From positions 1 to 42,271 of the forward strand of contig NZ_JARXAB010000146.1 of NCBI RefSeq assembly GCF_029866045.1: DNA of 42,271 nt, read 5' to 3'. Shown piece by piece: positions 1 through 42,271 of the stretch (position 1 is the first letter of the stretch; every line of letters begins with the position of its first letter). Made by a program: the position numbers and the translations under genes. The notes beneath the pieces were generated by a model. It was not told the DNA's origin. It made no database searches and saw only the letters and a program-made list of their open reading frames with translations. Source of the stretch: Ramlibacter sp. GTDB taxonomy: Bacteria > Pseudomonadota > Gammaproteobacteria > Burkholderiales > Burkholderiaceae_C.

Positions 1-635
1 GCCGCGCCGGGTGCCTGACCCAACGTATCCCGCGCTTCTCCCTCCGGCTCATTGAGCAATTCGAACAGCAGGCGTGGCGGCCGGTCTCGGTAGCGTGCGG
101 CGATCTGCCGCCACAGGTTCACCAGCCGTGCCTCGACCACCGCCGGGTCCACCGCAAACTCGTTCGGGTGTCTCGAACCGCCAGTCAACTGCTTGTAGTG
201 GTGCATGTCCAGGATGACAAAGCCGCCGCCAGCCAGCAGCCGTTCGATCGCCGCATCCACTCGGCGAGCGAAGGTCTCGTCCAGACGCGCCTGTGCGTCT
301 GGCGAGGCATGGTTGCTCCAGCGCACCGGCAGGCGAACCGTCTGAAAGTGGCGGGTCGCCCGGTCGAGTAGCGCAGGCTCCAGCCGGAGGCCCCAGTCGC
401 CTTCGCGCGGCGCGTCCAGCGCATTGCCCAGGTTCACGCCGCGGCCCAGGGCGTGGGCGACCTCGCAGGCCTGGCGGCTGACCGCGTGACAGGCCTGCCC
501 TGCGGCGTGCCGCGGTGGTGGCCTGGGTTCCTCCAAGGCCCAGGCGGAGGCCGCGCTCAGGGCCAGCAGGGCCGCGACCGCTGCCAGGCCCCATCTTTCC
601 GCGCCAGTCCCGCAGAGAAGGTGTCTGTTTTTCAT
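1..635 (-). CDS. GH5-family cellulase-like glycosidase, N-terminal part (cut by window edge)
   Basis: The open frame begins at ATG 635 and runs off the left edge, giving 211 residues with no stop. Residues 1-33 form a signal peptide (basic start, Ala/Leu-rich core, cleavage near ASA-WA), so export is predicted. The mature part starts with GVNLGNALDAP (N68-N71), the usual opening of GH5 catalytic domains. It continues with RLPVRWSNHA and DMHHYKQ and reaches LLFELLNEPE, where E196 in NEP is the family's acid/base. The second catalytic Glu would lie beyond the edge. GH5 enzymes cut beta-1,4-glucans or mannans; the exact substrate cannot be told. No other polysaccharide-degradation gene is adjacent on this strand. 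Confidence in the fold is high, in the substrate low. Confidence 0.85.
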   Translation of the reverse strand, partial: MKNRHLLCGTGAERWGLAAVAALLALSAASAWALEEPRPPPRHAAGQACHAVSRQACEVAHALGRGVNLGNALDAPREGDWGLRLEPALLDRATRHFQTVRLPVRWSNHASPDAQARLDETFARRVDAAIERLLAGGGFVILDMHHYKQLTGGSRHPNEFAVDPAVVEARLVNLWRQIAARYRDRPPRLLFELLNEPEGEARDTLGQAPGA

Positions 636-826
636 CGGCCGACGCTAGCGCAAGCGCGCCGGCAGATCGCGTCGGCGCGCGCCGCGATATCGGGTAACCC
701 AAGCCGCCACTGTCCCTACCGCGAACAGTTTCGCTGCCCGCTTTTGCGTTTCCACGGCGACCTTGAGGCACTGGGAAAGCGGGGGGCTGGCAACCGCACG
801 GGCCTGCGCTGGTGCTGCTCAATATT

Positions 827-856
827 GTCAATCACAACCCGAGGGTCGTGATTGAC
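827..856. promoter_or_regulatory. Inverted repeat, possible operator
   Basis: GTCAATCAC (827-835) and GTGATTGAC (848-856) form a perfect 9-bp inverted repeat with a 12-bp spacer. Arm centres are 21 bp apart, about two helical turns, as in operators bound by dimers. It lies between the start of the GH5 gene and the 3' end of the gluconokinase operon. No T-run follows either arm, so a terminator is less likely. The rest of 636-928 holds only the dehydrogenase remnant described separately and no strong promoter. Confidence 0.3.
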
Positions 857-875
857 GCGCTGATTGGCTGATCAC

Positions 876-928
876 TCAGCGAAAGTCCAGTAGGACCTTC
901 ATCGCCTGCGTGCGCTTGCAGAGGGGCG
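876..928 (-). pseudogene. Possible 3'-end relic of a zinc-dependent polyol/idonate dehydrogenase
   Basis: Just after the gluconokinase stop, in another frame, the minus strand reads KRTQAMKVLLDFR and then a TGA stop (876-878). This resembles the extreme C-terminus of sorbitol/L-idonate 5-dehydrogenases, which end in a DRxxAMKVxLxF pattern. Idonate dehydrogenase and gluconokinase are neighbours in known idn operons, which makes a relic plausible. Only about 13 codons are recognisable, so chance resemblance cannot be excluded. Confidence 0.3.
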
Positions 929-1447
929 TCAAGGCGCAGGTTGCGCTGCCATGTGCCGAGTGATGCCCAGCCAGGCAGCGATCGCGTCAAGCTGCTCCTG
1001 AGTGGACTGCAAGCCAGACACGCGCAGCACGTCCGCCTCACCCACCGGCGACTCCAGGGCGGCGAACTGAGAGTTCACCAAGGTGGTAGGAAACAGGTGC
1101 TCGGAACGACTGCCCACACGCTGAGCGGCGGTCTGGATGTCGATCTCGATGTACACAAAACGCAAAGCGGGATCGGCCGCGCGCAGCAGGCTACGGTACT
1201 TTCGCTTGAGTGAGGAACAGGCCAAAACAACACGGCTTTGACGGAGCGCCAGTTGCTCGCCCAAGGCGCGTAGCCAGGGATCACGGTCAGCATCTTCCAA
1301 GGGGATGCCGCTGCGCATCTTCTCCTGGTTGGCCGCAGGGTGGTAGTCGTCGCCCTCCAGCATTTCGCAGCCAAGCCGCTCGGCCAGGTGACGCGCCAGC
1401 GACGACTTGCCGCAGCCGGCCACGCCCATGACAACCAGATGGGTCAC
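929..1447 (-). CDS. Gluconokinase (GntK/IdnK type)
   Basis: This 172-residue protein phosphorylates D-gluconate with ATP to 6-phosphogluconate in the cytoplasm. The P-loop is near the N-terminus (MGVAGCGKSS, residues 7-16), followed by EGDDYHP, the gluconate-binding region, and ACSSLKRKYR. Length and motif order match the small P-loop gluconokinases. I chose GTG 1447 as start because it overlaps the TGA of the upstream lactonase gene by four bases (GTGA) and leaves the usual short lead before the P-loop; an upstream in-frame start at 1492 would add about 15 unconserved residues. It is the last gene of a coupled dehydrogenase-lactonase-kinase operon, so its substrate is probably the aldonate released by the lactonase. 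The specific sugar acid is inferred. Confidence 0.88.
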   Translation of the reverse strand: MTHLVVMGVAGCGKSSLARHLAERLGCEMLEGDDYHPAANQEKMRSGIPLEDADRDPWLRALGEQLALRQSRVVLACSSLKRKYRSLLRAADPALRFVYIEIDIQTAAQRVGSRSEHLFPTTLVNSQFAALESPVGEADVLRVSGLQSTQEQLDAIAAWLGITRHMAAQPAP

Positions 1448-2394
1448 GCCGCGCCCACTGGCGCAGAGGCCGTGTGCAGACTCGGCTTCCACCCGCTGAA
1501 CGGCACCTCCGCAATCCCCCGAACACCCGGCCGCAGCATCAGCACCGCACCGTCCAGGCTCGCATCAAAACCCGGCGCGGGCTGCGCCGGTGGGATGCTG
1601 GTGACAAACAGCCACTCCATGCTCGGCCCACCAAAGCTGCACATGGCCGGCTTGCTCACGGGCAATTGCAGGGAGCGGTCTAGGCGGCCCTCAGGGGTGA
1701 AGCGGTGCACCTGGCCGGCGTCGTTGCCGCAGATCCAGTAGCAGCCCTCGGCGTCGACCGCCGCACCGTCCGGTCGGCCGGGGTACAGGTTCATGTCGAC
1801 GAACTCGCGCTGCCCGTGTGGCACGCCGTCGTCGCCAAGCTCAAAGCGCCAAATGCGTTGTACTTTCGGGTGCGAGTCTGAGAGGTACATCACCCGTCCG
1901 TCAGGGCTGAACCCGAGGCCGTTGCCGGTGAGTAGACCTCGCACCAAGGGCTCTGACAGGCCGTTCGTGTCAAAGCGAAGCAGCACGCCGTCGGCAGCAG
2001 CCAGCCCCATGTCCATCACCATGGTGCTGGCCCACAGGCGACCCTGGCGGTCACAGCGACCGTCGTTGAAGCGCATGCCAGTGCGTGGGTGGGTCATGGT
2101 TTGCAGCAGGCGGGCATCGGCCTTTTCGCCCGCCTCGGGCAGGTCGACCGCGAACAGGCCGCTTTCCATGCCCGACACCAGGCCGCCACCCGCGCGCAGG
2201 GCGATGCAGGCCACCCGCTCGTCGGTCTGCCAGCTGCGAGTGCTACGCGTCGCCCAGTCGAACCGGCGGATGAAGCGGCCCTCGATGTCCACCCAGTACA
2301 GCGCCTGCTCGGCGGCGTGCCAGACCGGGCTCTCGCCGACCCGGTCGCGGGTGGTGGAGACAACATCGACCGCGGGTGTGAGGACCTGGCTCAT
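1444..2394 (-). CDS. SMP-30/gluconolactonase family sugar lactonase
   Basis: The 316-residue protein matches SMP-30/gluconolactonase/LRE beta-propeller lactonases, metal-dependent enzymes opening aldono- or aldaro-lactones. Visible family signatures are GESPVWHAAEQALYWVDI near the N-terminus with the metal-ligand Glu, RFNDGRCDRQGRLWASTM with the substrate-binding Arg and Asn, GNGLGFSPDG, and YPGRPDGAAVDAEGCYW, whose PDG Asp is the usual metal ligand and base. The ATG overlaps the stop of the upstream dehydrogenase gene by four bases (ATGA), and the stop overlaps the kinase start by four bases. Translation is therefore coupled across all three genes. The natural lactone is most likely the product of the adjacent Udh-like enzyme. 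Confidence 0.88.
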   Translation of the reverse strand: MSQVLTPAVDVVSTTRDRVGESPVWHAAEQALYWVDIEGRFIRRFDWATRSTRSWQTDERVACIALRAGGGLVSGMESGLFAVDLPEAGEKADARLLQTMTHPRTGMRFNDGRCDRQGRLWASTMVMDMGLAAADGVLLRFDTNGLSEPLVRGLLTGNGLGFSPDGRVMYLSDSHPKVQRIWRFELGDDGVPHGQREFVDMNLYPGRPDGAAVDAEGCYWICGNDAGQVHRFTPEGRLDRSLQLPVSKPAMCSFGGPSMEWLFVTSIPPAQPAPGFDASLDGAVLMLRPGVRGIAEVPFSGWKPSLHTASAPVGAA

Positions 2395-3218
2395 TCGAAA
2401 TGGCCCGAGCGCACGAAGGCGCCGCCCTGATAGAGGTTGGCCGGATCGCTCAGGTCGAGTGTGGGCTGCACTGCCTCGACCTGGTGGCGGAACGCGTCGG
2501 CGCTGTCACGCGGCCGGTAGCCAATGTGGCGGGCCTTGGTGTTGTCATAAAAGGCGGTGGCGTTATCCGAGATGCCGTAGATGACGCTCCAGCCCACCAC
2601 CGGTGCGGTGAGGCCCGCGACCACCAGGCGCTCCAGGTCGTCGTAGGAGAGCCAGGTGGCCAGCATGCGGCGGTTGGCGGGCTCGGGGAAAGAAGAGCCG
2701 ATGCGCACCACCAGCGTCTCAATGCCGAAGCGGTCCCAGTACAGGCGTGCCACGTCTTCACCGAAGGCCTTGGACAAGCCATATAAGCCGTCGGGGCGCG
2801 GCGCGCTGTCGGCGTCAACCACCTGGTCTTGCCGCCAAAAGCCCATCACGTGGTTGGAGCTGGCGAAGATCACCCGTTTGACGCCGTTCTTGCGCGCGGC
2901 CTCGTAGAGGTTGTACAGGCCCACGATGTTGCCGGCGAGGATAGGCTCCCAGGCCTGCTCGGTGGACACGCCGCCCAGGTGCACCACCGCGTCGACGCCG
3001 TGCAGCAGTTTTTGCGCGGCCGCTGCATCGGCCAGATCCATCTGCACGCATTCCTCACCGGCCTGCGCCGCATCAAGGGGCGCGATGTCGGTCAGGCGCA
3101 GCGACTCGCAATAGCGCTTGAGGCGCGGCCGCAAAACGCGGCCCAGTCCGCCAGCGGCACCCGTTAGGAGCAGACGTTGAAAGGTGATGGGTGTGACGGG
3201 TTGGTCGAGCATGGCCAT
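2391..3218 (-). CDS. Uronate-dehydrogenase-like NAD-dependent sugar dehydrogenase
   Basis: An extended short-chain dehydrogenase of about 275 residues with the NAD-binding LLLTGAAGGLGR near the N-terminus, the catalytic Ser in FASSNH and the YxxxK pair in DGLYGLSKAFGE. Segments such as ECVQMDLADA, NIVGLYNLYEAARK and VRIGSSFPEP closely match Agrobacterium-type uronate dehydrogenase (EC 1.1.1.203), which oxidises hexuronates to aldaro-1,5-lactones. The next gene encodes a lactonase, as expected. The third gene is gluconokinase, which does not fit an aldarate product, so an unusual aldose substrate is possible. The start is uncertain: ATG 3218 leaves the normal short lead, whereas ATG 3257 has a better Shine-Dalgarno-like AAGGGG but would overlap the divergent epimerase gene. 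Confidence 0.82.
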   Translation of the reverse strand: MAMLDQPVTPITFQRLLLTGAAGGLGRVLRPRLKRYCESLRLTDIAPLDAAQAGEECVQMDLADAAAAQKLLHGVDAVVHLGGVSTEQAWEPILAGNIVGLYNLYEAARKNGVKRVIFASSNHVMGFWRQDQVVDADSAPRPDGLYGLSKAFGEDVARLYWDRFGIETLVVRIGSSFPEPANRRMLATWLSYDDLERLVVAGLTAPVVGWSVIYGISDNATAFYDNTKARHIGYRPRDSADAFRHQVEAVQPTLDLSDPANLYQGGAFVRSGHFE

Positions 3219-3249
3219 GTGTCGGAAAAGAGTTCGGTTATCGTACGAC

Positions 3250-4320
3250 ATGGCCATCCCCACCCCTTCGCCACTGGACCCTTCGAGGTTCATTCATGGC
3301 GAGTCAGGCCAGAGTGTTTTGTTTCCCATCGCCACGCCCGGCGGGCTGCGTGCCGCCGTGTGCGCGCATGGCGCGAGGCTGCTGCAACTGGTGGTGCCAG
3401 ACCGTGAGGGCCGTCCCCGGGATGTCGTCCTGGGCCACGACAGTCTGGAGCGGGTGCTGGGGGGCGTTCCCTCACTGGGCGCCTTCATCGGCCGCTATGC
3501 GAACCGCATCGGGCAGGCCCGCTTTGCGCTCGAGGGGCGCAGTTGGCAGTTGCCGGCCAATGATGGCCAGCACTGCATCCACGGCGGCCCCAGGGGCAGC
3601 CGGCACCAGATGTTCCGCTTGGTGTCCCAGTCCGCGCAGGCGGTCACCTTGGGTTGGACGTTTCGCGAAGAAGAGGACGGATTCCCGGGCGACGTCGATC
3701 TGGCCGTGTGCTACGCGCTCTCAGACCCCGGCACCTTGTCCATCACCTGGGAGGCACGGGTCACGGGCCGATCGACCGTCCTCAATTTCACCCCACACCC
3801 CTTCTTCAACCTTGAGGGAGATGGTTTGGGAAGCGCGGGCAGTACGCTTTTGCAGACCGATGCCGCGCAGGTTCTGCGGCTCGATGCGACACGCTTGCCC
3901 ACCGGTGACATCGACCCCGTGGCCGGCGGCCCGCTGGACTTCCGGGAAGGACAGACGCTGGACGCGGCAAGGCAAGTCCTGGGCACCGGCATTGACCATT
4001 GCCTCGTCGTGCCGCCCGGCGCAGACGGTGGGCTGCGGCGCATGGCGCGTGCGCACGCAGCCGGCAGTGGCCTGTCGATGGAGGTGTGGTCGGACGCACC
4101 GGCCATTCAGGTGTACTCCGGCCACGGGCTCTCAGGGGAGCTGCCCTCCTGCCGGGGCAAGGAGGGCCATATCTACGGCCCTGGCGCGGGCTTTTGCCTG
4201 GAGCCCCAGCAGTTCCCCGATGCGCCTAACCAGCCGAATTTCCCGTCGGCCGTCGTGCCCGCCGGTGAGACCCGACGCGGCACGGTTCAATACCGCTTCA
4301 GCGCGGGTTCCGCCCCATAA
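3250..4320 (+). CDS. Aldose 1-epimerase (mutarotase)
   Basis: The 356-residue protein belongs to the GalM family, which interconverts alpha and beta anomers of free aldoses. Supporting motifs are GAFIGRYANRIG, NDGQHCIHGG with the first conserved His, NFTPHPFFNLEGDG with the catalytic His, and CLEPQQFPDAPNQPNFPS with the catalytic Glu. Length is typical. No signal peptide is evident, so it is probably cytoplasmic. I chose ATG 3250; an in-frame ATG 3184 would run into the divergent dehydrogenase gene. It is divergent from the dehydrogenase-lactonase-kinase operon and would supply it with the right anomer. The exact sugar is not evident. Sulfoquinovose loci often carry such a mutarotase, but so do many ordinary sugar loci. 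Confidence 0.9.
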   Translation: MAIPTPSPLDPSRFIHGESGQSVLFPIATPGGLRAAVCAHGARLLQLVVPDREGRPRDVVLGHDSLERVLGGVPSLGAFIGRYANRIGQARFALEGRSWQLPANDGQHCIHGGPRGSRHQMFRLVSQSAQAVTLGWTFREEEDGFPGDVDLAVCYALSDPGTLSITWEARVTGRSTVLNFTPHPFFNLEGDGLGSAGSTLLQTDAAQVLRLDATRLPTGDIDPVAGGPLDFREGQTLDAARQVLGTGIDHCLVVPPGADGGLRRMARAHAAGSGLSMEVWSDAPAIQVYSGHGLSGELPSCRGKEGHIYGPGAGFCLEPQQFPDAPNQPNFPSAVVPAGETRRGTVQYRFSAGSAP

Positions 4321-4351
4321 GCTGCGCCTAACCCGTGTCCAAATGAGCGCC

Positions 4352-5269
4352 ATGAAATCACCTCTCTCCGTTGACCAGTGGCAACTTTTTTTGCAGATCG
4401 CCGAGCGGGGAAGCCTCACCGAAACCGCTGCGGCGCGCGATGTTGCGCAATCGGCGATCAGCCGGCAACTCGGTGCCATCGAGCGGGCCTGCGGCGGCAA
4501 GCTGTTCGAGCGCACTCCGCGAGGCGTGCGCCTCAATGAAGTCGGTCAGAGCCTGTACCCACGGGTGCAGGCCTGGGTGCAGCAAGGCCAAGCGCTCACC
4601 GAGGATGCGACGGGGCAGCTTCGAGAGCCGGCGGGGCTGGTGCGCCTGGGCATCATCGAATCGCTCGCCGACGAGGTTTGTGCACCCGTCCTGGCCGAGA
4701 CCCGGAAGAAGTTTCCCGAGATCCGGCTGCACCTGGTGCCCGGCATGAGCGGCCGCATCTCCGAGAGCCTGGAGCGCGGCGCGCTGGACATCGCCTTGTT
4801 TTCCGAAAACACCCGCGGGCGAAGTGGCCGGGGCGATGCCGTCGGGCGCATGCCGCACGTGCTGGTGGGGCCGCCGGGTGATCGCCTCACCGCCAAGAAG
4901 GAGCTGCCGTTCGAAGCGCTCCATGACCTGCCTCTGGTCGTACCAGGGCAACCCTACGCCTTCCACAGTGTGCTGGAACACTGGGCCCGGCGCAGCGGCA
5001 TTCGGCTGAACGTCCAGCTCGAATGCGACGCACTGCATCTGCAAAAGCGTCTGGTGGTGGCGGGTGGGCTCTACGCGATCATGGGTCTCACCGCGGTTCG
5101 CTCGGAAGTAGCCACCGGGCAATTGCAAGCCGCACGAATCGTGCGGCCCAGTCTGGACCGCAACATCGTGCTGCGCGTCTCCACACAGACGGTGCCCTCG
5201 CAGGCCACCTTGGCTGTGCGGGACATCGTGCGCCGGCAGGTCCGGAAGGTGTTTCCTTCCCACGCCTAA
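4352..5269 (+). CDS. LysR-type transcriptional regulator
   Basis: A 305-residue LysR protein. The N-terminal winged helix-turn-helix (about residues 5-65) reads through FLQIAERGSLTETAAARD, QSAISRQLGAIE and LFERTPRGVRLNEVG, the classic LysR pattern. The rest is the effector-binding domain with a LysR-style start near VRLGIIES. Start ATG 4352 gives the usual short lead; ATG 4343 in frame is an alternative adding three residues. It lies 31 bases after the epimerase and is followed in the same direction by Bug, sulfatase, monooxygenase and reductase genes, its most likely targets. The inducer is unknown. Confidence 0.92.
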   Translation: MKSPLSVDQWQLFLQIAERGSLTETAAARDVAQSAISRQLGAIERACGGKLFERTPRGVRLNEVGQSLYPRVQAWVQQGQALTEDATGQLREPAGLVRLGIIESLADEVCAPVLAETRKKFPEIRLHLVPGMSGRISESLERGALDIALFSENTRGRSGRGDAVGRMPHVLVGPPGDRLTAKKELPFEALHDLPLVVPGQPYAFHSVLEHWARRSGIRLNVQLECDALHLQKRLVVAGGLYAIMGLTAVRSEVATGQLQAARIVRPSLDRNIVLRVSTQTVPSQATLAVRDIVRRQVRKVFPSHA

Positions 5270-5452
5270 AGGGCGGTGGCGCCTGTTTGCATCTGCTTGC
5301 ACGTGCTTGAAGCTGTGTCTTTGGTATATCTCCAGAGGCATGACCTGCCTGCCCTGTCAGGTGCTATCAACCTCCTGGGTCAGGGCCTAGATTGCTCGCA
5401 GGGGCCGAACCAGGCCTTCGCCTGCCCTCACACCTCTGTTTGGACTTAGACC
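5270..5452 (+). promoter_or_regulatory. Probable promoter/operator region before the Bug gene
   Basis: This 183-base gap between the LysR and Bug genes contains several candidate signals but no gene. They include an 8-bp palindrome GCACGTGC (5299-5306) inside a repeated TGCTTG context, a TATATC element near 5325-5330 that could be a -10 box, and a 5-bp inverted repeat ACCTG/CAGGT (5343-5347, 5358-5362). These are short, so the LysR binding site cannot be fixed from sequence alone. Confidence 0.3.
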
Positions 5453-6481
5453 ATGCCGCTGAAAAACACGCCTTCCCAAGCCCAGTCGCTCGCAGCCTTC
5501 CTTCCTTCCAGCCAGCGCCGCACCCTCTTGGGCGCGATGGCGACGACGGCGGCAGGTCTTGCACTACCCGCCTCGGGCTGGGCCCAGGCGGCCTACCCTT
5601 CGAAGGCGATTTCTCTGATCGTGCCCAACCCCCCGGGTGGCAACACGGACATCCTGGCCCGCATCTTTGCGGCGCCGCTCGCCAAGGCCCTGGGCCAGCC
5701 GGTGGTGGTCGACAACCGGGGTGGCGCCGGTGGTGTCATCGGCATCACGGCGGCGGCCCGCGCCGCCCCCGACGGTCACACCATTGCCCTGGGCAACTTG
5801 AGCGACCTGGTCGTCAGTCGCTACGCGCAGGCCAATGTCCCCTATGACCCCGCCAAGGATTTCATGCCGATTTCCGCGCTGGCCAAGGTCTCAATCGTGG
5901 TGACCGCGCTGCCCACCATGCCGGCGAAAACCTTCCAGGAATTCCTCGCCATGGCCAAGGCCAACCCCGGCAAGTACAAATGCGGCACTGCGGGCAACGG
6001 CACCATCGGCCACCTGTGCCTGGAGGCGCTCCAGGCCGCAGCCGGTGTGGACATCGTCCACGTTCCCTACCGAGGCGGGGCGCCTGCGCTCAATGATCTG
6101 CTGGGTGGTCACATTGACCTGCTGATCGACGGAACCGCCTTTGCTCAAGTGAAGGCTGGCAGACTGAAGGCGCTGGCGGTCACGGCTGATCGCATCCCCT
6201 CACTGCCCAACGTGCCTTCGATTGGTGAGTCGGGTGTGGCCGGCTTTTCTTTTGGCAACTACTGGGGCCTGCTGATGCCGGCGGGGTCGCCGGCGCAAGC
6301 GGTCGCCCGGCTCAATGCTGAAGTGCAAAAGATTGCCGAACAACCCGAGATTCGCGCGCAGCTCGAGGGTGCCGGCTTTGCCACTTACGTCTCGACGCCG
6401 GCGGAATACGGGCAGGCGCTGCAACGCTCCTACGAACAAATCGGGGCCTTGGTGAAGAAGGCGAAGATCACCTTCGACTGA
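5453..6481 (+). CDS. Bug/TctC-family periplasmic substrate-binding protein
   Basis: The 342-residue protein has a long N-terminal export signal containing SQRRTLLGAM, resembling a twin-arginine motif, then a hydrophobic stretch ending near GWAQ-AAYP. The mature part starts with YPSKAISLIVPNPPGGNTD and contains VVVDNRGGAGGVIG and HVPYRGGAPALNDLLGGHIDLL, all standard Bug-family signatures. Bug proteins bind small carboxylates or related solutes in the periplasm, in the model case feeding a TctAB transporter. No TctA or TctB gene is in the window. It sits between a LysR gene and a sulfatase gene, so the ligand may be connected with the sulfur-related genes downstream. Ligand unknown. Confidence 0.9.
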   Translation: MPLKNTPSQAQSLAAFLPSSQRRTLLGAMATTAAGLALPASGWAQAAYPSKAISLIVPNPPGGNTDILARIFAAPLAKALGQPVVVDNRGGAGGVIGITAAARAAPDGHTIALGNLSDLVVSRYAQANVPYDPAKDFMPISALAKVSIVVTALPTMPAKTFQEFLAMAKANPGKYKCGTAGNGTIGHLCLEALQAAAGVDIVHVPYRGGAPALNDLLGGHIDLLIDGTAFAQVKAGRLKALAVTADRIPSLPNVPSIGESGVAGFSFGNYWGLLMPAGSPAQAVARLNAEVQKIAEQPEIRAQLEGAGFATYVSTPAEYGQALQRSYEQIGALVKKAKITFD

Positions 6482-6512
6482 CGCGTTCGTCCTGCCTTAC
6501 CGCGTCCGCAAC

Positions 6513-8183
6513 ATGTCGCGCAAGCCCGACATTGTCCTGGTCATGGCCGATGACATGGGCTATTCCGACATCGGCTGCTATGGCAGCGAAATCGACACGC
6601 CCCATATCGACCGCCTCGCGAAAGAGGGGGCGCGGTTCTCGCAGTTCTACAACACGGCCCGCTGCAGTCCGTCCCGCGCCTCCCTCCTGACCGGATTGCA
6701 CCCGCACCAGACCGGCGTAGGCATTCTGACCAAGGACGACCGCCCGCACGGTTACCGTGGTTCATTGAACGACAACTGCGCCACCCTGGCAGAAATCCTG
6801 TCTGATGCCGGCTATGCCACCTGTCTCTCGGGTAAATGGCATTTGGCTTCCAACACCAAGGCGCCCAACGGCGCCTGGCCCACCGAGCGCGGCTTCGAGC
6901 GCTTCTATGGAACCCTGGCCGGGTCCTGCTCGTACTTCCAGCCGGCGACCTTGACCCGCAACGAGACCCCTGCCGAAGCCGAAGCGACGCAGGACCCTGG
7001 CTACTACTACACCGATGCCATCTCGCGTGAGGCCTGTGCCTTTGTCCGCGATCAGGGCGACAGCGACGATCCTCTCTTTTTGTACGTCGCCTACACCGCA
7101 CCCCATTGGCCTTTGCAGGCGCTCGAGGAGGACATCGCGAAATTCAGGGGGCGCTATGACGCGGGCTGGGATGCGCTGCGCCAGCAGCGCCTTGAGCGCC
7201 TGCGTGAGTCGGGCCTGCTGGCCGGGAGTTTGGACTCCCTCGCGGACTGTCCGCGTGACCCGGGCGAGCCGGCCTGGGAACAGGCCGATCACAAGGCCTG
7301 GGAAGCGCGGCGCATGGAGGTGTACGCGGCGCAGCTTCACCGCATGGACCAAGGCATTGGCCAGATCCTGGACGCGCTCGATGCAGCGGGGCGTCTCGAC
7401 AACACCCTCGTCATCTTCCTCTCCGACAACGGCGCGTGCGCCGAAGTGCTGCCCTTGGATGGGAGCGCTGAGGCCTTCAAGAAGCGCAGGCCCGATCTGG
7501 ACAGGCTCAAGCCCCGCAATGGCAATGAGTTGCAAGTTGGCAATGAGCCGTCGATCAACCCCGGCACCGAAGACACCTTCGCCAGCTACGGGCGAGCCTG
7601 GGCCAATCTCTCGAACACTCCCTTTCGGCTTTACAAAAGGTGGACCCATGAGGGCGGCATTTCCACCCCGTTGATCATCCGCTGGCCAGCCGGTCATCTG
7701 CCGGCGGGCGCCATCGTGCGCGGGCCCTTTCAGCTCACGGATATCTTGCCAACGGTGCTCGAAGCCGCTCAGGTGACTTACCCGCGTCAACTCGGTGGGC
7801 GGGACTTACCTGCTTGCGAGGGAGTCAGCTTCCTGCCTTCGTTGCGCGGGCAGGGTGCGCCTGCTGCGACGACTGGGACGACCCCTCCGACCGATTCAGC
7901 CACATCAGCCTGCCACACCCTCTTCTGGGAACACACCGGCAATGCCGCCGTGAGGCGCGGCCGCTGGAAGCTGGTGCGTGAGTACCCCAAGCCCTGGGAG
8001 CTGTACGACATGGACACCGATCGGGCCGAGACCCGAGACCTCGCCTCCGTGCATCCGGACACCGTCCGTGAACTGGCCGATGCCTGGCAGGTGTGGGCCG
8101 ACCGCGTCGGGGTGGTGCCTTGGGACCAGGTGCTCGCGGGCTACCGGGCCTTGGGTAAGAGTGAGGAAGAGGCGGCGGGTTGA
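6513..8183 (+). CDS. Type I (formylglycine) sulfatase
   Basis: The 556-residue protein is an S1-family sulfatase, hydrolysing sulfate esters. The N-terminus has the metal-binding pair in VMADDMGYSD (D13, D14). CSPSRASLLTG holds C51, the CxPSR cysteine that must be converted to formylglycine. SGKWHL and FLSDNGA provide later active-site and metal residues, and LYDMDTDRAETRDLA is the typical C-terminal sulfatase segment. No signal peptide is visible, which suggests cytoplasmic action on an imported sulfated compound. It lies 31 bases after the Bug gene and before an SsuD-like monooxygenase. A formylglycine-generating enzyme would be needed and is not in the window. The 248 bases after it (8184-8431) contain no gene; an AT-richer stretch near 8360-8390 may hold the next promoter. 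Confidence 0.92.
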   Translation: MSRKPDIVLVMADDMGYSDIGCYGSEIDTPHIDRLAKEGARFSQFYNTARCSPSRASLLTGLHPHQTGVGILTKDDRPHGYRGSLNDNCATLAEILSDAGYATCLSGKWHLASNTKAPNGAWPTERGFERFYGTLAGSCSYFQPATLTRNETPAEAEATQDPGYYYTDAISREACAFVRDQGDSDDPLFLYVAYTAPHWPLQALEEDIAKFRGRYDAGWDALRQQRLERLRESGLLAGSLDSLADCPRDPGEPAWEQADHKAWEARRMEVYAAQLHRMDQGIGQILDALDAAGRLDNTLVIFLSDNGACAEVLPLDGSAEAFKKRRPDLDRLKPRNGNELQVGNEPSINPGTEDTFASYGRAWANLSNTPFRLYKRWTHEGGISTPLIIRWPAGHLPAGAIVRGPFQLTDILPTVLEAAQVTYPRQLGGRDLPACEGVSFLPSLRGQGAPAATTGTTPPTDSATSACHTLFWEHTGNAAVRRGRWKLVREYPKPWELYDMDTDRAETRDLASVHPDTVRELADAWQVWADRVGVVPWDQVLAGYRALGKSEEEAAG

Positions 8184-8431
8184 TCCAGGGGCGTTCTGCC
8201 TCGGGGCAGGCTTCATCCTGTTGCCTGCGCCGACAAGCCGGAGTCGCCCTGGTGGCTGCCGGTCCGTGGAGCGGCTTTCGCTGCGTCAGTCCTTCGGCGT
8301 GAAGCCCTCCGGCGGAACTGCCTGCGGTTCCTGCCGCCGCCCGGCGTGAGTCGCGGGCTCCTCTATCATTCAATTACTTCAAGCAAGGCTGGACTTTTGG
8401 CCTGTTCGGGCTCTATCCCAGAGGTGTTTTC

Positions 8432-9586
8432 ATGAGCATTGTTCCGGTCCGCGGTGCGGACATCGAGGGCGCAGAGGTCGCGTGGTTCGCGCCCCTGTGC
8501 TCTGATGATTTCCGCTATCTCGGCGTTCCCGAGGGCGAGTTGCGCAGCAGCTGGGCCCACACCAGCCGCATCACCCAGCGCGCCGAGGAACTGGGCTTTC
8601 GCAACATCTTGTGTCCCTCGTCCTATCAGGTTGGCCAGGACACGCTGAGCTTCGTCGCCGGCATGGCCCCTCGATTGAAGGCGATGAGCATGTTGGCCGC
8701 CATCCGATGCGGCGAGGTGCAGCCGGCCATGCTGGCCCGCACGGTCGCCACGCTGGACCACATGACTGAGGGGCGCCTCACGCTGAACGTGATCTCGTCG
8801 GACTTCCCCGGCGAGGTGGCCGACAGCGCCTTCCGCTACCGCCGCTCCTGGGAGGTGGTGGAAATTCTCAAGCAGGCCTGGACTCAGGACAAGATCGATT
8901 ACGCGGGCGAGATCTACCAGATCAAGGGCCTGTCCACCGACCCAGTGCGCCCCTACCAGAGCGGTGGCCCGCTGCTGTACTTCGGTGGCTACAGCCCCGA
9001 CGCGCTGGAGCTTTGCGGCGCGCACTGCGATACCTACCTGATGTGGCCCGAGCCCAAGGCGCTCATTGCCCAGCGCATGCGTGACGCTCACGAACGTGCC
9101 GCCAAATACGGCCGTATGCTGGACTACGGCCTGCGGGTGCACATGATCGTTCGTGACACCGAGGCCGAGGCCCGCGAATACGCCCGCGAGTTGGTCTCTC
9201 GCCTCGACGACGGCAAGGGCGCTGAAATCCGTGGCCGCGCGCTGGACGCCGTGAGCCTGGGCGTGGCCCTGCAAAGTGCCAACCGTGACCGCGCCGATGA
9301 CGAAGGCTATGTGGAGCCCCACCTCTGGACCGGCATCGGCCGCGCCCGCAGTGGCTGTGGCGCCGCCATCGTGGGCAGTGTGGACCAGGTGCTTTCCGAA
9401 ATTCAGGAGTATCAGAAGATGGGCATCCGCGCCTTCATCTTCTCCGGCTACCCACACCTGCAGGAATGCGAAATCTTCGGCACCAAGGTGCTTCCGCAGC
9501 TTAAGACCGTCAACCTCGCACAGGCCTATGGCCGCGTGCCCACACAGACCCCCGCCACGCCTCTGGGCGTGGGCAGACGCCAATGA
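8432..9586 (+). CDS. SsuD-like FMNH2-dependent monooxygenase (alkanesulfonate/sulfosugar type)
   Basis: The 384-residue protein is a bacterial-luciferase-fold monooxygenase closest in pattern to alkanesulfonate monooxygenase SsuD. Conserved blocks include YLGVPEGE, ATLDHMTEGRLTLNVIS, LLYFGGYSPDA, LRVHMIVRDT (R235 and H237, matching SsuD R226 and H228), LWTGIGRARSGCGAAIVG and SGYPHLQE (H342, matching SsuD H333). SsuD's active-site Cys54 and His11 appear not to be conserved, so the substrate probably differs. Such enzymes need a separate flavin reductase, not found here. The gene overlaps the following aldo-keto reductase by four bases. Monooxygenase plus aldo-keto reductase is the pairing of the sulfo-SMO sulfoquinovose pathway (SmoC/SmoB), where C-S cleavage gives a 6-aldehyde that is then reduced. 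That role is inferred. Confidence 0.85.
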   Translation: MSIVPVRGADIEGAEVAWFAPLCSDDFRYLGVPEGELRSSWAHTSRITQRAEELGFRNILCPSSYQVGQDTLSFVAGMAPRLKAMSMLAAIRCGEVQPAMLARTVATLDHMTEGRLTLNVISSDFPGEVADSAFRYRRSWEVVEILKQAWTQDKIDYAGEIYQIKGLSTDPVRPYQSGGPLLYFGGYSPDALELCGAHCDTYLMWPEPKALIAQRMRDAHERAAKYGRMLDYGLRVHMIVRDTEAEAREYARELVSRLDDGKGAEIRGRALDAVSLGVALQSANRDRADDEGYVEPHLWTGIGRARSGCGAAIVGSVDQVLSEIQEYQKMGIRAFIFSGYPHLQECEIFGTKVLPQLKTVNLAQAYGRVPTQTPATPLGVGRRQ

Positions 9587-10536
9587 CCTCTCCCAACCCC
9601 TCCACTTCATCCACGTCCACTGCCATCGGACGCATGACCCTTCCCAACGGCCGCTCGCTGTCCCGCCTGGCCTATGGCGTGTGGCGCCTGTCGGAAGCCG
9701 CCGACAGCTCGGTGCACGCCAACGTGGCCCGCATCGAGGCCTGCCTGGCGCAGGGCATCACCACCTTTGACCACGCCGACATCTACGGCAACTACAGCTG
9801 TGAGCAGCTCTTTGGCCAGGCCCTGCGGGCGCAGCCCTCGCTCAAGGACAAGATCGAGGTGGTCACCAAGACCGACATCATGCTGATGTCGGACCAGTGG
9901 CCTGGTACTCGCGTCAAGCACTACGACACCAGCGCCCAGCACGTTCGTAGCAGTGTCGATCGTTCGCTCGCGCGTATCGGGGTGGACGTGATCGACCTGT
10001 TGCTCATTCACCGCCCCGACCCGCTGATGGATGCTGGCGAGCTCGGTGCGTGTCTCGACGGCCTCATTGATACGGGCAAGGTTCGCGGCGTGGGCGTGTC
10101 CAACTTCATGCCCTGGGATGCAGACCTGCTGCAATCGCGCATGAAGCACCGTTTGCAGGCCCAACAGATCGAGCTCGGCCTGCTGCACACCGCGCCTTTC
10201 ACCAACGGCCAGCTGGCCCACGCGCAGCAGCACCGCATGCCGGTGATGGCCTGGTCGCCTCTCGGGGGCGGCCGGCTGCACACACAGGCCGGCCAAGCGG
10301 GTACCGCCGCCGCCCGGCTCGCGCCCCGGCTGGCGGCGCTGGCGCGGGAGGCTGGCACGGATACCAGCGCTGTGGCTGTCGCCTGGTTGCTGCACCATCC
10401 GGCTGGCATACAGCCGGTCATGGGCACCAACCAGATCGAACGCATCGTCCGCATCGCCGATGCGCTGAAGGTTCCGATGGACCGCCAGACCTGGTTCGAG
10501 CTTTACACCTTGGCCAACGGCCACGAGGTGCCCTGA
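9583..10536 (+). CDS. Aldo-keto reductase, YdhF-like
   Basis: The 317-residue protein is an NAD(P)H-dependent aldo-keto reductase. The catalytic tetrad is visible: D63 and Y68 in FDHADIYGNY, K96 in VVTKTD and H143 in LLIHRPDPLMD. GKVRGVGVSNF and MAWSPLGGGRL are cofactor-side motifs, and the pattern resembles E. coli YdhF. The ATG overlaps the stop of the monooxygenase gene by four bases (ATGA), so the two are probably made in fixed ratio. A reductase directly behind a desulfonating monooxygenase could reduce the aldehyde formed, as SmoB does with 6-oxo-glucose. It is the last gene of the plus-strand series and converges with the GH31 gene. Confidence 0.88.
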   Translation: MTSPNPSTSSTSTAIGRMTLPNGRSLSRLAYGVWRLSEAADSSVHANVARIEACLAQGITTFDHADIYGNYSCEQLFGQALRAQPSLKDKIEVVTKTDIMLMSDQWPGTRVKHYDTSAQHVRSSVDRSLARIGVDVIDLLLIHRPDPLMDAGELGACLDGLIDTGKVRGVGVSNFMPWDADLLQSRMKHRLQAQQIELGLLHTAPFTNGQLAHAQQHRMPVMAWSPLGGGRLHTQAGQAGTAAARLAPRLAALAREAGTDTSAVAVAWLLHHPAGIQPVMGTNQIERIVRIADALKVPMDRQTWFELYTLANGHEVP

Positions 10537-10579
10537 CTCACGGCCTTTTCAGGAACAGCCCGGGCACGCGACGGGTATT

Positions 10580-10610
10580 TGCGGGCCATCTGCGGGCCAT
10601 CTGCGGGCCA
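10580..10610. repeat. Short tandem repeat, 11-bp unit, nearly three copies
   Basis: TGCGGGCCATC occurs at 10580-10590 and 10591-10601, and its first nine bases again at 10602-10610. It lies in the 128-base gap between the convergent reductase and GH31 genes. It may be replication slippage; no clear hairpin terminator is visible in the gap. Confidence 0.6.
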
Positions 10611-10664
10611 CGCGTGCAGGGCATGACCCAAGTCCCGGCGAGACCCGGCGGCCGCCCGATGGTG

Positions 10665-12781
10665 TCAGAAGCGGCGGATCTCGCTCACCGGGTCGTCATG
10701 CCGCGCGACCTGGCCGGGGGCCGGGGCGGCGCAGGCAATCGCAGCCCCCGAGCGCGCAAACAAGGGCAGCTTGTCCAGCGCTGCGTCCACCGTGTGCCAC
10801 TGGCCGCTGGCGTAGGCCTGGCCTGTCTCGAAGTCGAACCACTGGCCGCCCTGCGGCAGTTGGGGCAGATAGATGTGGCGGCGGGTTGCGCCTTCTTCCA
10901 CCACCGGGGCGACCAGCAGGCTGCTCCCCAGCATGAAGTCGTCGCACCCTTCCAAGCACTGCGCGTCTTCGGGAAAGTCGTAAAAAGTTGGCCGGATGAT
11001 GGGCTCGTGCTGGCTGGCGGCGCGCTCGAAAAGAGACCACAGATACGGCATGAGCCGGTAGCGCAACTCGATGGCGCTGCGGGTGATGGCGCTGACCTCC
11101 GGGTGCAGCCAGGGCACGGTGGTCACCCCGTCGGCCTTCCAGGAGTTCATCACCATGCGCGGGTTCAGGCAGCAGGCCTGCACCCAGCGCGCCAGCAGCT
11201 CGGGGCCGGGGCTGGGGCCGAAGAAGCCGCCCACATCGTGGCCGACGTTGAACATGCCCGAGAGCGACATCTGCAAGCCGGTTCGGAGGTTCCACCGCAG
11301 GTTGCGCCAGTCACTGCTGTTGTCGCCTGTCCAAGTCTGGGCATAGCGCTGGATGCCGGGCATGCCGCCACGGGTGATGGTGTAGACCGGCGCCTGCGGC
11401 GAATGGGCCTGCTGCGCCTCGTAGGTGGCCCGCGTCATCAGCAGCGGGTGCAGGCCGCGCGAGCGATGCATAGGCACGGGCCGCCCGAAGCCGCTGGACT
11501 GTGCGTAATCCTCGTTGATCGCGTACTCGTTGTTGTCGTTCCAGCCTGCGTCAATGCCGTAGTTCAGCACCATCCGGGTGAGGCCGTCTTTCCACCAAGC
11601 CAGAGTGGTCGGGTTGCTGAAGTCGAGGTGTGAGCCCTGGCCATCCCAGAAGGGTTCGAGTACCGGCTGGCCGGTTCGCGCGTCCTGGATGAAGCCGCCA
11701 GCAGCCTCCACCGCACCGAAGGCCGGGTGGTCGTCGAGCAGACAGGGCTTGGTGTTGGCCACCAGCATCAGGCCTGCCTCGTGGAAGCGGGCGTTCAGCG
11801 CCTTCGGGTCCGGGAACTTGCTGGCGTTCCAGGTAAACACGTAGCGGCGCTTGCCGCGGCTGGAGTAGCCCGAGCCGTAGTGGAAAGAGGACACCGGCAC
11901 CCGGTGGGCGATTGCCTCGTCCAGAAACTTGCCCAGTTGCACCTGCGCGTCGGGCGCATCGGCCAGCCCCATGGCGGTCTGGGCAAAACCCGCGGACCAG
12001 CGCGGAGGCAGTTGCGTGCCGCCAATGAGCTGCACGAATTGGGCGATCACCTCCGCCGGGCTGCGACCCGCGATGACGTAGTAGTCCAGGTCACCATCGT
12101 CGATCTCCACGTAGCGGTAGAAGTCGTGGTAGTTGTCGTGCTCGCAGCCCAGGTCGAAGGTGCAGGCTGCCAGGGTGTCGTAGTACAGGCCCACCCACTG
12201 ACCATTGCCGGCGCGCTTGATCATGAAGGGCCAGTGTTTGTACAGGGGGTCGCCGCGCTCGGGGTCATAGCCCAGAGCGTCCAGGCCGGCGGTGCGCAGG
12301 CGCCGGCCGTGCAGGTCCAGCGGGCCGGTCTTGTCACCGAGCCCGTAGTAGCGGTCAGCGCGGTCGCGCGCCTGGTAGTGGCGCACCAGGCCGCCGCGGC
12401 CCTGGCGCAGGTAGGCGGTGGTGGCGCGGTCTTGCAGCACCGGAGTGTCTGCGCCGAAGGCGTGCCAGCACAGACCCAGCGGACCGGTGGCTAGAGTGAC
12501 GGACAGTTGCGAGGTGCCAAAGCGGTTCTCTTCGGCCCCGGTGGCGGGCAAGTTGAAGCCGGACAGGTCCTCCCGTTCACGCCCTTCCCAGGGGGCCTGG
12601 CCTTGCGGCGCGACAGCCCAGGTGCGCGGCTCGCGCCAGCCGCCTGCCGGGCGCAGCGACACCCGCGCCAGGGTCTCGCCCAGAAAGCGCACCTGCATCT
12701 CGCCGCCATCGTCCAAACTGGTGGTGGCCACGCGGCCCGCGTCGTCGCCCTGGAAACGCCAGGCAGTGGCTTGCCAGGGTG

Positions 12782-12785
<4 letters not shown>
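10665..12785 (-). CDS. GH31-family alpha-glycosidase
   Basis: The 706-residue protein is a GH31 retaining glycosidase. [18 protein letters not shown] and [12 protein letters not shown] are N-terminal domain landmarks. The TIM barrel carries D417 in GWNDNNEY as nucleophile and D488 in [10 protein letters not shown] as acid/base. [18 protein letters not shown] segment replaces the commoner DIDYM motif, placing it in a less studied GH31 branch. No signal peptide is visible, so it acts on imported glycosides. ATG 12785 overlaps the ATPase stop by four bases. I do not see the GH31 sulfoquinovosidase pattern (WMADFGEY around the nucleophile in YihQ), so a sulfoquinovosidase role is unproven; alpha-glucosidase, xylosidase or galactosidase activity is equally possible. 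Confidence 0.88.
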
Positions 12786-13813
<1,028 letters not shown>

Positions 13814-13846
13814 GTGTGGGACTTCAGGAGGATGTCGGGGTGGCGC

Positions 13847-14896
13847 TCACTTGACCCCCGCGCTGGCGATGCCGGTGGTGATGTAGCGCTGAAGGAAGGC
13901 AAAGACGACGGTCACGGGCAGCAGCGTGATCACGGTCATGGCCAGGAGGTAGTGCCACTGGGTATTGAGCTCACCCTGGAAGGAGTTGAGCGCCAGCTGC
14001 AAAGTGAAGAATTCGGACTTGGACAGCACGATCAGCGGCAGTAGGAAATCGTTCCAGCGCCACATGACCGAGAAGATGGCTAGCACCGCTAATGCGGGCG
14101 CCGACAGCGGCAAGATGATGCGCCAGTAAATGCGCCACTCGCTGGCGTGGTCCATGCGCGCCGCCTCGATCAGCTCGTCGGGGATGGTGAGCATGTACTG
14201 GCGCAGCAGGAACACGCCGGTGGGCGTGGCCACGGCTGGCAGGATCACCCCCCACAGAGAGTTGAGCAACCCGGTGCTGTTGATCACAAGAAAGACGGGC
14301 ACCAAGATGATGGTGGGCGGAATCATCAGCGTCGCGATGATCAGCAGAAACACTGCCTTCTGACCGGTGAAGCGGTATTTAGAAAGAGCGAAGGCCGCCA
14401 TCGAGTTGAACAACAAGGTGAGCAGGGTGGCCACGACGGTGATGAACACCGAATTCCACAGGTACTTGCCGAAGGTGAATTTGCCGAACAGGTCGGTGTA
14501 ATTGGAAGTGGCCCAGGTGATTTTTTCTACCGGAGTCCGCTCCTTGATGTTGACCTGGATCTCGGTGCTTGGCTGTGCCGGATCGACCAGGGTGGCCATG
14601 ATGCCGATGCGGCGCACCTGGGCCAACTCGCGCGGCTGGCCCTGTTCGTCCTTGACCGTGAACAGGGGCAGGGGCTTGTCATGCCCCTCGACCTTCACCG
14701 TCTTTTGCGAGTAGGGCAAAAAGGTGGGCGGAAACTTGCCGATGGCCGCTTCGGTCTTGAGCGAAGACATCACCAGCCATAACACCGGGGCGAACATGGT
14801 GAAAAGGCCCAGCACCAGGTAGGCGTAGCTGGCGGTATCGGTCCAATGCAGGCCCCGCCGTCCCCGGGTCGCGGTAAGAAATTGCCAGATGGACAT
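13847..14896 (-). CDS. ABC sugar permease, MalG-like, with enlarged periplasmic loop
   Basis: The 349-residue inner-membrane permease has about six transmembrane helices. The conserved EAA loop is EAARMDHASEWRIYWRIILP, the contact to the ATPase. Between the first helix (about residues 23-45) and the second lies a loop of roughly 100 residues containing FPPTFLPYS and TLVDPAQPSTEIQV, larger than in most MalG homologues and reminiscent of alpha-glucoside permeases. The start codon overlaps the last base of the upstream permease stop. It forms the channel with the MalF-like protein. Confidence 0.93.
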   Translation of the reverse strand: MSIWQFLTATRGRRGLHWTDTASYAYLVLGLFTMFAPVLWLVMSSLKTEAAIGKFPPTFLPYSQKTVKVEGHDKPLPLFTVKDEQGQPRELAQVRRIGIMATLVDPAQPSTEIQVNIKERTPVEKITWATSNYTDLFGKFTFGKYLWNSVFITVVATLLTLLFNSMAAFALSKYRFTGQKAVFLLIIATLMIPPTIILVPVFLVINSTGLLNSLWGVILPAVATPTGVFLLRQYMLTIPDELIEAARMDHASEWRIYWRIILPLSAPALAVLAIFSVMWRWNDFLLPLIVLSKSEFFTLQLALNSFQGELNTQWHYLLAMTVITLLPVTVVFAFLQRYITTGIASAGVK

Positions 14897-15873
14897 CAGC
14901 GTACCTTCTGGCCGGCCTCGCTGGCGCGGGTCAGTTTGAGTTGTATCAGGGTCAGCACGATGAGCAGCAGCGCCAGTGACAGCGAGGCCGCAGCGGCCAG
15001 CCCATACAGGTGAATCTGCTCAGCGAAGCCGGTCTGGTAGATGAACTGCACGATGAAGGTGGTGGCCGAGCCCGGGCCGCCGCCGGTGAGGATGAACACC
15101 TCATCGAAAATTTGCACCGCGCGGATCATCGCTAGGACGAGCACCACGATCAGATTGGGCATGAGCAGGGGCAATGTGATGCGGGTGAGCGTGCGCCAGT
15201 GCGAGGCGCGGTCCATCTCGGCGGCCTCGTACAGGTCACGCGGGATGGCCTGCAGGCCGGCCAGCAAAATCAGGGTGTAAAAGCCCATGTGGGCCCATAT
15301 CGAGACGAAGATAGTCCAGAAAAATGCCCATGAGCTGTTGGTGAGCCACTCCACCGCTTGGGCGCCCTGGGCCACCAATACCGCGTTGAAAACGCCCTGG
15401 CTTTGCAGCAGCCATTTCCAGATCAGGGCCACCACCACCGGCGAGAGCAGTACCGGATAGAAAAACACCCCACGCCAGAAGCCGCGGCCGATGATCTTGC
15501 GATTGAGCACCAGCGCGGTCACCAGCGACAGCCCCACCATGAGGGTGACCTGGACCACGCTGAACTTGAGCGTGTTGCTCATGGCGCGCCAGAACACGTC
15601 CTTGCGGCAGGTGGAGATGTCCAGGTAGTCGCGGCACTCGTAGAGGATCTGAAAGTTTTCCGCACCGGTGAAGGGCCGCTCGGCGGGCATCAATTGCACG
15701 CCGCCGGTGACGGCATACCAGAGGTTGATCAGGATCGGCAGGAAGGTGAACAGGCCGAAGACGATCAGGTTGGGGGCGACGAACAGCCAGCCCAGTCGCG
15801 ACAGGCCAAGCCAGCGCTGCCCGAGGCGAAATAGCGGCTCGAAGAGGTTGAAGAACCCGGCGAGAAGACGCAT
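14896..15873 (-). CDS. ABC sugar permease, MalF-like
   Basis: The 325-residue inner-membrane protein has about six hydrophobic helices, beginning with LFVAPNLIVFGLFTFLPIL, and the EAA loop EAAEMDRASHWRTLTRITLP. It pairs with the following MalG-like permease, whose gene it touches. A loop near residues 65-95 contains two Cys (ECRDYLDISTC), which could form a disulfide on the periplasmic side. Seventy bases separate it from the binding-protein gene, a gap containing a strong hairpin that probably lowers permease expression relative to the binding protein. Confidence 0.93.
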   Translation of the reverse strand: MRLLAGFFNLFEPLFRLGQRWLGLSRLGWLFVAPNLIVFGLFTFLPILINLWYAVTGGVQLMPAERPFTGAENFQILYECRDYLDISTCRKDVFWRAMSNTLKFSVVQVTLMVGLSLVTALVLNRKIIGRGFWRGVFFYPVLLSPVVVALIWKWLLQSQGVFNAVLVAQGAQAVEWLTNSSWAFFWTIFVSIWAHMGFYTLILLAGLQAIPRDLYEAAEMDRASHWRTLTRITLPLLMPNLIVVLVLAMIRAVQIFDEVFILTGGGPGSATTFIVQFIYQTGFAEQIHLYGLAAAASLSLALLLIVLTLIQLKLTRASEAGQKVR

Positions 15874-15891
15874 AGGGAGGGGTAAAAATGA

Positions 15892-15917
15892 CCCGCGGCG
15901 CCAGGGGGCGCCGCGGG
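15892..15917 (-). terminator. Intercistronic hairpin, attenuator-like terminator
   Basis: CCCGCGGCGCC and GGCGCCGCGGG form a perfect 11-bp stem with a 4-base loop. On the minus strand the stem is followed after four bases by five T residues. It lies between the binding-protein stop and the MalF-like start. Partial termination or 3'-end protection here would give more binding protein than permease, as in maltose-type operons. Confidence 0.75.
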
Positions 15918-15942
15918 TGTTTGGAGTGCGGCAGGCGCCGAC

Positions 15943-17214
15943 TTACCTCTGGGCCTGCTTGACTGCGTCCTGCATGTCGGCGTTGATCTTGTTCAGCGCC
16001 TCATCCACGCTCATTTCGCCCACCACCGACTGGGTCACTCGGGCCACTGTGGGCAGCATCATCGCGCGGTTGAACCTGTAGCCCTGGAACTGGAATGCGA
16101 CCGGGGAGAGATTGGCCACACCCGCGCTGAAGGCGCCGAGGGCCGCCTTGGCGCCCGGCAGGGCCTTGCCGTAGTCGATGCCCTTCTTGGCCAGCCCGGC
16201 GTGGGCTGGAATGTTCTCGGTGCGGGCGGTGAACTCGGCGTAGGCCTGCTCAGAAGCCATGAACTCGAGGAAGGCCGCAGTTTCCTTCGGGGCCTTGCTG
16301 GTCTTGAGCGCCACCCAGGCGGCACCACCAGGGATGCCAGAGCAGGCGGCCGGACCGCAAGGGTTGGGAACGGCCACCCAGTCGAACTTGGTGCCCACGT
16401 CCTTTTGCAGCCGGTTGATCTGCCAGGAGCCGGAGAGCACCATGGCCACGTTGCCGTTGACGAATTCACCGATCGAGTCTGCATACGTCGATCCGCCCGA
16501 ACCGGCCCACACCTCGCGCAGCATGGTGCCGTCCTTGTGCCAGCCGACGAACTTGGTGACCGCGGTCCTGTAACCTGGGTCGATCACTAACTCGCCCTTG
16601 GCGTCGAAAATCTTGGCGCCGTAGCTGATGGCCGGGCCGGCAAAGCGATGGCCGGAGCGATCCCAGGCCATGCCAGCCTTGGTCTGAGTGGCCTTTGACA
16701 CCTTGCGCACGGCGTCGGCCCAGTCGTCCCAGGTGGCCTTGGGGCCGGGGAGGGCGACCTTGGCCTGATCAAACAGGGTCTTGTTCACATAGGGGCCGGT
16801 CATGGTCAGCTGGGACATGAATCCGTAGATTCCCCTGTCGCTTGCCGAGGGGCGCAGCCAACCGGCCGTGGCGCCGAAGTTGTCGTCGAAGTACTTGCGG
16901 TTCTTCAGGTTGGCGGAGATGTCCAGGTAGTGCTTGGACAGTCCGCCGAGGTCTGTCACCCGGGCAATGTCCGGGCCCTGGCCGGCAGCCAGTTGCACGG
17001 GCAGCTGCTCGACGATGGTCTTGTAGGGGACGGTGTCGACGATGATCTTGGTGCCTGGGTTCTGGGCCTCGAAACGCTTGGCCAGTTCGCTGGTCACTTC
17101 GCACTCGATACCGTCCTGGTAGCACATGACACGGACATCGGCAGCCGAAGCGGCGCCGGCGCCGGCAGCCAAGGCGGCCAGCAGAGCGGCGCGGGACAGG
17201 GTGGTGGTTTTCAT
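15943..17214 (-). CDS. ABC transporter sugar-binding protein, CUT1 type
   Basis: The 423-residue protein carries a signal peptide with cleavage after GAASA (about residue 24). The mature protein has the extracellular solute-binding family 1 layout, with FEAQNPGTKIIVDTVPY, LAAGQGPDIARV, FVNGNVAMVLSGSW, and GGAAWVALKTSKAPKETAAFLEFM. Four cysteines are visible in two pairs (VMCYQDGIECEV and NPCGPAACSG), unusual for this family and possibly disulfide-bonded. A good Shine-Dalgarno (AGGAG) precedes ATG 17214. As first gene of the transporter-GH31 operon it sets specificity: the imported glycoside is probably the GH31 substrate. Ligand unknown. Confidence 0.93.
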   Translation of the reverse strand: MKTTTLSRAALLAALAAGAGAASAADVRVMCYQDGIECEVTSELAKRFEAQNPGTKIIVDTVPYKTIVEQLPVQLAAGQGPDIARVTDLGGLSKHYLDISANLKNRKYFDDNFGATAGWLRPSASDRGIYGFMSQLTMTGPYVNKTLFDQAKVALPGPKATWDDWADAVRKVSKATQTKAGMAWDRSGHRFAGPAISYGAKIFDAKGELVIDPGYRTAVTKFVGWHKDGTMLREVWAGSGGSTYADSIGEFVNGNVAMVLSGSWQINRLQKDVGTKFDWVAVPNPCGPAACSGIPGGAAWVALKTSKAPKETAAFLEFMASEQAYAEFTARTENIPAHAGLAKKGIDYGKALPGAKAALGAFSAGVANLSPVAFQFQGYRFNRAMMLPTVARVTQSVVGEMSVDEALNKINADMQDAVKQAQR

Positions 17215-17292
17215 GGGGTCTCCTGTGGGGCGGATCAGCCCTTGTGAAAATGTTGCATCGCCAGCTTGTGTGCCGGCCCGGTGGATCCATCT

Positions 17293-18243
17293 ATGAGCAT
17301 ACCCAATGAAGACCCCCTGAACCTACTGGTAGAAATCCTGTACGGCGGCCTGCCCCCCGACCCGGGGCCGGGTGCCTTGCAGGTGCACCTGCTGCATGAA
17401 TCCCTCCCTCCTCGGTGGCCCGGCGCCCGCTTACAGACTTGGCGTTGGACGCTGGCCGATGCCCCAGGCCTCGGCTGTGCGGTGCAGGTGCTGTTGCCGG
17501 TCGGCGCCGGGCCCGTGCCGGTGCTACTTTCGGGCGACGCCTGCTGGGCCTACCTGGGTGACGACGCCCGCCATGAGGCCCTGGCGGGCGGCTTGGCGCT
17601 GGCCTGGTTCAACCGCACCGAGCTGGCCTTTGACGCCCCGCAGGGTCAGAGGGCCGGGCCACTGTTCGAGCGCTTTCCCGAGGCGCGCTTCGGGGCCCTG
17701 GCGGCCTGGGCCTGGAGTTTGTCGCGGGCGCTGGACCTGTTGCGGCAGGTGCCGGGGCTGGATGCGGGGCGCGTGGGCGTCGTAGGCCATTCGCGCGGGG
17801 GCAAGGCTGCCCTGCTGGCGGGTGCCTGCGATGAGCGTTTCGCCCTGGTGGCTGCCCACAACAGCGGCGCGGCCGGAGCAGGCAGCTCCTGGGACAACGG
17901 CCCCGGCAGCGAAGGGCTGGAGGACCTGGCGCAGGCCTTTCCGCATTGGCTGGCACACGAGGGGCAGGCGGGCCGGGTCGAACTGGCCGCCCGCGAGCTG
18001 GATCAGGACTTGCTGCTGGCGGCAGTGGCGCCGCGCCACCTGCTGGTGCTGCAGGCCGACAGCGATGCCTGGGCTGACCCCGAAGGTACCCGCAAGATGG
18101 TGACGCGTGCCGCCCGCGCCTGGAACGGGCCAGCTGGCGTGGTGATGCCCGGGGTGCGCCTGGTGCGGCGTGCCGGCGGCCACCCGATGGGACTGGCCGA
18201 CTGGCAGCAGGTGTTTGGCGCGATGCAGGCCCTGGGCCGCTGA
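17293..18243 (+). CDS. CE15/acetyl-xylan-esterase-like serine hydrolase
   Basis: An alpha/beta hydrolase of about 316 residues. The nucleophile elbow is GHSRGGKAA with S167, resembling the GCSRxGKGA motif of CE15 glucuronoyl esterases. LQADSDAWADPEGTRK probably carries the acid and GGHPMGLADW the catalytic His near the C-terminus. No signal peptide is evident; start ATG 17293 is chosen because it follows the upstream promoter space, and a 5' extension to 17266 is possible. It is divergent from the sugar ABC operon, separated by only 78 bases, so the two probably share control. A role removing an ester group from the imported glycoside is plausible. The specific ester is unknown. Confidence 0.7.
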   Translation: MSIPNEDPLNLLVEILYGGLPPDPGPGALQVHLLHESLPPRWPGARLQTWRWTLADAPGLGCAVQVLLPVGAGPVPVLLSGDACWAYLGDDARHEALAGGLALAWFNRTELAFDAPQGQRAGPLFERFPEARFGALAAWAWSLSRALDLLRQVPGLDAGRVGVVGHSRGGKAALLAGACDERFALVAAHNSGAAGAGSSWDNGPGSEGLEDLAQAFPHWLAHEGQAGRVELAARELDQDLLLAAVAPRHLLVLQADSDAWADPEGTRKMVTRAARAWNGPAGVVMPGVRLVRRAGGHPMGLADWQQVFGAMQALGR

Positions 18244-18282
18244 AGGAGAGAGCTCACCTGGGCTCGCTCACCCGGGCCCGAC

Positions 18283-19404
18283 CTACCAGCGGAAACGCTC
18301 GTCTTTGCGCAGGTCGATCGCCTGTCCGCTGGCAATCGACTCTTGGGCTGCCAGGCCCATGACCACTGCCGCCAGGCCATCGTGCAGGTTGACCTCCACC
18401 GGGCCCTGGCCGCGCACCGCAGCCAGGAAACGCTGGTGCTGATAGAGCGTTGAGCCATTGTGGTCGCCGGCGTCCAGTGCCACCGGGTCGACCGGCACCT
18501 CGAGTTCGCGCGGGCCCTTGGGGTCGCGCGGGCTGATGATCACCTTGGGTACCGGCGGCTCGCCCAGGTGGGCGGGCCAGAAGCGGCCTGGGCCGGGCAC
18601 CAGGCACTCGACCTTGGCCTGCGGCCCAACGACTGAGATTTCTTCCTGGTAGCGGGAGCCCTCGGCAAACATGCACAGCTCCAGCAGCCCGCGCTGGCCG
18701 CTGGCGAAGTCCACGATCACAAAGGCATTGTCCAGGATGTCGGGTGTGCCCTCGGGGTAGCGCTCGTCCTGGTGGTTGTGGGCGGCCGAGCCGGAGGCAA
18801 ACACCCGCACCGGCTCGCTTTGCGTCATGTGCCGCATCAGGTCGAAGAAGTGGCAGCACTTTTCCACCAAGGTGCCGCCGGTGTAGCGGTTGAAGCGGTT
18901 CCAGTCGCCCACCTTTACCAGGAAGGGAAAGCGGTGCTCGCGGATGGACAGCAGGGTCACCGGACCCGTATGGGTCTGGCGGTGCACCTCCTCCACCAGG
19001 CGGGCCACCGGCGGCATGTATCGGTACTCCATTGCCACCCACAGCGGTGCGGCGTAGCGGCTGCCCAGAGCGGCCAGCGCGCGTACATCTTCGATGGTGG
19101 TGCAGGCGGGCTTTTCCACCAGCACCGGCAGGCTGCGCAGGGCCGCGATTTCGTGCAGCTGCTGCGCGTGCCGGAAGTTGGGGCTGGTGATGACGAGGCA
19201 GTCGACATCGCTGGCGGTAACCACCGCGGCTAGGCTGGAAACGCGTCGGGCGCCAGGTGCCAGGGCCAGGCTGCGTCCAGCCATGCCCTCATCGGGTTCG
19301 AAAATACAGGTGACTTGGGCCTCGGGAAGCAGGGCGATGTTGCGCAGGTGCTCCTGGCCCATCATCCCGCAACCGATCAGGCCGTATCGAATGGGATGGC
19401 TCAT
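18283..19404 (-). CDS. Gfo/Idh/MocA-family NAD(P)-dependent oxidoreductase
   Basis: The 373-residue protein has an N-terminal Rossmann fold (YGLIGCGMMGQEH), the conserved EKP in VLVEKPACTT with the catalytic Lys, and MEYRYMPP. The C-terminal domain carries GGTLVEKCCHFFDLMRHM, with the His and Asp that usually hold the sugar. Members oxidise or isomerise sugars and inositols, and some act as NAD-dependent glycosidases. It follows the MFS gene by 12 bases at the end of a minus-strand run whose other members are organic-acid enzymes, and it converges with the CE15-like gene. It may belong functionally with the sugar genes. Substrate not predictable. Confidence 0.9.
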   Translation of the reverse strand: MSHPIRYGLIGCGMMGQEHLRNIALLPEAQVTCIFEPDEGMAGRSLALAPGARRVSSLAAVVTASDVDCLVITSPNFRHAQQLHEIAALRSLPVLVEKPACTTIEDVRALAALGSRYAAPLWVAMEYRYMPPVARLVEEVHRQTHTGPVTLLSIREHRFPFLVKVGDWNRFNRYTGGTLVEKCCHFFDLMRHMTQSEPVRVFASGSAAHNHQDERYPEGTPDILDNAFVIVDFASGQRGLLELCMFAEGSRYQEEISVVGPQAKVECLVPGPGRFWPAHLGEPPVPKVIISPRDPKGPRELEVPVDPVALDAGDHNGSTLYQHQRFLAAVRGQGPVEVNLHDGLAAVVMGLAAQESIASGQAIDLRKDERFRW

Positions 19405-19416
19405 GGTGGCGCTTGG

Positions 19417-20685
19417 TTACTGCCGCACTGTATCTTCCTGGCCGGTCCCGCTTTCTGGCGCTGATTGCTGGTAGGTATCCCGCCTTGCCAGCACCGGAAA
19501 CATCCGGAACCAGAGCACGGCCACCACTAGGGTGCCGATGGCACCGCTGACCACCGAGGCCACCGGCCCGAACGCCGCTGCCACCGCGCCTGACTCAAAC
19601 TCACCGAGCTGGTTGCTGGCGCCGATGAAGATGGTGTTGACCGCACCCACCCGGCCCCGAATCTCGTCGGGCGTGTCCAGTTGCATGAGGGTCTGGCGAA
19701 TCACCACGCTCACCATGTCGCCAATGCCGGAAATGGTCAGGGCCACCAAGGAGAGCCAGAAGGAGGTGGACAGGCCAAAGACCAGCGTCGACAGTCCGAA
19801 TACCACCACACCGGCGAACATCCAGCGCCCTACATGCCTGTGCAGCGGATCGCGCGCCAGGAACAGGGAGCAGGCCACCGAGCCCACGGCCGGGGCCGCT
19901 CGCAGTGCCCCCAGGCCCTCCGAGCCCACGTGCAGGATGTCCTTGGCATACATGGGCAGCAAGGCGGTCGCGCCGCCCAGAAGAACCGCCATCAGGTCCA
20001 GCGAGAGCGCACCCAGCAAGATGGGACTGGCCTTCACGAAGCGCAGGCCGGCGAGCAGGGCGTCCAAGCTTATTGGCTGTGAGGGGGCAGCACTCTTCGA
20101 GGGGGTCATGCGCAGCGAGAGCGCCAGTGAGCCCGCCAGTAGCAACAGGGCAATCGCATGCACGGTGACCCCGGTCTCCATGAACAGCAGGCCGGCGATA
20201 GCCGGTCCGGCAATCACCGTCGACTGCATGGTGGCGCCATTCACGGCGGCGCCGCGCGGAAGAATGCTGGCCGGTAGAAGCGCCCCGATCAGCGAGCCCT
20301 GGGCCGGGTGCTGGAAAGCCCGGGCGACACCCAAGATCACCGAGATGACGAAGATGTCGCTGCGCCCCAGGTCTCCGCTGAGGGTGGTAGCGAGCAGGAT
20401 GGCGGCCACCAAGGCCTGCAGCGCGGTGCAGACCGCGATGATGCGGGTGCGCGGGTAGCGGTCGGCGGTGTGTCCAGCCAGCAGGGTGAGGGCCAGCACC
20501 GGCAAAAATTGCAGCAGGCCCACCAGGCCCAGGTCCCAGGCGCTGCCGGTCAGGTTGTAGATCTGCCAAGCCACCGCCACCATCAACATCTGGTTGGCCG
20601 TGGCGCCCAGGAGGCGCGACGCCAGCAGGCGCTGAAAGTCGATGTACGGGGCGAAATCGCCGCGACCGAAGATTCTTCGGAGCAT
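19417..20685 (-). CDS. MFS transporter, EntS-like exporter family
   Basis: The 422-residue inner-membrane protein has about eleven or twelve hydrophobic helices. GHTADRYPRTRII is the typical MFS loop 2-3 motif, and DTPDEIRGRVGAVNTIFIGASNQLGEFESG matches the EntS/MFS_3 branch, where exporters of siderophores and small metabolites are found. It lies 12 bases after the lyase gene and 12 before the Gfo/Idh gene, so it is cotranscribed. Whether it imports a substrate or exports a toxic intermediate cannot be told. Confidence 0.88.
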   Translation of the reverse strand: MLRRIFGRGDFAPYIDFQRLLASRLLGATANQMLMVAVAWQIYNLTGSAWDLGLVGLLQFLPVLALTLLAGHTADRYPRTRIIAVCTALQALVAAILLATTLSGDLGRSDIFVISVILGVARAFQHPAQGSLIGALLPASILPRGAAVNGATMQSTVIAGPAIAGLLFMETGVTVHAIALLLLAGSLALSLRMTPSKSAAPSQPISLDALLAGLRFVKASPILLGALSLDLMAVLLGGATALLPMYAKDILHVGSEGLGALRAAPAVGSVACSLFLARDPLHRHVGRWMFAGVVVFGLSTLVFGLSTSFWLSLVALTISGIGDMVSVVIRQTLMQLDTPDEIRGRVGAVNTIFIGASNQLGEFESGAVAAAFGPVASVVSGAIGTLVVAVLWFRMFPVLARRDTYQQSAPESGTGQEDTVRQ

Positions 20686-20697
20686 CGAGGGCGGTGC

Positions 20698-21582
20698 TCA
20701 GTCGCCCTGCGCGTATTGCTTTTCCATGGCGTCGAAGCGCGGCTTGTCGACCAGCCGCTGGCGCTCCATGAAGGGGATCACCAGGCTGGGGTCTTCCCGC
20801 AAGATTCCCTTGGCCTGCAGTTCACCCAGTGCGCGCTGCATGCCCAGCACCGCGCCTTGCAGTGCGGTGTTGGCGTAGAGCACCAGGCCGAATCCCAACT
20901 CGGCCAGTTCAGACTGCGGCAGCTGCGGGGTTTTGCCGCCAATCACGATGTTCATCACCTGCGGCAGCGGCAGCAGCGCCGGGAGCTTGCGCACCTCATC
21001 GACCGACTCGGTGGCTTCGACGAAGAGCAGGTCTGCGCCGGCCTCGGCCATGCGCGCCGCGCGTTCAACGGCGGCGTCGAAGCCGTGCACGCTGCGTGCA
21101 TCGGTGCGCGCGACGATGAGGAAATTGGGGTCGGTGCGCGCATCGAGCGCGGCCTTGATCTTGCCGATCATCTCGCCCAGTGGCGCCACGTCCTTGCCGT
21201 TGAAGTGACCGCAGCGCTTGGGGAAGACCTGGTCTTCCAGCTGGATCGCGTCGGCGCCGGCGCGCTCGAGGGTGCGCACCGTGTGCGAGACGTTGACCGC
21301 GTTGCCAAAGCCCGTATCACCGTCCACCAGCATCGGAAGGTCTACCGTGCCCCGGATCTGCGAGGTGGCTTGCGCCACATCCTGCAGGCCGATGAAGGCC
21401 AGGTCTGGCATACCCAATTGCATATTGGTCAGGCCCGCGCCTGAGAGGTAGACCGTCTCGAAGCCCATGTCGGCAATCACGCGGGCCGACAGGGCGTTGA
21501 AGGCGCCGGGCATCAGCAGGCCCTGACGGGCTTCGACGAGTTGGCGCAGGCGGGCACGGCGGGCGGCGGTGGTGTTGGTCAT
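20698..21582 (-). CDS. Isocitrate lyase/PEP mutase superfamily carbon-carbon lyase
   Basis: The 294-residue protein resembles 2-methylisocitrate/dimethylmalate lyase-type enzymes. LMPGAFNALSARVIADMGFETVYLSG opens the barrel, DGDTGFGN carries Mg-binding Asp residues, and QLEDQVFPKRCGH contains C124 in the K(K/R)CGH motif. That motif marks lyases; PEP mutases and phosphonate hydrolases lack it. The reaction would split a 2-hydroxy di- or tricarboxylate into a keto acid and succinate or a similar acid. It lies between the TcuA-like dehydrogenase and the MFS gene in one minus-strand run. Together with PrpD-type hydratases it suggests dehydrogenation, hydration, then cleavage of a tricarboxylate. 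Confidence 0.88.
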   Translation of the reverse strand: MTNTTAARRARLRQLVEARQGLLMPGAFNALSARVIADMGFETVYLSGAGLTNMQLGMPDLAFIGLQDVAQATSQIRGTVDLPMLVDGDTGFGNAVNVSHTVRTLERAGADAIQLEDQVFPKRCGHFNGKDVAPLGEMIGKIKAALDARTDPNFLIVARTDARSVHGFDAAVERAARMAEAGADLLFVEATESVDEVRKLPALLPLPQVMNIVIGGKTPQLPQSELAELGFGLVLYANTALQGAVLGMQRALGELQAKGILREDPSLVIPFMERQRLVDKPRFDAMEKQYAQGD

Positions 21583-21637
21583 GGCAGATTTCTGGGAGGG
21601 GTCTTCAGGGGTGCAGGGCCTTGAGAAGTCCCTGCGC

Positions 21638-23128
21638 TCAGCTCATTGCGGCACGGCCTGCATTGTCTCCTGCGAGGCGGCCGAACACCGCGCCCGAAAC
21701 CAGGCCGGTGCCGCTGGGGTAGCTGAAGTAGAACAAGCCGCCCACCATCTCGCCGGCGCAGTACAGGCCCTCGATGTTCTGGCCGGTCACGTCGCGCACC
21801 TGGCCGCTGGCCGGGTTGATGCTGAGGCCCCCGAAGGTGAAGGTGATGCCGCAGGTGGTGGCGTAGGCGTCGTAGGGCGGGGTGTCCAGGACCTGTGCCC
21901 AGTTGCTCTTGGGCGGGCTGATGCCTTCGGTGGCCTTGCCGTCTTTGATGGTGTGGTTGAACTCCACGTCCTTCTTCACCGCCGCGTTGTAGGCGTACAC
22001 GGTGTCCAGGAAGGCCTTGGCGTCCACGCCTTCGAGCTTTTCAGCCAGTTCTTCCAGCGTGTTCGCACTGACCTTGGTCATCATCTTGATGCGGTACTCT
22101 GACCGTAGCAGCTTGCTCACCTTGCTGTCGAACACCTGCCAGGCGAACTGGCCGGTTTGCTTGAGCACTTCGCCGCCGTACTTGGCGTAGGTGAAGGAGT
22201 GGAAGTCCCACCCTTCGTCAACAAAGCGCTTGCCCTCGGCGTTGATCAACAGGCCGAAGATGTAGGAGTGCTTCTGGAACTGGTCGCCCACGCTCAGGTC
22301 GCCATAGGGCGGGGCGTTGAGGTCCCAGCCGGTGGCATGAGCCCCCGACCAGTTGCCGTGGCTGCCAGCGCCAATGTCCATCGCCATCTTCAGGCCGTCA
22401 CCCTGGTTGAAGCGGGTGCCGCGCACCTTGGCCAGCTCCCAGCCCGGGCCCAGGTAGCGGGTACGCATCTCGGGGTTGGCCTCAAAGCCGCCGCAGGCCA
22501 GCACCACCGACTTGGCGTGAAAGTTGACCACCTGGCCGCCGTGGCTGGCGCGCACACCGGTGACCCGGTCGCCGTCGAGCAGCAGGCCCTTCGCACGGGT
22601 GCTGTAGTGAATGTCAATGCCGGCCTTGCCCGCCGCCTTGTCCAGAAATTCGACCAGGCCATAGCCACCGCCCGACACCTCCACGGGCATGCGACCGAAG
22701 AACTTGCGCCTGCCATTGACGACAGCCGACTGCCGGCCGTAGTTGGCGACGAACTTCACGCCCTTGCTGCGCAGCCAGGTCATCACGTCAAGGCTTTGGG
22801 TGACCAGAACCTCGGACAGTTCCGGGTCGGTCCGCAGCTGGGTGAGACGAAACAGGTCGTCAAAGAATTCTTCGGTGGTGTTGGTGCCCCAGTCGGCGTC
22901 GGCCTCTTCCTGCTCGGTGATGTCGATCACCTGGCGCAGTTCTTCGACACTGTGAAAGGCAAAGCGCATCACGCCACCGGCAAAGCGGCTGTTGCCGCCG
23001 CTTTCCTCGGGGTGGGCCGCTTCGAGCACGCCGACACGCGCGCCCTTGTCGTGCGCTGCGAGCGCCGCGCACAGGGCAGCGTTGCCCTTACCGACCACGA
23101 TCACGTCGTAGTGAATGTCTTTTTCCAT
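21638..23128 (-). CDS. FAD-dependent tricarballylate dehydrogenase-like protein (TcuA family)
   Basis: The 496-residue flavoprotein starts with YDVIVVGKGNAALCAALAA, the dinucleotide-binding motif, followed by ESGGNSRFAGG, matching TcuA and fumarate-reductase-like flavoproteins. Near the C-terminus are TFGGLSINPASGQV and LYCAGEMVGGLFYFSYPSG, typical FAD-contact segments. TcuA oxidises tricarballylate to cis-aconitate. A TcuB electron-transfer partner and TcuC transporter are not in the window, so the natural acid may differ. It follows the first PrpD gene by 34 bases and precedes the lyase gene. No signal peptide; cytoplasmic or membrane-associated. Confidence 0.87.
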   Translation of the reverse strand: MEKDIHYDVIVVGKGNAALCAALAAHDKGARVGVLEAAHPEESGGNSRFAGGVMRFAFHSVEELRQVIDITEQEEADADWGTNTTEEFFDDLFRLTQLRTDPELSEVLVTQSLDVMTWLRSKGVKFVANYGRQSAVVNGRRKFFGRMPVEVSGGGYGLVEFLDKAAGKAGIDIHYSTRAKGLLLDGDRVTGVRASHGGQVVNFHAKSVVLACGGFEANPEMRTRYLGPGWELAKVRGTRFNQGDGLKMAMDIGAGSHGNWSGAHATGWDLNAPPYGDLSVGDQFQKHSYIFGLLINAEGKRFVDEGWDFHSFTYAKYGGEVLKQTGQFAWQVFDSKVSKLLRSEYRIKMMTKVSANTLEELAEKLEGVDAKAFLDTVYAYNAAVKKDVEFNHTIKDGKATEGISPPKSNWAQVLDTPPYDAYATTCGITFTFGGLSINPASGQVRDVTGQNIEGLYCAGEMVGGLFYFSYPSGTGLVSGAVFGRLAGDNAGRAAMS

Positions 23129-23162
23129 GGTGTTACTTCCTACTTGCCTTGAACGATTGAAA

Positions 23163-24578
23163 TCAGGGTTGACGCAGCTGGGCCAGGTGCTGGCCGAGCG
23201 CGCTCAGATTGGCGGCTTGCTCGAGGTGGGCCACCTCGGCGGCGACGCCCTTGACGCCCGCGTCGGTCAGCACCGACGCCGCGCACAGGGCAAACTTTTC
23301 TTCCAGCAGGTCTTGCGGCAGGGGGTGGTCTGAGGTGCGGCCCAAGGGCTGATGCACCCGTGCCTCGTGCACCGTGCCGTCGGCCAGCGTCACGCGGGCA
23401 ATACCGCCAAAGTGGTTGTCAGCCGGGAACTGGTCTTCGCCATAACCGGCTACTTCAACGCGCGGCATGAGGGCTTGCACGCGCGGGTCTTCATACGCCT
23501 GGCCTTCGAAGTGCTCAAGCGACACGCAGCCGTCAACCAAGCCGCGTGCCAGCACGTACTGCAGGCTGAACTTGGCGTCGAGTGCGCTCTTGGGTTGCGG
23601 CCGGTTGGTGTGCTTGAGGCGGCGCGGATGCACCCAGGCCTGCACGCGGGCCACCTGCGCGGGGTTGTAATGGTGCTCGCGCACGAGCGCCAGCAAGCAG
23701 TCGATGGCCGGGTGGGTGCTGCCGCAGCAGGGGTACTGCTTGATGGCAATGCCGGGGCGCACGATGTCCAGGGGCGCGGCCCAGGCGTCTAGGGCGCGGG
23801 CGGTGTCATAGGTGCCGGGGCCGTTGAACACGTCCAGGAAGCCCTGCTCGTGCTCAAACACGCTGGCGGCGTTGGCAGTGAAGCCTTGCTGCGCGAGCCG
23901 CGCGGCAAACAGGCCGTTGCGCGCGCAGTGACCCACGTGCAACGGCTTGGTCATGGTGCCGAAATTGGCCTTGATGCCGCTGGCAAAAGACGCTGCCAAA
24001 GCCAGAGCCACGGCGGTGCGCTCGCTGTCCAGCCCCATCAGGCGGGCACAGGCCGCGGCTGCGCCGAAGGTCCCCAAAGTGGAGGTTGGGTGCCACCCTT
24101 TTTGGTAGTGGTGAAAGTTGACCGCCAAGCCGATCTTGGTCTCGACCTCGAAGCCGACGATATAGGCCAGCAAAAAGTCGCGGCCGCTGGTGGGGGCCTG
24201 GCCCTGCGCATCGCGCTCGTCGGCCAGCGCCATCAGCGCGGGCAGCACCGGTACCGAAGGGTGACCGCCCAGGGTGTTGTTGCAGTCGTCGAAGTCCAGT
24301 GCATGCGCCGCCGTGCCGTTGATCAGGGCCGCGTCGAGCGGGCCCACGCGCTGCGCGCTCCCGAGCACCAGCGCCGGGCCGCCCACCAAATCCAGACCGC
24401 GGGCGGCCAGGCGGGGCGCGTCTTCGCGGCTGCCCGCCAGTGTCACGCCCAGGGTGTCGATCAAGCCGACCTTGGCCCAGTGCACCGCCTCAGGAGGCAA
24501 GTCGTCCCATTGCAAATGAGCGCTGCGTTCGGCCAGGGCACGTGCGAAGCCGGTCTCTGTGGGCATGTCGTGTTGCAT
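23163..24578 (-). CDS. MmgE/PrpD family protein (first copy)
   Basis: About 471 residues, with MmgE/PrpD signatures such as LIDTLGVTLAG, ALINGTAAHALDFDDCN, GGHPSVPVLPAL, GWHPTSTLGTFGAAAA and IKQYPCCGSTHPAID. The family includes 2-methylcitrate dehydratase and cis-aconitate decarboxylase. This copy differs clearly from the two others nearby, so they are not recent duplicates. I chose ATG 24578 (MQHDMPTE); ATG 24566 is an alternative and upstream starts would cross the shared promoter. It is first in the minus-strand run with the TcuA-like and lyase genes. A dehydratase/hydratase role on the TcuA product is likely; decarboxylation is possible. Confidence 0.88.
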   Translation of the reverse strand: MQHDMPTETGFARALAERSAHLQWDDLPPEAVHWAKVGLIDTLGVTLAGSREDAPRLAARGLDLVGGPALVLGSAQRVGPLDAALINGTAAHALDFDDCNNTLGGHPSVPVLPALMALADERDAQGQAPTSGRDFLLAYIVGFEVETKIGLAVNFHHYQKGWHPTSTLGTFGAAAACARLMGLDSERTAVALALAASFASGIKANFGTMTKPLHVGHCARNGLFAARLAQQGFTANAASVFEHEQGFLDVFNGPGTYDTARALDAWAAPLDIVRPGIAIKQYPCCGSTHPAIDCLLALVREHHYNPAQVARVQAWVHPRRLKHTNRPQPKSALDAKFSLQYVLARGLVDGCVSLEHFEGQAYEDPRVQALMPRVEVAGYGEDQFPADNHFGGIARVTLADGTVHEARVHQPLGRTSDHPLPQDLLEEKFALCAASVLTDAGVKGVAAEVAHLEQAANLSALGQHLAQLRQP

Positions 24579-24602
24579 GGGAAGAAGTGAAAAATCCATT
24601 AG

Positions 24603-24618
24603 GTATGCCACGGTATAC
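24603..24618. promoter_or_regulatory. Probable GntR operator overlapping a -10 box
   Basis: A 16-bp near-palindrome, GTATGCCACGGTATAC, lies in the 102-base gap between two divergent MmgE/PrpD genes. An almost identical site precedes the Bug gene at 28232-28247, with four differences from this one. TATACT (24614-24619) is a good plus-strand -10 element, so binding would block transcription. A GntR/FCD gene lies 2 kb away, and such regulators bind short TATACC-type palindromes. Assignment to this regulator is inferred. Confidence 0.65.
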
Positions 24619-24680
24619 TATCAGCATTCCATTCCCGGCTATCCACGGCCGCCCACCGCTTTTTCACCAGCGACACCCCT

Positions 24681-26111
24681 ATGGCGCAATCGACCTCCCA
24701 CGCAGGCGCGGACATTCACCACAACCCCTACACCGGCGGCATTGCCCGCTTTGTCTCGGGTTTGCAGTACGAGGCAGTGCCCGAAGCGGTGCGCACGCGC
24801 ATCAAGCTTCTGATTCTTGATTCGCTGGGCTGCGCGCTTTACGGAGCAGACCTGCCCTGGACCCGCATCCTCCAGCAAACGCTCTCGGGCCTGGAGGGCG
24901 GCGGCATGGGCGACGGCGGCTCGAGCATCTGGGGCACGCCGCTGCGCCTTTCTGCGCCGCATGCGGCCCTGATCAACGGCACCCAGGTTCAGGGCTTTGA
25001 GCTCGACGACGTGCACCGCCAGGGTGTGATGCACGTGGGCGCGGTGGTGCTGCCGGCGCTGCTGTCGGTGGCCGAAATGCGCCCCGGTATGAACGGGCGC
25101 GAGTTCCTCGCTTCTGCGGTGGCGGGCTATGAGATCGGGCCGCGTGTGGGCATCTGCATGGGCCAGGAACACATTGCCCAAGGCTGGCACTCGGGCGCAA
25201 CGCTGGGTGTGTTCTCGGCGGCGGCGGGCGCAGCGCGTGGCCTCAAGCTCGATGCCGAACGCACGGTGCATGCCCTGGGCATTGCCGGCACACAGTCTAG
25301 CGGGCTGATGGCCGCCCAGTACGGCGCCATGGTCAAACGCATGCACGCGGGCCGCGCCTCGCAAAGCGGCCTGTATGGCGCGCTGCTGGCCGACCAGGGC
25401 TTTACCGGCATCGTCAACGTGCTCGAAAGCGAGTACGGTGGCTTTTGCACCACCCTTTCGCGCTCGCAGGACCGGTTCAACCTGGCCGAACTCACCGCCG
25501 GTCTCGGCGAGGTCTGGCAGACCATGGGCATTGCGCTCAAGTTCTACTCCTGCGTCGGCAGCAACCACACCACGCTCGACGCGATCCGGCTGATGCAGGA
25601 AGAGCGGCCCTTCGGTGCCAACGATGTGAAGCGCATCGTGGTGCACGGCTCGCAGGTCACCATGGACCATGTGGGTTGGAAGTACGTGCCCCAGGGCTTG
25701 ACCTCGGCGCAGCTGAACCTGCCCTATTGCGTGGCCACCTGGCTGCTCGATGGTGACTGCTTCGTCGACCAGTTCACAGAAGACAAGGTGGCCGACCCCG
25801 AGCGCATGCGCATTGCCGACAAGGTGGAGGTTGAGCACGACGCCGAGATCACCGCCTTGGGCTCCAAGTCCCGCCACAAGGTGCGGGTGGTGTGCGAATT
25901 GAATGACGGCACCCGCATGGAGCGCACGGTGGAGGCGGGGCGAGGTAACGAGAAGAACTTTGCGTCGCAGGCGGATGTGGTCGAGAAGTTCGAGAAGCTA
26001 GCGGTCAAGTCCTTGCCGCTCGAGCGGGTGACCCGCATCCGTGACTGGGTGCTGGCCATGGAGAACCAGACCGATGCTGCCGATCTTGCCCGCCTGCTCT
26101 CCGGCCGTTGA
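24681..26111 (+). CDS. MmgE/PrpD family protein (second copy)
   Basis: The 476-residue protein has the family pattern LLILDSLGCALYGADL, ALINGTQVQGFELDDVHRQ, HVGAVVLPALL, GWHSGATLGVFSAAAGAARG and KFYSCVGSNHTTLDAIR. The GFELDD segment replaces the AHALDFDD of the first copy, so the two probably act on different acids or isomers. It is divergent from the first copy across the putative GntR operator and converges with the GntR gene. Probable hydratase, dehydratase or epimerase-like activity on a tri- or dicarboxylate; the reaction is not determined. Confidence 0.87.
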   Translation: MAQSTSHAGADIHHNPYTGGIARFVSGLQYEAVPEAVRTRIKLLILDSLGCALYGADLPWTRILQQTLSGLEGGGMGDGGSSIWGTPLRLSAPHAALINGTQVQGFELDDVHRQGVMHVGAVVLPALLSVAEMRPGMNGREFLASAVAGYEIGPRVGICMGQEHIAQGWHSGATLGVFSAAAGAARGLKLDAERTVHALGIAGTQSSGLMAAQYGAMVKRMHAGRASQSGLYGALLADQGFTGIVNVLESEYGGFCTTLSRSQDRFNLAELTAGLGEVWQTMGIALKFYSCVGSNHTTLDAIRLMQEERPFGANDVKRIVVHGSQVTMDHVGWKYVPQGLTSAQLNLPYCVATWLLDGDCFVDQFTEDKVADPERMRIADKVEVEHDAEITALGSKSRHKVRVVCELNDGTRMERTVEAGRGNEKNFASQADVVEKFEKLAVKSLPLERVTRIRDWVLAMENQTDAADLARLLSGR

Positions 26112-26151
26112 TGTCGGAGAGGCCGGACGCGGCGCGTCCGACGCCAGCCGC

Positions 26152-26817
26152 TTAGCCCGCTGGCGTCGCCCGCTGCACCGCCAGCCGCGCATCCAGCGCG
26201 CCGCGAATGTGGCGCAGGGCGGCTTCGCGCGCGCCAGCTTCGTCTCGGCGGGCGATGGCTTCCACCAGGTCGCGGTGGTCTTGCAGCACCTTCTCGCGGC
26301 GCTCCGGCTTGACCAAGGTGGAGACGCGGCGGTGAGCAGAGAGCGTGTCGGAGAGCGACTGCAAAAACTTCACCAGGTAGCGGTTGCGCGCGGCCTCGGC
26401 GATCAAGCGATGGAATTCGAGGTTGTGCTCGAACATGCGCGTGGGCGAGTCGGCCAGCGCCGCTTCGCGCTCGAGCATGTGCTTGAGTGTGCTGATCTCG
26501 GCGTCGGTGGCAAAGCGTGCCGCCATGCCGGCCACCATGCTTTCAAGCAGCTCGCGCGCCGCATACAGCTCGTGAATCGCGGCCTCGTCGAAGTCGGCGA
26601 CCACCAGTCCGCGCTTGGGGTGGGAGGTGAGCAGGCCTTCGCCCTCAAGGCGGCGCAATCCTTCACGCGCAGGCGTGCGGCTGATCTCCAGCCAGTCGGC
26701 AACCATGTACTCGGACACGCGGTCGCCCGGCTTCATCTTGTTGCTGGTGATCGCGTCGCGGATCGCCTGGTAGGCGGCATCCCCCAGCGAGACGTTCGGT
26801 TTGCGTGGCTTGGTCAC
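26152..26817 (-). CDS. GntR-family regulator, FCD subfamily
   Basis: A 221-residue regulator. The N-terminal winged helix (about residues 10-75) reads through AAYQAIRDAITSNKMKPGDRVSEYMVADWLEISRTPAREGLRRLEGEGLL in the standard GntR order. The C-terminal FCD domain carries the expected His-rich metal/effector site in NLEFHRLI, DHRDLVEAI and LRHIRGAL. GTG 26817 is the natural start; a longer open frame upstream overlaps the divergent PrpD gene and lacks conservation. It sits between the second and third PrpD genes. FCD regulators usually respond to carboxylates and repress without ligand, consistent with the palindromes over -10 boxes at 24603 and 28232. Confidence 0.92.
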   Translation of the reverse strand: MTKPRKPNVSLGDAAYQAIRDAITSNKMKPGDRVSEYMVADWLEISRTPAREGLRRLEGEGLLTSHPKRGLVVADFDEAAIHELYAARELLESMVAGMAARFATDAEISTLKHMLEREAALADSPTRMFEHNLEFHRLIAEAARNRYLVKFLQSLSDTLSAHRRVSTLVKPERREKVLQDHRDLVEAIARRDEAGAREAALRHIRGALDARLAVQRATPAG

Positions 26818-26873
26818 GGGCGCGATTGTGGCACGCCCCCCGGCCGATTCACCAGGATCAGGAGAGATCACCC

Positions 26874-28229
26874 ATGACCACTGCGGCGCAAGAACTGGCG
26901 CGCTTTGCCACCGGGCTTCGGCTGGAGGACATCCCCGAGCCAGTGAAGGAAAGGGCCCGCGCCTGCATCGCCGACGCGGTGGCCTGTGCGGTCTACGGCG
27001 CAGGCTTTGCCTGGAGCCAGCAGGTGGCGGATCTGGGCCGCCGCTACGGCACGGGCGGCAGCTGCGACATCTTCGGCAGCCCTGGCGCCACTGTTCACGC
27101 ACCGCAGGCGGCCCTGGCCAATGCCTCTGCGGTCCATGCCTTCGAGCAAGACAGCCTGCGCTTTCCCGGCGCCGGCGTGCACCCGGGCGCGGCCCTGGTG
27201 CCAGCCCTGGCCGCCGCCTGCCAGGAGACCGGAGCCGACGGCGCGACCGCGCTGCTGGCCTTTGTCGCGGGCTGCGAGGTGTTGTTTCGCATTGGCGCGG
27301 CCACTCACCACACCAGCGAGAAGCTGGGCTTTCATGCACCGGGTTTGACCGGTGTCTACGGCGCTACCGTCGCTGCCGGTGTGGTCTATGGCCTGTCCGC
27401 GCACGACCTGGCGGGTGCACTCGGCGCAGCCGGCTCCATGTCGGCGGGGTTGCTGGCTTTCAGCAAGGCCGATGGCGGGGCTGCGGTCAAGCGCCTGCAC
27501 ATGGGGCGTGCCTGCGAGGCCGGTATCGTCGCCGCCCGCCTGGGGCAATCGGGTTTTCATGGGCCCAGCACCATCCTCGAAGGGCGCTTTGGCTTTCTGG
27601 AGGTGTATGCCCGCGAGGGTGATGCGGCCCTGCTCACGCAGGGGCTGGGGGCGCAGTGGGAGACCTTGCGCATTTGCATGAAGCGCTATGCCTGCCACGT
27701 CACCGCGCAAGCGCCGGTTCAGGCGCTGCGCGCGCTGATGGCGCAGGAAGGGTTCAGCGCTGCGGACGTGAGGGAAATGGCTCTCGACTGCGCGCCCAAG
27801 GTCTGCAGCCATCACGACATCCGCGCGCCCAAAGACGTGATGCAGGCTCAGTACAGCGTGCCCTTTTGCCTGGCCCTGGCCCTGCACCGGGATCCATCTG
27901 ACCCCCGCGTGTTCGACGACGCGGCGCTGGCCGACCCGGCAATAGCCCAGACCTGCCAGGCCATCGTGCTACGCCCGGCCACCGACCTGCCCACCGCCTG
28001 GAGCGCCCGCCTGGAAGTAACGCTGCGTGATGGCCGGCGCTTTGCGCGTGAGGCGGGGGCTTTCCGCGGCATGCCCCAAGACCCGATCGGCCCCGAGGAC
28101 GAGCGCGCGCGCTTTCTCTCGCTGTGCCAGTCGCTGGGCCGCCCGGCCGCCGATGCCCTGCATCAGCGCCTGTCTGCGCTGGAGTCCCAGCCGGCCTTCC
28201 CGCGGGTGCCTACCCCCCTTGCAAGCTGA
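26874..28229 (+). CDS. MmgE/PrpD family protein (third copy)
   Basis: The 451-residue protein shows CIADAVACAVYGAGF, ALANASAVHAFEQDSLRFPGAGVHPGAALVPAL, LGFHAPGLTGVYGATVAAG and MKRYACHVTAQAPVQALRAL, the family pattern with distinct active-site surroundings (HAFEQDS in place of HALDFDD). ATG 26874 follows a strong AGGAG at the right distance. It is divergent from the GntR gene with 56 bases between them and precedes the Bug gene by 45 bases. With two other family members in the same locus, successive dehydration, hydration or epimerisation steps are suggested. Substrate unknown. Confidence 0.86.
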   Translation: MTTAAQELARFATGLRLEDIPEPVKERARACIADAVACAVYGAGFAWSQQVADLGRRYGTGGSCDIFGSPGATVHAPQAALANASAVHAFEQDSLRFPGAGVHPGAALVPALAAACQETGADGATALLAFVAGCEVLFRIGAATHHTSEKLGFHAPGLTGVYGATVAAGVVYGLSAHDLAGALGAAGSMSAGLLAFSKADGGAAVKRLHMGRACEAGIVAARLGQSGFHGPSTILEGRFGFLEVYAREGDAALLTQGLGAQWETLRICMKRYACHVTAQAPVQALRALMAQEGFSAADVREMALDCAPKVCSHHDIRAPKDVMQAQYSVPFCLALALHRDPSDPRVFDDAALADPAIAQTCQAIVLRPATDLPTAWSARLEVTLRDGRRFAREAGAFRGMPQDPIGPEDERARFLSLCQSLGRPAADALHQRLSALESQPAFPRVPTPLAS

Positions 28230-28231
28230 TG

Positions 28232-28247
28232 GGATACCACGGCATAC
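28232..28247. promoter_or_regulatory. Probable GntR operator before the Bug gene
   Basis: GGATACCACGGCATAC shares the consensus GKATRCCACGGYATAC with the site at 24603-24618. CATACT (28243-28248) would be a -10 box in the same position relative to the palindrome as TATACT in the other site. The conserved layout argues for a shared repressor and for a promoter of the Bug gene independent of the upstream PrpD gene. Confidence 0.62.
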
Positions 28248-28274
28248 TTAATCAAAACGGAGACAAGTACCACC

Positions 28275-29255
28275 ATGACCCTTGTACGCAGAACCTTCAT
28301 TCAAGGCGCAGCCTCGGCGATTGCCTTGCCCGCCTGGGCCCAGCGCGATCCGGCGGCGGACTACCCGAACCGGCCGATCAAGCTGATTTGCCCCTTCGCG
28401 CCCGGCGGCGGGGTGGACCTCACCGCTCGCACGCTGGCCCAGCGCCTGAACGAGTCGTGGGGCCAGCCGGTGGTGGTGGACAACAAGGCCGGTGCCAACG
28501 GCACCATCGCGGTTGAGGCCGTGGCCAAGTCGCCGGCCGACGGCTACATGCTGACCATGATCTCCTCGAGCCACTCGGTCAACGTGACCCTGCAGTCGCG
28601 CCACCCCTATGACCTCGAGAAGGACGTCATCCCCATCACCCAGGCCACGACGCAGCCCTATTGCCTGGTGGTTAACCCGGCCCTGCCAGTGAAGAACCTG
28701 CAGGACCTGATCAACCTCGCGCGCCAAAAGCCCGACACGCTGACCTACGGCTCCTCGGGCATCGGTGGCTTTAGCCACTTGGCCGGTGCGCTATTTGGTT
28801 CGGTCACCGGCACCAAGCTGATGCACATTCCCTACAAGGGCGGCGCACCGGCCATGGCTGATGTGATCAGCGGCCAGATCAGCATGCTCTTTTCGACCAT
28901 CCTGCAGTCGCACACGCACATCAACTCGGGCAAGCTGCGCCCGCTGGCCGTCACCACCACACGTCGCGCCAACGCCCTGCCCGAAATTCCCACCATGCTC
29001 GAGTTGGGAGTCAAGCTCGACATGGCCGGCTGGTACGGGGTGATGGCGCCCAGGGGCACGCCCCAGCCCATCGTCGACAAGTTGAACCGCGAGATGTCCC
29101 GCATCCTCAAGCTGCCCTCTACACGCGAGCGCCTGGCCGCAGACGGCTCCGAGCCGGTGGGCAACACGCCGGCTGAATTCGGCGCTCACATCGGCTCCGA
29201 GATCCGCCGCTGGCGCGCCCTGATCAACGAACTGGGCATCAAGGGCGAGGGCTGA
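28275..29255 (+). CDS. Bug/TctC-family periplasmic substrate-binding protein
   Basis: The 326-residue protein begins with LVRRTFIQGAASAIALPAWAQ, a signal peptide with a twin-arginine-like start and cleavage near AWAQ. The mature part has YPNRPIKLICPFAPGGGVD, VVVDNKAGANGTIAVEAVA and HIPYKGGAPAMADVISGQI, all family signatures. GGAGA precedes ATG 28275. It is preceded by the predicted GntR operator, tying it to the PrpD/TcuA genes, so its ligand is probably the tricarboxylate degraded by them. No TctAB membrane subunits are present; the protein may work with a transporter encoded elsewhere. Confidence 0.92.
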   Translation: MTLVRRTFIQGAASAIALPAWAQRDPAADYPNRPIKLICPFAPGGGVDLTARTLAQRLNESWGQPVVVDNKAGANGTIAVEAVAKSPADGYMLTMISSSHSVNVTLQSRHPYDLEKDVIPITQATTQPYCLVVNPALPVKNLQDLINLARQKPDTLTYGSSGIGGFSHLAGALFGSVTGTKLMHIPYKGGAPAMADVISGQISMLFSTILQSHTHINSGKLRPLAVTTTRRANALPEIPTMLELGVKLDMAGWYGVMAPRGTPQPIVDKLNREMSRILKLPSTRERLAADGSEPVGNTPAEFGAHIGSEIRRWRALINELGIKGEG

Positions 29256-29282
29256 TCCTGGCAGGGGCTTGAGGGCCGGCCT

Positions 29283-29306
29283 TCAGGCCGCCCCTCAGGC
29301 CGCCCC
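29283..29306. repeat. Tandem 12-bp duplication in the intergenic region
   Basis: TCAGGCCGCCCC occurs twice head to tail (29283-29294, 29295-29306), just after an imperfect hairpin around 29271-29293 (GGGCCGGCC against GGCCGCCC). It could act as a terminator-like structure after the Bug gene. The remainder of the 344-base gap (29256-29599) shows no convincing gene; open frames there lack codon bias and any known motif. Confidence 0.45.
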
Positions 29307-29599
29307 AGGGCGACCCGTCCTCAGGTGGCAGGGTGCGTGGAGCGCTCGCGCCGCACCCGTGTGGCAAAGCGGCGCATACAGACCACCCCCATCACATCTG
29401 CTGGGCGGTGCTGCCTAGCACGCGAGCGCCCAGCAGGCGAAGGCAGTCGGGCTGGCGGAGAATGGGCGCAGAGGGAACAGCATCGTATTGGAGTGTGGCC
29501 AGACTAGGCGCGGCGAGGCCTAGCTCAAGATGAGTATCCTTCGCTAGGCTGCCGAGCACTCGGATCGGCCCCCCAGTCCACCTCTGGAAAGTTCGCGAC

Positions 29600-30187
29600 A
29601 TGAGCACAGACACCCCTGAAACGCCCGCCGCGCCGTCCGCCGCGGCAGCGCCCACTGCGCCTGCCACGCCCGCAGGGCCCGAGCTCAAGCGCGTCACCAC
29701 CGAGTATGTGGATGCCGAGGACCGCCTGCGCATATCTGGCGAGACCGGCGACGGCGGCGTGCTGGTGCTGTGGATGACGCAGCGCATGGTTAACCGCCTG
29801 ATCGGCGCGCTGGCCCAGTGGCTGGAAAAGCAGTCTGGCGATGTGCTGCCGGTGGAGGTGGCCCAGGGCGTGGCGATGAAAACCGCCATGTCCTCACTGC
29901 CGCCCTCGCCGCCGGTCAAGCCCAAGGAGAACGAAACGGTCGCGGCCTATTTGGTGCAAACGGTGGACCTCAACTTCTCGCCCGCCCGCTGCGTGCTGAA
30001 GTTCAAGACCTCTGCCACCGGCCCGGAGCAGGCCCGGCTTGCCTTTGACGCCAAGCACCTGCGCTGGTGGCTGGGCATTCTTCGCAATCTCTACGGTCGT
30101 GCGGAGTGGCCGACGCAGAGCTGGCCGGACTGGTTGGCGGAGAACAAGAAGCCGGCGGGGGAAGAGCGGCCTTTGGTGGTGCATTGA
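29600..30187 (+). CDS. Hypothetical protein, intact parent of the truncated copy at 38.5 kb
   Basis: The 195-residue protein begins with an Ala/Pro/Thr-rich stretch (residues 5-26) and then a folded-looking region including VLVLWMTQRMVNRLIGALAQWLEK. The C-terminal 63 residues contain LRWWLGILRNLYGRAEWP and WPDWLAENKKP, rich in Trp. No signal peptide or known domain is recognised. The C-terminal part is repeated at 38481-38672 with mostly synonymous differences, which shows that the family is under protein-level selection. Function unknown. It marks the left side of a probable insertion. Confidence 0.8.
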   Translation: MSTDTPETPAAPSAAAAPTAPATPAGPELKRVTTEYVDAEDRLRISGETGDGGVLVLWMTQRMVNRLIGALAQWLEKQSGDVLPVEVAQGVAMKTAMSSLPPSPPVKPKENETVAAYLVQTVDLNFSPARCVLKFKTSATGPEQARLAFDAKHLRWWLGILRNLYGRAEWPTQSWPDWLAENKKPAGEERPLVVH

Positions 30188-30360
30188 GGCGTATCCCGGT
30201 CTCGGATAGATCACCGCCCGGTGTCAACGCATGTCATCAATCTGGACTCCGCAGCGCAGGAGGGATGGCTTGCTTTTTGAGCCTAAGGTTCAGGCGCTGC
30301 TACCCTCGCTCGACCTCCCGGGTCTATCGACAAGATCGATGGGCCTCGGGTTTGGTCGGT

Positions 30361-31389
30361 TCACGCTGGCGGTACCGGGCCGGTGGACGCCCGAACGATC
30401 AGGTCGATTTCGACCTCGGCAACCCTCGGCATGGGTACCTGATCAATGCTGGCGATAATCCGGTCCGCGACCATCTGCCACATCCGTTCGGTTGGCACAT
30501 GCATCGTCGTAAGGGATGGGTGGATATGGCGCGCCATTTCCAGGTCATCGAAGCCGGTCACCGAAACCTGCCCGGGCACCTCGATTCCCATCGTCGCGGC
30601 TTCCAGCAGGGCGCCAATAGCCAGCACATCGATCGCGCACAGCACGGCTGTCGGTCGCTCGGGAGCTTGCATCAGCCTGCGAAAGCCTTCACGCGCTCGC
30701 TCCAGGGAATAGGGCATCTCGATCACACATCGTGGATCTAGCTGCAGGCCTGCCAGCGCCAGTGCCTGGCGCACACCGCCAACCCGGTCCGCTGCACGGT
30801 CGTTATGAACGGTGACGCCAGCCAGCATCCCGAAACGACGGTGTCCGAGATCCAACAGGTAACGCACAGCCTTCCCAATGGCAGAAGCGTTGTCGTAGCC
30901 AACGCAGACCCGATCCGGCTCTGGGCTGATCGTCATCGTGTGCACTGTCTTCAGCTTCCTTTGGCGCAGGAACTGTAGCAACTCCGGACTCTGTCTGTTA
31001 CCGCAGAGAGCCAAGGCATCCGCGCCACTTCGGGCCAGATGGATCGCTTGGCGCATTTCAACCTGCGGGTCGTAATTACTCGTCGCAATCAGCAACTGCC
31101 GACCGGAGTCGGCGAGTCGCTGTTGAAGTGCGTCGATAGCCTTTGCAAAGATCGCGCTATCGATTGTTGGAAACACTGCACCGACTGTGCCGCTTCGTTG
31201 CAGCTTTAGCGCTCTGGCTCCTGAATTGGGTACGTAACCCAAGCGCATCACGGCTTCGAGCACGCGCCCACGCAGCACCTCCCTTACCGCATCCGGCCGA
31301 TTCAACACACGCGAGACGGTGGCTGTCGAGACCCCTGCATCGCTGGCAACGTCTTCAATCGTCGGTAACCCGACTTTGTGGATTTCCAT
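30361..31389 (-). CDS. LacI-family transcriptional regulator
   Basis: A 342-residue LacI regulator. The DNA-binding domain starts at TIEDVASDAGVSTATVSRVLNRPD (residues 9-32), followed by a periplasmic-binding-protein-like sensor domain with FDDLEMARHIHPSLTTMHVP, typical of the family end region. ATG 31389 gives the usual short lead before the HTH; GTG 31431 would add 14 unconserved residues. Three matches to the LacI-family operator pattern lie before this gene, before the divergent Bug gene and before the acyl-CoA operon, so it is the likely local regulator. LacI regulators usually sense sugars, so control of a Bug/acyl-CoA locus is notable. The 173 bases between the hypothetical gene and this stop hold nothing recognisable. 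Confidence 0.93.
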   Translation of the reverse strand: MEIHKVGLPTIEDVASDAGVSTATVSRVLNRPDAVREVLRGRVLEAVMRLGYVPNSGARALKLQRSGTVGAVFPTIDSAIFAKAIDALQQRLADSGRQLLIATSNYDPQVEMRQAIHLARSGADALALCGNRQSPELLQFLRQRKLKTVHTMTISPEPDRVCVGYDNASAIGKAVRYLLDLGHRRFGMLAGVTVHNDRAADRVGGVRQALALAGLQLDPRCVIEMPYSLERAREGFRRLMQAPERPTAVLCAIDVLAIGALLEAATMGIEVPGQVSVTGFDDLEMARHIHPSLTTMHVPTERMWQMVADRIIASIDQVPMPRVAEVEIDLIVRASTGPVPPA

Positions 31390-31398
31390 TCGCAGAAA

Positions 31399-31412
31399 TG
31401 TAAGCGATTGCT
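31399..31412. promoter_or_regulatory. LacI-type operator (autoregulation site)
   Basis: TGTAAGCGATTGCT fits TGnAAnCGnTTnCA with one mismatch at the last base. It lies ten bases before the LacI start codon, so binding would block initiation or elongation of its own transcript. It is one of three such sites in this block. Confidence 0.55.
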
Positions 31413-31481
31413 GCACTGAAGCAACGCCCACCTAAACAGGTTGCCCCCCAAAAACCCCTTTTCAAAATCAGTTCTCAGTTG

Positions 31482-31555
31482 ACTAGGTAGATTCGATTTG
31501 CAAAAATTTTAAAAAAACATGCAATCGTTTACATTCGCTTCACTAGGTAGATTCG
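31482..31555. repeat. 14-bp direct repeat, 60-bp period, flanking the LacI operator
   Basis: ACTAGGTAGATTCG occurs at 31482-31495 and 31542-31555, exactly 60 bases apart. Between them lie an A/T-rich tract and the LacI-type operator. The spacing is close to a whole number of helical turns, so two proteins bound at the repeats would face nearly the same side of the DNA. It may be another regulator's site or a slippage relic. Confidence 0.6.
31520..31533. promoter_or_regulatory. LacI-type operator before the Bug gene
   Basis: TGCAATCGTTTACA matches TGnAAnCGnTTnCA fully. It lies in the lacI-Bug divergent region, 217 bases before the Bug start, next to an A/T-rich tract likely to contain the promoter. 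No long open frame of its own occupies 31556-31750; it is leader sequence without a recognised structure. Confidence 0.65.
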
Positions 31556-31750
31556 GGCGGACAACTGCCTGAGTCTCGGCCTCTTGATCCCAGACAGAAC
31601 CTCCAATTCATGATTCTTTGACCATCCAAAACCTCAGGAATACGGATCGGATCGCAAGGCCATATGCGCTCTGCGGTCGACCAGATCGCCCCGAGCTTGT
31701 TCCTTTTGTTCACCACTATTTGCAGTTCTAGACTGATACACGGAGACCTT

Positions 31751-32725
31751 ATGAAGTTTTTTTCGATGGCATCGCTGGTATCGCTTGCAGTCGCACTTGC
31801 GCTCTCCGGTCCGGTCTCGGCACAGGATTTCCCTAACCGACCGATCACACTCGTCGTTCCTTGGCCAGCCGGCGGCATTGCTGATCAGGCGGCCCGCGTC
31901 TTTGGTAAGTCAATGTCCTCCACCCTGGGTAAGCCCGTGGTGATCGACAACAAGCCTGGCGCCGGCGGGATTGTTGGCGGAAGCTTTGTCGCCAACGCGA
32001 AGCCAGATGGCTACACGATGTTTTATGGATCTGACACCGCAATGGTCTCCTACCCATTCGTGACCAAGAGCCCGCTTTATCTGCCGGAAAAAGCGTTCGC
32101 GCCTGTGCATGGATTGTCCGAGTCACCGCTCATGATCGCGGTCCGTAGCGATGCACCCTACAAGACGCTTCCCCAGTTGATCGACTTCGCGCGAAAGAAC
32201 CCCGGAAAGGTCAATTACTTCACCTTGGGGCAGGGGTCGTTACTGCATGTGCTGATGGAACTCCTCGAGAAAGAGGCCAAAGTGACGATGACCCAGGTGC
32301 CGTACAAGGGCGGGCCGCAGGGTTACCAGGACTTCCTTGGCGGCCAGATCGATGTCATGGTCGACTATCAGTCTGGATTCAAACCCTTGGAGGCCAATGG
32401 GAGGGCCGTCGCCATCGCGGTGGCTTCCTCCGCTCGTCTGGCTGGCATGCCAAATGTGCCTACCTTCTCCGAGCAGGGTTACCCCGGCGTGGTGCTGGGG
32501 CCGTTTGCCTTGCTGGCAGTGCCGGCCGAGACACCCAAGCCGGTGATCGACAAGCTCGCAGCGGCGGCAGCCCAGGCGCACAAGGACCCTGATGTCGTTA
32601 AATATCTTGTCGAACGAGGTTCAGTCCCGCTCAGATCCGGGCCGGATGAGACGAAGATGTACCTGGATAAGCGGCGCGTGATCACCAAGCAGCTGCTCGA
32701 CGCAGTCGGCATCAAGCCGGAATGA
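31751..32725 (+). CDS. Bug/TctC-family periplasmic substrate-binding protein
   Basis: The 324-residue protein has a classical signal peptide (MKFFSMASLVSLAVALALS) cleaved near VSAQ. The mature part has FPNRPITLVVPWPAGGIAD, VVIDNKPGAGGIVGG and QVPYKGGPQGYQDFLGGQIDVM, all Bug signatures. Start ATG 31751 follows GGAGA at correct spacing; a longer frame upstream to 31664 lacks a signal. The codon use and lower GC resemble the neighbouring acyl-CoA genes and differ from the other two Bug genes of the window. It faces the LacI gene and probably brings in the carboxylate that the acyl-CoA synthetase activates. Confidence 0.92.
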   Translation: MKFFSMASLVSLAVALALSGPVSAQDFPNRPITLVVPWPAGGIADQAARVFGKSMSSTLGKPVVIDNKPGAGGIVGGSFVANAKPDGYTMFYGSDTAMVSYPFVTKSPLYLPEKAFAPVHGLSESPLMIAVRSDAPYKTLPQLIDFARKNPGKVNYFTLGQGSLLHVLMELLEKEAKVTMTQVPYKGGPQGYQDFLGGQIDVMVDYQSGFKPLEANGRAVAIAVASSARLAGMPNVPTFSEQGYPGVVLGPFALLAVPAETPKPVIDKLAAAAAQAHKDPDVVKYLVERGSVPLRSGPDETKMYLDKRRVITKQLLDAVGIKPE

Positions 32726-32726
32726 A

Positions 32727-32912
32727 CTAGCCAGCGGCAAGCTTGGCGTCTATCAGGTCCTGGAACGACTCTTGCGCCGCCCCCTTGCAGGCCGTATCAG
32801 CCTGAGGTGAGCGAAGTCGGCTAATCCACCGGTTGTCAGCAGGGCCCACCTGGCTTCCATGTGCATGGTTCACTTGGGCGCCTTGGTCTGTGACAACACA
32901 TAACCGCAGCGA
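32727..32912 (-). other. Unassigned open frame after the acyl-CoA dehydrogenase gene
   Basis: An open frame of 61 sense codons lies between the dehydrogenase stop and the convergent Bug gene, in the same frame as the dehydrogenase but separated from it by two stops. It ends ESFQDLIDAKLAAG, which looks like a real protein tail. There is no ATG start. It could be the decayed 3' end of another gene of the operon. I recognise no family. Confidence 0.25.
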
Positions 32913-32918
32913 TCAGCG

Positions 32919-34118
32919 CTACGGCTTCGCGTCTGGCAGTCCAAGTATCCGCTTGGAAATGATGTTGTTCTGGATCTCGTGAGTGCCCCCGTATATTGAC
33001 CCTGACTTCCCCCGAAGCCAGAGCCTCACCGATTCGAGGGCTTCCTGGGGATAGGCATCGCCGTCCCAGCCCAGGCCATCATGCCCGAGCAATTCGATAA
33101 TGAGCTCCATGCGGGTCTGATCTGCAGCGATGGTCGCATTTTTGAGGATTGACGTTGCCGCGCCAGCGTCAAGGCCAGCCCGGTTTTCGAGCGCGATTCT
33201 TTGGTTTGTGAGCGCGACGGCCCGTGCATCTATCTCGTGTGCGGCTAGGCGGGCTCGTAGATCGGCGTCTGCCAGCCTGCCATCTGAGTCAAAGGCGCCG
33301 TACTCCCGCACGACGTCTGCCAGCCTCCGGACGCTCCGTGCGCGACGGGTGTCGCCGATCCCGCTCCGCTCGAACTGCAGCAAGCGCTTTGCTATTGCCC
33401 ATCCGCCATTGAGTTGACCGACAAGGTTGGCCTTGGGAACGACCACATCCTTGAAAAATACCTCGCAAAACGTCGAGCCGCCATAGATCAACTTGATTGG
33501 CTGGGCTTCTACACCCGGCGAGCGCATGTCGATCAGAACGAAGCTGATTCCACCCTGCTTGCGCGTCCGGTCGGTGCGGACCAAGCAGAAACACCAGTGC
33601 GCAAAGTGCGCGCCGCTTGTCCAGACCTTTTGGCCGTTGATCAGGAAACTATCGCCCCGATCCTCGGCGAGGCACTGCAGTGAGGCAAGATCAGACCCCG
33701 CGCCGGGTTCGGAATAGCCTTGGCACCATCGAACTTCGCCGCGGGCCACGGGCGGCAGATGCTGCAGCTTCTGCTCTTCGCTTCCAAATTCCAGTAGTGT
33801 CGGACCCAGAAGGTTCACGCTCATCCCTTGTACCGGGTTGGTCGCGCCGATTCGCCCCATCTCGTGAGTCAGTACCTCTACCTGTGCTTCGGATAGCCCG
33901 CCACCGCCGTAGCGCTGGGGCCAACGGGGGACCGTCCACCCCTTGGCACCTAACCTGACCTTCCACAAGAGGAAATCAGGATTGCAATTGTCGGGCCCGA
34001 AGATATCGACGGCTTGCCGAGCGGGGTTGTCTGCGAGGCTGGTCGGGAAGTTCTCCGCGAGCCAATCCCGCACTTCCAGACGAAACGCCCCGGTGTCGGT
34101 ATCTTCTTCGGGATTCAT
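32919..34118 (-). CDS. Acyl-CoA dehydrogenase, large-subunit type
   Basis: The 399-residue flavoenzyme introduces a 2,3-double bond into an acyl-CoA. It shows WPQRYGGGGLSEAQVEVLTHEM, WCQGYSEPGAGSDLASL (FAD/substrate region), INGQKVWTSGAHFA and the C-terminal SIYGGTHEIQNNIISKRILGLP with the flavin-binding arm. The pattern resembles large subunits of heteromeric enzymes such as pimeloyl-CoA dehydrogenase PimC or mycobacterial FadE pairs. A second, different dehydrogenase lies two genes upstream. ATG 34118 begins just after the hydratase stop with a 4-base gap, so they are cotranscribed. Substrate unknown; a branched, cyclic or dicarboxylic acid is plausible. Confidence 0.9.
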   Translation of the reverse strand: MNPEEDTDTGAFRLEVRDWLAENFPTSLADNPARQAVDIFGPDNCNPDFLLWKVRLGAKGWTVPRWPQRYGGGGLSEAQVEVLTHEMGRIGATNPVQGMSVNLLGPTLLEFGSEEQKLQHLPPVARGEVRWCQGYSEPGAGSDLASLQCLAEDRGDSFLINGQKVWTSGAHFAHWCFCLVRTDRTRKQGGISFVLIDMRSPGVEAQPIKLIYGGSTFCEVFFKDVVVPKANLVGQLNGGWAIAKRLLQFERSGIGDTRRARSVRRLADVVREYGAFDSDGRLADADLRARLAAHEIDARAVALTNQRIALENRAGLDAGAATSILKNATIAADQTRMELIIELLGHDGLGWDGDAYPQEALESVRLWLRGKSGSIYGGTHEIQNNIISKRILGLPDAKP

Positions 34119-34122
34119 GGTT

Positions 34123-34965
34123 CTACCTGTGGCGCGGTGGTACTTGGAGCACGGACGGCGAGTCCTTGGACTTGGACATGGTCCACTTTGGCGGCCTGCG
34201 CTCCAGGAACGCCGACACGCCCTCGCGGGCATCGGGTTGCTGGCCTGTCCAGGCAAATACCTCACGTTGAAGCTGATCGGCTTGTTGCCAATCCCGGTTC
34301 AGAAAGTCGTACATCAGCCGCTTGGTGATCGCGACTGAGACTGGGGCAGTGTTTTCAGCGATGTCGTTTGCCAGCGCCATCGCGGTGCTCAGGACGTCGG
34401 CGCGAGGCACGGATCGGTTTATGAGCCCAAGTTCCTTGCCCTCGGCACCCAGGAAGATGCGCCCCGTCAAAAGCAGGTCCATCGCGGGGCCGTAGCCGAT
34501 CATGCGGGGAATCGTCCACAGGAGGTCTGCATCTGGCATGACCCCCCGACGATTGAAGACGAAGCCCAACTTCGCGTCCTCTGCCGCGACGCGCAGGTCC
34601 CAGGCCATGGTCTGAGTCAGCCCAGCCCCAACAGCTGCGCCATTGATCGCAGCGATGATGGGGGTCTTGGTTTGGCGGGCCTGGATCGCCTCTCGTGTGC
34701 TGCGCCGGTCGTCGTCGTTGCCGGTTGCTCCACCACGTCCCGAGAAGGTATCTGATCCGCCACCCAGATCGGCGCCAGCGCAAAAGGCATTTCCATGCCC
34801 GGTGACGACGACGGCCCGAACCGCATCGTTCGCATCCGCCTCAGCGAAACTATGTAGCAGTTCATGGGCCATGCGAAAGGTCCAGGCATTCATCCGCTCT
34901 GGCCGGTGCAGGGTGACCAGCTGAACCGGCCCTTGGCGCTCAACCAGAATCTGTTCATATTTCAT
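34123..34965 (-). CDS. Enoyl-CoA hydratase/isomerase family protein
   Basis: The 280-residue crotonase-fold protein has LVTLHRPERMNAWTFRM at the N-terminus, VVVTGHGNAFCAGADLGGG forming the first part of the oxyanion hole, and IAAINGAAVGAGLTQTMAWDLRVAA, the second. FVFNRRGVMPDADLLWTIPRMIG replaces the usual FxxxGLxPDxG segment, with Asp at one acid position, so hydration is plausible but isomerase activity is possible. It is cotranscribed with the dehydrogenase after it. A 119-base gap separates it from the second dehydrogenase. It would act on the unsaturated acyl-CoA formed by the dehydrogenases. Confidence 0.9.
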   Translation of the reverse strand: MKYEQILVERQGPVQLVTLHRPERMNAWTFRMAHELLHSFAEADANDAVRAVVVTGHGNAFCAGADLGGGSDTFSGRGGATGNDDDRRSTREAIQARQTKTPIIAAINGAAVGAGLTQTMAWDLRVAAEDAKLGFVFNRRGVMPDADLLWTIPRMIGYGPAMDLLLTGRIFLGAEGKELGLINRSVPRADVLSTAMALANDIAENTAPVSVAITKRLMYDFLNRDWQQADQLQREVFAWTGQQPDAREGVSAFLERRPPKWTMSKSKDSPSVLQVPPRHR

Positions 34966-35084
34966 CGCGATGACTCCCAGTCATGGAAACGAGAGCCTCG
35001 CTCCGGTTGAAAAAGGGCGGTCTGAACCGCAGGCCTAGATGTTCGATCCGACCACCCTGCGCTGGTAGTGGAATCCCCTTCGGA

Positions 35085-36182
35085 TCAATACCCCTGCAAT
35101 CTGGCATACCGATCCCTATGAAACGCCTGATTGCCGAAAACTGCTTCCGCAGCACGGGCTCGCTTCAAAAAAAACCCTGCGTCATGAGCGTCGGTCATCG
35201 CGATCCCGCCATGCATCTGAACCATTTCGTTGCTCACCAAGCGGAACGTATCGCCAACCTTGACCTTTGCCAAGCTGACCAACGCTGCAGTGTCGGATGA
35301 TTGGGCGTCAATCGCCATGCAGGCGGCCTCGACGGCTGACTGCGACAGTTCCAGTTCAGTGAACATTTTGGCTGCCCTGTGCTGCAAGGCCTGGAAGCTG
35401 CCAATGGGCTGATCGAACTGCACGCGGGTTTTCAGGTAGTCCAGTGTGATGGCGAAAGCTTGGCGGGCGGAGCCCAGCATTTCAGCGCAAATCCCCGCGC
35501 GTGCCCTGTCCAAGACCTTGTCCAGCAGCTCGGTACCGCCCGTTAGCATGTCGGCATTGGTGACAGCGACGTCCTTGAAAGTCAGATTTGCGGCGCCTCG
35601 GCTGTCCGCCAGGAAGAGCCTCTGGCGCGACACCCCTTCTGCATCGGCATTTACGAGGAACAGCTCCAGAGTGCCAGCGGATCGGGCGGAAACCACGAAA
35701 AGGTGTGCCGCCATGCCTTCAAGCACGAAGACCTTCTGGCAAGACAACTTGCCATCCTTCACCTCGGCCTCCACCCTGAGCGGGTCGTGGTGCCTAGTCT
35801 CGTCAACGGCAAGCGTCACGATAGCGGTCCCGTCCGCCACACTTGGCAGCCAGGTCTGTTTCTGTCTGGCACTTCCGCCCAAGACCAAGGCTGATGCGCC
35901 AGCAAGGCCGCAGGCGATTAGCGGCGACGCCGTTAGCGTTCGTCCGAGCGCTTCGATCACGAGAGCAAGATCGAGGCATCCTAGGCTCGAACCGCCATAC
36001 TCTTCAGGAACGATCGTACCGATCCAACCCATCTCAGCGATTTCAGCCCAGACCGCCGGTTCGAAACCCAACTCGGAGCCCTGGTCGCGCAGGCTGCGCA
36101 AGGCGCGGATGGGTGACCTTCGCATTGCCCATTCCTCGGCTGCATCGCGCAGCATTTGCTGCTCCACGGTCAGGACGGCCAT
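35085..36182 (-). CDS. Acyl-CoA dehydrogenase, small-subunit type
   Basis: The 365-residue protein matches acyl-CoA dehydrogenases: MGWIGTIVPEEYGGSSLGCLDLALVIEALGRTL at the N-terminus, LDYLKTRVQFDQPIGSFQALQHRAAKM in the C-terminal domain, and QMHGGIAMTDAHDAGFFLKRA near the end. The middle region lacks a clear SEPGAGSD motif, which suggests a non-catalytic or specialised subunit. Together with the 399-residue dehydrogenase two genes away it could form a heteromeric enzyme. It follows the acyl-CoA synthetase gene by 39 bases. Confidence 0.88.
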   Translation of the reverse strand: MAVLTVEQQMLRDAAEEWAMRRSPIRALRSLRDQGSELGFEPAVWAEIAEMGWIGTIVPEEYGGSSLGCLDLALVIEALGRTLTASPLIACGLAGASALVLGGSARQKQTWLPSVADGTAIVTLAVDETRHHDPLRVEAEVKDGKLSCQKVFVLEGMAAHLFVVSARSAGTLELFLVNADAEGVSRQRLFLADSRGAANLTFKDVAVTNADMLTGGTELLDKVLDRARAGICAEMLGSARQAFAITLDYLKTRVQFDQPIGSFQALQHRAAKMFTELELSQSAVEAACMAIDAQSSDTAALVSLAKVKVGDTFRLVSNEMVQMHGGIAMTDAHDAGFFLKRARAAEAVFGNQAFHRDRYARLQGY

Positions 36183-36221
36183 CGTTCGTTCCTCATTGTC
36201 TGCGCCTCTGGGTGTTCTCGC

Positions 36222-38360
36222 TCAGCTGCGCCGTACGATCAGTGCGTCTACGGCGACTACTCGTGCGCCGCTACAGATCAAGGGGTTGACGTCGAACTCG
36301 GTGACCAAATCTCGCTGATCTTCTGAGAACTCCGATATCCGGGCAATGACATCGGTGAGCGAACGTTCATCGACTGGCGCCATGCCACGAAAACCCTCTA
36401 GTGCCTTGCGGCCTTTGAGACGGCTCAGCATGCGGCCCGCTTCGCTGCTGGTCACCGGTGCTAGTTCCAGTGCGGTGTCGTTCATCAATTCAACCATGAC
36501 TCCGCCCAGGCCGACAACGATCTGTGCGCCGAACTGTTCGTTCGTGCGCCCGCCCACCATGATCTCGATGCCTTTCGGGGCCATGGGCTGGATCAACACG
36601 CCGTTGATCCGCTCCTTGCGTGCGTTCTGAAGCGCATGGGTCATCACGACTTCATAGGCTGCGCGGACATCGGCCTCGGTGCGTAAATCGAGGCGGATAA
36701 CGCCGGCTTCGGTTTTGTGAGCAATGTCCGGAGACTCGACCTTCATCGCCACCGGATAACCGAGCCGTGTAGCCGCCTCGACCGCCGCGTCAGCGTCTTG
36801 CACCAAGTGCTCGTCCGTCACTGGCACGCCGTAGATCGCCAACGCTGCTTTGGCCTCGCGCTCGGTCAGGGTCGTATTCGGAGATTGGCGGATCAACGCT
36901 GCGGCGCGCTCCCTGGCATCCGGAGGCGACAGGCGAATTCGTTGCTTCGGCTGTTCCCGATTTTGATCCTCGCGCCAATGCCAGGCGGCGATGGCGGCGA
37001 AACACCGGCTATGAGAGCGGAACAAAGCGACATTCGGATCCATGGTCGCTTCCCGGCTGCCTGGTCCGTCGCTCCACTGGGTACTCCATGTTACGCAAAT
37101 CATCTTGCGATGCTGGCGCGCAAGCGCGCTGTACAAGGCAATCGCAGCAGCCTGATTCTGGGTGGCAGTGCCTAGATTCACCACCAGGGTCCCGAAGGCG
37201 GGGTCGCTGAGCAGCGCGTCAGCACAGATACGCGTCATATCGGGTCTCGATACGATCTGCGCGGTCACGTCACAGGGATTACGCGGCGAGCCAAACTCCG
37301 GGATGGTGGCAAACAACGTCTTGCTTGCCTCTTCGTTCGGCTGGGGCAGCGGCACGCCATGCAGCTCCGCCTTGTCTGCGGCGATGATGCCCGCTCCGCC
37401 AGAGGCACTCAAAACGGCCACTCCCTTGGCCGTCAGCGCAGGGAGCTTGGCGAAGAATGCGGTGGTCTCGATCAGGTCTTCGAGGTTGTCCACCACGACC
37501 ATGCCTGCACGCGTAAACAGGGCGCGATAAGCCGCAGTCGATCCGGCCAAAGACCCGGTGTGGGAAATGGCGGCAGCAGCTCCCAACTCGCCCGTGCCCA
37601 CTTTGTAAACTACGACAGGCTTGTTGAACGCCCTGGCTCGCTCGCCGGCCTCGAGCAGGCGAAGCGGATCCGGCATTCCCTCGAACACGCAAGCGATGGC
37701 CTGGCAGGTTGGCTCCTCCGCGAGGTAGGCGATAGCATCAGCCACATCGAAGTCGCAGGAGTTCCCGGACAACAGCAGATGGCTGATCGACACACCGGTT
37801 TCGGCCGCCTGACACAAGGACACGCCCAAAGCCCCCGACTGGCTCACCACGCCGATGCCGCGCGCGCCCAGCATGCGTGTTCGCAAGGTGCTGACGAAAC
37901 TGACCAACGCGCCGCTGGCAAAGTTGAACTGACCCATCACGTTGGGGCCGATGATCGGGATTCCAGAAGCGCGCGCAATCGCGGTGAGGCGCGCCTGCTG
38001 TGCAACTCGTTCTGCCTTGCCCGTCTCCGCATAGCCGGACGCATAGACCACGATTCCGCCGACCTTCCTGGCGACGCACTCATGGATGATGGGCTCAACC
38101 GACTCCCGCGGCACCGCGACGACAACACAGTCTGGCGACTCGGGCAGGTCTGTTATCGACCGATAGCAGGGGCGATCATCGATGCTGGTGTACTTGGAAT
38201 TCACCAGATGGAGGCGGCCAGCGTAGTGGGCAAGGTTTGCCAACGTCAGGGCACCAAAGGAAGACGCCGTCGGCGATGCCCCGACGATGGCGATGCTCTC
38301 CGGTTGAATGAGGCGGGCCAAGCCAGCACGGGAAAAGACTTGGCGGTGCGACGGGGACAC
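36222..38360 (-). CDS. ADP-forming acyl-CoA synthetase (CoA-binding plus ATP-grasp)
   Basis: The 712-residue protein joins an N-terminal CoA-binding Rossmann domain (IAIVGASPTASSFGALTLANLAH), succinyl-CoA-ligase-like domains with VVSQSGALGVSLCQAA and ISHTGSLAGSTAAY carrying the phosphorylated His, and a C-terminal ATP-grasp part with YPVAMKVESPDIAHKTEAGVI and DVNPLIC. It activates a carboxylic acid to its CoA thioester with ATP giving ADP and phosphate. GTG 38360 is preferred because AGGAG precedes it by seven bases; GTG 38381 is further 5'. First gene of the acyl-CoA operon, with a LacI-type operator 85 bases upstream. It probably activates the acid bound by the nearby Bug protein. Confidence 0.9.
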   Translation of the reverse strand: MSPSHRQVFSRAGLARLIQPESIAIVGASPTASSFGALTLANLAHYAGRLHLVNSKYTSIDDRPCYRSITDLPESPDCVVVAVPRESVEPIIHECVARKVGGIVVYASGYAETGKAERVAQQARLTAIARASGIPIIGPNVMGQFNFASGALVSFVSTLRTRMLGARGIGVVSQSGALGVSLCQAAETGVSISHLLLSGNSCDFDVADAIAYLAEEPTCQAIACVFEGMPDPLRLLEAGERARAFNKPVVVYKVGTGELGAAAAISHTGSLAGSTAAYRALFTRAGMVVVDNLEDLIETTAFFAKLPALTAKGVAVLSASGGAGIIAADKAELHGVPLPQPNEEASKTLFATIPEFGSPRNPCDVTAQIVSRPDMTRICADALLSDPAFGTLVVNLGTATQNQAAAIALYSALARQHRKMICVTWSTQWSDGPGSREATMDPNVALFRSHSRCFAAIAAWHWREDQNREQPKQRIRLSPPDARERAAALIRQSPNTTLTEREAKAALAIYGVPVTDEHLVQDADAAVEAATRLGYPVAMKVESPDIAHKTEAGVIRLDLRTEADVRAAYEVVMTHALQNARKERINGVLIQPMAPKGIEIMVGGRTNEQFGAQIVVGLGGVMVELMNDTALELAPVTSSEAGRMLSRLKGRKALEGFRGMAPVDERSLTDVIARISEFSEDQRDLVTEFDVNPLICSGARVVAVDALIVRRS

Positions 38361-38444
38361 GCAATTGCTCCTTGTACTCACCAGCCGGGGGCGATTCGAC
38401 GGAAAGGATAGGCTTCACCAAGTAGTGAGGTGCTTGAACGAGAT

Positions 38445-38458
38445 TGTAATCGATTGCA
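38445..38458. promoter_or_regulatory. LacI-type operator before the acyl-CoA operon
   Basis: TGTAATCGATTGCA is a full match to TGnAAnCGnTTnCA and nearly palindromic. It lies 85 bases upstream of the synthetase start, at the right end of the block and 23 bases before the truncated hypothetical gene. With sites at 31399 and 31520 it links LacI, Bug and acyl-CoA genes into one regulon. Confidence 0.68.
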
Positions 38459-38480
38459 AATTGGAGTCTGCCGAGGGCTG

Positions 38481-38672
38481 CTCAAGTTCAAGACCACCAC
38501 CACCGGGCCGGAGCAGGCCCGGCTGGCCTTTGACGCCAAGCACCTGCGCTGGTGGCTGGGGATCTTGCGTAATCTCTATGGGCGGGCAGGCTGGCCGACG
38601 CAGAACTGGCCGGACTGGTTGGCGGAGAACAAGAAGCCTGCGGGGGAAGAGCGGCCGTTGGTGGTGCATTGA
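38481..38672 (+). pseudogene. 5'-truncated copy of the 29.6-kb hypothetical gene
   Basis: These 192 bases encode the last 63 residues of the 195-residue hypothetical protein at 29600-30187. A hand alignment with 29996-30187 shows about 20 base differences, no gaps, roughly 90% identity, and most differences at third codon positions. Protein changes are few (SA to TT, E to G, S to N). Homology stops upstream of about 38481, where the acyl-CoA operon promoter region begins, and downstream exactly at the stop codon. It is a remnant of a second, related gene whose 5' part was lost or replaced by the block to its left. Confidence 0.8.
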
Positions 38673-38676
38673 ACGC

Positions 38677-39009
38677 TCAGGCACCCAACAAGCGCCGCGT
38701 CAATAAGGCTTGCATGTCACGCCGCCCATCTGCGATCACATAGACCAGGACGGCGTCTCCGGCGACTCGATAGATCAAGCGATAGGGCTTAAAGAACACC
38801 TGCCTGTACTCTTTGATCCCCAGCGCCACCAGTTCCTTCGGATAGCTGCCTCGTTCTGGCAAGACAGACAGCTTTTCAGCCGCGGCCGCCAACTGTTCCA
38901 ACACGTACTGCGCCTTGGCCGGGGCGTCAAACTCGGCGATGTAGTCATAGATCGCCTCGATGTCCTGCTCCGCCCCGTGGGTGAGGAGGACCCGGTGCCC
39001 GCCAGCCAT
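38677..39009 (-). CDS. ParE/RelE-family toxin
   Basis: The 110-residue protein has the family layout: VLLTHGAEQDIEAIYDYIAE near the N-terminus, LSVLPERGSYPKEL, YRQVFFKPYRLIYRVAGDAVLVYVIADGRRDMQALL in the beta-sheet core. The YRLIYRV and VIADGRRD segments are typical of ParE-like toxins, which poison gyrase; RelE-type RNA cleavage is the alternative. The ATG shares one base with the antitoxin stop (TGATG), so translation is coupled. It ends five bases from the truncated hypothetical gene. Confidence 0.9.
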   Translation of the reverse strand: MAGGHRVLLTHGAEQDIEAIYDYIAEFDAPAKAQYVLEQLAAAAEKLSVLPERGSYPKELVALGIKEYRQVFFKPYRLIYRVAGDAVLVYVIADGRRDMQALLTRRLLGA

Positions 39010-39284
39010 CAGCCCTGTGCCTTCTTGGCCTTGAGGCGGGAAATCACCTCACCGATAGGTTTGACCCTGCCAGCAGCCACCTCCTCGTTACCGAGTGCCA
39101 GCATTTTCAGCAGAGCCAAAGTTTCCTGTGTTGCCTCGAAGCTCGCCACATCCTGCAGTACCGCCTTGGCCTCGCCGTTTTGCGTGATGATCAGCGGCTC
39201 TCGCTTTTCACTGAGTGTGGTCAGCACCTCGGCGGCATGGGCCTTGAGAAAACTGATGGGTTTGACCTGCGTTGAATAGCGCAT
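39009..39284 (-). CDS. Phd/YefM-family antitoxin
   Basis: The 91-residue protein begins with STQVKPISFLKAHAAEVLTTLSEKREPLIITQNGEAKAVLQDVASFE, the Phd/YefM DNA-binding fold, followed by a basic C-terminal tail for toxin binding. It neutralises the ParE-like toxin and usually represses its own promoter. AAGGA precedes ATG 39284. A -35/-10 promoter with nested palindromes lies directly upstream, consistent with autoregulation. Confidence 0.92.
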   Translation of the reverse strand: MRYSTQVKPISFLKAHAAEVLTTLSEKREPLIITQNGEAKAVLQDVASFEATQETLALLKMLALGNEEVAAGRVKPIGEVISRLKAKKAQG

Positions 39285-39306
39285 GGGACTTCCTTAGGGA
39301 GGACTG

Positions 39307-39335
39307 AATATAGTCCTTAAAAAGTCCCGTCACAA
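39307..39335 (-). promoter_or_regulatory. Promoter of the toxin-antitoxin operon with overlapping palindromes
   Basis: On the minus strand TTGTGA (39330-39335) and TATATT (39307-39312) are separated by 17 bases, a good sigma-70 promoter. AGGACT/AGTCCT (39300-39305, 39312-39317) is an inverted repeat across the -10 box, and GGGACTT/AAGTCCC (39285-39291, 39322-39328) is a wider one around it. These are likely antitoxin operators. Confidence 0.7.
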
Positions 39336-39361
39336 GGACCCAAGCCGAGATCCGCAAGGCC

Positions 39362-39391
39362 AAAAAAAAGACCTGATCAAGTCAGGTCTTT
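39362..39391 (-). terminator. Rho-independent terminator of tRNA-Thr
   Basis: AAGACCTGA and TCAGGTCTT form a 9-bp stem with a five-base loop. On the minus strand the stem is followed by a run of T residues (A-run at 39362-39369 on the plus strand). It lies a few bases after the tRNA 3' end. Confidence 0.85.
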
Positions 39392-39396
39392 CAATG

Positions 39397-39472
39397 TGGT
39401 GCCGGAGAGATGAATCGAACACCCGACCTTCTCATTACGAATGAGCTGCTCTACCGACTGAGCTACACCGGC
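39397..39472 (-). tRNA. tRNA-Thr(CGT)
   Basis: The 76-base minus-strand sequence folds as a tRNA with encoded CCA. The anticodon loop TTCGTAA gives anticodon CGT, which reads ACG (Thr). The D-arm GCTC/GAGC, T-loop TTCGATT and anticodon stem are standard. One T-T mismatch is in the acceptor stem. A TATAAT box (rc of 39485-39490) lies 12 bases upstream of the 5' end. Confidence 0.93.
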
Positions 39473-39484
39473 TTTCCGGTCGCG

Positions 39485-39490
39485 ATTATA
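39485..39490 (-). promoter_or_regulatory. -10 element of the tRNA-Thr promoter
   Basis: The minus strand reads TATAAT here, a consensus -10 box, 12 bases before the tRNA 5' end. The -35 region is GC-rich and poorly matched to consensus, as happens in stable RNA promoters with a strong -10. The rest of 39491-39608 is GC-rich leader sequence without a gene. Confidence 0.6.
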
Positions 39491-39608
39491 TCGCCAGCCT
39501 CCCCCGGCCCTTTCGCGCCAGCCCGGACGAAGCCCGCGCGCATGGGCCGGGCGCGCGCTGCGGCGAGGCACCGGCCGGCAAACTGGCTGGCAGGGAGTCC
39601 TGCCGCTC

Positions 39609-42271
39609 ATGTCCACCCCATCACCCTCTCAGATACCCTCTCAGATCGCCACTTTTGCCGTCGCCCTGTCCGCCGCCAGCGGCCAGGACCTGACTGCGCC
39701 CCCCGCCCTTCAGGCCTGGGCCGTGCGCGAGTGGCCGGCCTTTTGGCGCTTTTTCCTCGGTTGGTGTGACCTGCAACCGGGCAGGCCCGGGGTCGAGGGC
39801 GACACCCAGCCCACCTACCTAGGCAAAGGCATCGAGCAGACGAGCTTCTTCCCCAACCTGCGCCTGAACTGGGCCGATCGGCTGCTGGACCTCTCTGTGG
39901 CCGAGGCAGCGCAACCCGCGCTAGTGGCCTGCCATGGCAACGGCAGCCGCGAGACCTGGTCGCGTGGTGCGCTGCGCGATCGGGTAGCCCGCCTGGCCGA
40001 TGCCTTTACCACCCAGGGCCTGGCCCCCGGCGACCGGGTGGTGGCGGTGCTGCGCAACGACGCCGAGGCGGCAACCTTGGCCTTGGCGGTGGCCGCAGTC
40101 GGTGCCACCTTGTCGGTGGCCGCGCCCGAGATGGGGCTCGAAGCCCTGGCCGATCGCTTTGAGCCGCTGGCACCGCGCTGGCTGCTGGCCCATATTGCGC
40201 CGCGCCTGCACGACGCGGGCGACCCGCTGGACGACAAGGTTGCGGCCCTGGCCCGGCGCTTACCGACGCTGCAAGCCGTGGTGGCGGTCGACGGTGCGTC
40301 GCCCCAGGGCCCCTGGCAGGAGTGGACGCTCGAGGCCCTGGCTGCCACCGGCCAGCTGGCGCGCTTCGACTGGCCGCTTCAACCCTTCAACCATCCGCTG
40401 TTCATCCTCTTTTCTTCGGGCACCACCGGTCGGCCCAAGGCCATCGTGCACGGGGCGGGCGGTACGCTGCTCGAGCACCTGAAAGAACACCGGCTGCACT
40501 GCAACCTGCGGTCTGGCGAGCGCATGTACTTCCACACCAGCTGCAGCTGGATGATGTGGCAGTGGCAGTTGGCAGCCCTGGCCAGCGGTGTGACCCTGGT
40601 CCTTTACGACGGGCCAGTGGACGGTGCAGAGACGCTGTGGTCGCTGGTGGCGCGTGAGCGGGTACAGGTTTTTGGCACCAGCCCGGCCTACCTGCGGCTG
40701 GGGCAGTCCTGCGGGCTGGAGCCGGCGCGCGAATTCGACCTGGGGGCCTTGCGCGCCATCTTGTCCACGGGCGCCATCTTGCAAGACGCGCAGTTTGATT
40801 GGGTGGCGCGCGCGGTGGGGCCGCAGGCACTGCAGTCGATCAGCGGTGGCACCGACATTCTGGGCTGCTTTGTGCTGGGTCATCCCGACCTGCCGGTGCC
40901 GCGGGGCCACGCGCAATGCTGCAGCCTGGGGCTGGACGTGCAGGTCTGGCGCGACGGCCGGCCGTTGTCCGGGGGGGAGGACGCGGTCAGTGGAGTGAGC
41001 GCAGGTCGCGTAACGACCGCAACAAACGCAACAAGCGCAACGAGTGGACAGAGCCGGGTGGGCCAATTAGTCTGCGCCAATCCCTTCCCTTCGCGGCCAC
41101 TGGGTTTTTTTGGCGACGCAGATGGCGCGCGCTTTCACGCTGCCTATTTTGCCGAGCACCCCGGGGTGTGGACGCATGGTGACCTGATCGAGTTCGGCCC
41201 TGAAGGCGGCGTGCGCCTGCACGGGCGCAGCGACGGTCTGCTCAATATCCGCGGCATCAAGCTGGCGCCGGCAGAGATCGCGCGCGCGCTCGCCGACGAG
41301 CCGGAGGTAGCCGAGGTGATGGTGGTGGAGCAGGCCGGTGAGCCGCCTCGTGTGGTGGCCTTGCTGGTGTTGGCGGGGGCCGCAACGACAACAGCAGCGG
41401 CTCCATCAACGGCAATGTCGCCAAGAGCAGCGTCATCATCGGCAGCATCGTTGGCGGCAGCGATAGCCCCAAGAGCAACAACGGCAACAGCAGCAACAAC
41501 ATCAGTAGCAACCGGATCCGCTCCCCGGAGCGAGCTTGCCCTGCTGGCGCGGCTGCGGCGCACCATCGCCCAGCGGCTGTCGCCCGCGCATGTGCCAGAC
41601 CGCCTGCTGCTGGTGCCCGCGCTACCGGTCACCCACAACGGCAAGCCGTCCGAGGCGGCAGCGCGAGCGGCGCTGTGCGGTCAGGCGCCGGCGAACCTGC
41701 TGTCCCTGCGCAATCCGGAGTGCCTGGCCCTCATTGCCGCAGCGGCAAGGCCCGACCCGGCCCTGGCCATGGCCCGGGAATCGAGGCTTGACCCCACCTT
41801 CGAATCGGGGTTCGAGCCGAGGCCTGACGTGGGGCCTCACCCGCAGCCTCTGGGCGCAGCGAACGACGCGCACCCGGCCCTTGAACTGCTGCCTCGCCTG
41901 CAGGTCTTGTGGGCCGAAGTGCTGGACCTGCCAGCCGTCGGTCCCGACGACCACTTCATGGACCTGGGCGGTACCTCGCTGCATGCGGCCATGGTGCTCT
42001 CCCGCTTGCGCCCGCTGGCCGGCTGCAGCCTGCCGCTGGCCAGCCTGCTGCACGCGCCCACGCCGCGCCAGTTGGCGGCGCTGGCGCTGCAAGCCCCGGC
42101 GGGTGTTGACAGCGCGGTCCCTCTAGGCCACCCGGTGCATCCGGTTCATCCACTCTGGGTCGACCTCCGGGCTGGCCAGGGGCGGCCGCTGGTGTTGGTG
42201 CATGGCCTCAGCGGCACGGTGATGGAATGCTGGCCCCTGGTGCAGGCGCTGCGCGGGCCGCGTCCCTTGGC
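39609..42271 (+). CDS. Acetoacetyl-CoA-synthetase-like adenylation, carrier and thioesterase fusion (cut by window edge)
   Basis: The frame runs from ATG 39609 through the right edge, 887 residues so far. The first about 710 residues are an acyl-adenylating domain of the acetoacetyl-CoA synthetase type: FSSGTTGRPKAIVHG (about residue 266), SISGGTDILGCF, WTHGDLIEFG, GRSDGLLNIRGIKLAPAE, and THNGKPSE with the catalytic Lys. Ala/Thr/Ser-rich insertions interrupt it at about 463-482 and 592-637. A carrier domain follows with DDHFMDLGGTSLHAAM, whose Ser (about residue 788) would hold phosphopantetheine. LVLVHGLSGTVMECW (about residue 860) starts an alpha/beta-hydrolase/thioesterase-like domain. Such a chain could load an acyl group onto its own carrier and release or transfer it. 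Product unknown; secondary metabolism or acyl transfer is possible. Confidence 0.85.
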   Translation, partial: MSTPSPSQIPSQIATFAVALSAASGQDLTAPPALQAWAVREWPAFWRFFLGWCDLQPGRPGVEGDTQPTYLGKGIEQTSFFPNLRLNWADRLLDLSVAEAAQPALVACHGNGSRETWSRGALRDRVARLADAFTTQGLAPGDRVVAVLRNDAEAATLALAVAAVGATLSVAAPEMGLEALADRFEPLAPRWLLAHIAPRLHDAGDPLDDKVAALARRLPTLQAVVAVDGASPQGPWQEWTLEALAATGQLARFDWPLQPFNHPLFILFSSGTTGRPKAIVHGAGGTLLEHLKEHRLHCNLRSGERMYFHTSCSWMMWQWQLAALASGVTLVLYDGPVDGAETLWSLVARERVQVFGTSPAYLRLGQSCGLEPAREFDLGALRAILSTGAILQDAQFDWVARAVGPQALQSISGGTDILGCFVLGHPDLPVPRGHAQCCSLGLDVQVWRDGRPLSGGEDAVSGVSAGRVTTATNATSATSGQSRVGQLVCANPFPSRPLGFFGDADGARFHAAYFAEHPGVWTHGDLIEFGPEGGVRLHGRSDGLLNIRGIKLAPAEIARALADEPEVAEVMVVEQAGEPPRVVALLVLAGAATTTAAAPSTAMSPRAASSSAASLAAAIAPRATTATAATTSVATGSAPRSELALLARLRRTIAQRLSPAHVPDRLLLVPALPVTHNGKPSEAAARAALCGQAPANLLSLRNPECLALIAAAARPDPALAMARESRLDPTFESGFEPRPDVGPHPQPLGAANDAHPALELLPRLQVLWAEVLDLPAVGPDDHFMDLGGTSLHAAMVLSRLRPLAGCSLPLASLLHAPTPRQLAALALQAPAGVDSAVPLGHPVHPVHPLWVDLRAGQGRPLVLVHGLSGTVMECWPLVQALRGPRPL

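Follow-up and report, generated by a model that had tools for sequence, protein, structure and literature searches.

The closest described relatives of the locus reported here are the sulfo-SMO (sulfo-ASMO) clusters of A. tumefaciens and N. aromaticivorans, whose SmoC and SmoB have orthologues in it; the comparison builds on what we take to be the gene order of the A. tumefaciens smo cluster. Unlike those clusters, the locus has no linked SmoA, GntR regulator, exporter or SmoF, and it carries a GH188 gene in place of the GH31 sulfoquinovosidase (SQase) and an ABC-GH31 module in place of the SmoEFGH importer. Among betaproteobacterial relatives, many have SmoA, a GntR regulator and SmoEFGH in addition.

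The DNA analyzed, the window, is a 42,271-nt stretch of Ramlibacter sp. (contig NZ_JARXAB010000146.1, GCF_029866045.1). It probably holds a sulfo-SMO locus for sulfoquinovose (SQ) in which SmoEFGH has been replaced by an ABC-GH31 module for acidic-hexose alpha-glycosides, with GH188 as the SQase. Its features, assigned by homology, are as follows.

929-1492, minus strand: gluconokinase, GntK/IdnK type (TIGR01313, 171.5 bits, cut-off 113.75)
1444-2394, minus strand: SMP-30/gluconolactonase-type lactonase (PF08450, E 5.5e-72)
2391-3293, minus strand: SDR of uronate- or aldose-dehydrogenase type (PF01370; Azf model)
3184-4320, plus strand: aldose 1-epimerase (PF01263, 3e-64)
4352-5269, plus strand: LysR regulator, accessory stretch (PF00126, PF03466)
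5453-6481, plus strand: TctC-type periplasmic receptor, accessory stretch (PF03401, 4e-66)
6513-8183, plus strand: type I sulfatase, accessory rather than core (PF00884, 6e-61; PDB 7all, 7e-112)
8432-9586, plus strand: SmoC, FMNH2-dependent sulfoquinovose monooxygenase, LLM (PDB matches, identity, tree)
9583-10536, plus strand: SmoB, 6-dehydroglucose reductase, an aldo-keto reductase (PDB matches, linkage to smoC)
10665-12785, minus strand: GH31 of a non-YihQ clade, predicted hydrolase of acidic-hexose alpha-glycosides (PF01055, 2e-76; clade, contexts)
12782-13813, minus strand: ABC importer ATPase (PF00005, TOBE_2)
13847-14896, minus strand: ABC importer permease (PF00528)
14896-15873, minus strand: second ABC permease, an ORF named from position and conservation, without a Pfam scan
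15943-17214, minus strand: ABC solute-binding protein, not SmoF (PF13416, PF01547)
17266-18243, plus strand: CE15-like glucuronoyl-esterase-family hydrolase (PF22244, E 1.4e-28; GHSRGGK, Ser176)
18283-19404, minus strand: GH188 NAD+-dependent sulfoquinovosidase, Gfo/Idh/MocA fold (PDB matches, key residues)

The CE15-like esterase and GH188 genes were both absent from the list in an earlier note on this DNA.

The core pair and the sulfoquinovosidase

That note, whose interpretation is partly supported overall, described a sulfatase, an SsuD-like monooxygenase and a YdhF-like aldo-keto reductase in series, facing a GH31 glycosidase and an ABC importer, with an aldose epimerase nearby; all of these genes are found, and its comparison of the pair with SmoC and SmoB holds. 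The monooxygenase matches 7olf (E 1e-192) and 7oh2 (3e-187), which we take to be SmoC structures under generic PDB names, and E. coli SsuD 1nqk (3e-57), with aligned identities of 74.7%, 71.8% and 33.4%, respectively. In a tree, the check that the note had proposed, it groups with 7olf and 7oh2 and not with non-sulfonate enzymes, while SsuD falls outside. The reductase matches 7bbz (E 1e-103) and 7bby (5e-103), presumably SmoB structures, and YdhF 1ur3 (1e-59); the two genes share an ATGA, a 4-base overlap, at 9583-9586. By homology, then, the pair is the SmoC and linked SmoB of the sulfo-SMO route, beyond a likeness to SsuD and YdhF, and because it is so identified a sulfosugar locus is the correct reading. 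Genomes with SmoB and SmoC are designated sulfo-SMO-positive in passages of PMC13372026. SmoC-SmoB is seen again with GH31-ABC and GH188 in related contigs, so the arrangement is non-random.

A bulkier substrate had been suggested from apparent changes at SsuD Cys54 and His11. The alignment bears out the changes (H11 to C23, C54 to V67) and the retention of R235, H237 and H342 (SsuD R226, H228, H333), but the two solved SmoC enzymes have Cys and Val at these positions too, and the changes are therefore no pointer to an unusual substrate.

The GH188 gene matches 8zn9 (1e-142), 8qc3 (2e-111) and 8qc2 (5e-110). PMC10755693 gives a sulfonate-binding Arg/Leu/Lys set and catalytic His193 and Glu189 for ArSqgA; R158, L162 and K164 of the window protein have the spacing of ArSqgA R166, L170 and K172, and E181 and H185, likewise by spacing, correspond to E189 and H193. 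Homology identifies this gene, overlooked earlier, as the sulfoquinovosidase of the locus, an activity that belongs to a sulfo-SMO locus. GH188 is present at no less than 57% identity in 9 of the 10 SmoC genomes in a sample of 299 family genomes.

Alphaproteobacterial clusters of SmoC, SmoB, flavin reductase and TRAP carrier (L098 Roseicitreum, L099 Rhizobium, L100 Ruegeria), with SmoC 71-74% identical, have a divergent Gfo/Idh/MocA gene as the window does (tested as GH188 in L098 alone, 65% identical). They differ from the window in having the TRAP carrier, and in L098 and L099 a sulfate/sulfite exporter, where the window has ABC-GH31. Their pairing of SmoC with a TRAP carrier, not SmoEFGH, could mean that SmoC of this clade has a main substrate other than SQ, either a different sulfosugar or an alkanesulfonate; the 72-75% identity to solved SmoC and the distribution of GH188 make this the least probable of the readings weighed here.

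The window was said to have no flavin reductase or sulfite exporter, and among the 30 ORFs scanned, a subset of its ORFs, there is indeed no Pfam match to a flavin reductase or the TauE family. Six PF01613 genes lie elsewhere in the genome; none is a clear orthologue of a smo-type flavin reductase, the best being 49% identical to SmoA of L098. Since some sulfo-SMO clusters, e.g., that of N. aromaticivorans, have no linked flavin reductase according to passages of PMC9594981, linkage is not obligatory, and with six candidate genes elsewhere an unlinked enzyme is not unusual.

The sulfatase and the accessory stretch

The sulfatase carries CSPSRASLLTG (Cys51), consistent with what we take to be the type I formylglycine motif, C-x-P-x-R. 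It precedes smoC on the plus strand with a gap of 248 bases, and L018 has a counterpart 85% identical, as would suit a single new pathway in which sulfatase, GH31 and SmoCB act on a sulfated or bulkier sulfosugar. We regard such a pathway as very improbable: L019, with a SmoC 97% identical, has no counterpart of window positions 4484-8206, the sulfatase occurs at 1 of 44 betaproteobacterial SmoC loci (L018) at the cut-off used, and the SmoC residues are SmoC-typical. On its absence from L019 and its rarity, the sulfatase is rejected as a core step, contrary to the earlier assignment.

The ABC-GH31 module

The GH31 gene starts with an ATG at 12785, which agrees with the end coordinate given in the note, and shares 4 bases with the end of the ABC ATPase gene (12782). 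GH31 with the four ABC genes forms a module separate from the smo core. The enzyme is of non-YihQ type, as proposed, but not a member of the sulfosugar core. The second permease is 77-99% identical across the related loci that show it, and the 40 PDB matches of the binding protein include no SmoF. Homology shows the module docking repeatedly at SQ loci, both smo and sulfo-ED-like: in L183 it follows a sulfo-ED-like cluster at a distance of about 1 kb, in Microvirga ossetica (L193) it precedes another with uxuA in between, and in a smo operon of Marinovum (L191) it occurs without GH31. The sulfo-ED-like clusters of the window's family (L180-L187) share GH188-like genes with the window, but follow a dehydratase-aldolase route, have no SmoC, and in four cases (L180, L185-L187) carry a SmoF-type importer. 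The two GH188-like proteins aligned (L181, L183) have Tyr at the window's Leu position, like the variants described in PMC11465081.

Among the 299 family genomes, SmoC occurs in 10 and the GH31 (at least 54% identity) in 19, with both in 9 (Fisher p 2e-11, kinship ignored); by their equal lengths, the contigs of three of these ten SmoC genomes are those of loci L022, L026 and L041. SmoF is present in three of the ten, and the module in all seven others, the window's genome included (in G552 and G624 just part of the module lies within the stretch examined). It is docked at smo in six of these seven and undocked in G460, as it is in G426 and G647, which have SmoF. In the window's 93%-complete genome the best matches to SmoF are 24-25% identical, and a SmoF elsewhere in the genome was rejected with nothing above 25%. 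Across 42 rows, SmoEFGH and the module occur together in 3, one alone in 13 and 19, and neither in 7 (raw p 0.001); a tree-aware test of exclusivity, with 5 independent pairs, was not significant (median p 0.63) and was set aside as having too few such pairs. The module may stand in for the standard importer SmoEFGH at this locus.

The nucleophile and acid/base Asp of the GH31 are both kept. YihQ-type SQases we take to be marked by positions 262, 288, 301, 304 and 508, QQRWY in YihQ and presumably K, E, R, W and Y in the Novosphingobium SQase. The window enzyme has A, S, R, Y and F, keeping neither W304 nor Y508, and is ruled out as a YihQ-type SQase. A second genomic GH31 (contig C57; best PDB match YicI, 3e-52; YihQ, 4e-39) also has residues unsuited to an SQase at these columns and was rejected as the SQase. 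A class-wide search added only three matches (~40% identity) in 340 genomes.

The GH31 might instead be a second SQase with its own sulfonate site, which would make the module a complete unit for importing and hydrolyzing SQ glycosides. All 21 aligned clade members have lost YicI Asp306, as have three SQases, and GH31 associates with GH188-like genes also in genomes without SmoC (5/17 versus 5/272, p 8e-5, kinship again ignored); GH188-like matches were counted because the KDSG-type aldolase proved unspecific as a sulfo-ED marker, matching 51 of 299 genomes at E 1e-70. We nonetheless judge a second SQase distinctly unlikely: besides the missing W304 and Y508, position 301 varies (Q in 6 of 9 kin aligned), the Microvirga locus has an SQase above the yihQ cut-off beside the same GH31 type, the window already has GH188, and homologues sit in glucuronate operons with no SQ genes in view.

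Those operons (L198-L200, from Ruegeria, Paracoccus and Nitratireductor) hold a same-clade GH31, 46-48% identical, but differ in having a TRAP carrier, GH2, uxaC and uxuA, and the portion examined contains no SQ genes. In Ruegeria TM1040 and P. seriniphilus, SmoC is found on plasmids other than these. Of the 7 plasmid contexts examined, from 48 matching records, 5 show uronate genes close to GH31, 4 of the 5 glucuronate contexts belonging to homologues of only 46-48% identity; Roseomonas and E. coli plasmid contexts showed no uronate gene. Among the papers listed, titles and abstract openings revealed none on a GH31 alpha-glucuronidase. We predict that the GH31 hydrolyzes acidic-hexose alpha-glycosides, e.g., a glucuronoside.

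A plain neutral alpha-glucoside operon (e.g., for glucosylglycerol), lying beside smo as both end in glucose, with SQ entering by another carrier, is unlikely in our estimation. The best NCBIfam match of the GH31 is MalA-type, below cut-off; of the 19 genomes with the gene, 10 lack SmoC, and of these 10 five have no GH188-like gene either at the limits used and one (G514) shows no ABC gene of the module next to it; and the glycerol genes that adjoin the module in L162 (below model cut-off) and L168 (above it) also suit glucosylglycerol. Against it stand the loss of the Asp that YicI keeps, the uronate neighbors, the docking to two SQ routes, and the CE15-like esterase that adjoins the module, as a PF22244 gene does in L161.

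Proposed pathway and its meaning

For the module, we infer an importer and hydrolase for acidic-hexose alpha-glycosides: glucuronosyl-glycerol and probably sulfoquinovosyl-glycerol. The ABC importer would probably take up both; GH188 would free SQ from its glycoside, and SmoC, supplied with FMNH2 by a flavin reductase presumably encoded elsewhere and acting in trans, would cut the C-S bond to give sulfite and 6-dehydroglucose, which SmoB would reduce to glucose. Glucose could be converted to 6-phosphogluconate by the SDR, lactonase and gluconokinase (929-3293), which might alternatively act on the uronate; the SDR scores 133 bits with the Azf model, below its cut-off of 400, and is 53% identical to an SDR that in L192 lies next to the module and to a glucarate-dehydratase-like gene. 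The GH31 would cleave the glucuronoside, and the CE15-like esterase would belong with the module. That one new type of ABC importer serves both glycerol glycosides, with GH188 and an alpha-glucuronoside-hydrolyzing GH31 each splitting one and SmoCB and SDR-lactonase feeding central metabolism, is a possibility we advance tentatively.

Of the 44 betaproteobacterial SmoC loci, 15 are labeled Limnohabitans, and we found no open-access paper on sulfoquinovose with this genus. Passages of PMC13372026 report that the sequence variants ASV 4 and ASV 38, both Comamonadaceae, are labeled by 13C-sulfoquinovose, and the text on them there assigns no pathway. The locus offers a candidate SQ pathway for Comamonadaceae such as Limnohabitans, suggests that both the sulfo-SMO and the sulfo-ED route may draw on a second importer, and points to a GH31 clade whose neighbors predict activity on acidic sugars. 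If the joint scheme is true, the locus would serve the head groups of anionic plant and algal glycolipids together.

The smo locus and its sulfoquinovosidase

All genes named in the earlier note are present in the window at the places it gave. Those discussed here are:
929-1492 (-), gluconokinase
1444-2394 (-), lactonase
2391-3293 (-), SDR
6513-8183 (+), sulfatase
8432-9586 (+), smoC, monooxygenase
9583-10536 (+), smoB, aldo-keto reductase
10665-12785 (-), GH31
12782-13813 (-), ATPase
13847-14896 and 14896-15873 (-), permeases
15943-17214 (-), binding protein
17266-18243 (+), CE15-like PF22244 esterase
18283-19404 (-), GH188

The smoC and smoB genes overlap by ATGA (9583-9586). The monooxygenase matches 7olf (E 1e-192, 74.7% identity) and 7oh2 (3e-187, 71.8%), which we take to be SmoC enzymes under generic PDB names, against 3e-57 and 33.4% for E. 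coli SsuD. In a quick 68-row tree the window enzyme and the two solved SmoC enzymes fall within a 45-row set (SH-aLRT 99), with ten SsuD rows outside. The reductase matches 7bbz (1e-103), 7bby (5e-103) and YdhF (1e-59). The SsuD-type residues had been read correctly (H11 is C23 and C54 is V67; R226, H228 and H333 are retained as R235, H237 and H342), but the bulkier substrate proposed from these changes does not follow: both solved enzymes carry the same Cys and Val, which are thus a mark of SmoC and no sign of a new substrate. Neither a flavin reductase nor a TauE exporter, likewise reported missing, occurs among the 30 ORFs, a subset of the window's, scanned against Pfam.

The product of 18283-19404, overlooked in the earlier note, is the predicted sulfoquinovosidase of the locus. 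A Gfo/Idh/MocA protein by Pfam domain, it matches the solved NAD-dependent sulfoquinovosidases 8qc3 (E 2e-111) and 8qc2 (5e-110), as well as 8zn9 (1e-142), and is 65% identical to the product of a gene near smoC in Roseicitreum. Its R158, L162, K164, E181 and H185 are spaced as R166, L170, K172, E189 and H193 of ArSqgA (residues from PMC10755693). In GH188-like enzymes of sulfo-ED-like clusters (L181, 2671-3852; L183, 7785-8906), Tyr replaces the sulfonate-binding Leu (REPFYPK).

Elsewhere in the window, 20698-28229 holds a PEP-mutase/isocitrate-lyase-type gene, an FAD-dependent oxidoreductase and three MmgE/PrpD genes. Taken with the TctC receptors encoded at 5453, 28275 and 31664, these genes resemble a catabolic island of tricarboxylate type. 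The stretch 32919-42269 codes for two acyl-CoA dehydrogenases, an enoyl-CoA hydratase, an ATP-grasp acyl-CoA ligase and an AMP-binding/PP-binding protein that continues past the window end.

Two importers among smo loci

Among 399 genomes drawn evenly from the order, SmoC found ten matches at 1e-60: the window's genome itself, and nine others whose 36-38% identity is that expected of SsuD; at 1e-100 it occurs in 10 of 299 family genomes. Its closest relatives lie on the contigs of L018 (98%), titled Comamonadaceae bacterium, and L019 (97%), titled Ramlibacter. Scanning named genome contigs gave 80 SmoC loci, 44 of them taken as betaproteobacterial (15 titled Limnohabitans). These 44 include SmoB in 41, GntR in 37, SmoA in 33, GH188 in 24, TauE in 10 and a sulfatase in 1; genes of SmoEFGH alone appear in 13, of the ABC-GH31 module alone in 18, of both in 3 and of neither in 10, all lower bounds because contigs are often cut. 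The SmoEFGH binding protein, tested in L023, is SmoF (PDB 7nbz, 2e-128). No SmoA or GntR gene is shown beside smoC in L018, L019 or the window.

The sulfatase, earlier placed in the pathway, is not a core part of it: besides its single occurrence among the 44 loci, nothing in L019 corresponds to window 4484-8206 (LysR, TctC, sulfatase), the flanks aligning at 89-94%. L018 retains the sulfatase up to its contig end.

Among more distant SmoC relatives, Saprospiraceae-type loci (L070-L086, 56-59% identity) show hardly any of the proteobacterial neighbours, a SmoB-like gene being shown in L079, L081 and L085. On an Emticicia plasmid (L102, 6489-12417) a SmoC relative (52%) adjoins a sodium/solute symporter and a GH95 gene, neighbours that might point to another substrate. 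Two different smoC loci (L031, L052) come from Loclat_bin-11913, which either is a mixed bin or has two copies.

The module's GH31 (at least 54% identity) occurs in 19 of 299 family genomes: in 9 of 10 with SmoC against 10 of 289 others (p 2e-11), in 14 of 27 with SmoC or a GH188-like gene (1e-80) against 5 of 272 (p 5e-13) and, SmoC genomes left out, in 5 of 17 against 5 of 272 (p 8e-5), all uncorrected for kinship. Three of the genomes counted share contigs with loci L022, L026 and L041. SmoC and GH31 share one stretch in six of the nine double-positive genomes, the window's included; the module lies head-to-tail downstream of smoA in G502 and is convergent in the other five. SmoF is present in three SmoC genomes (G409, G426, G647). 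All seven without it, among them the window's genome, have the module, or such part as the contig shows, docked in six and undocked in G460 (docking versus SmoF, p 0.03). Mutual exclusion of SmoEFGH and the module gave a raw p of 0.001 over 42 rows, made up of 41 of the 44 loci plus the window; a tree-aware test, with only 5 independent pairs, was not significant. On the best tree each changes at least nine times.

The ABC-GH31 module and its possible link to acidic sugars

The module, made up of binding protein, two permeases, ATPase and GH31, is a unit found without smo as well. The most likely GH31 start codon is the ATG at 12785, which gives a 4-base overlap with the end of the ATPase gene. 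Both catalytic Asps are present, and YihQ W304 and Y508 are missing, so that the enzyme is no YihQ-type SQase, as the earlier note also held. At YihQ R301 the window enzyme has R and most aligned kin Q; the Q262 and Q288 positions differ, as in a Novosphingobium SQase. In an alignment of distant proteins, the position of YicI Asp306, a residue that binds hydroxyls of neutral sugars, is occupied by Gly or Ser in all 21 clade members aligned, by Gly in three SQases, and by Asp in YicI and the genome's second GH31 (contig C57).

The module, or part of it, also stands beside other presumed SQ loci. In G593 (L183) it follows, at a distance of about 1 kb, a cluster that encodes a dehydratase of IlvD/EDD type, an aldolase of HpcH/HpaI type, a GH188-like enzyme and an SDR; the contig ends within the module's GH31. 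We read this cluster as putatively sulfo-ED because of its architecture and because four sister clusters (L180, L185, L186, L187) carry an importer of SmoF type, NCBIfam names being generic (arabinonate dehydratase over cut-off, xylose dehydrogenase and others below). A complete Microvirga ossetica plasmid (L193) has uxaC, the module and uxuA ahead of a sulfo-ED-like cluster that includes TauE, glpK and an SQase scoring over cut-off with the yihQ model. A Marinovum smo cluster (L191) of regulator, dehydrogenase in the GH188 position, SmoC, reductase and flavin reductase ends with the importer, which there lacks the GH31.

Seven plasmid contexts were opened from 48 records with GH31 hits. Uronate genes lie near GH31 in five (L192, with a glucarate-dehydratase-like gene; L193; L198-L200, with uxaC, uxuA and GH2); the Roseomonas context (L196) and that of an E. 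coli plasmid (L201) show none. From 46 records with binding-protein hits, three further contexts were opened: Marinovum, Phyllobacterium (three Gfo/Idh/MocA genes, no named uronate gene) and Aminobacter (GH88, kduI, kduD). The window SDR is 53% identical to that of L192 and similar to one in Hydrogenophaga L020 (2240-14036), where smoCBA is followed by an FCD regulator, the SDR, a lactonase, a TRAP carrier and two glucarate-dehydratase-related genes (56% and 32% identity to a glucarate-dehydratase-like protein). L020 is another pairing of SQ and uronate genes. For the window's SDR, lactonase and gluconokinase, conversion of glucose to 6-phosphogluconate is as plausible as a uronate role.

The PF22244 esterase adjoins the module in the window and L161, glpK (over cut-off) adjoins it in L168, and a glycerol-3-phosphate-dehydrogenase-like gene (below cut-off) lies upstream in L162. 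Taken together, the residues, uronate contexts, esterase and glycerol genes suggest from sequence that the module's substrates may be glycosyl-glycerols of acidic hexoses. SQDG and glucuronosyl-diacylglycerol co-occur in plants and algae. This is in line with, for example, the opening of the abstract of PMC11771548.

The sulfo-ASMO route is known for alpha- and betaproteobacteria (PMC9594981 and PMC12890257), so the core of the window locus is nothing new, and GH188 within sulfo-SMO clusters is already described (PMC10755693). As far as a search of the open literature, mostly titles and abstracts, goes, two things are new: the Comamonadaceae loci in which the importer is exchanged, and the GH31 clade found in an acidic-sugar context.
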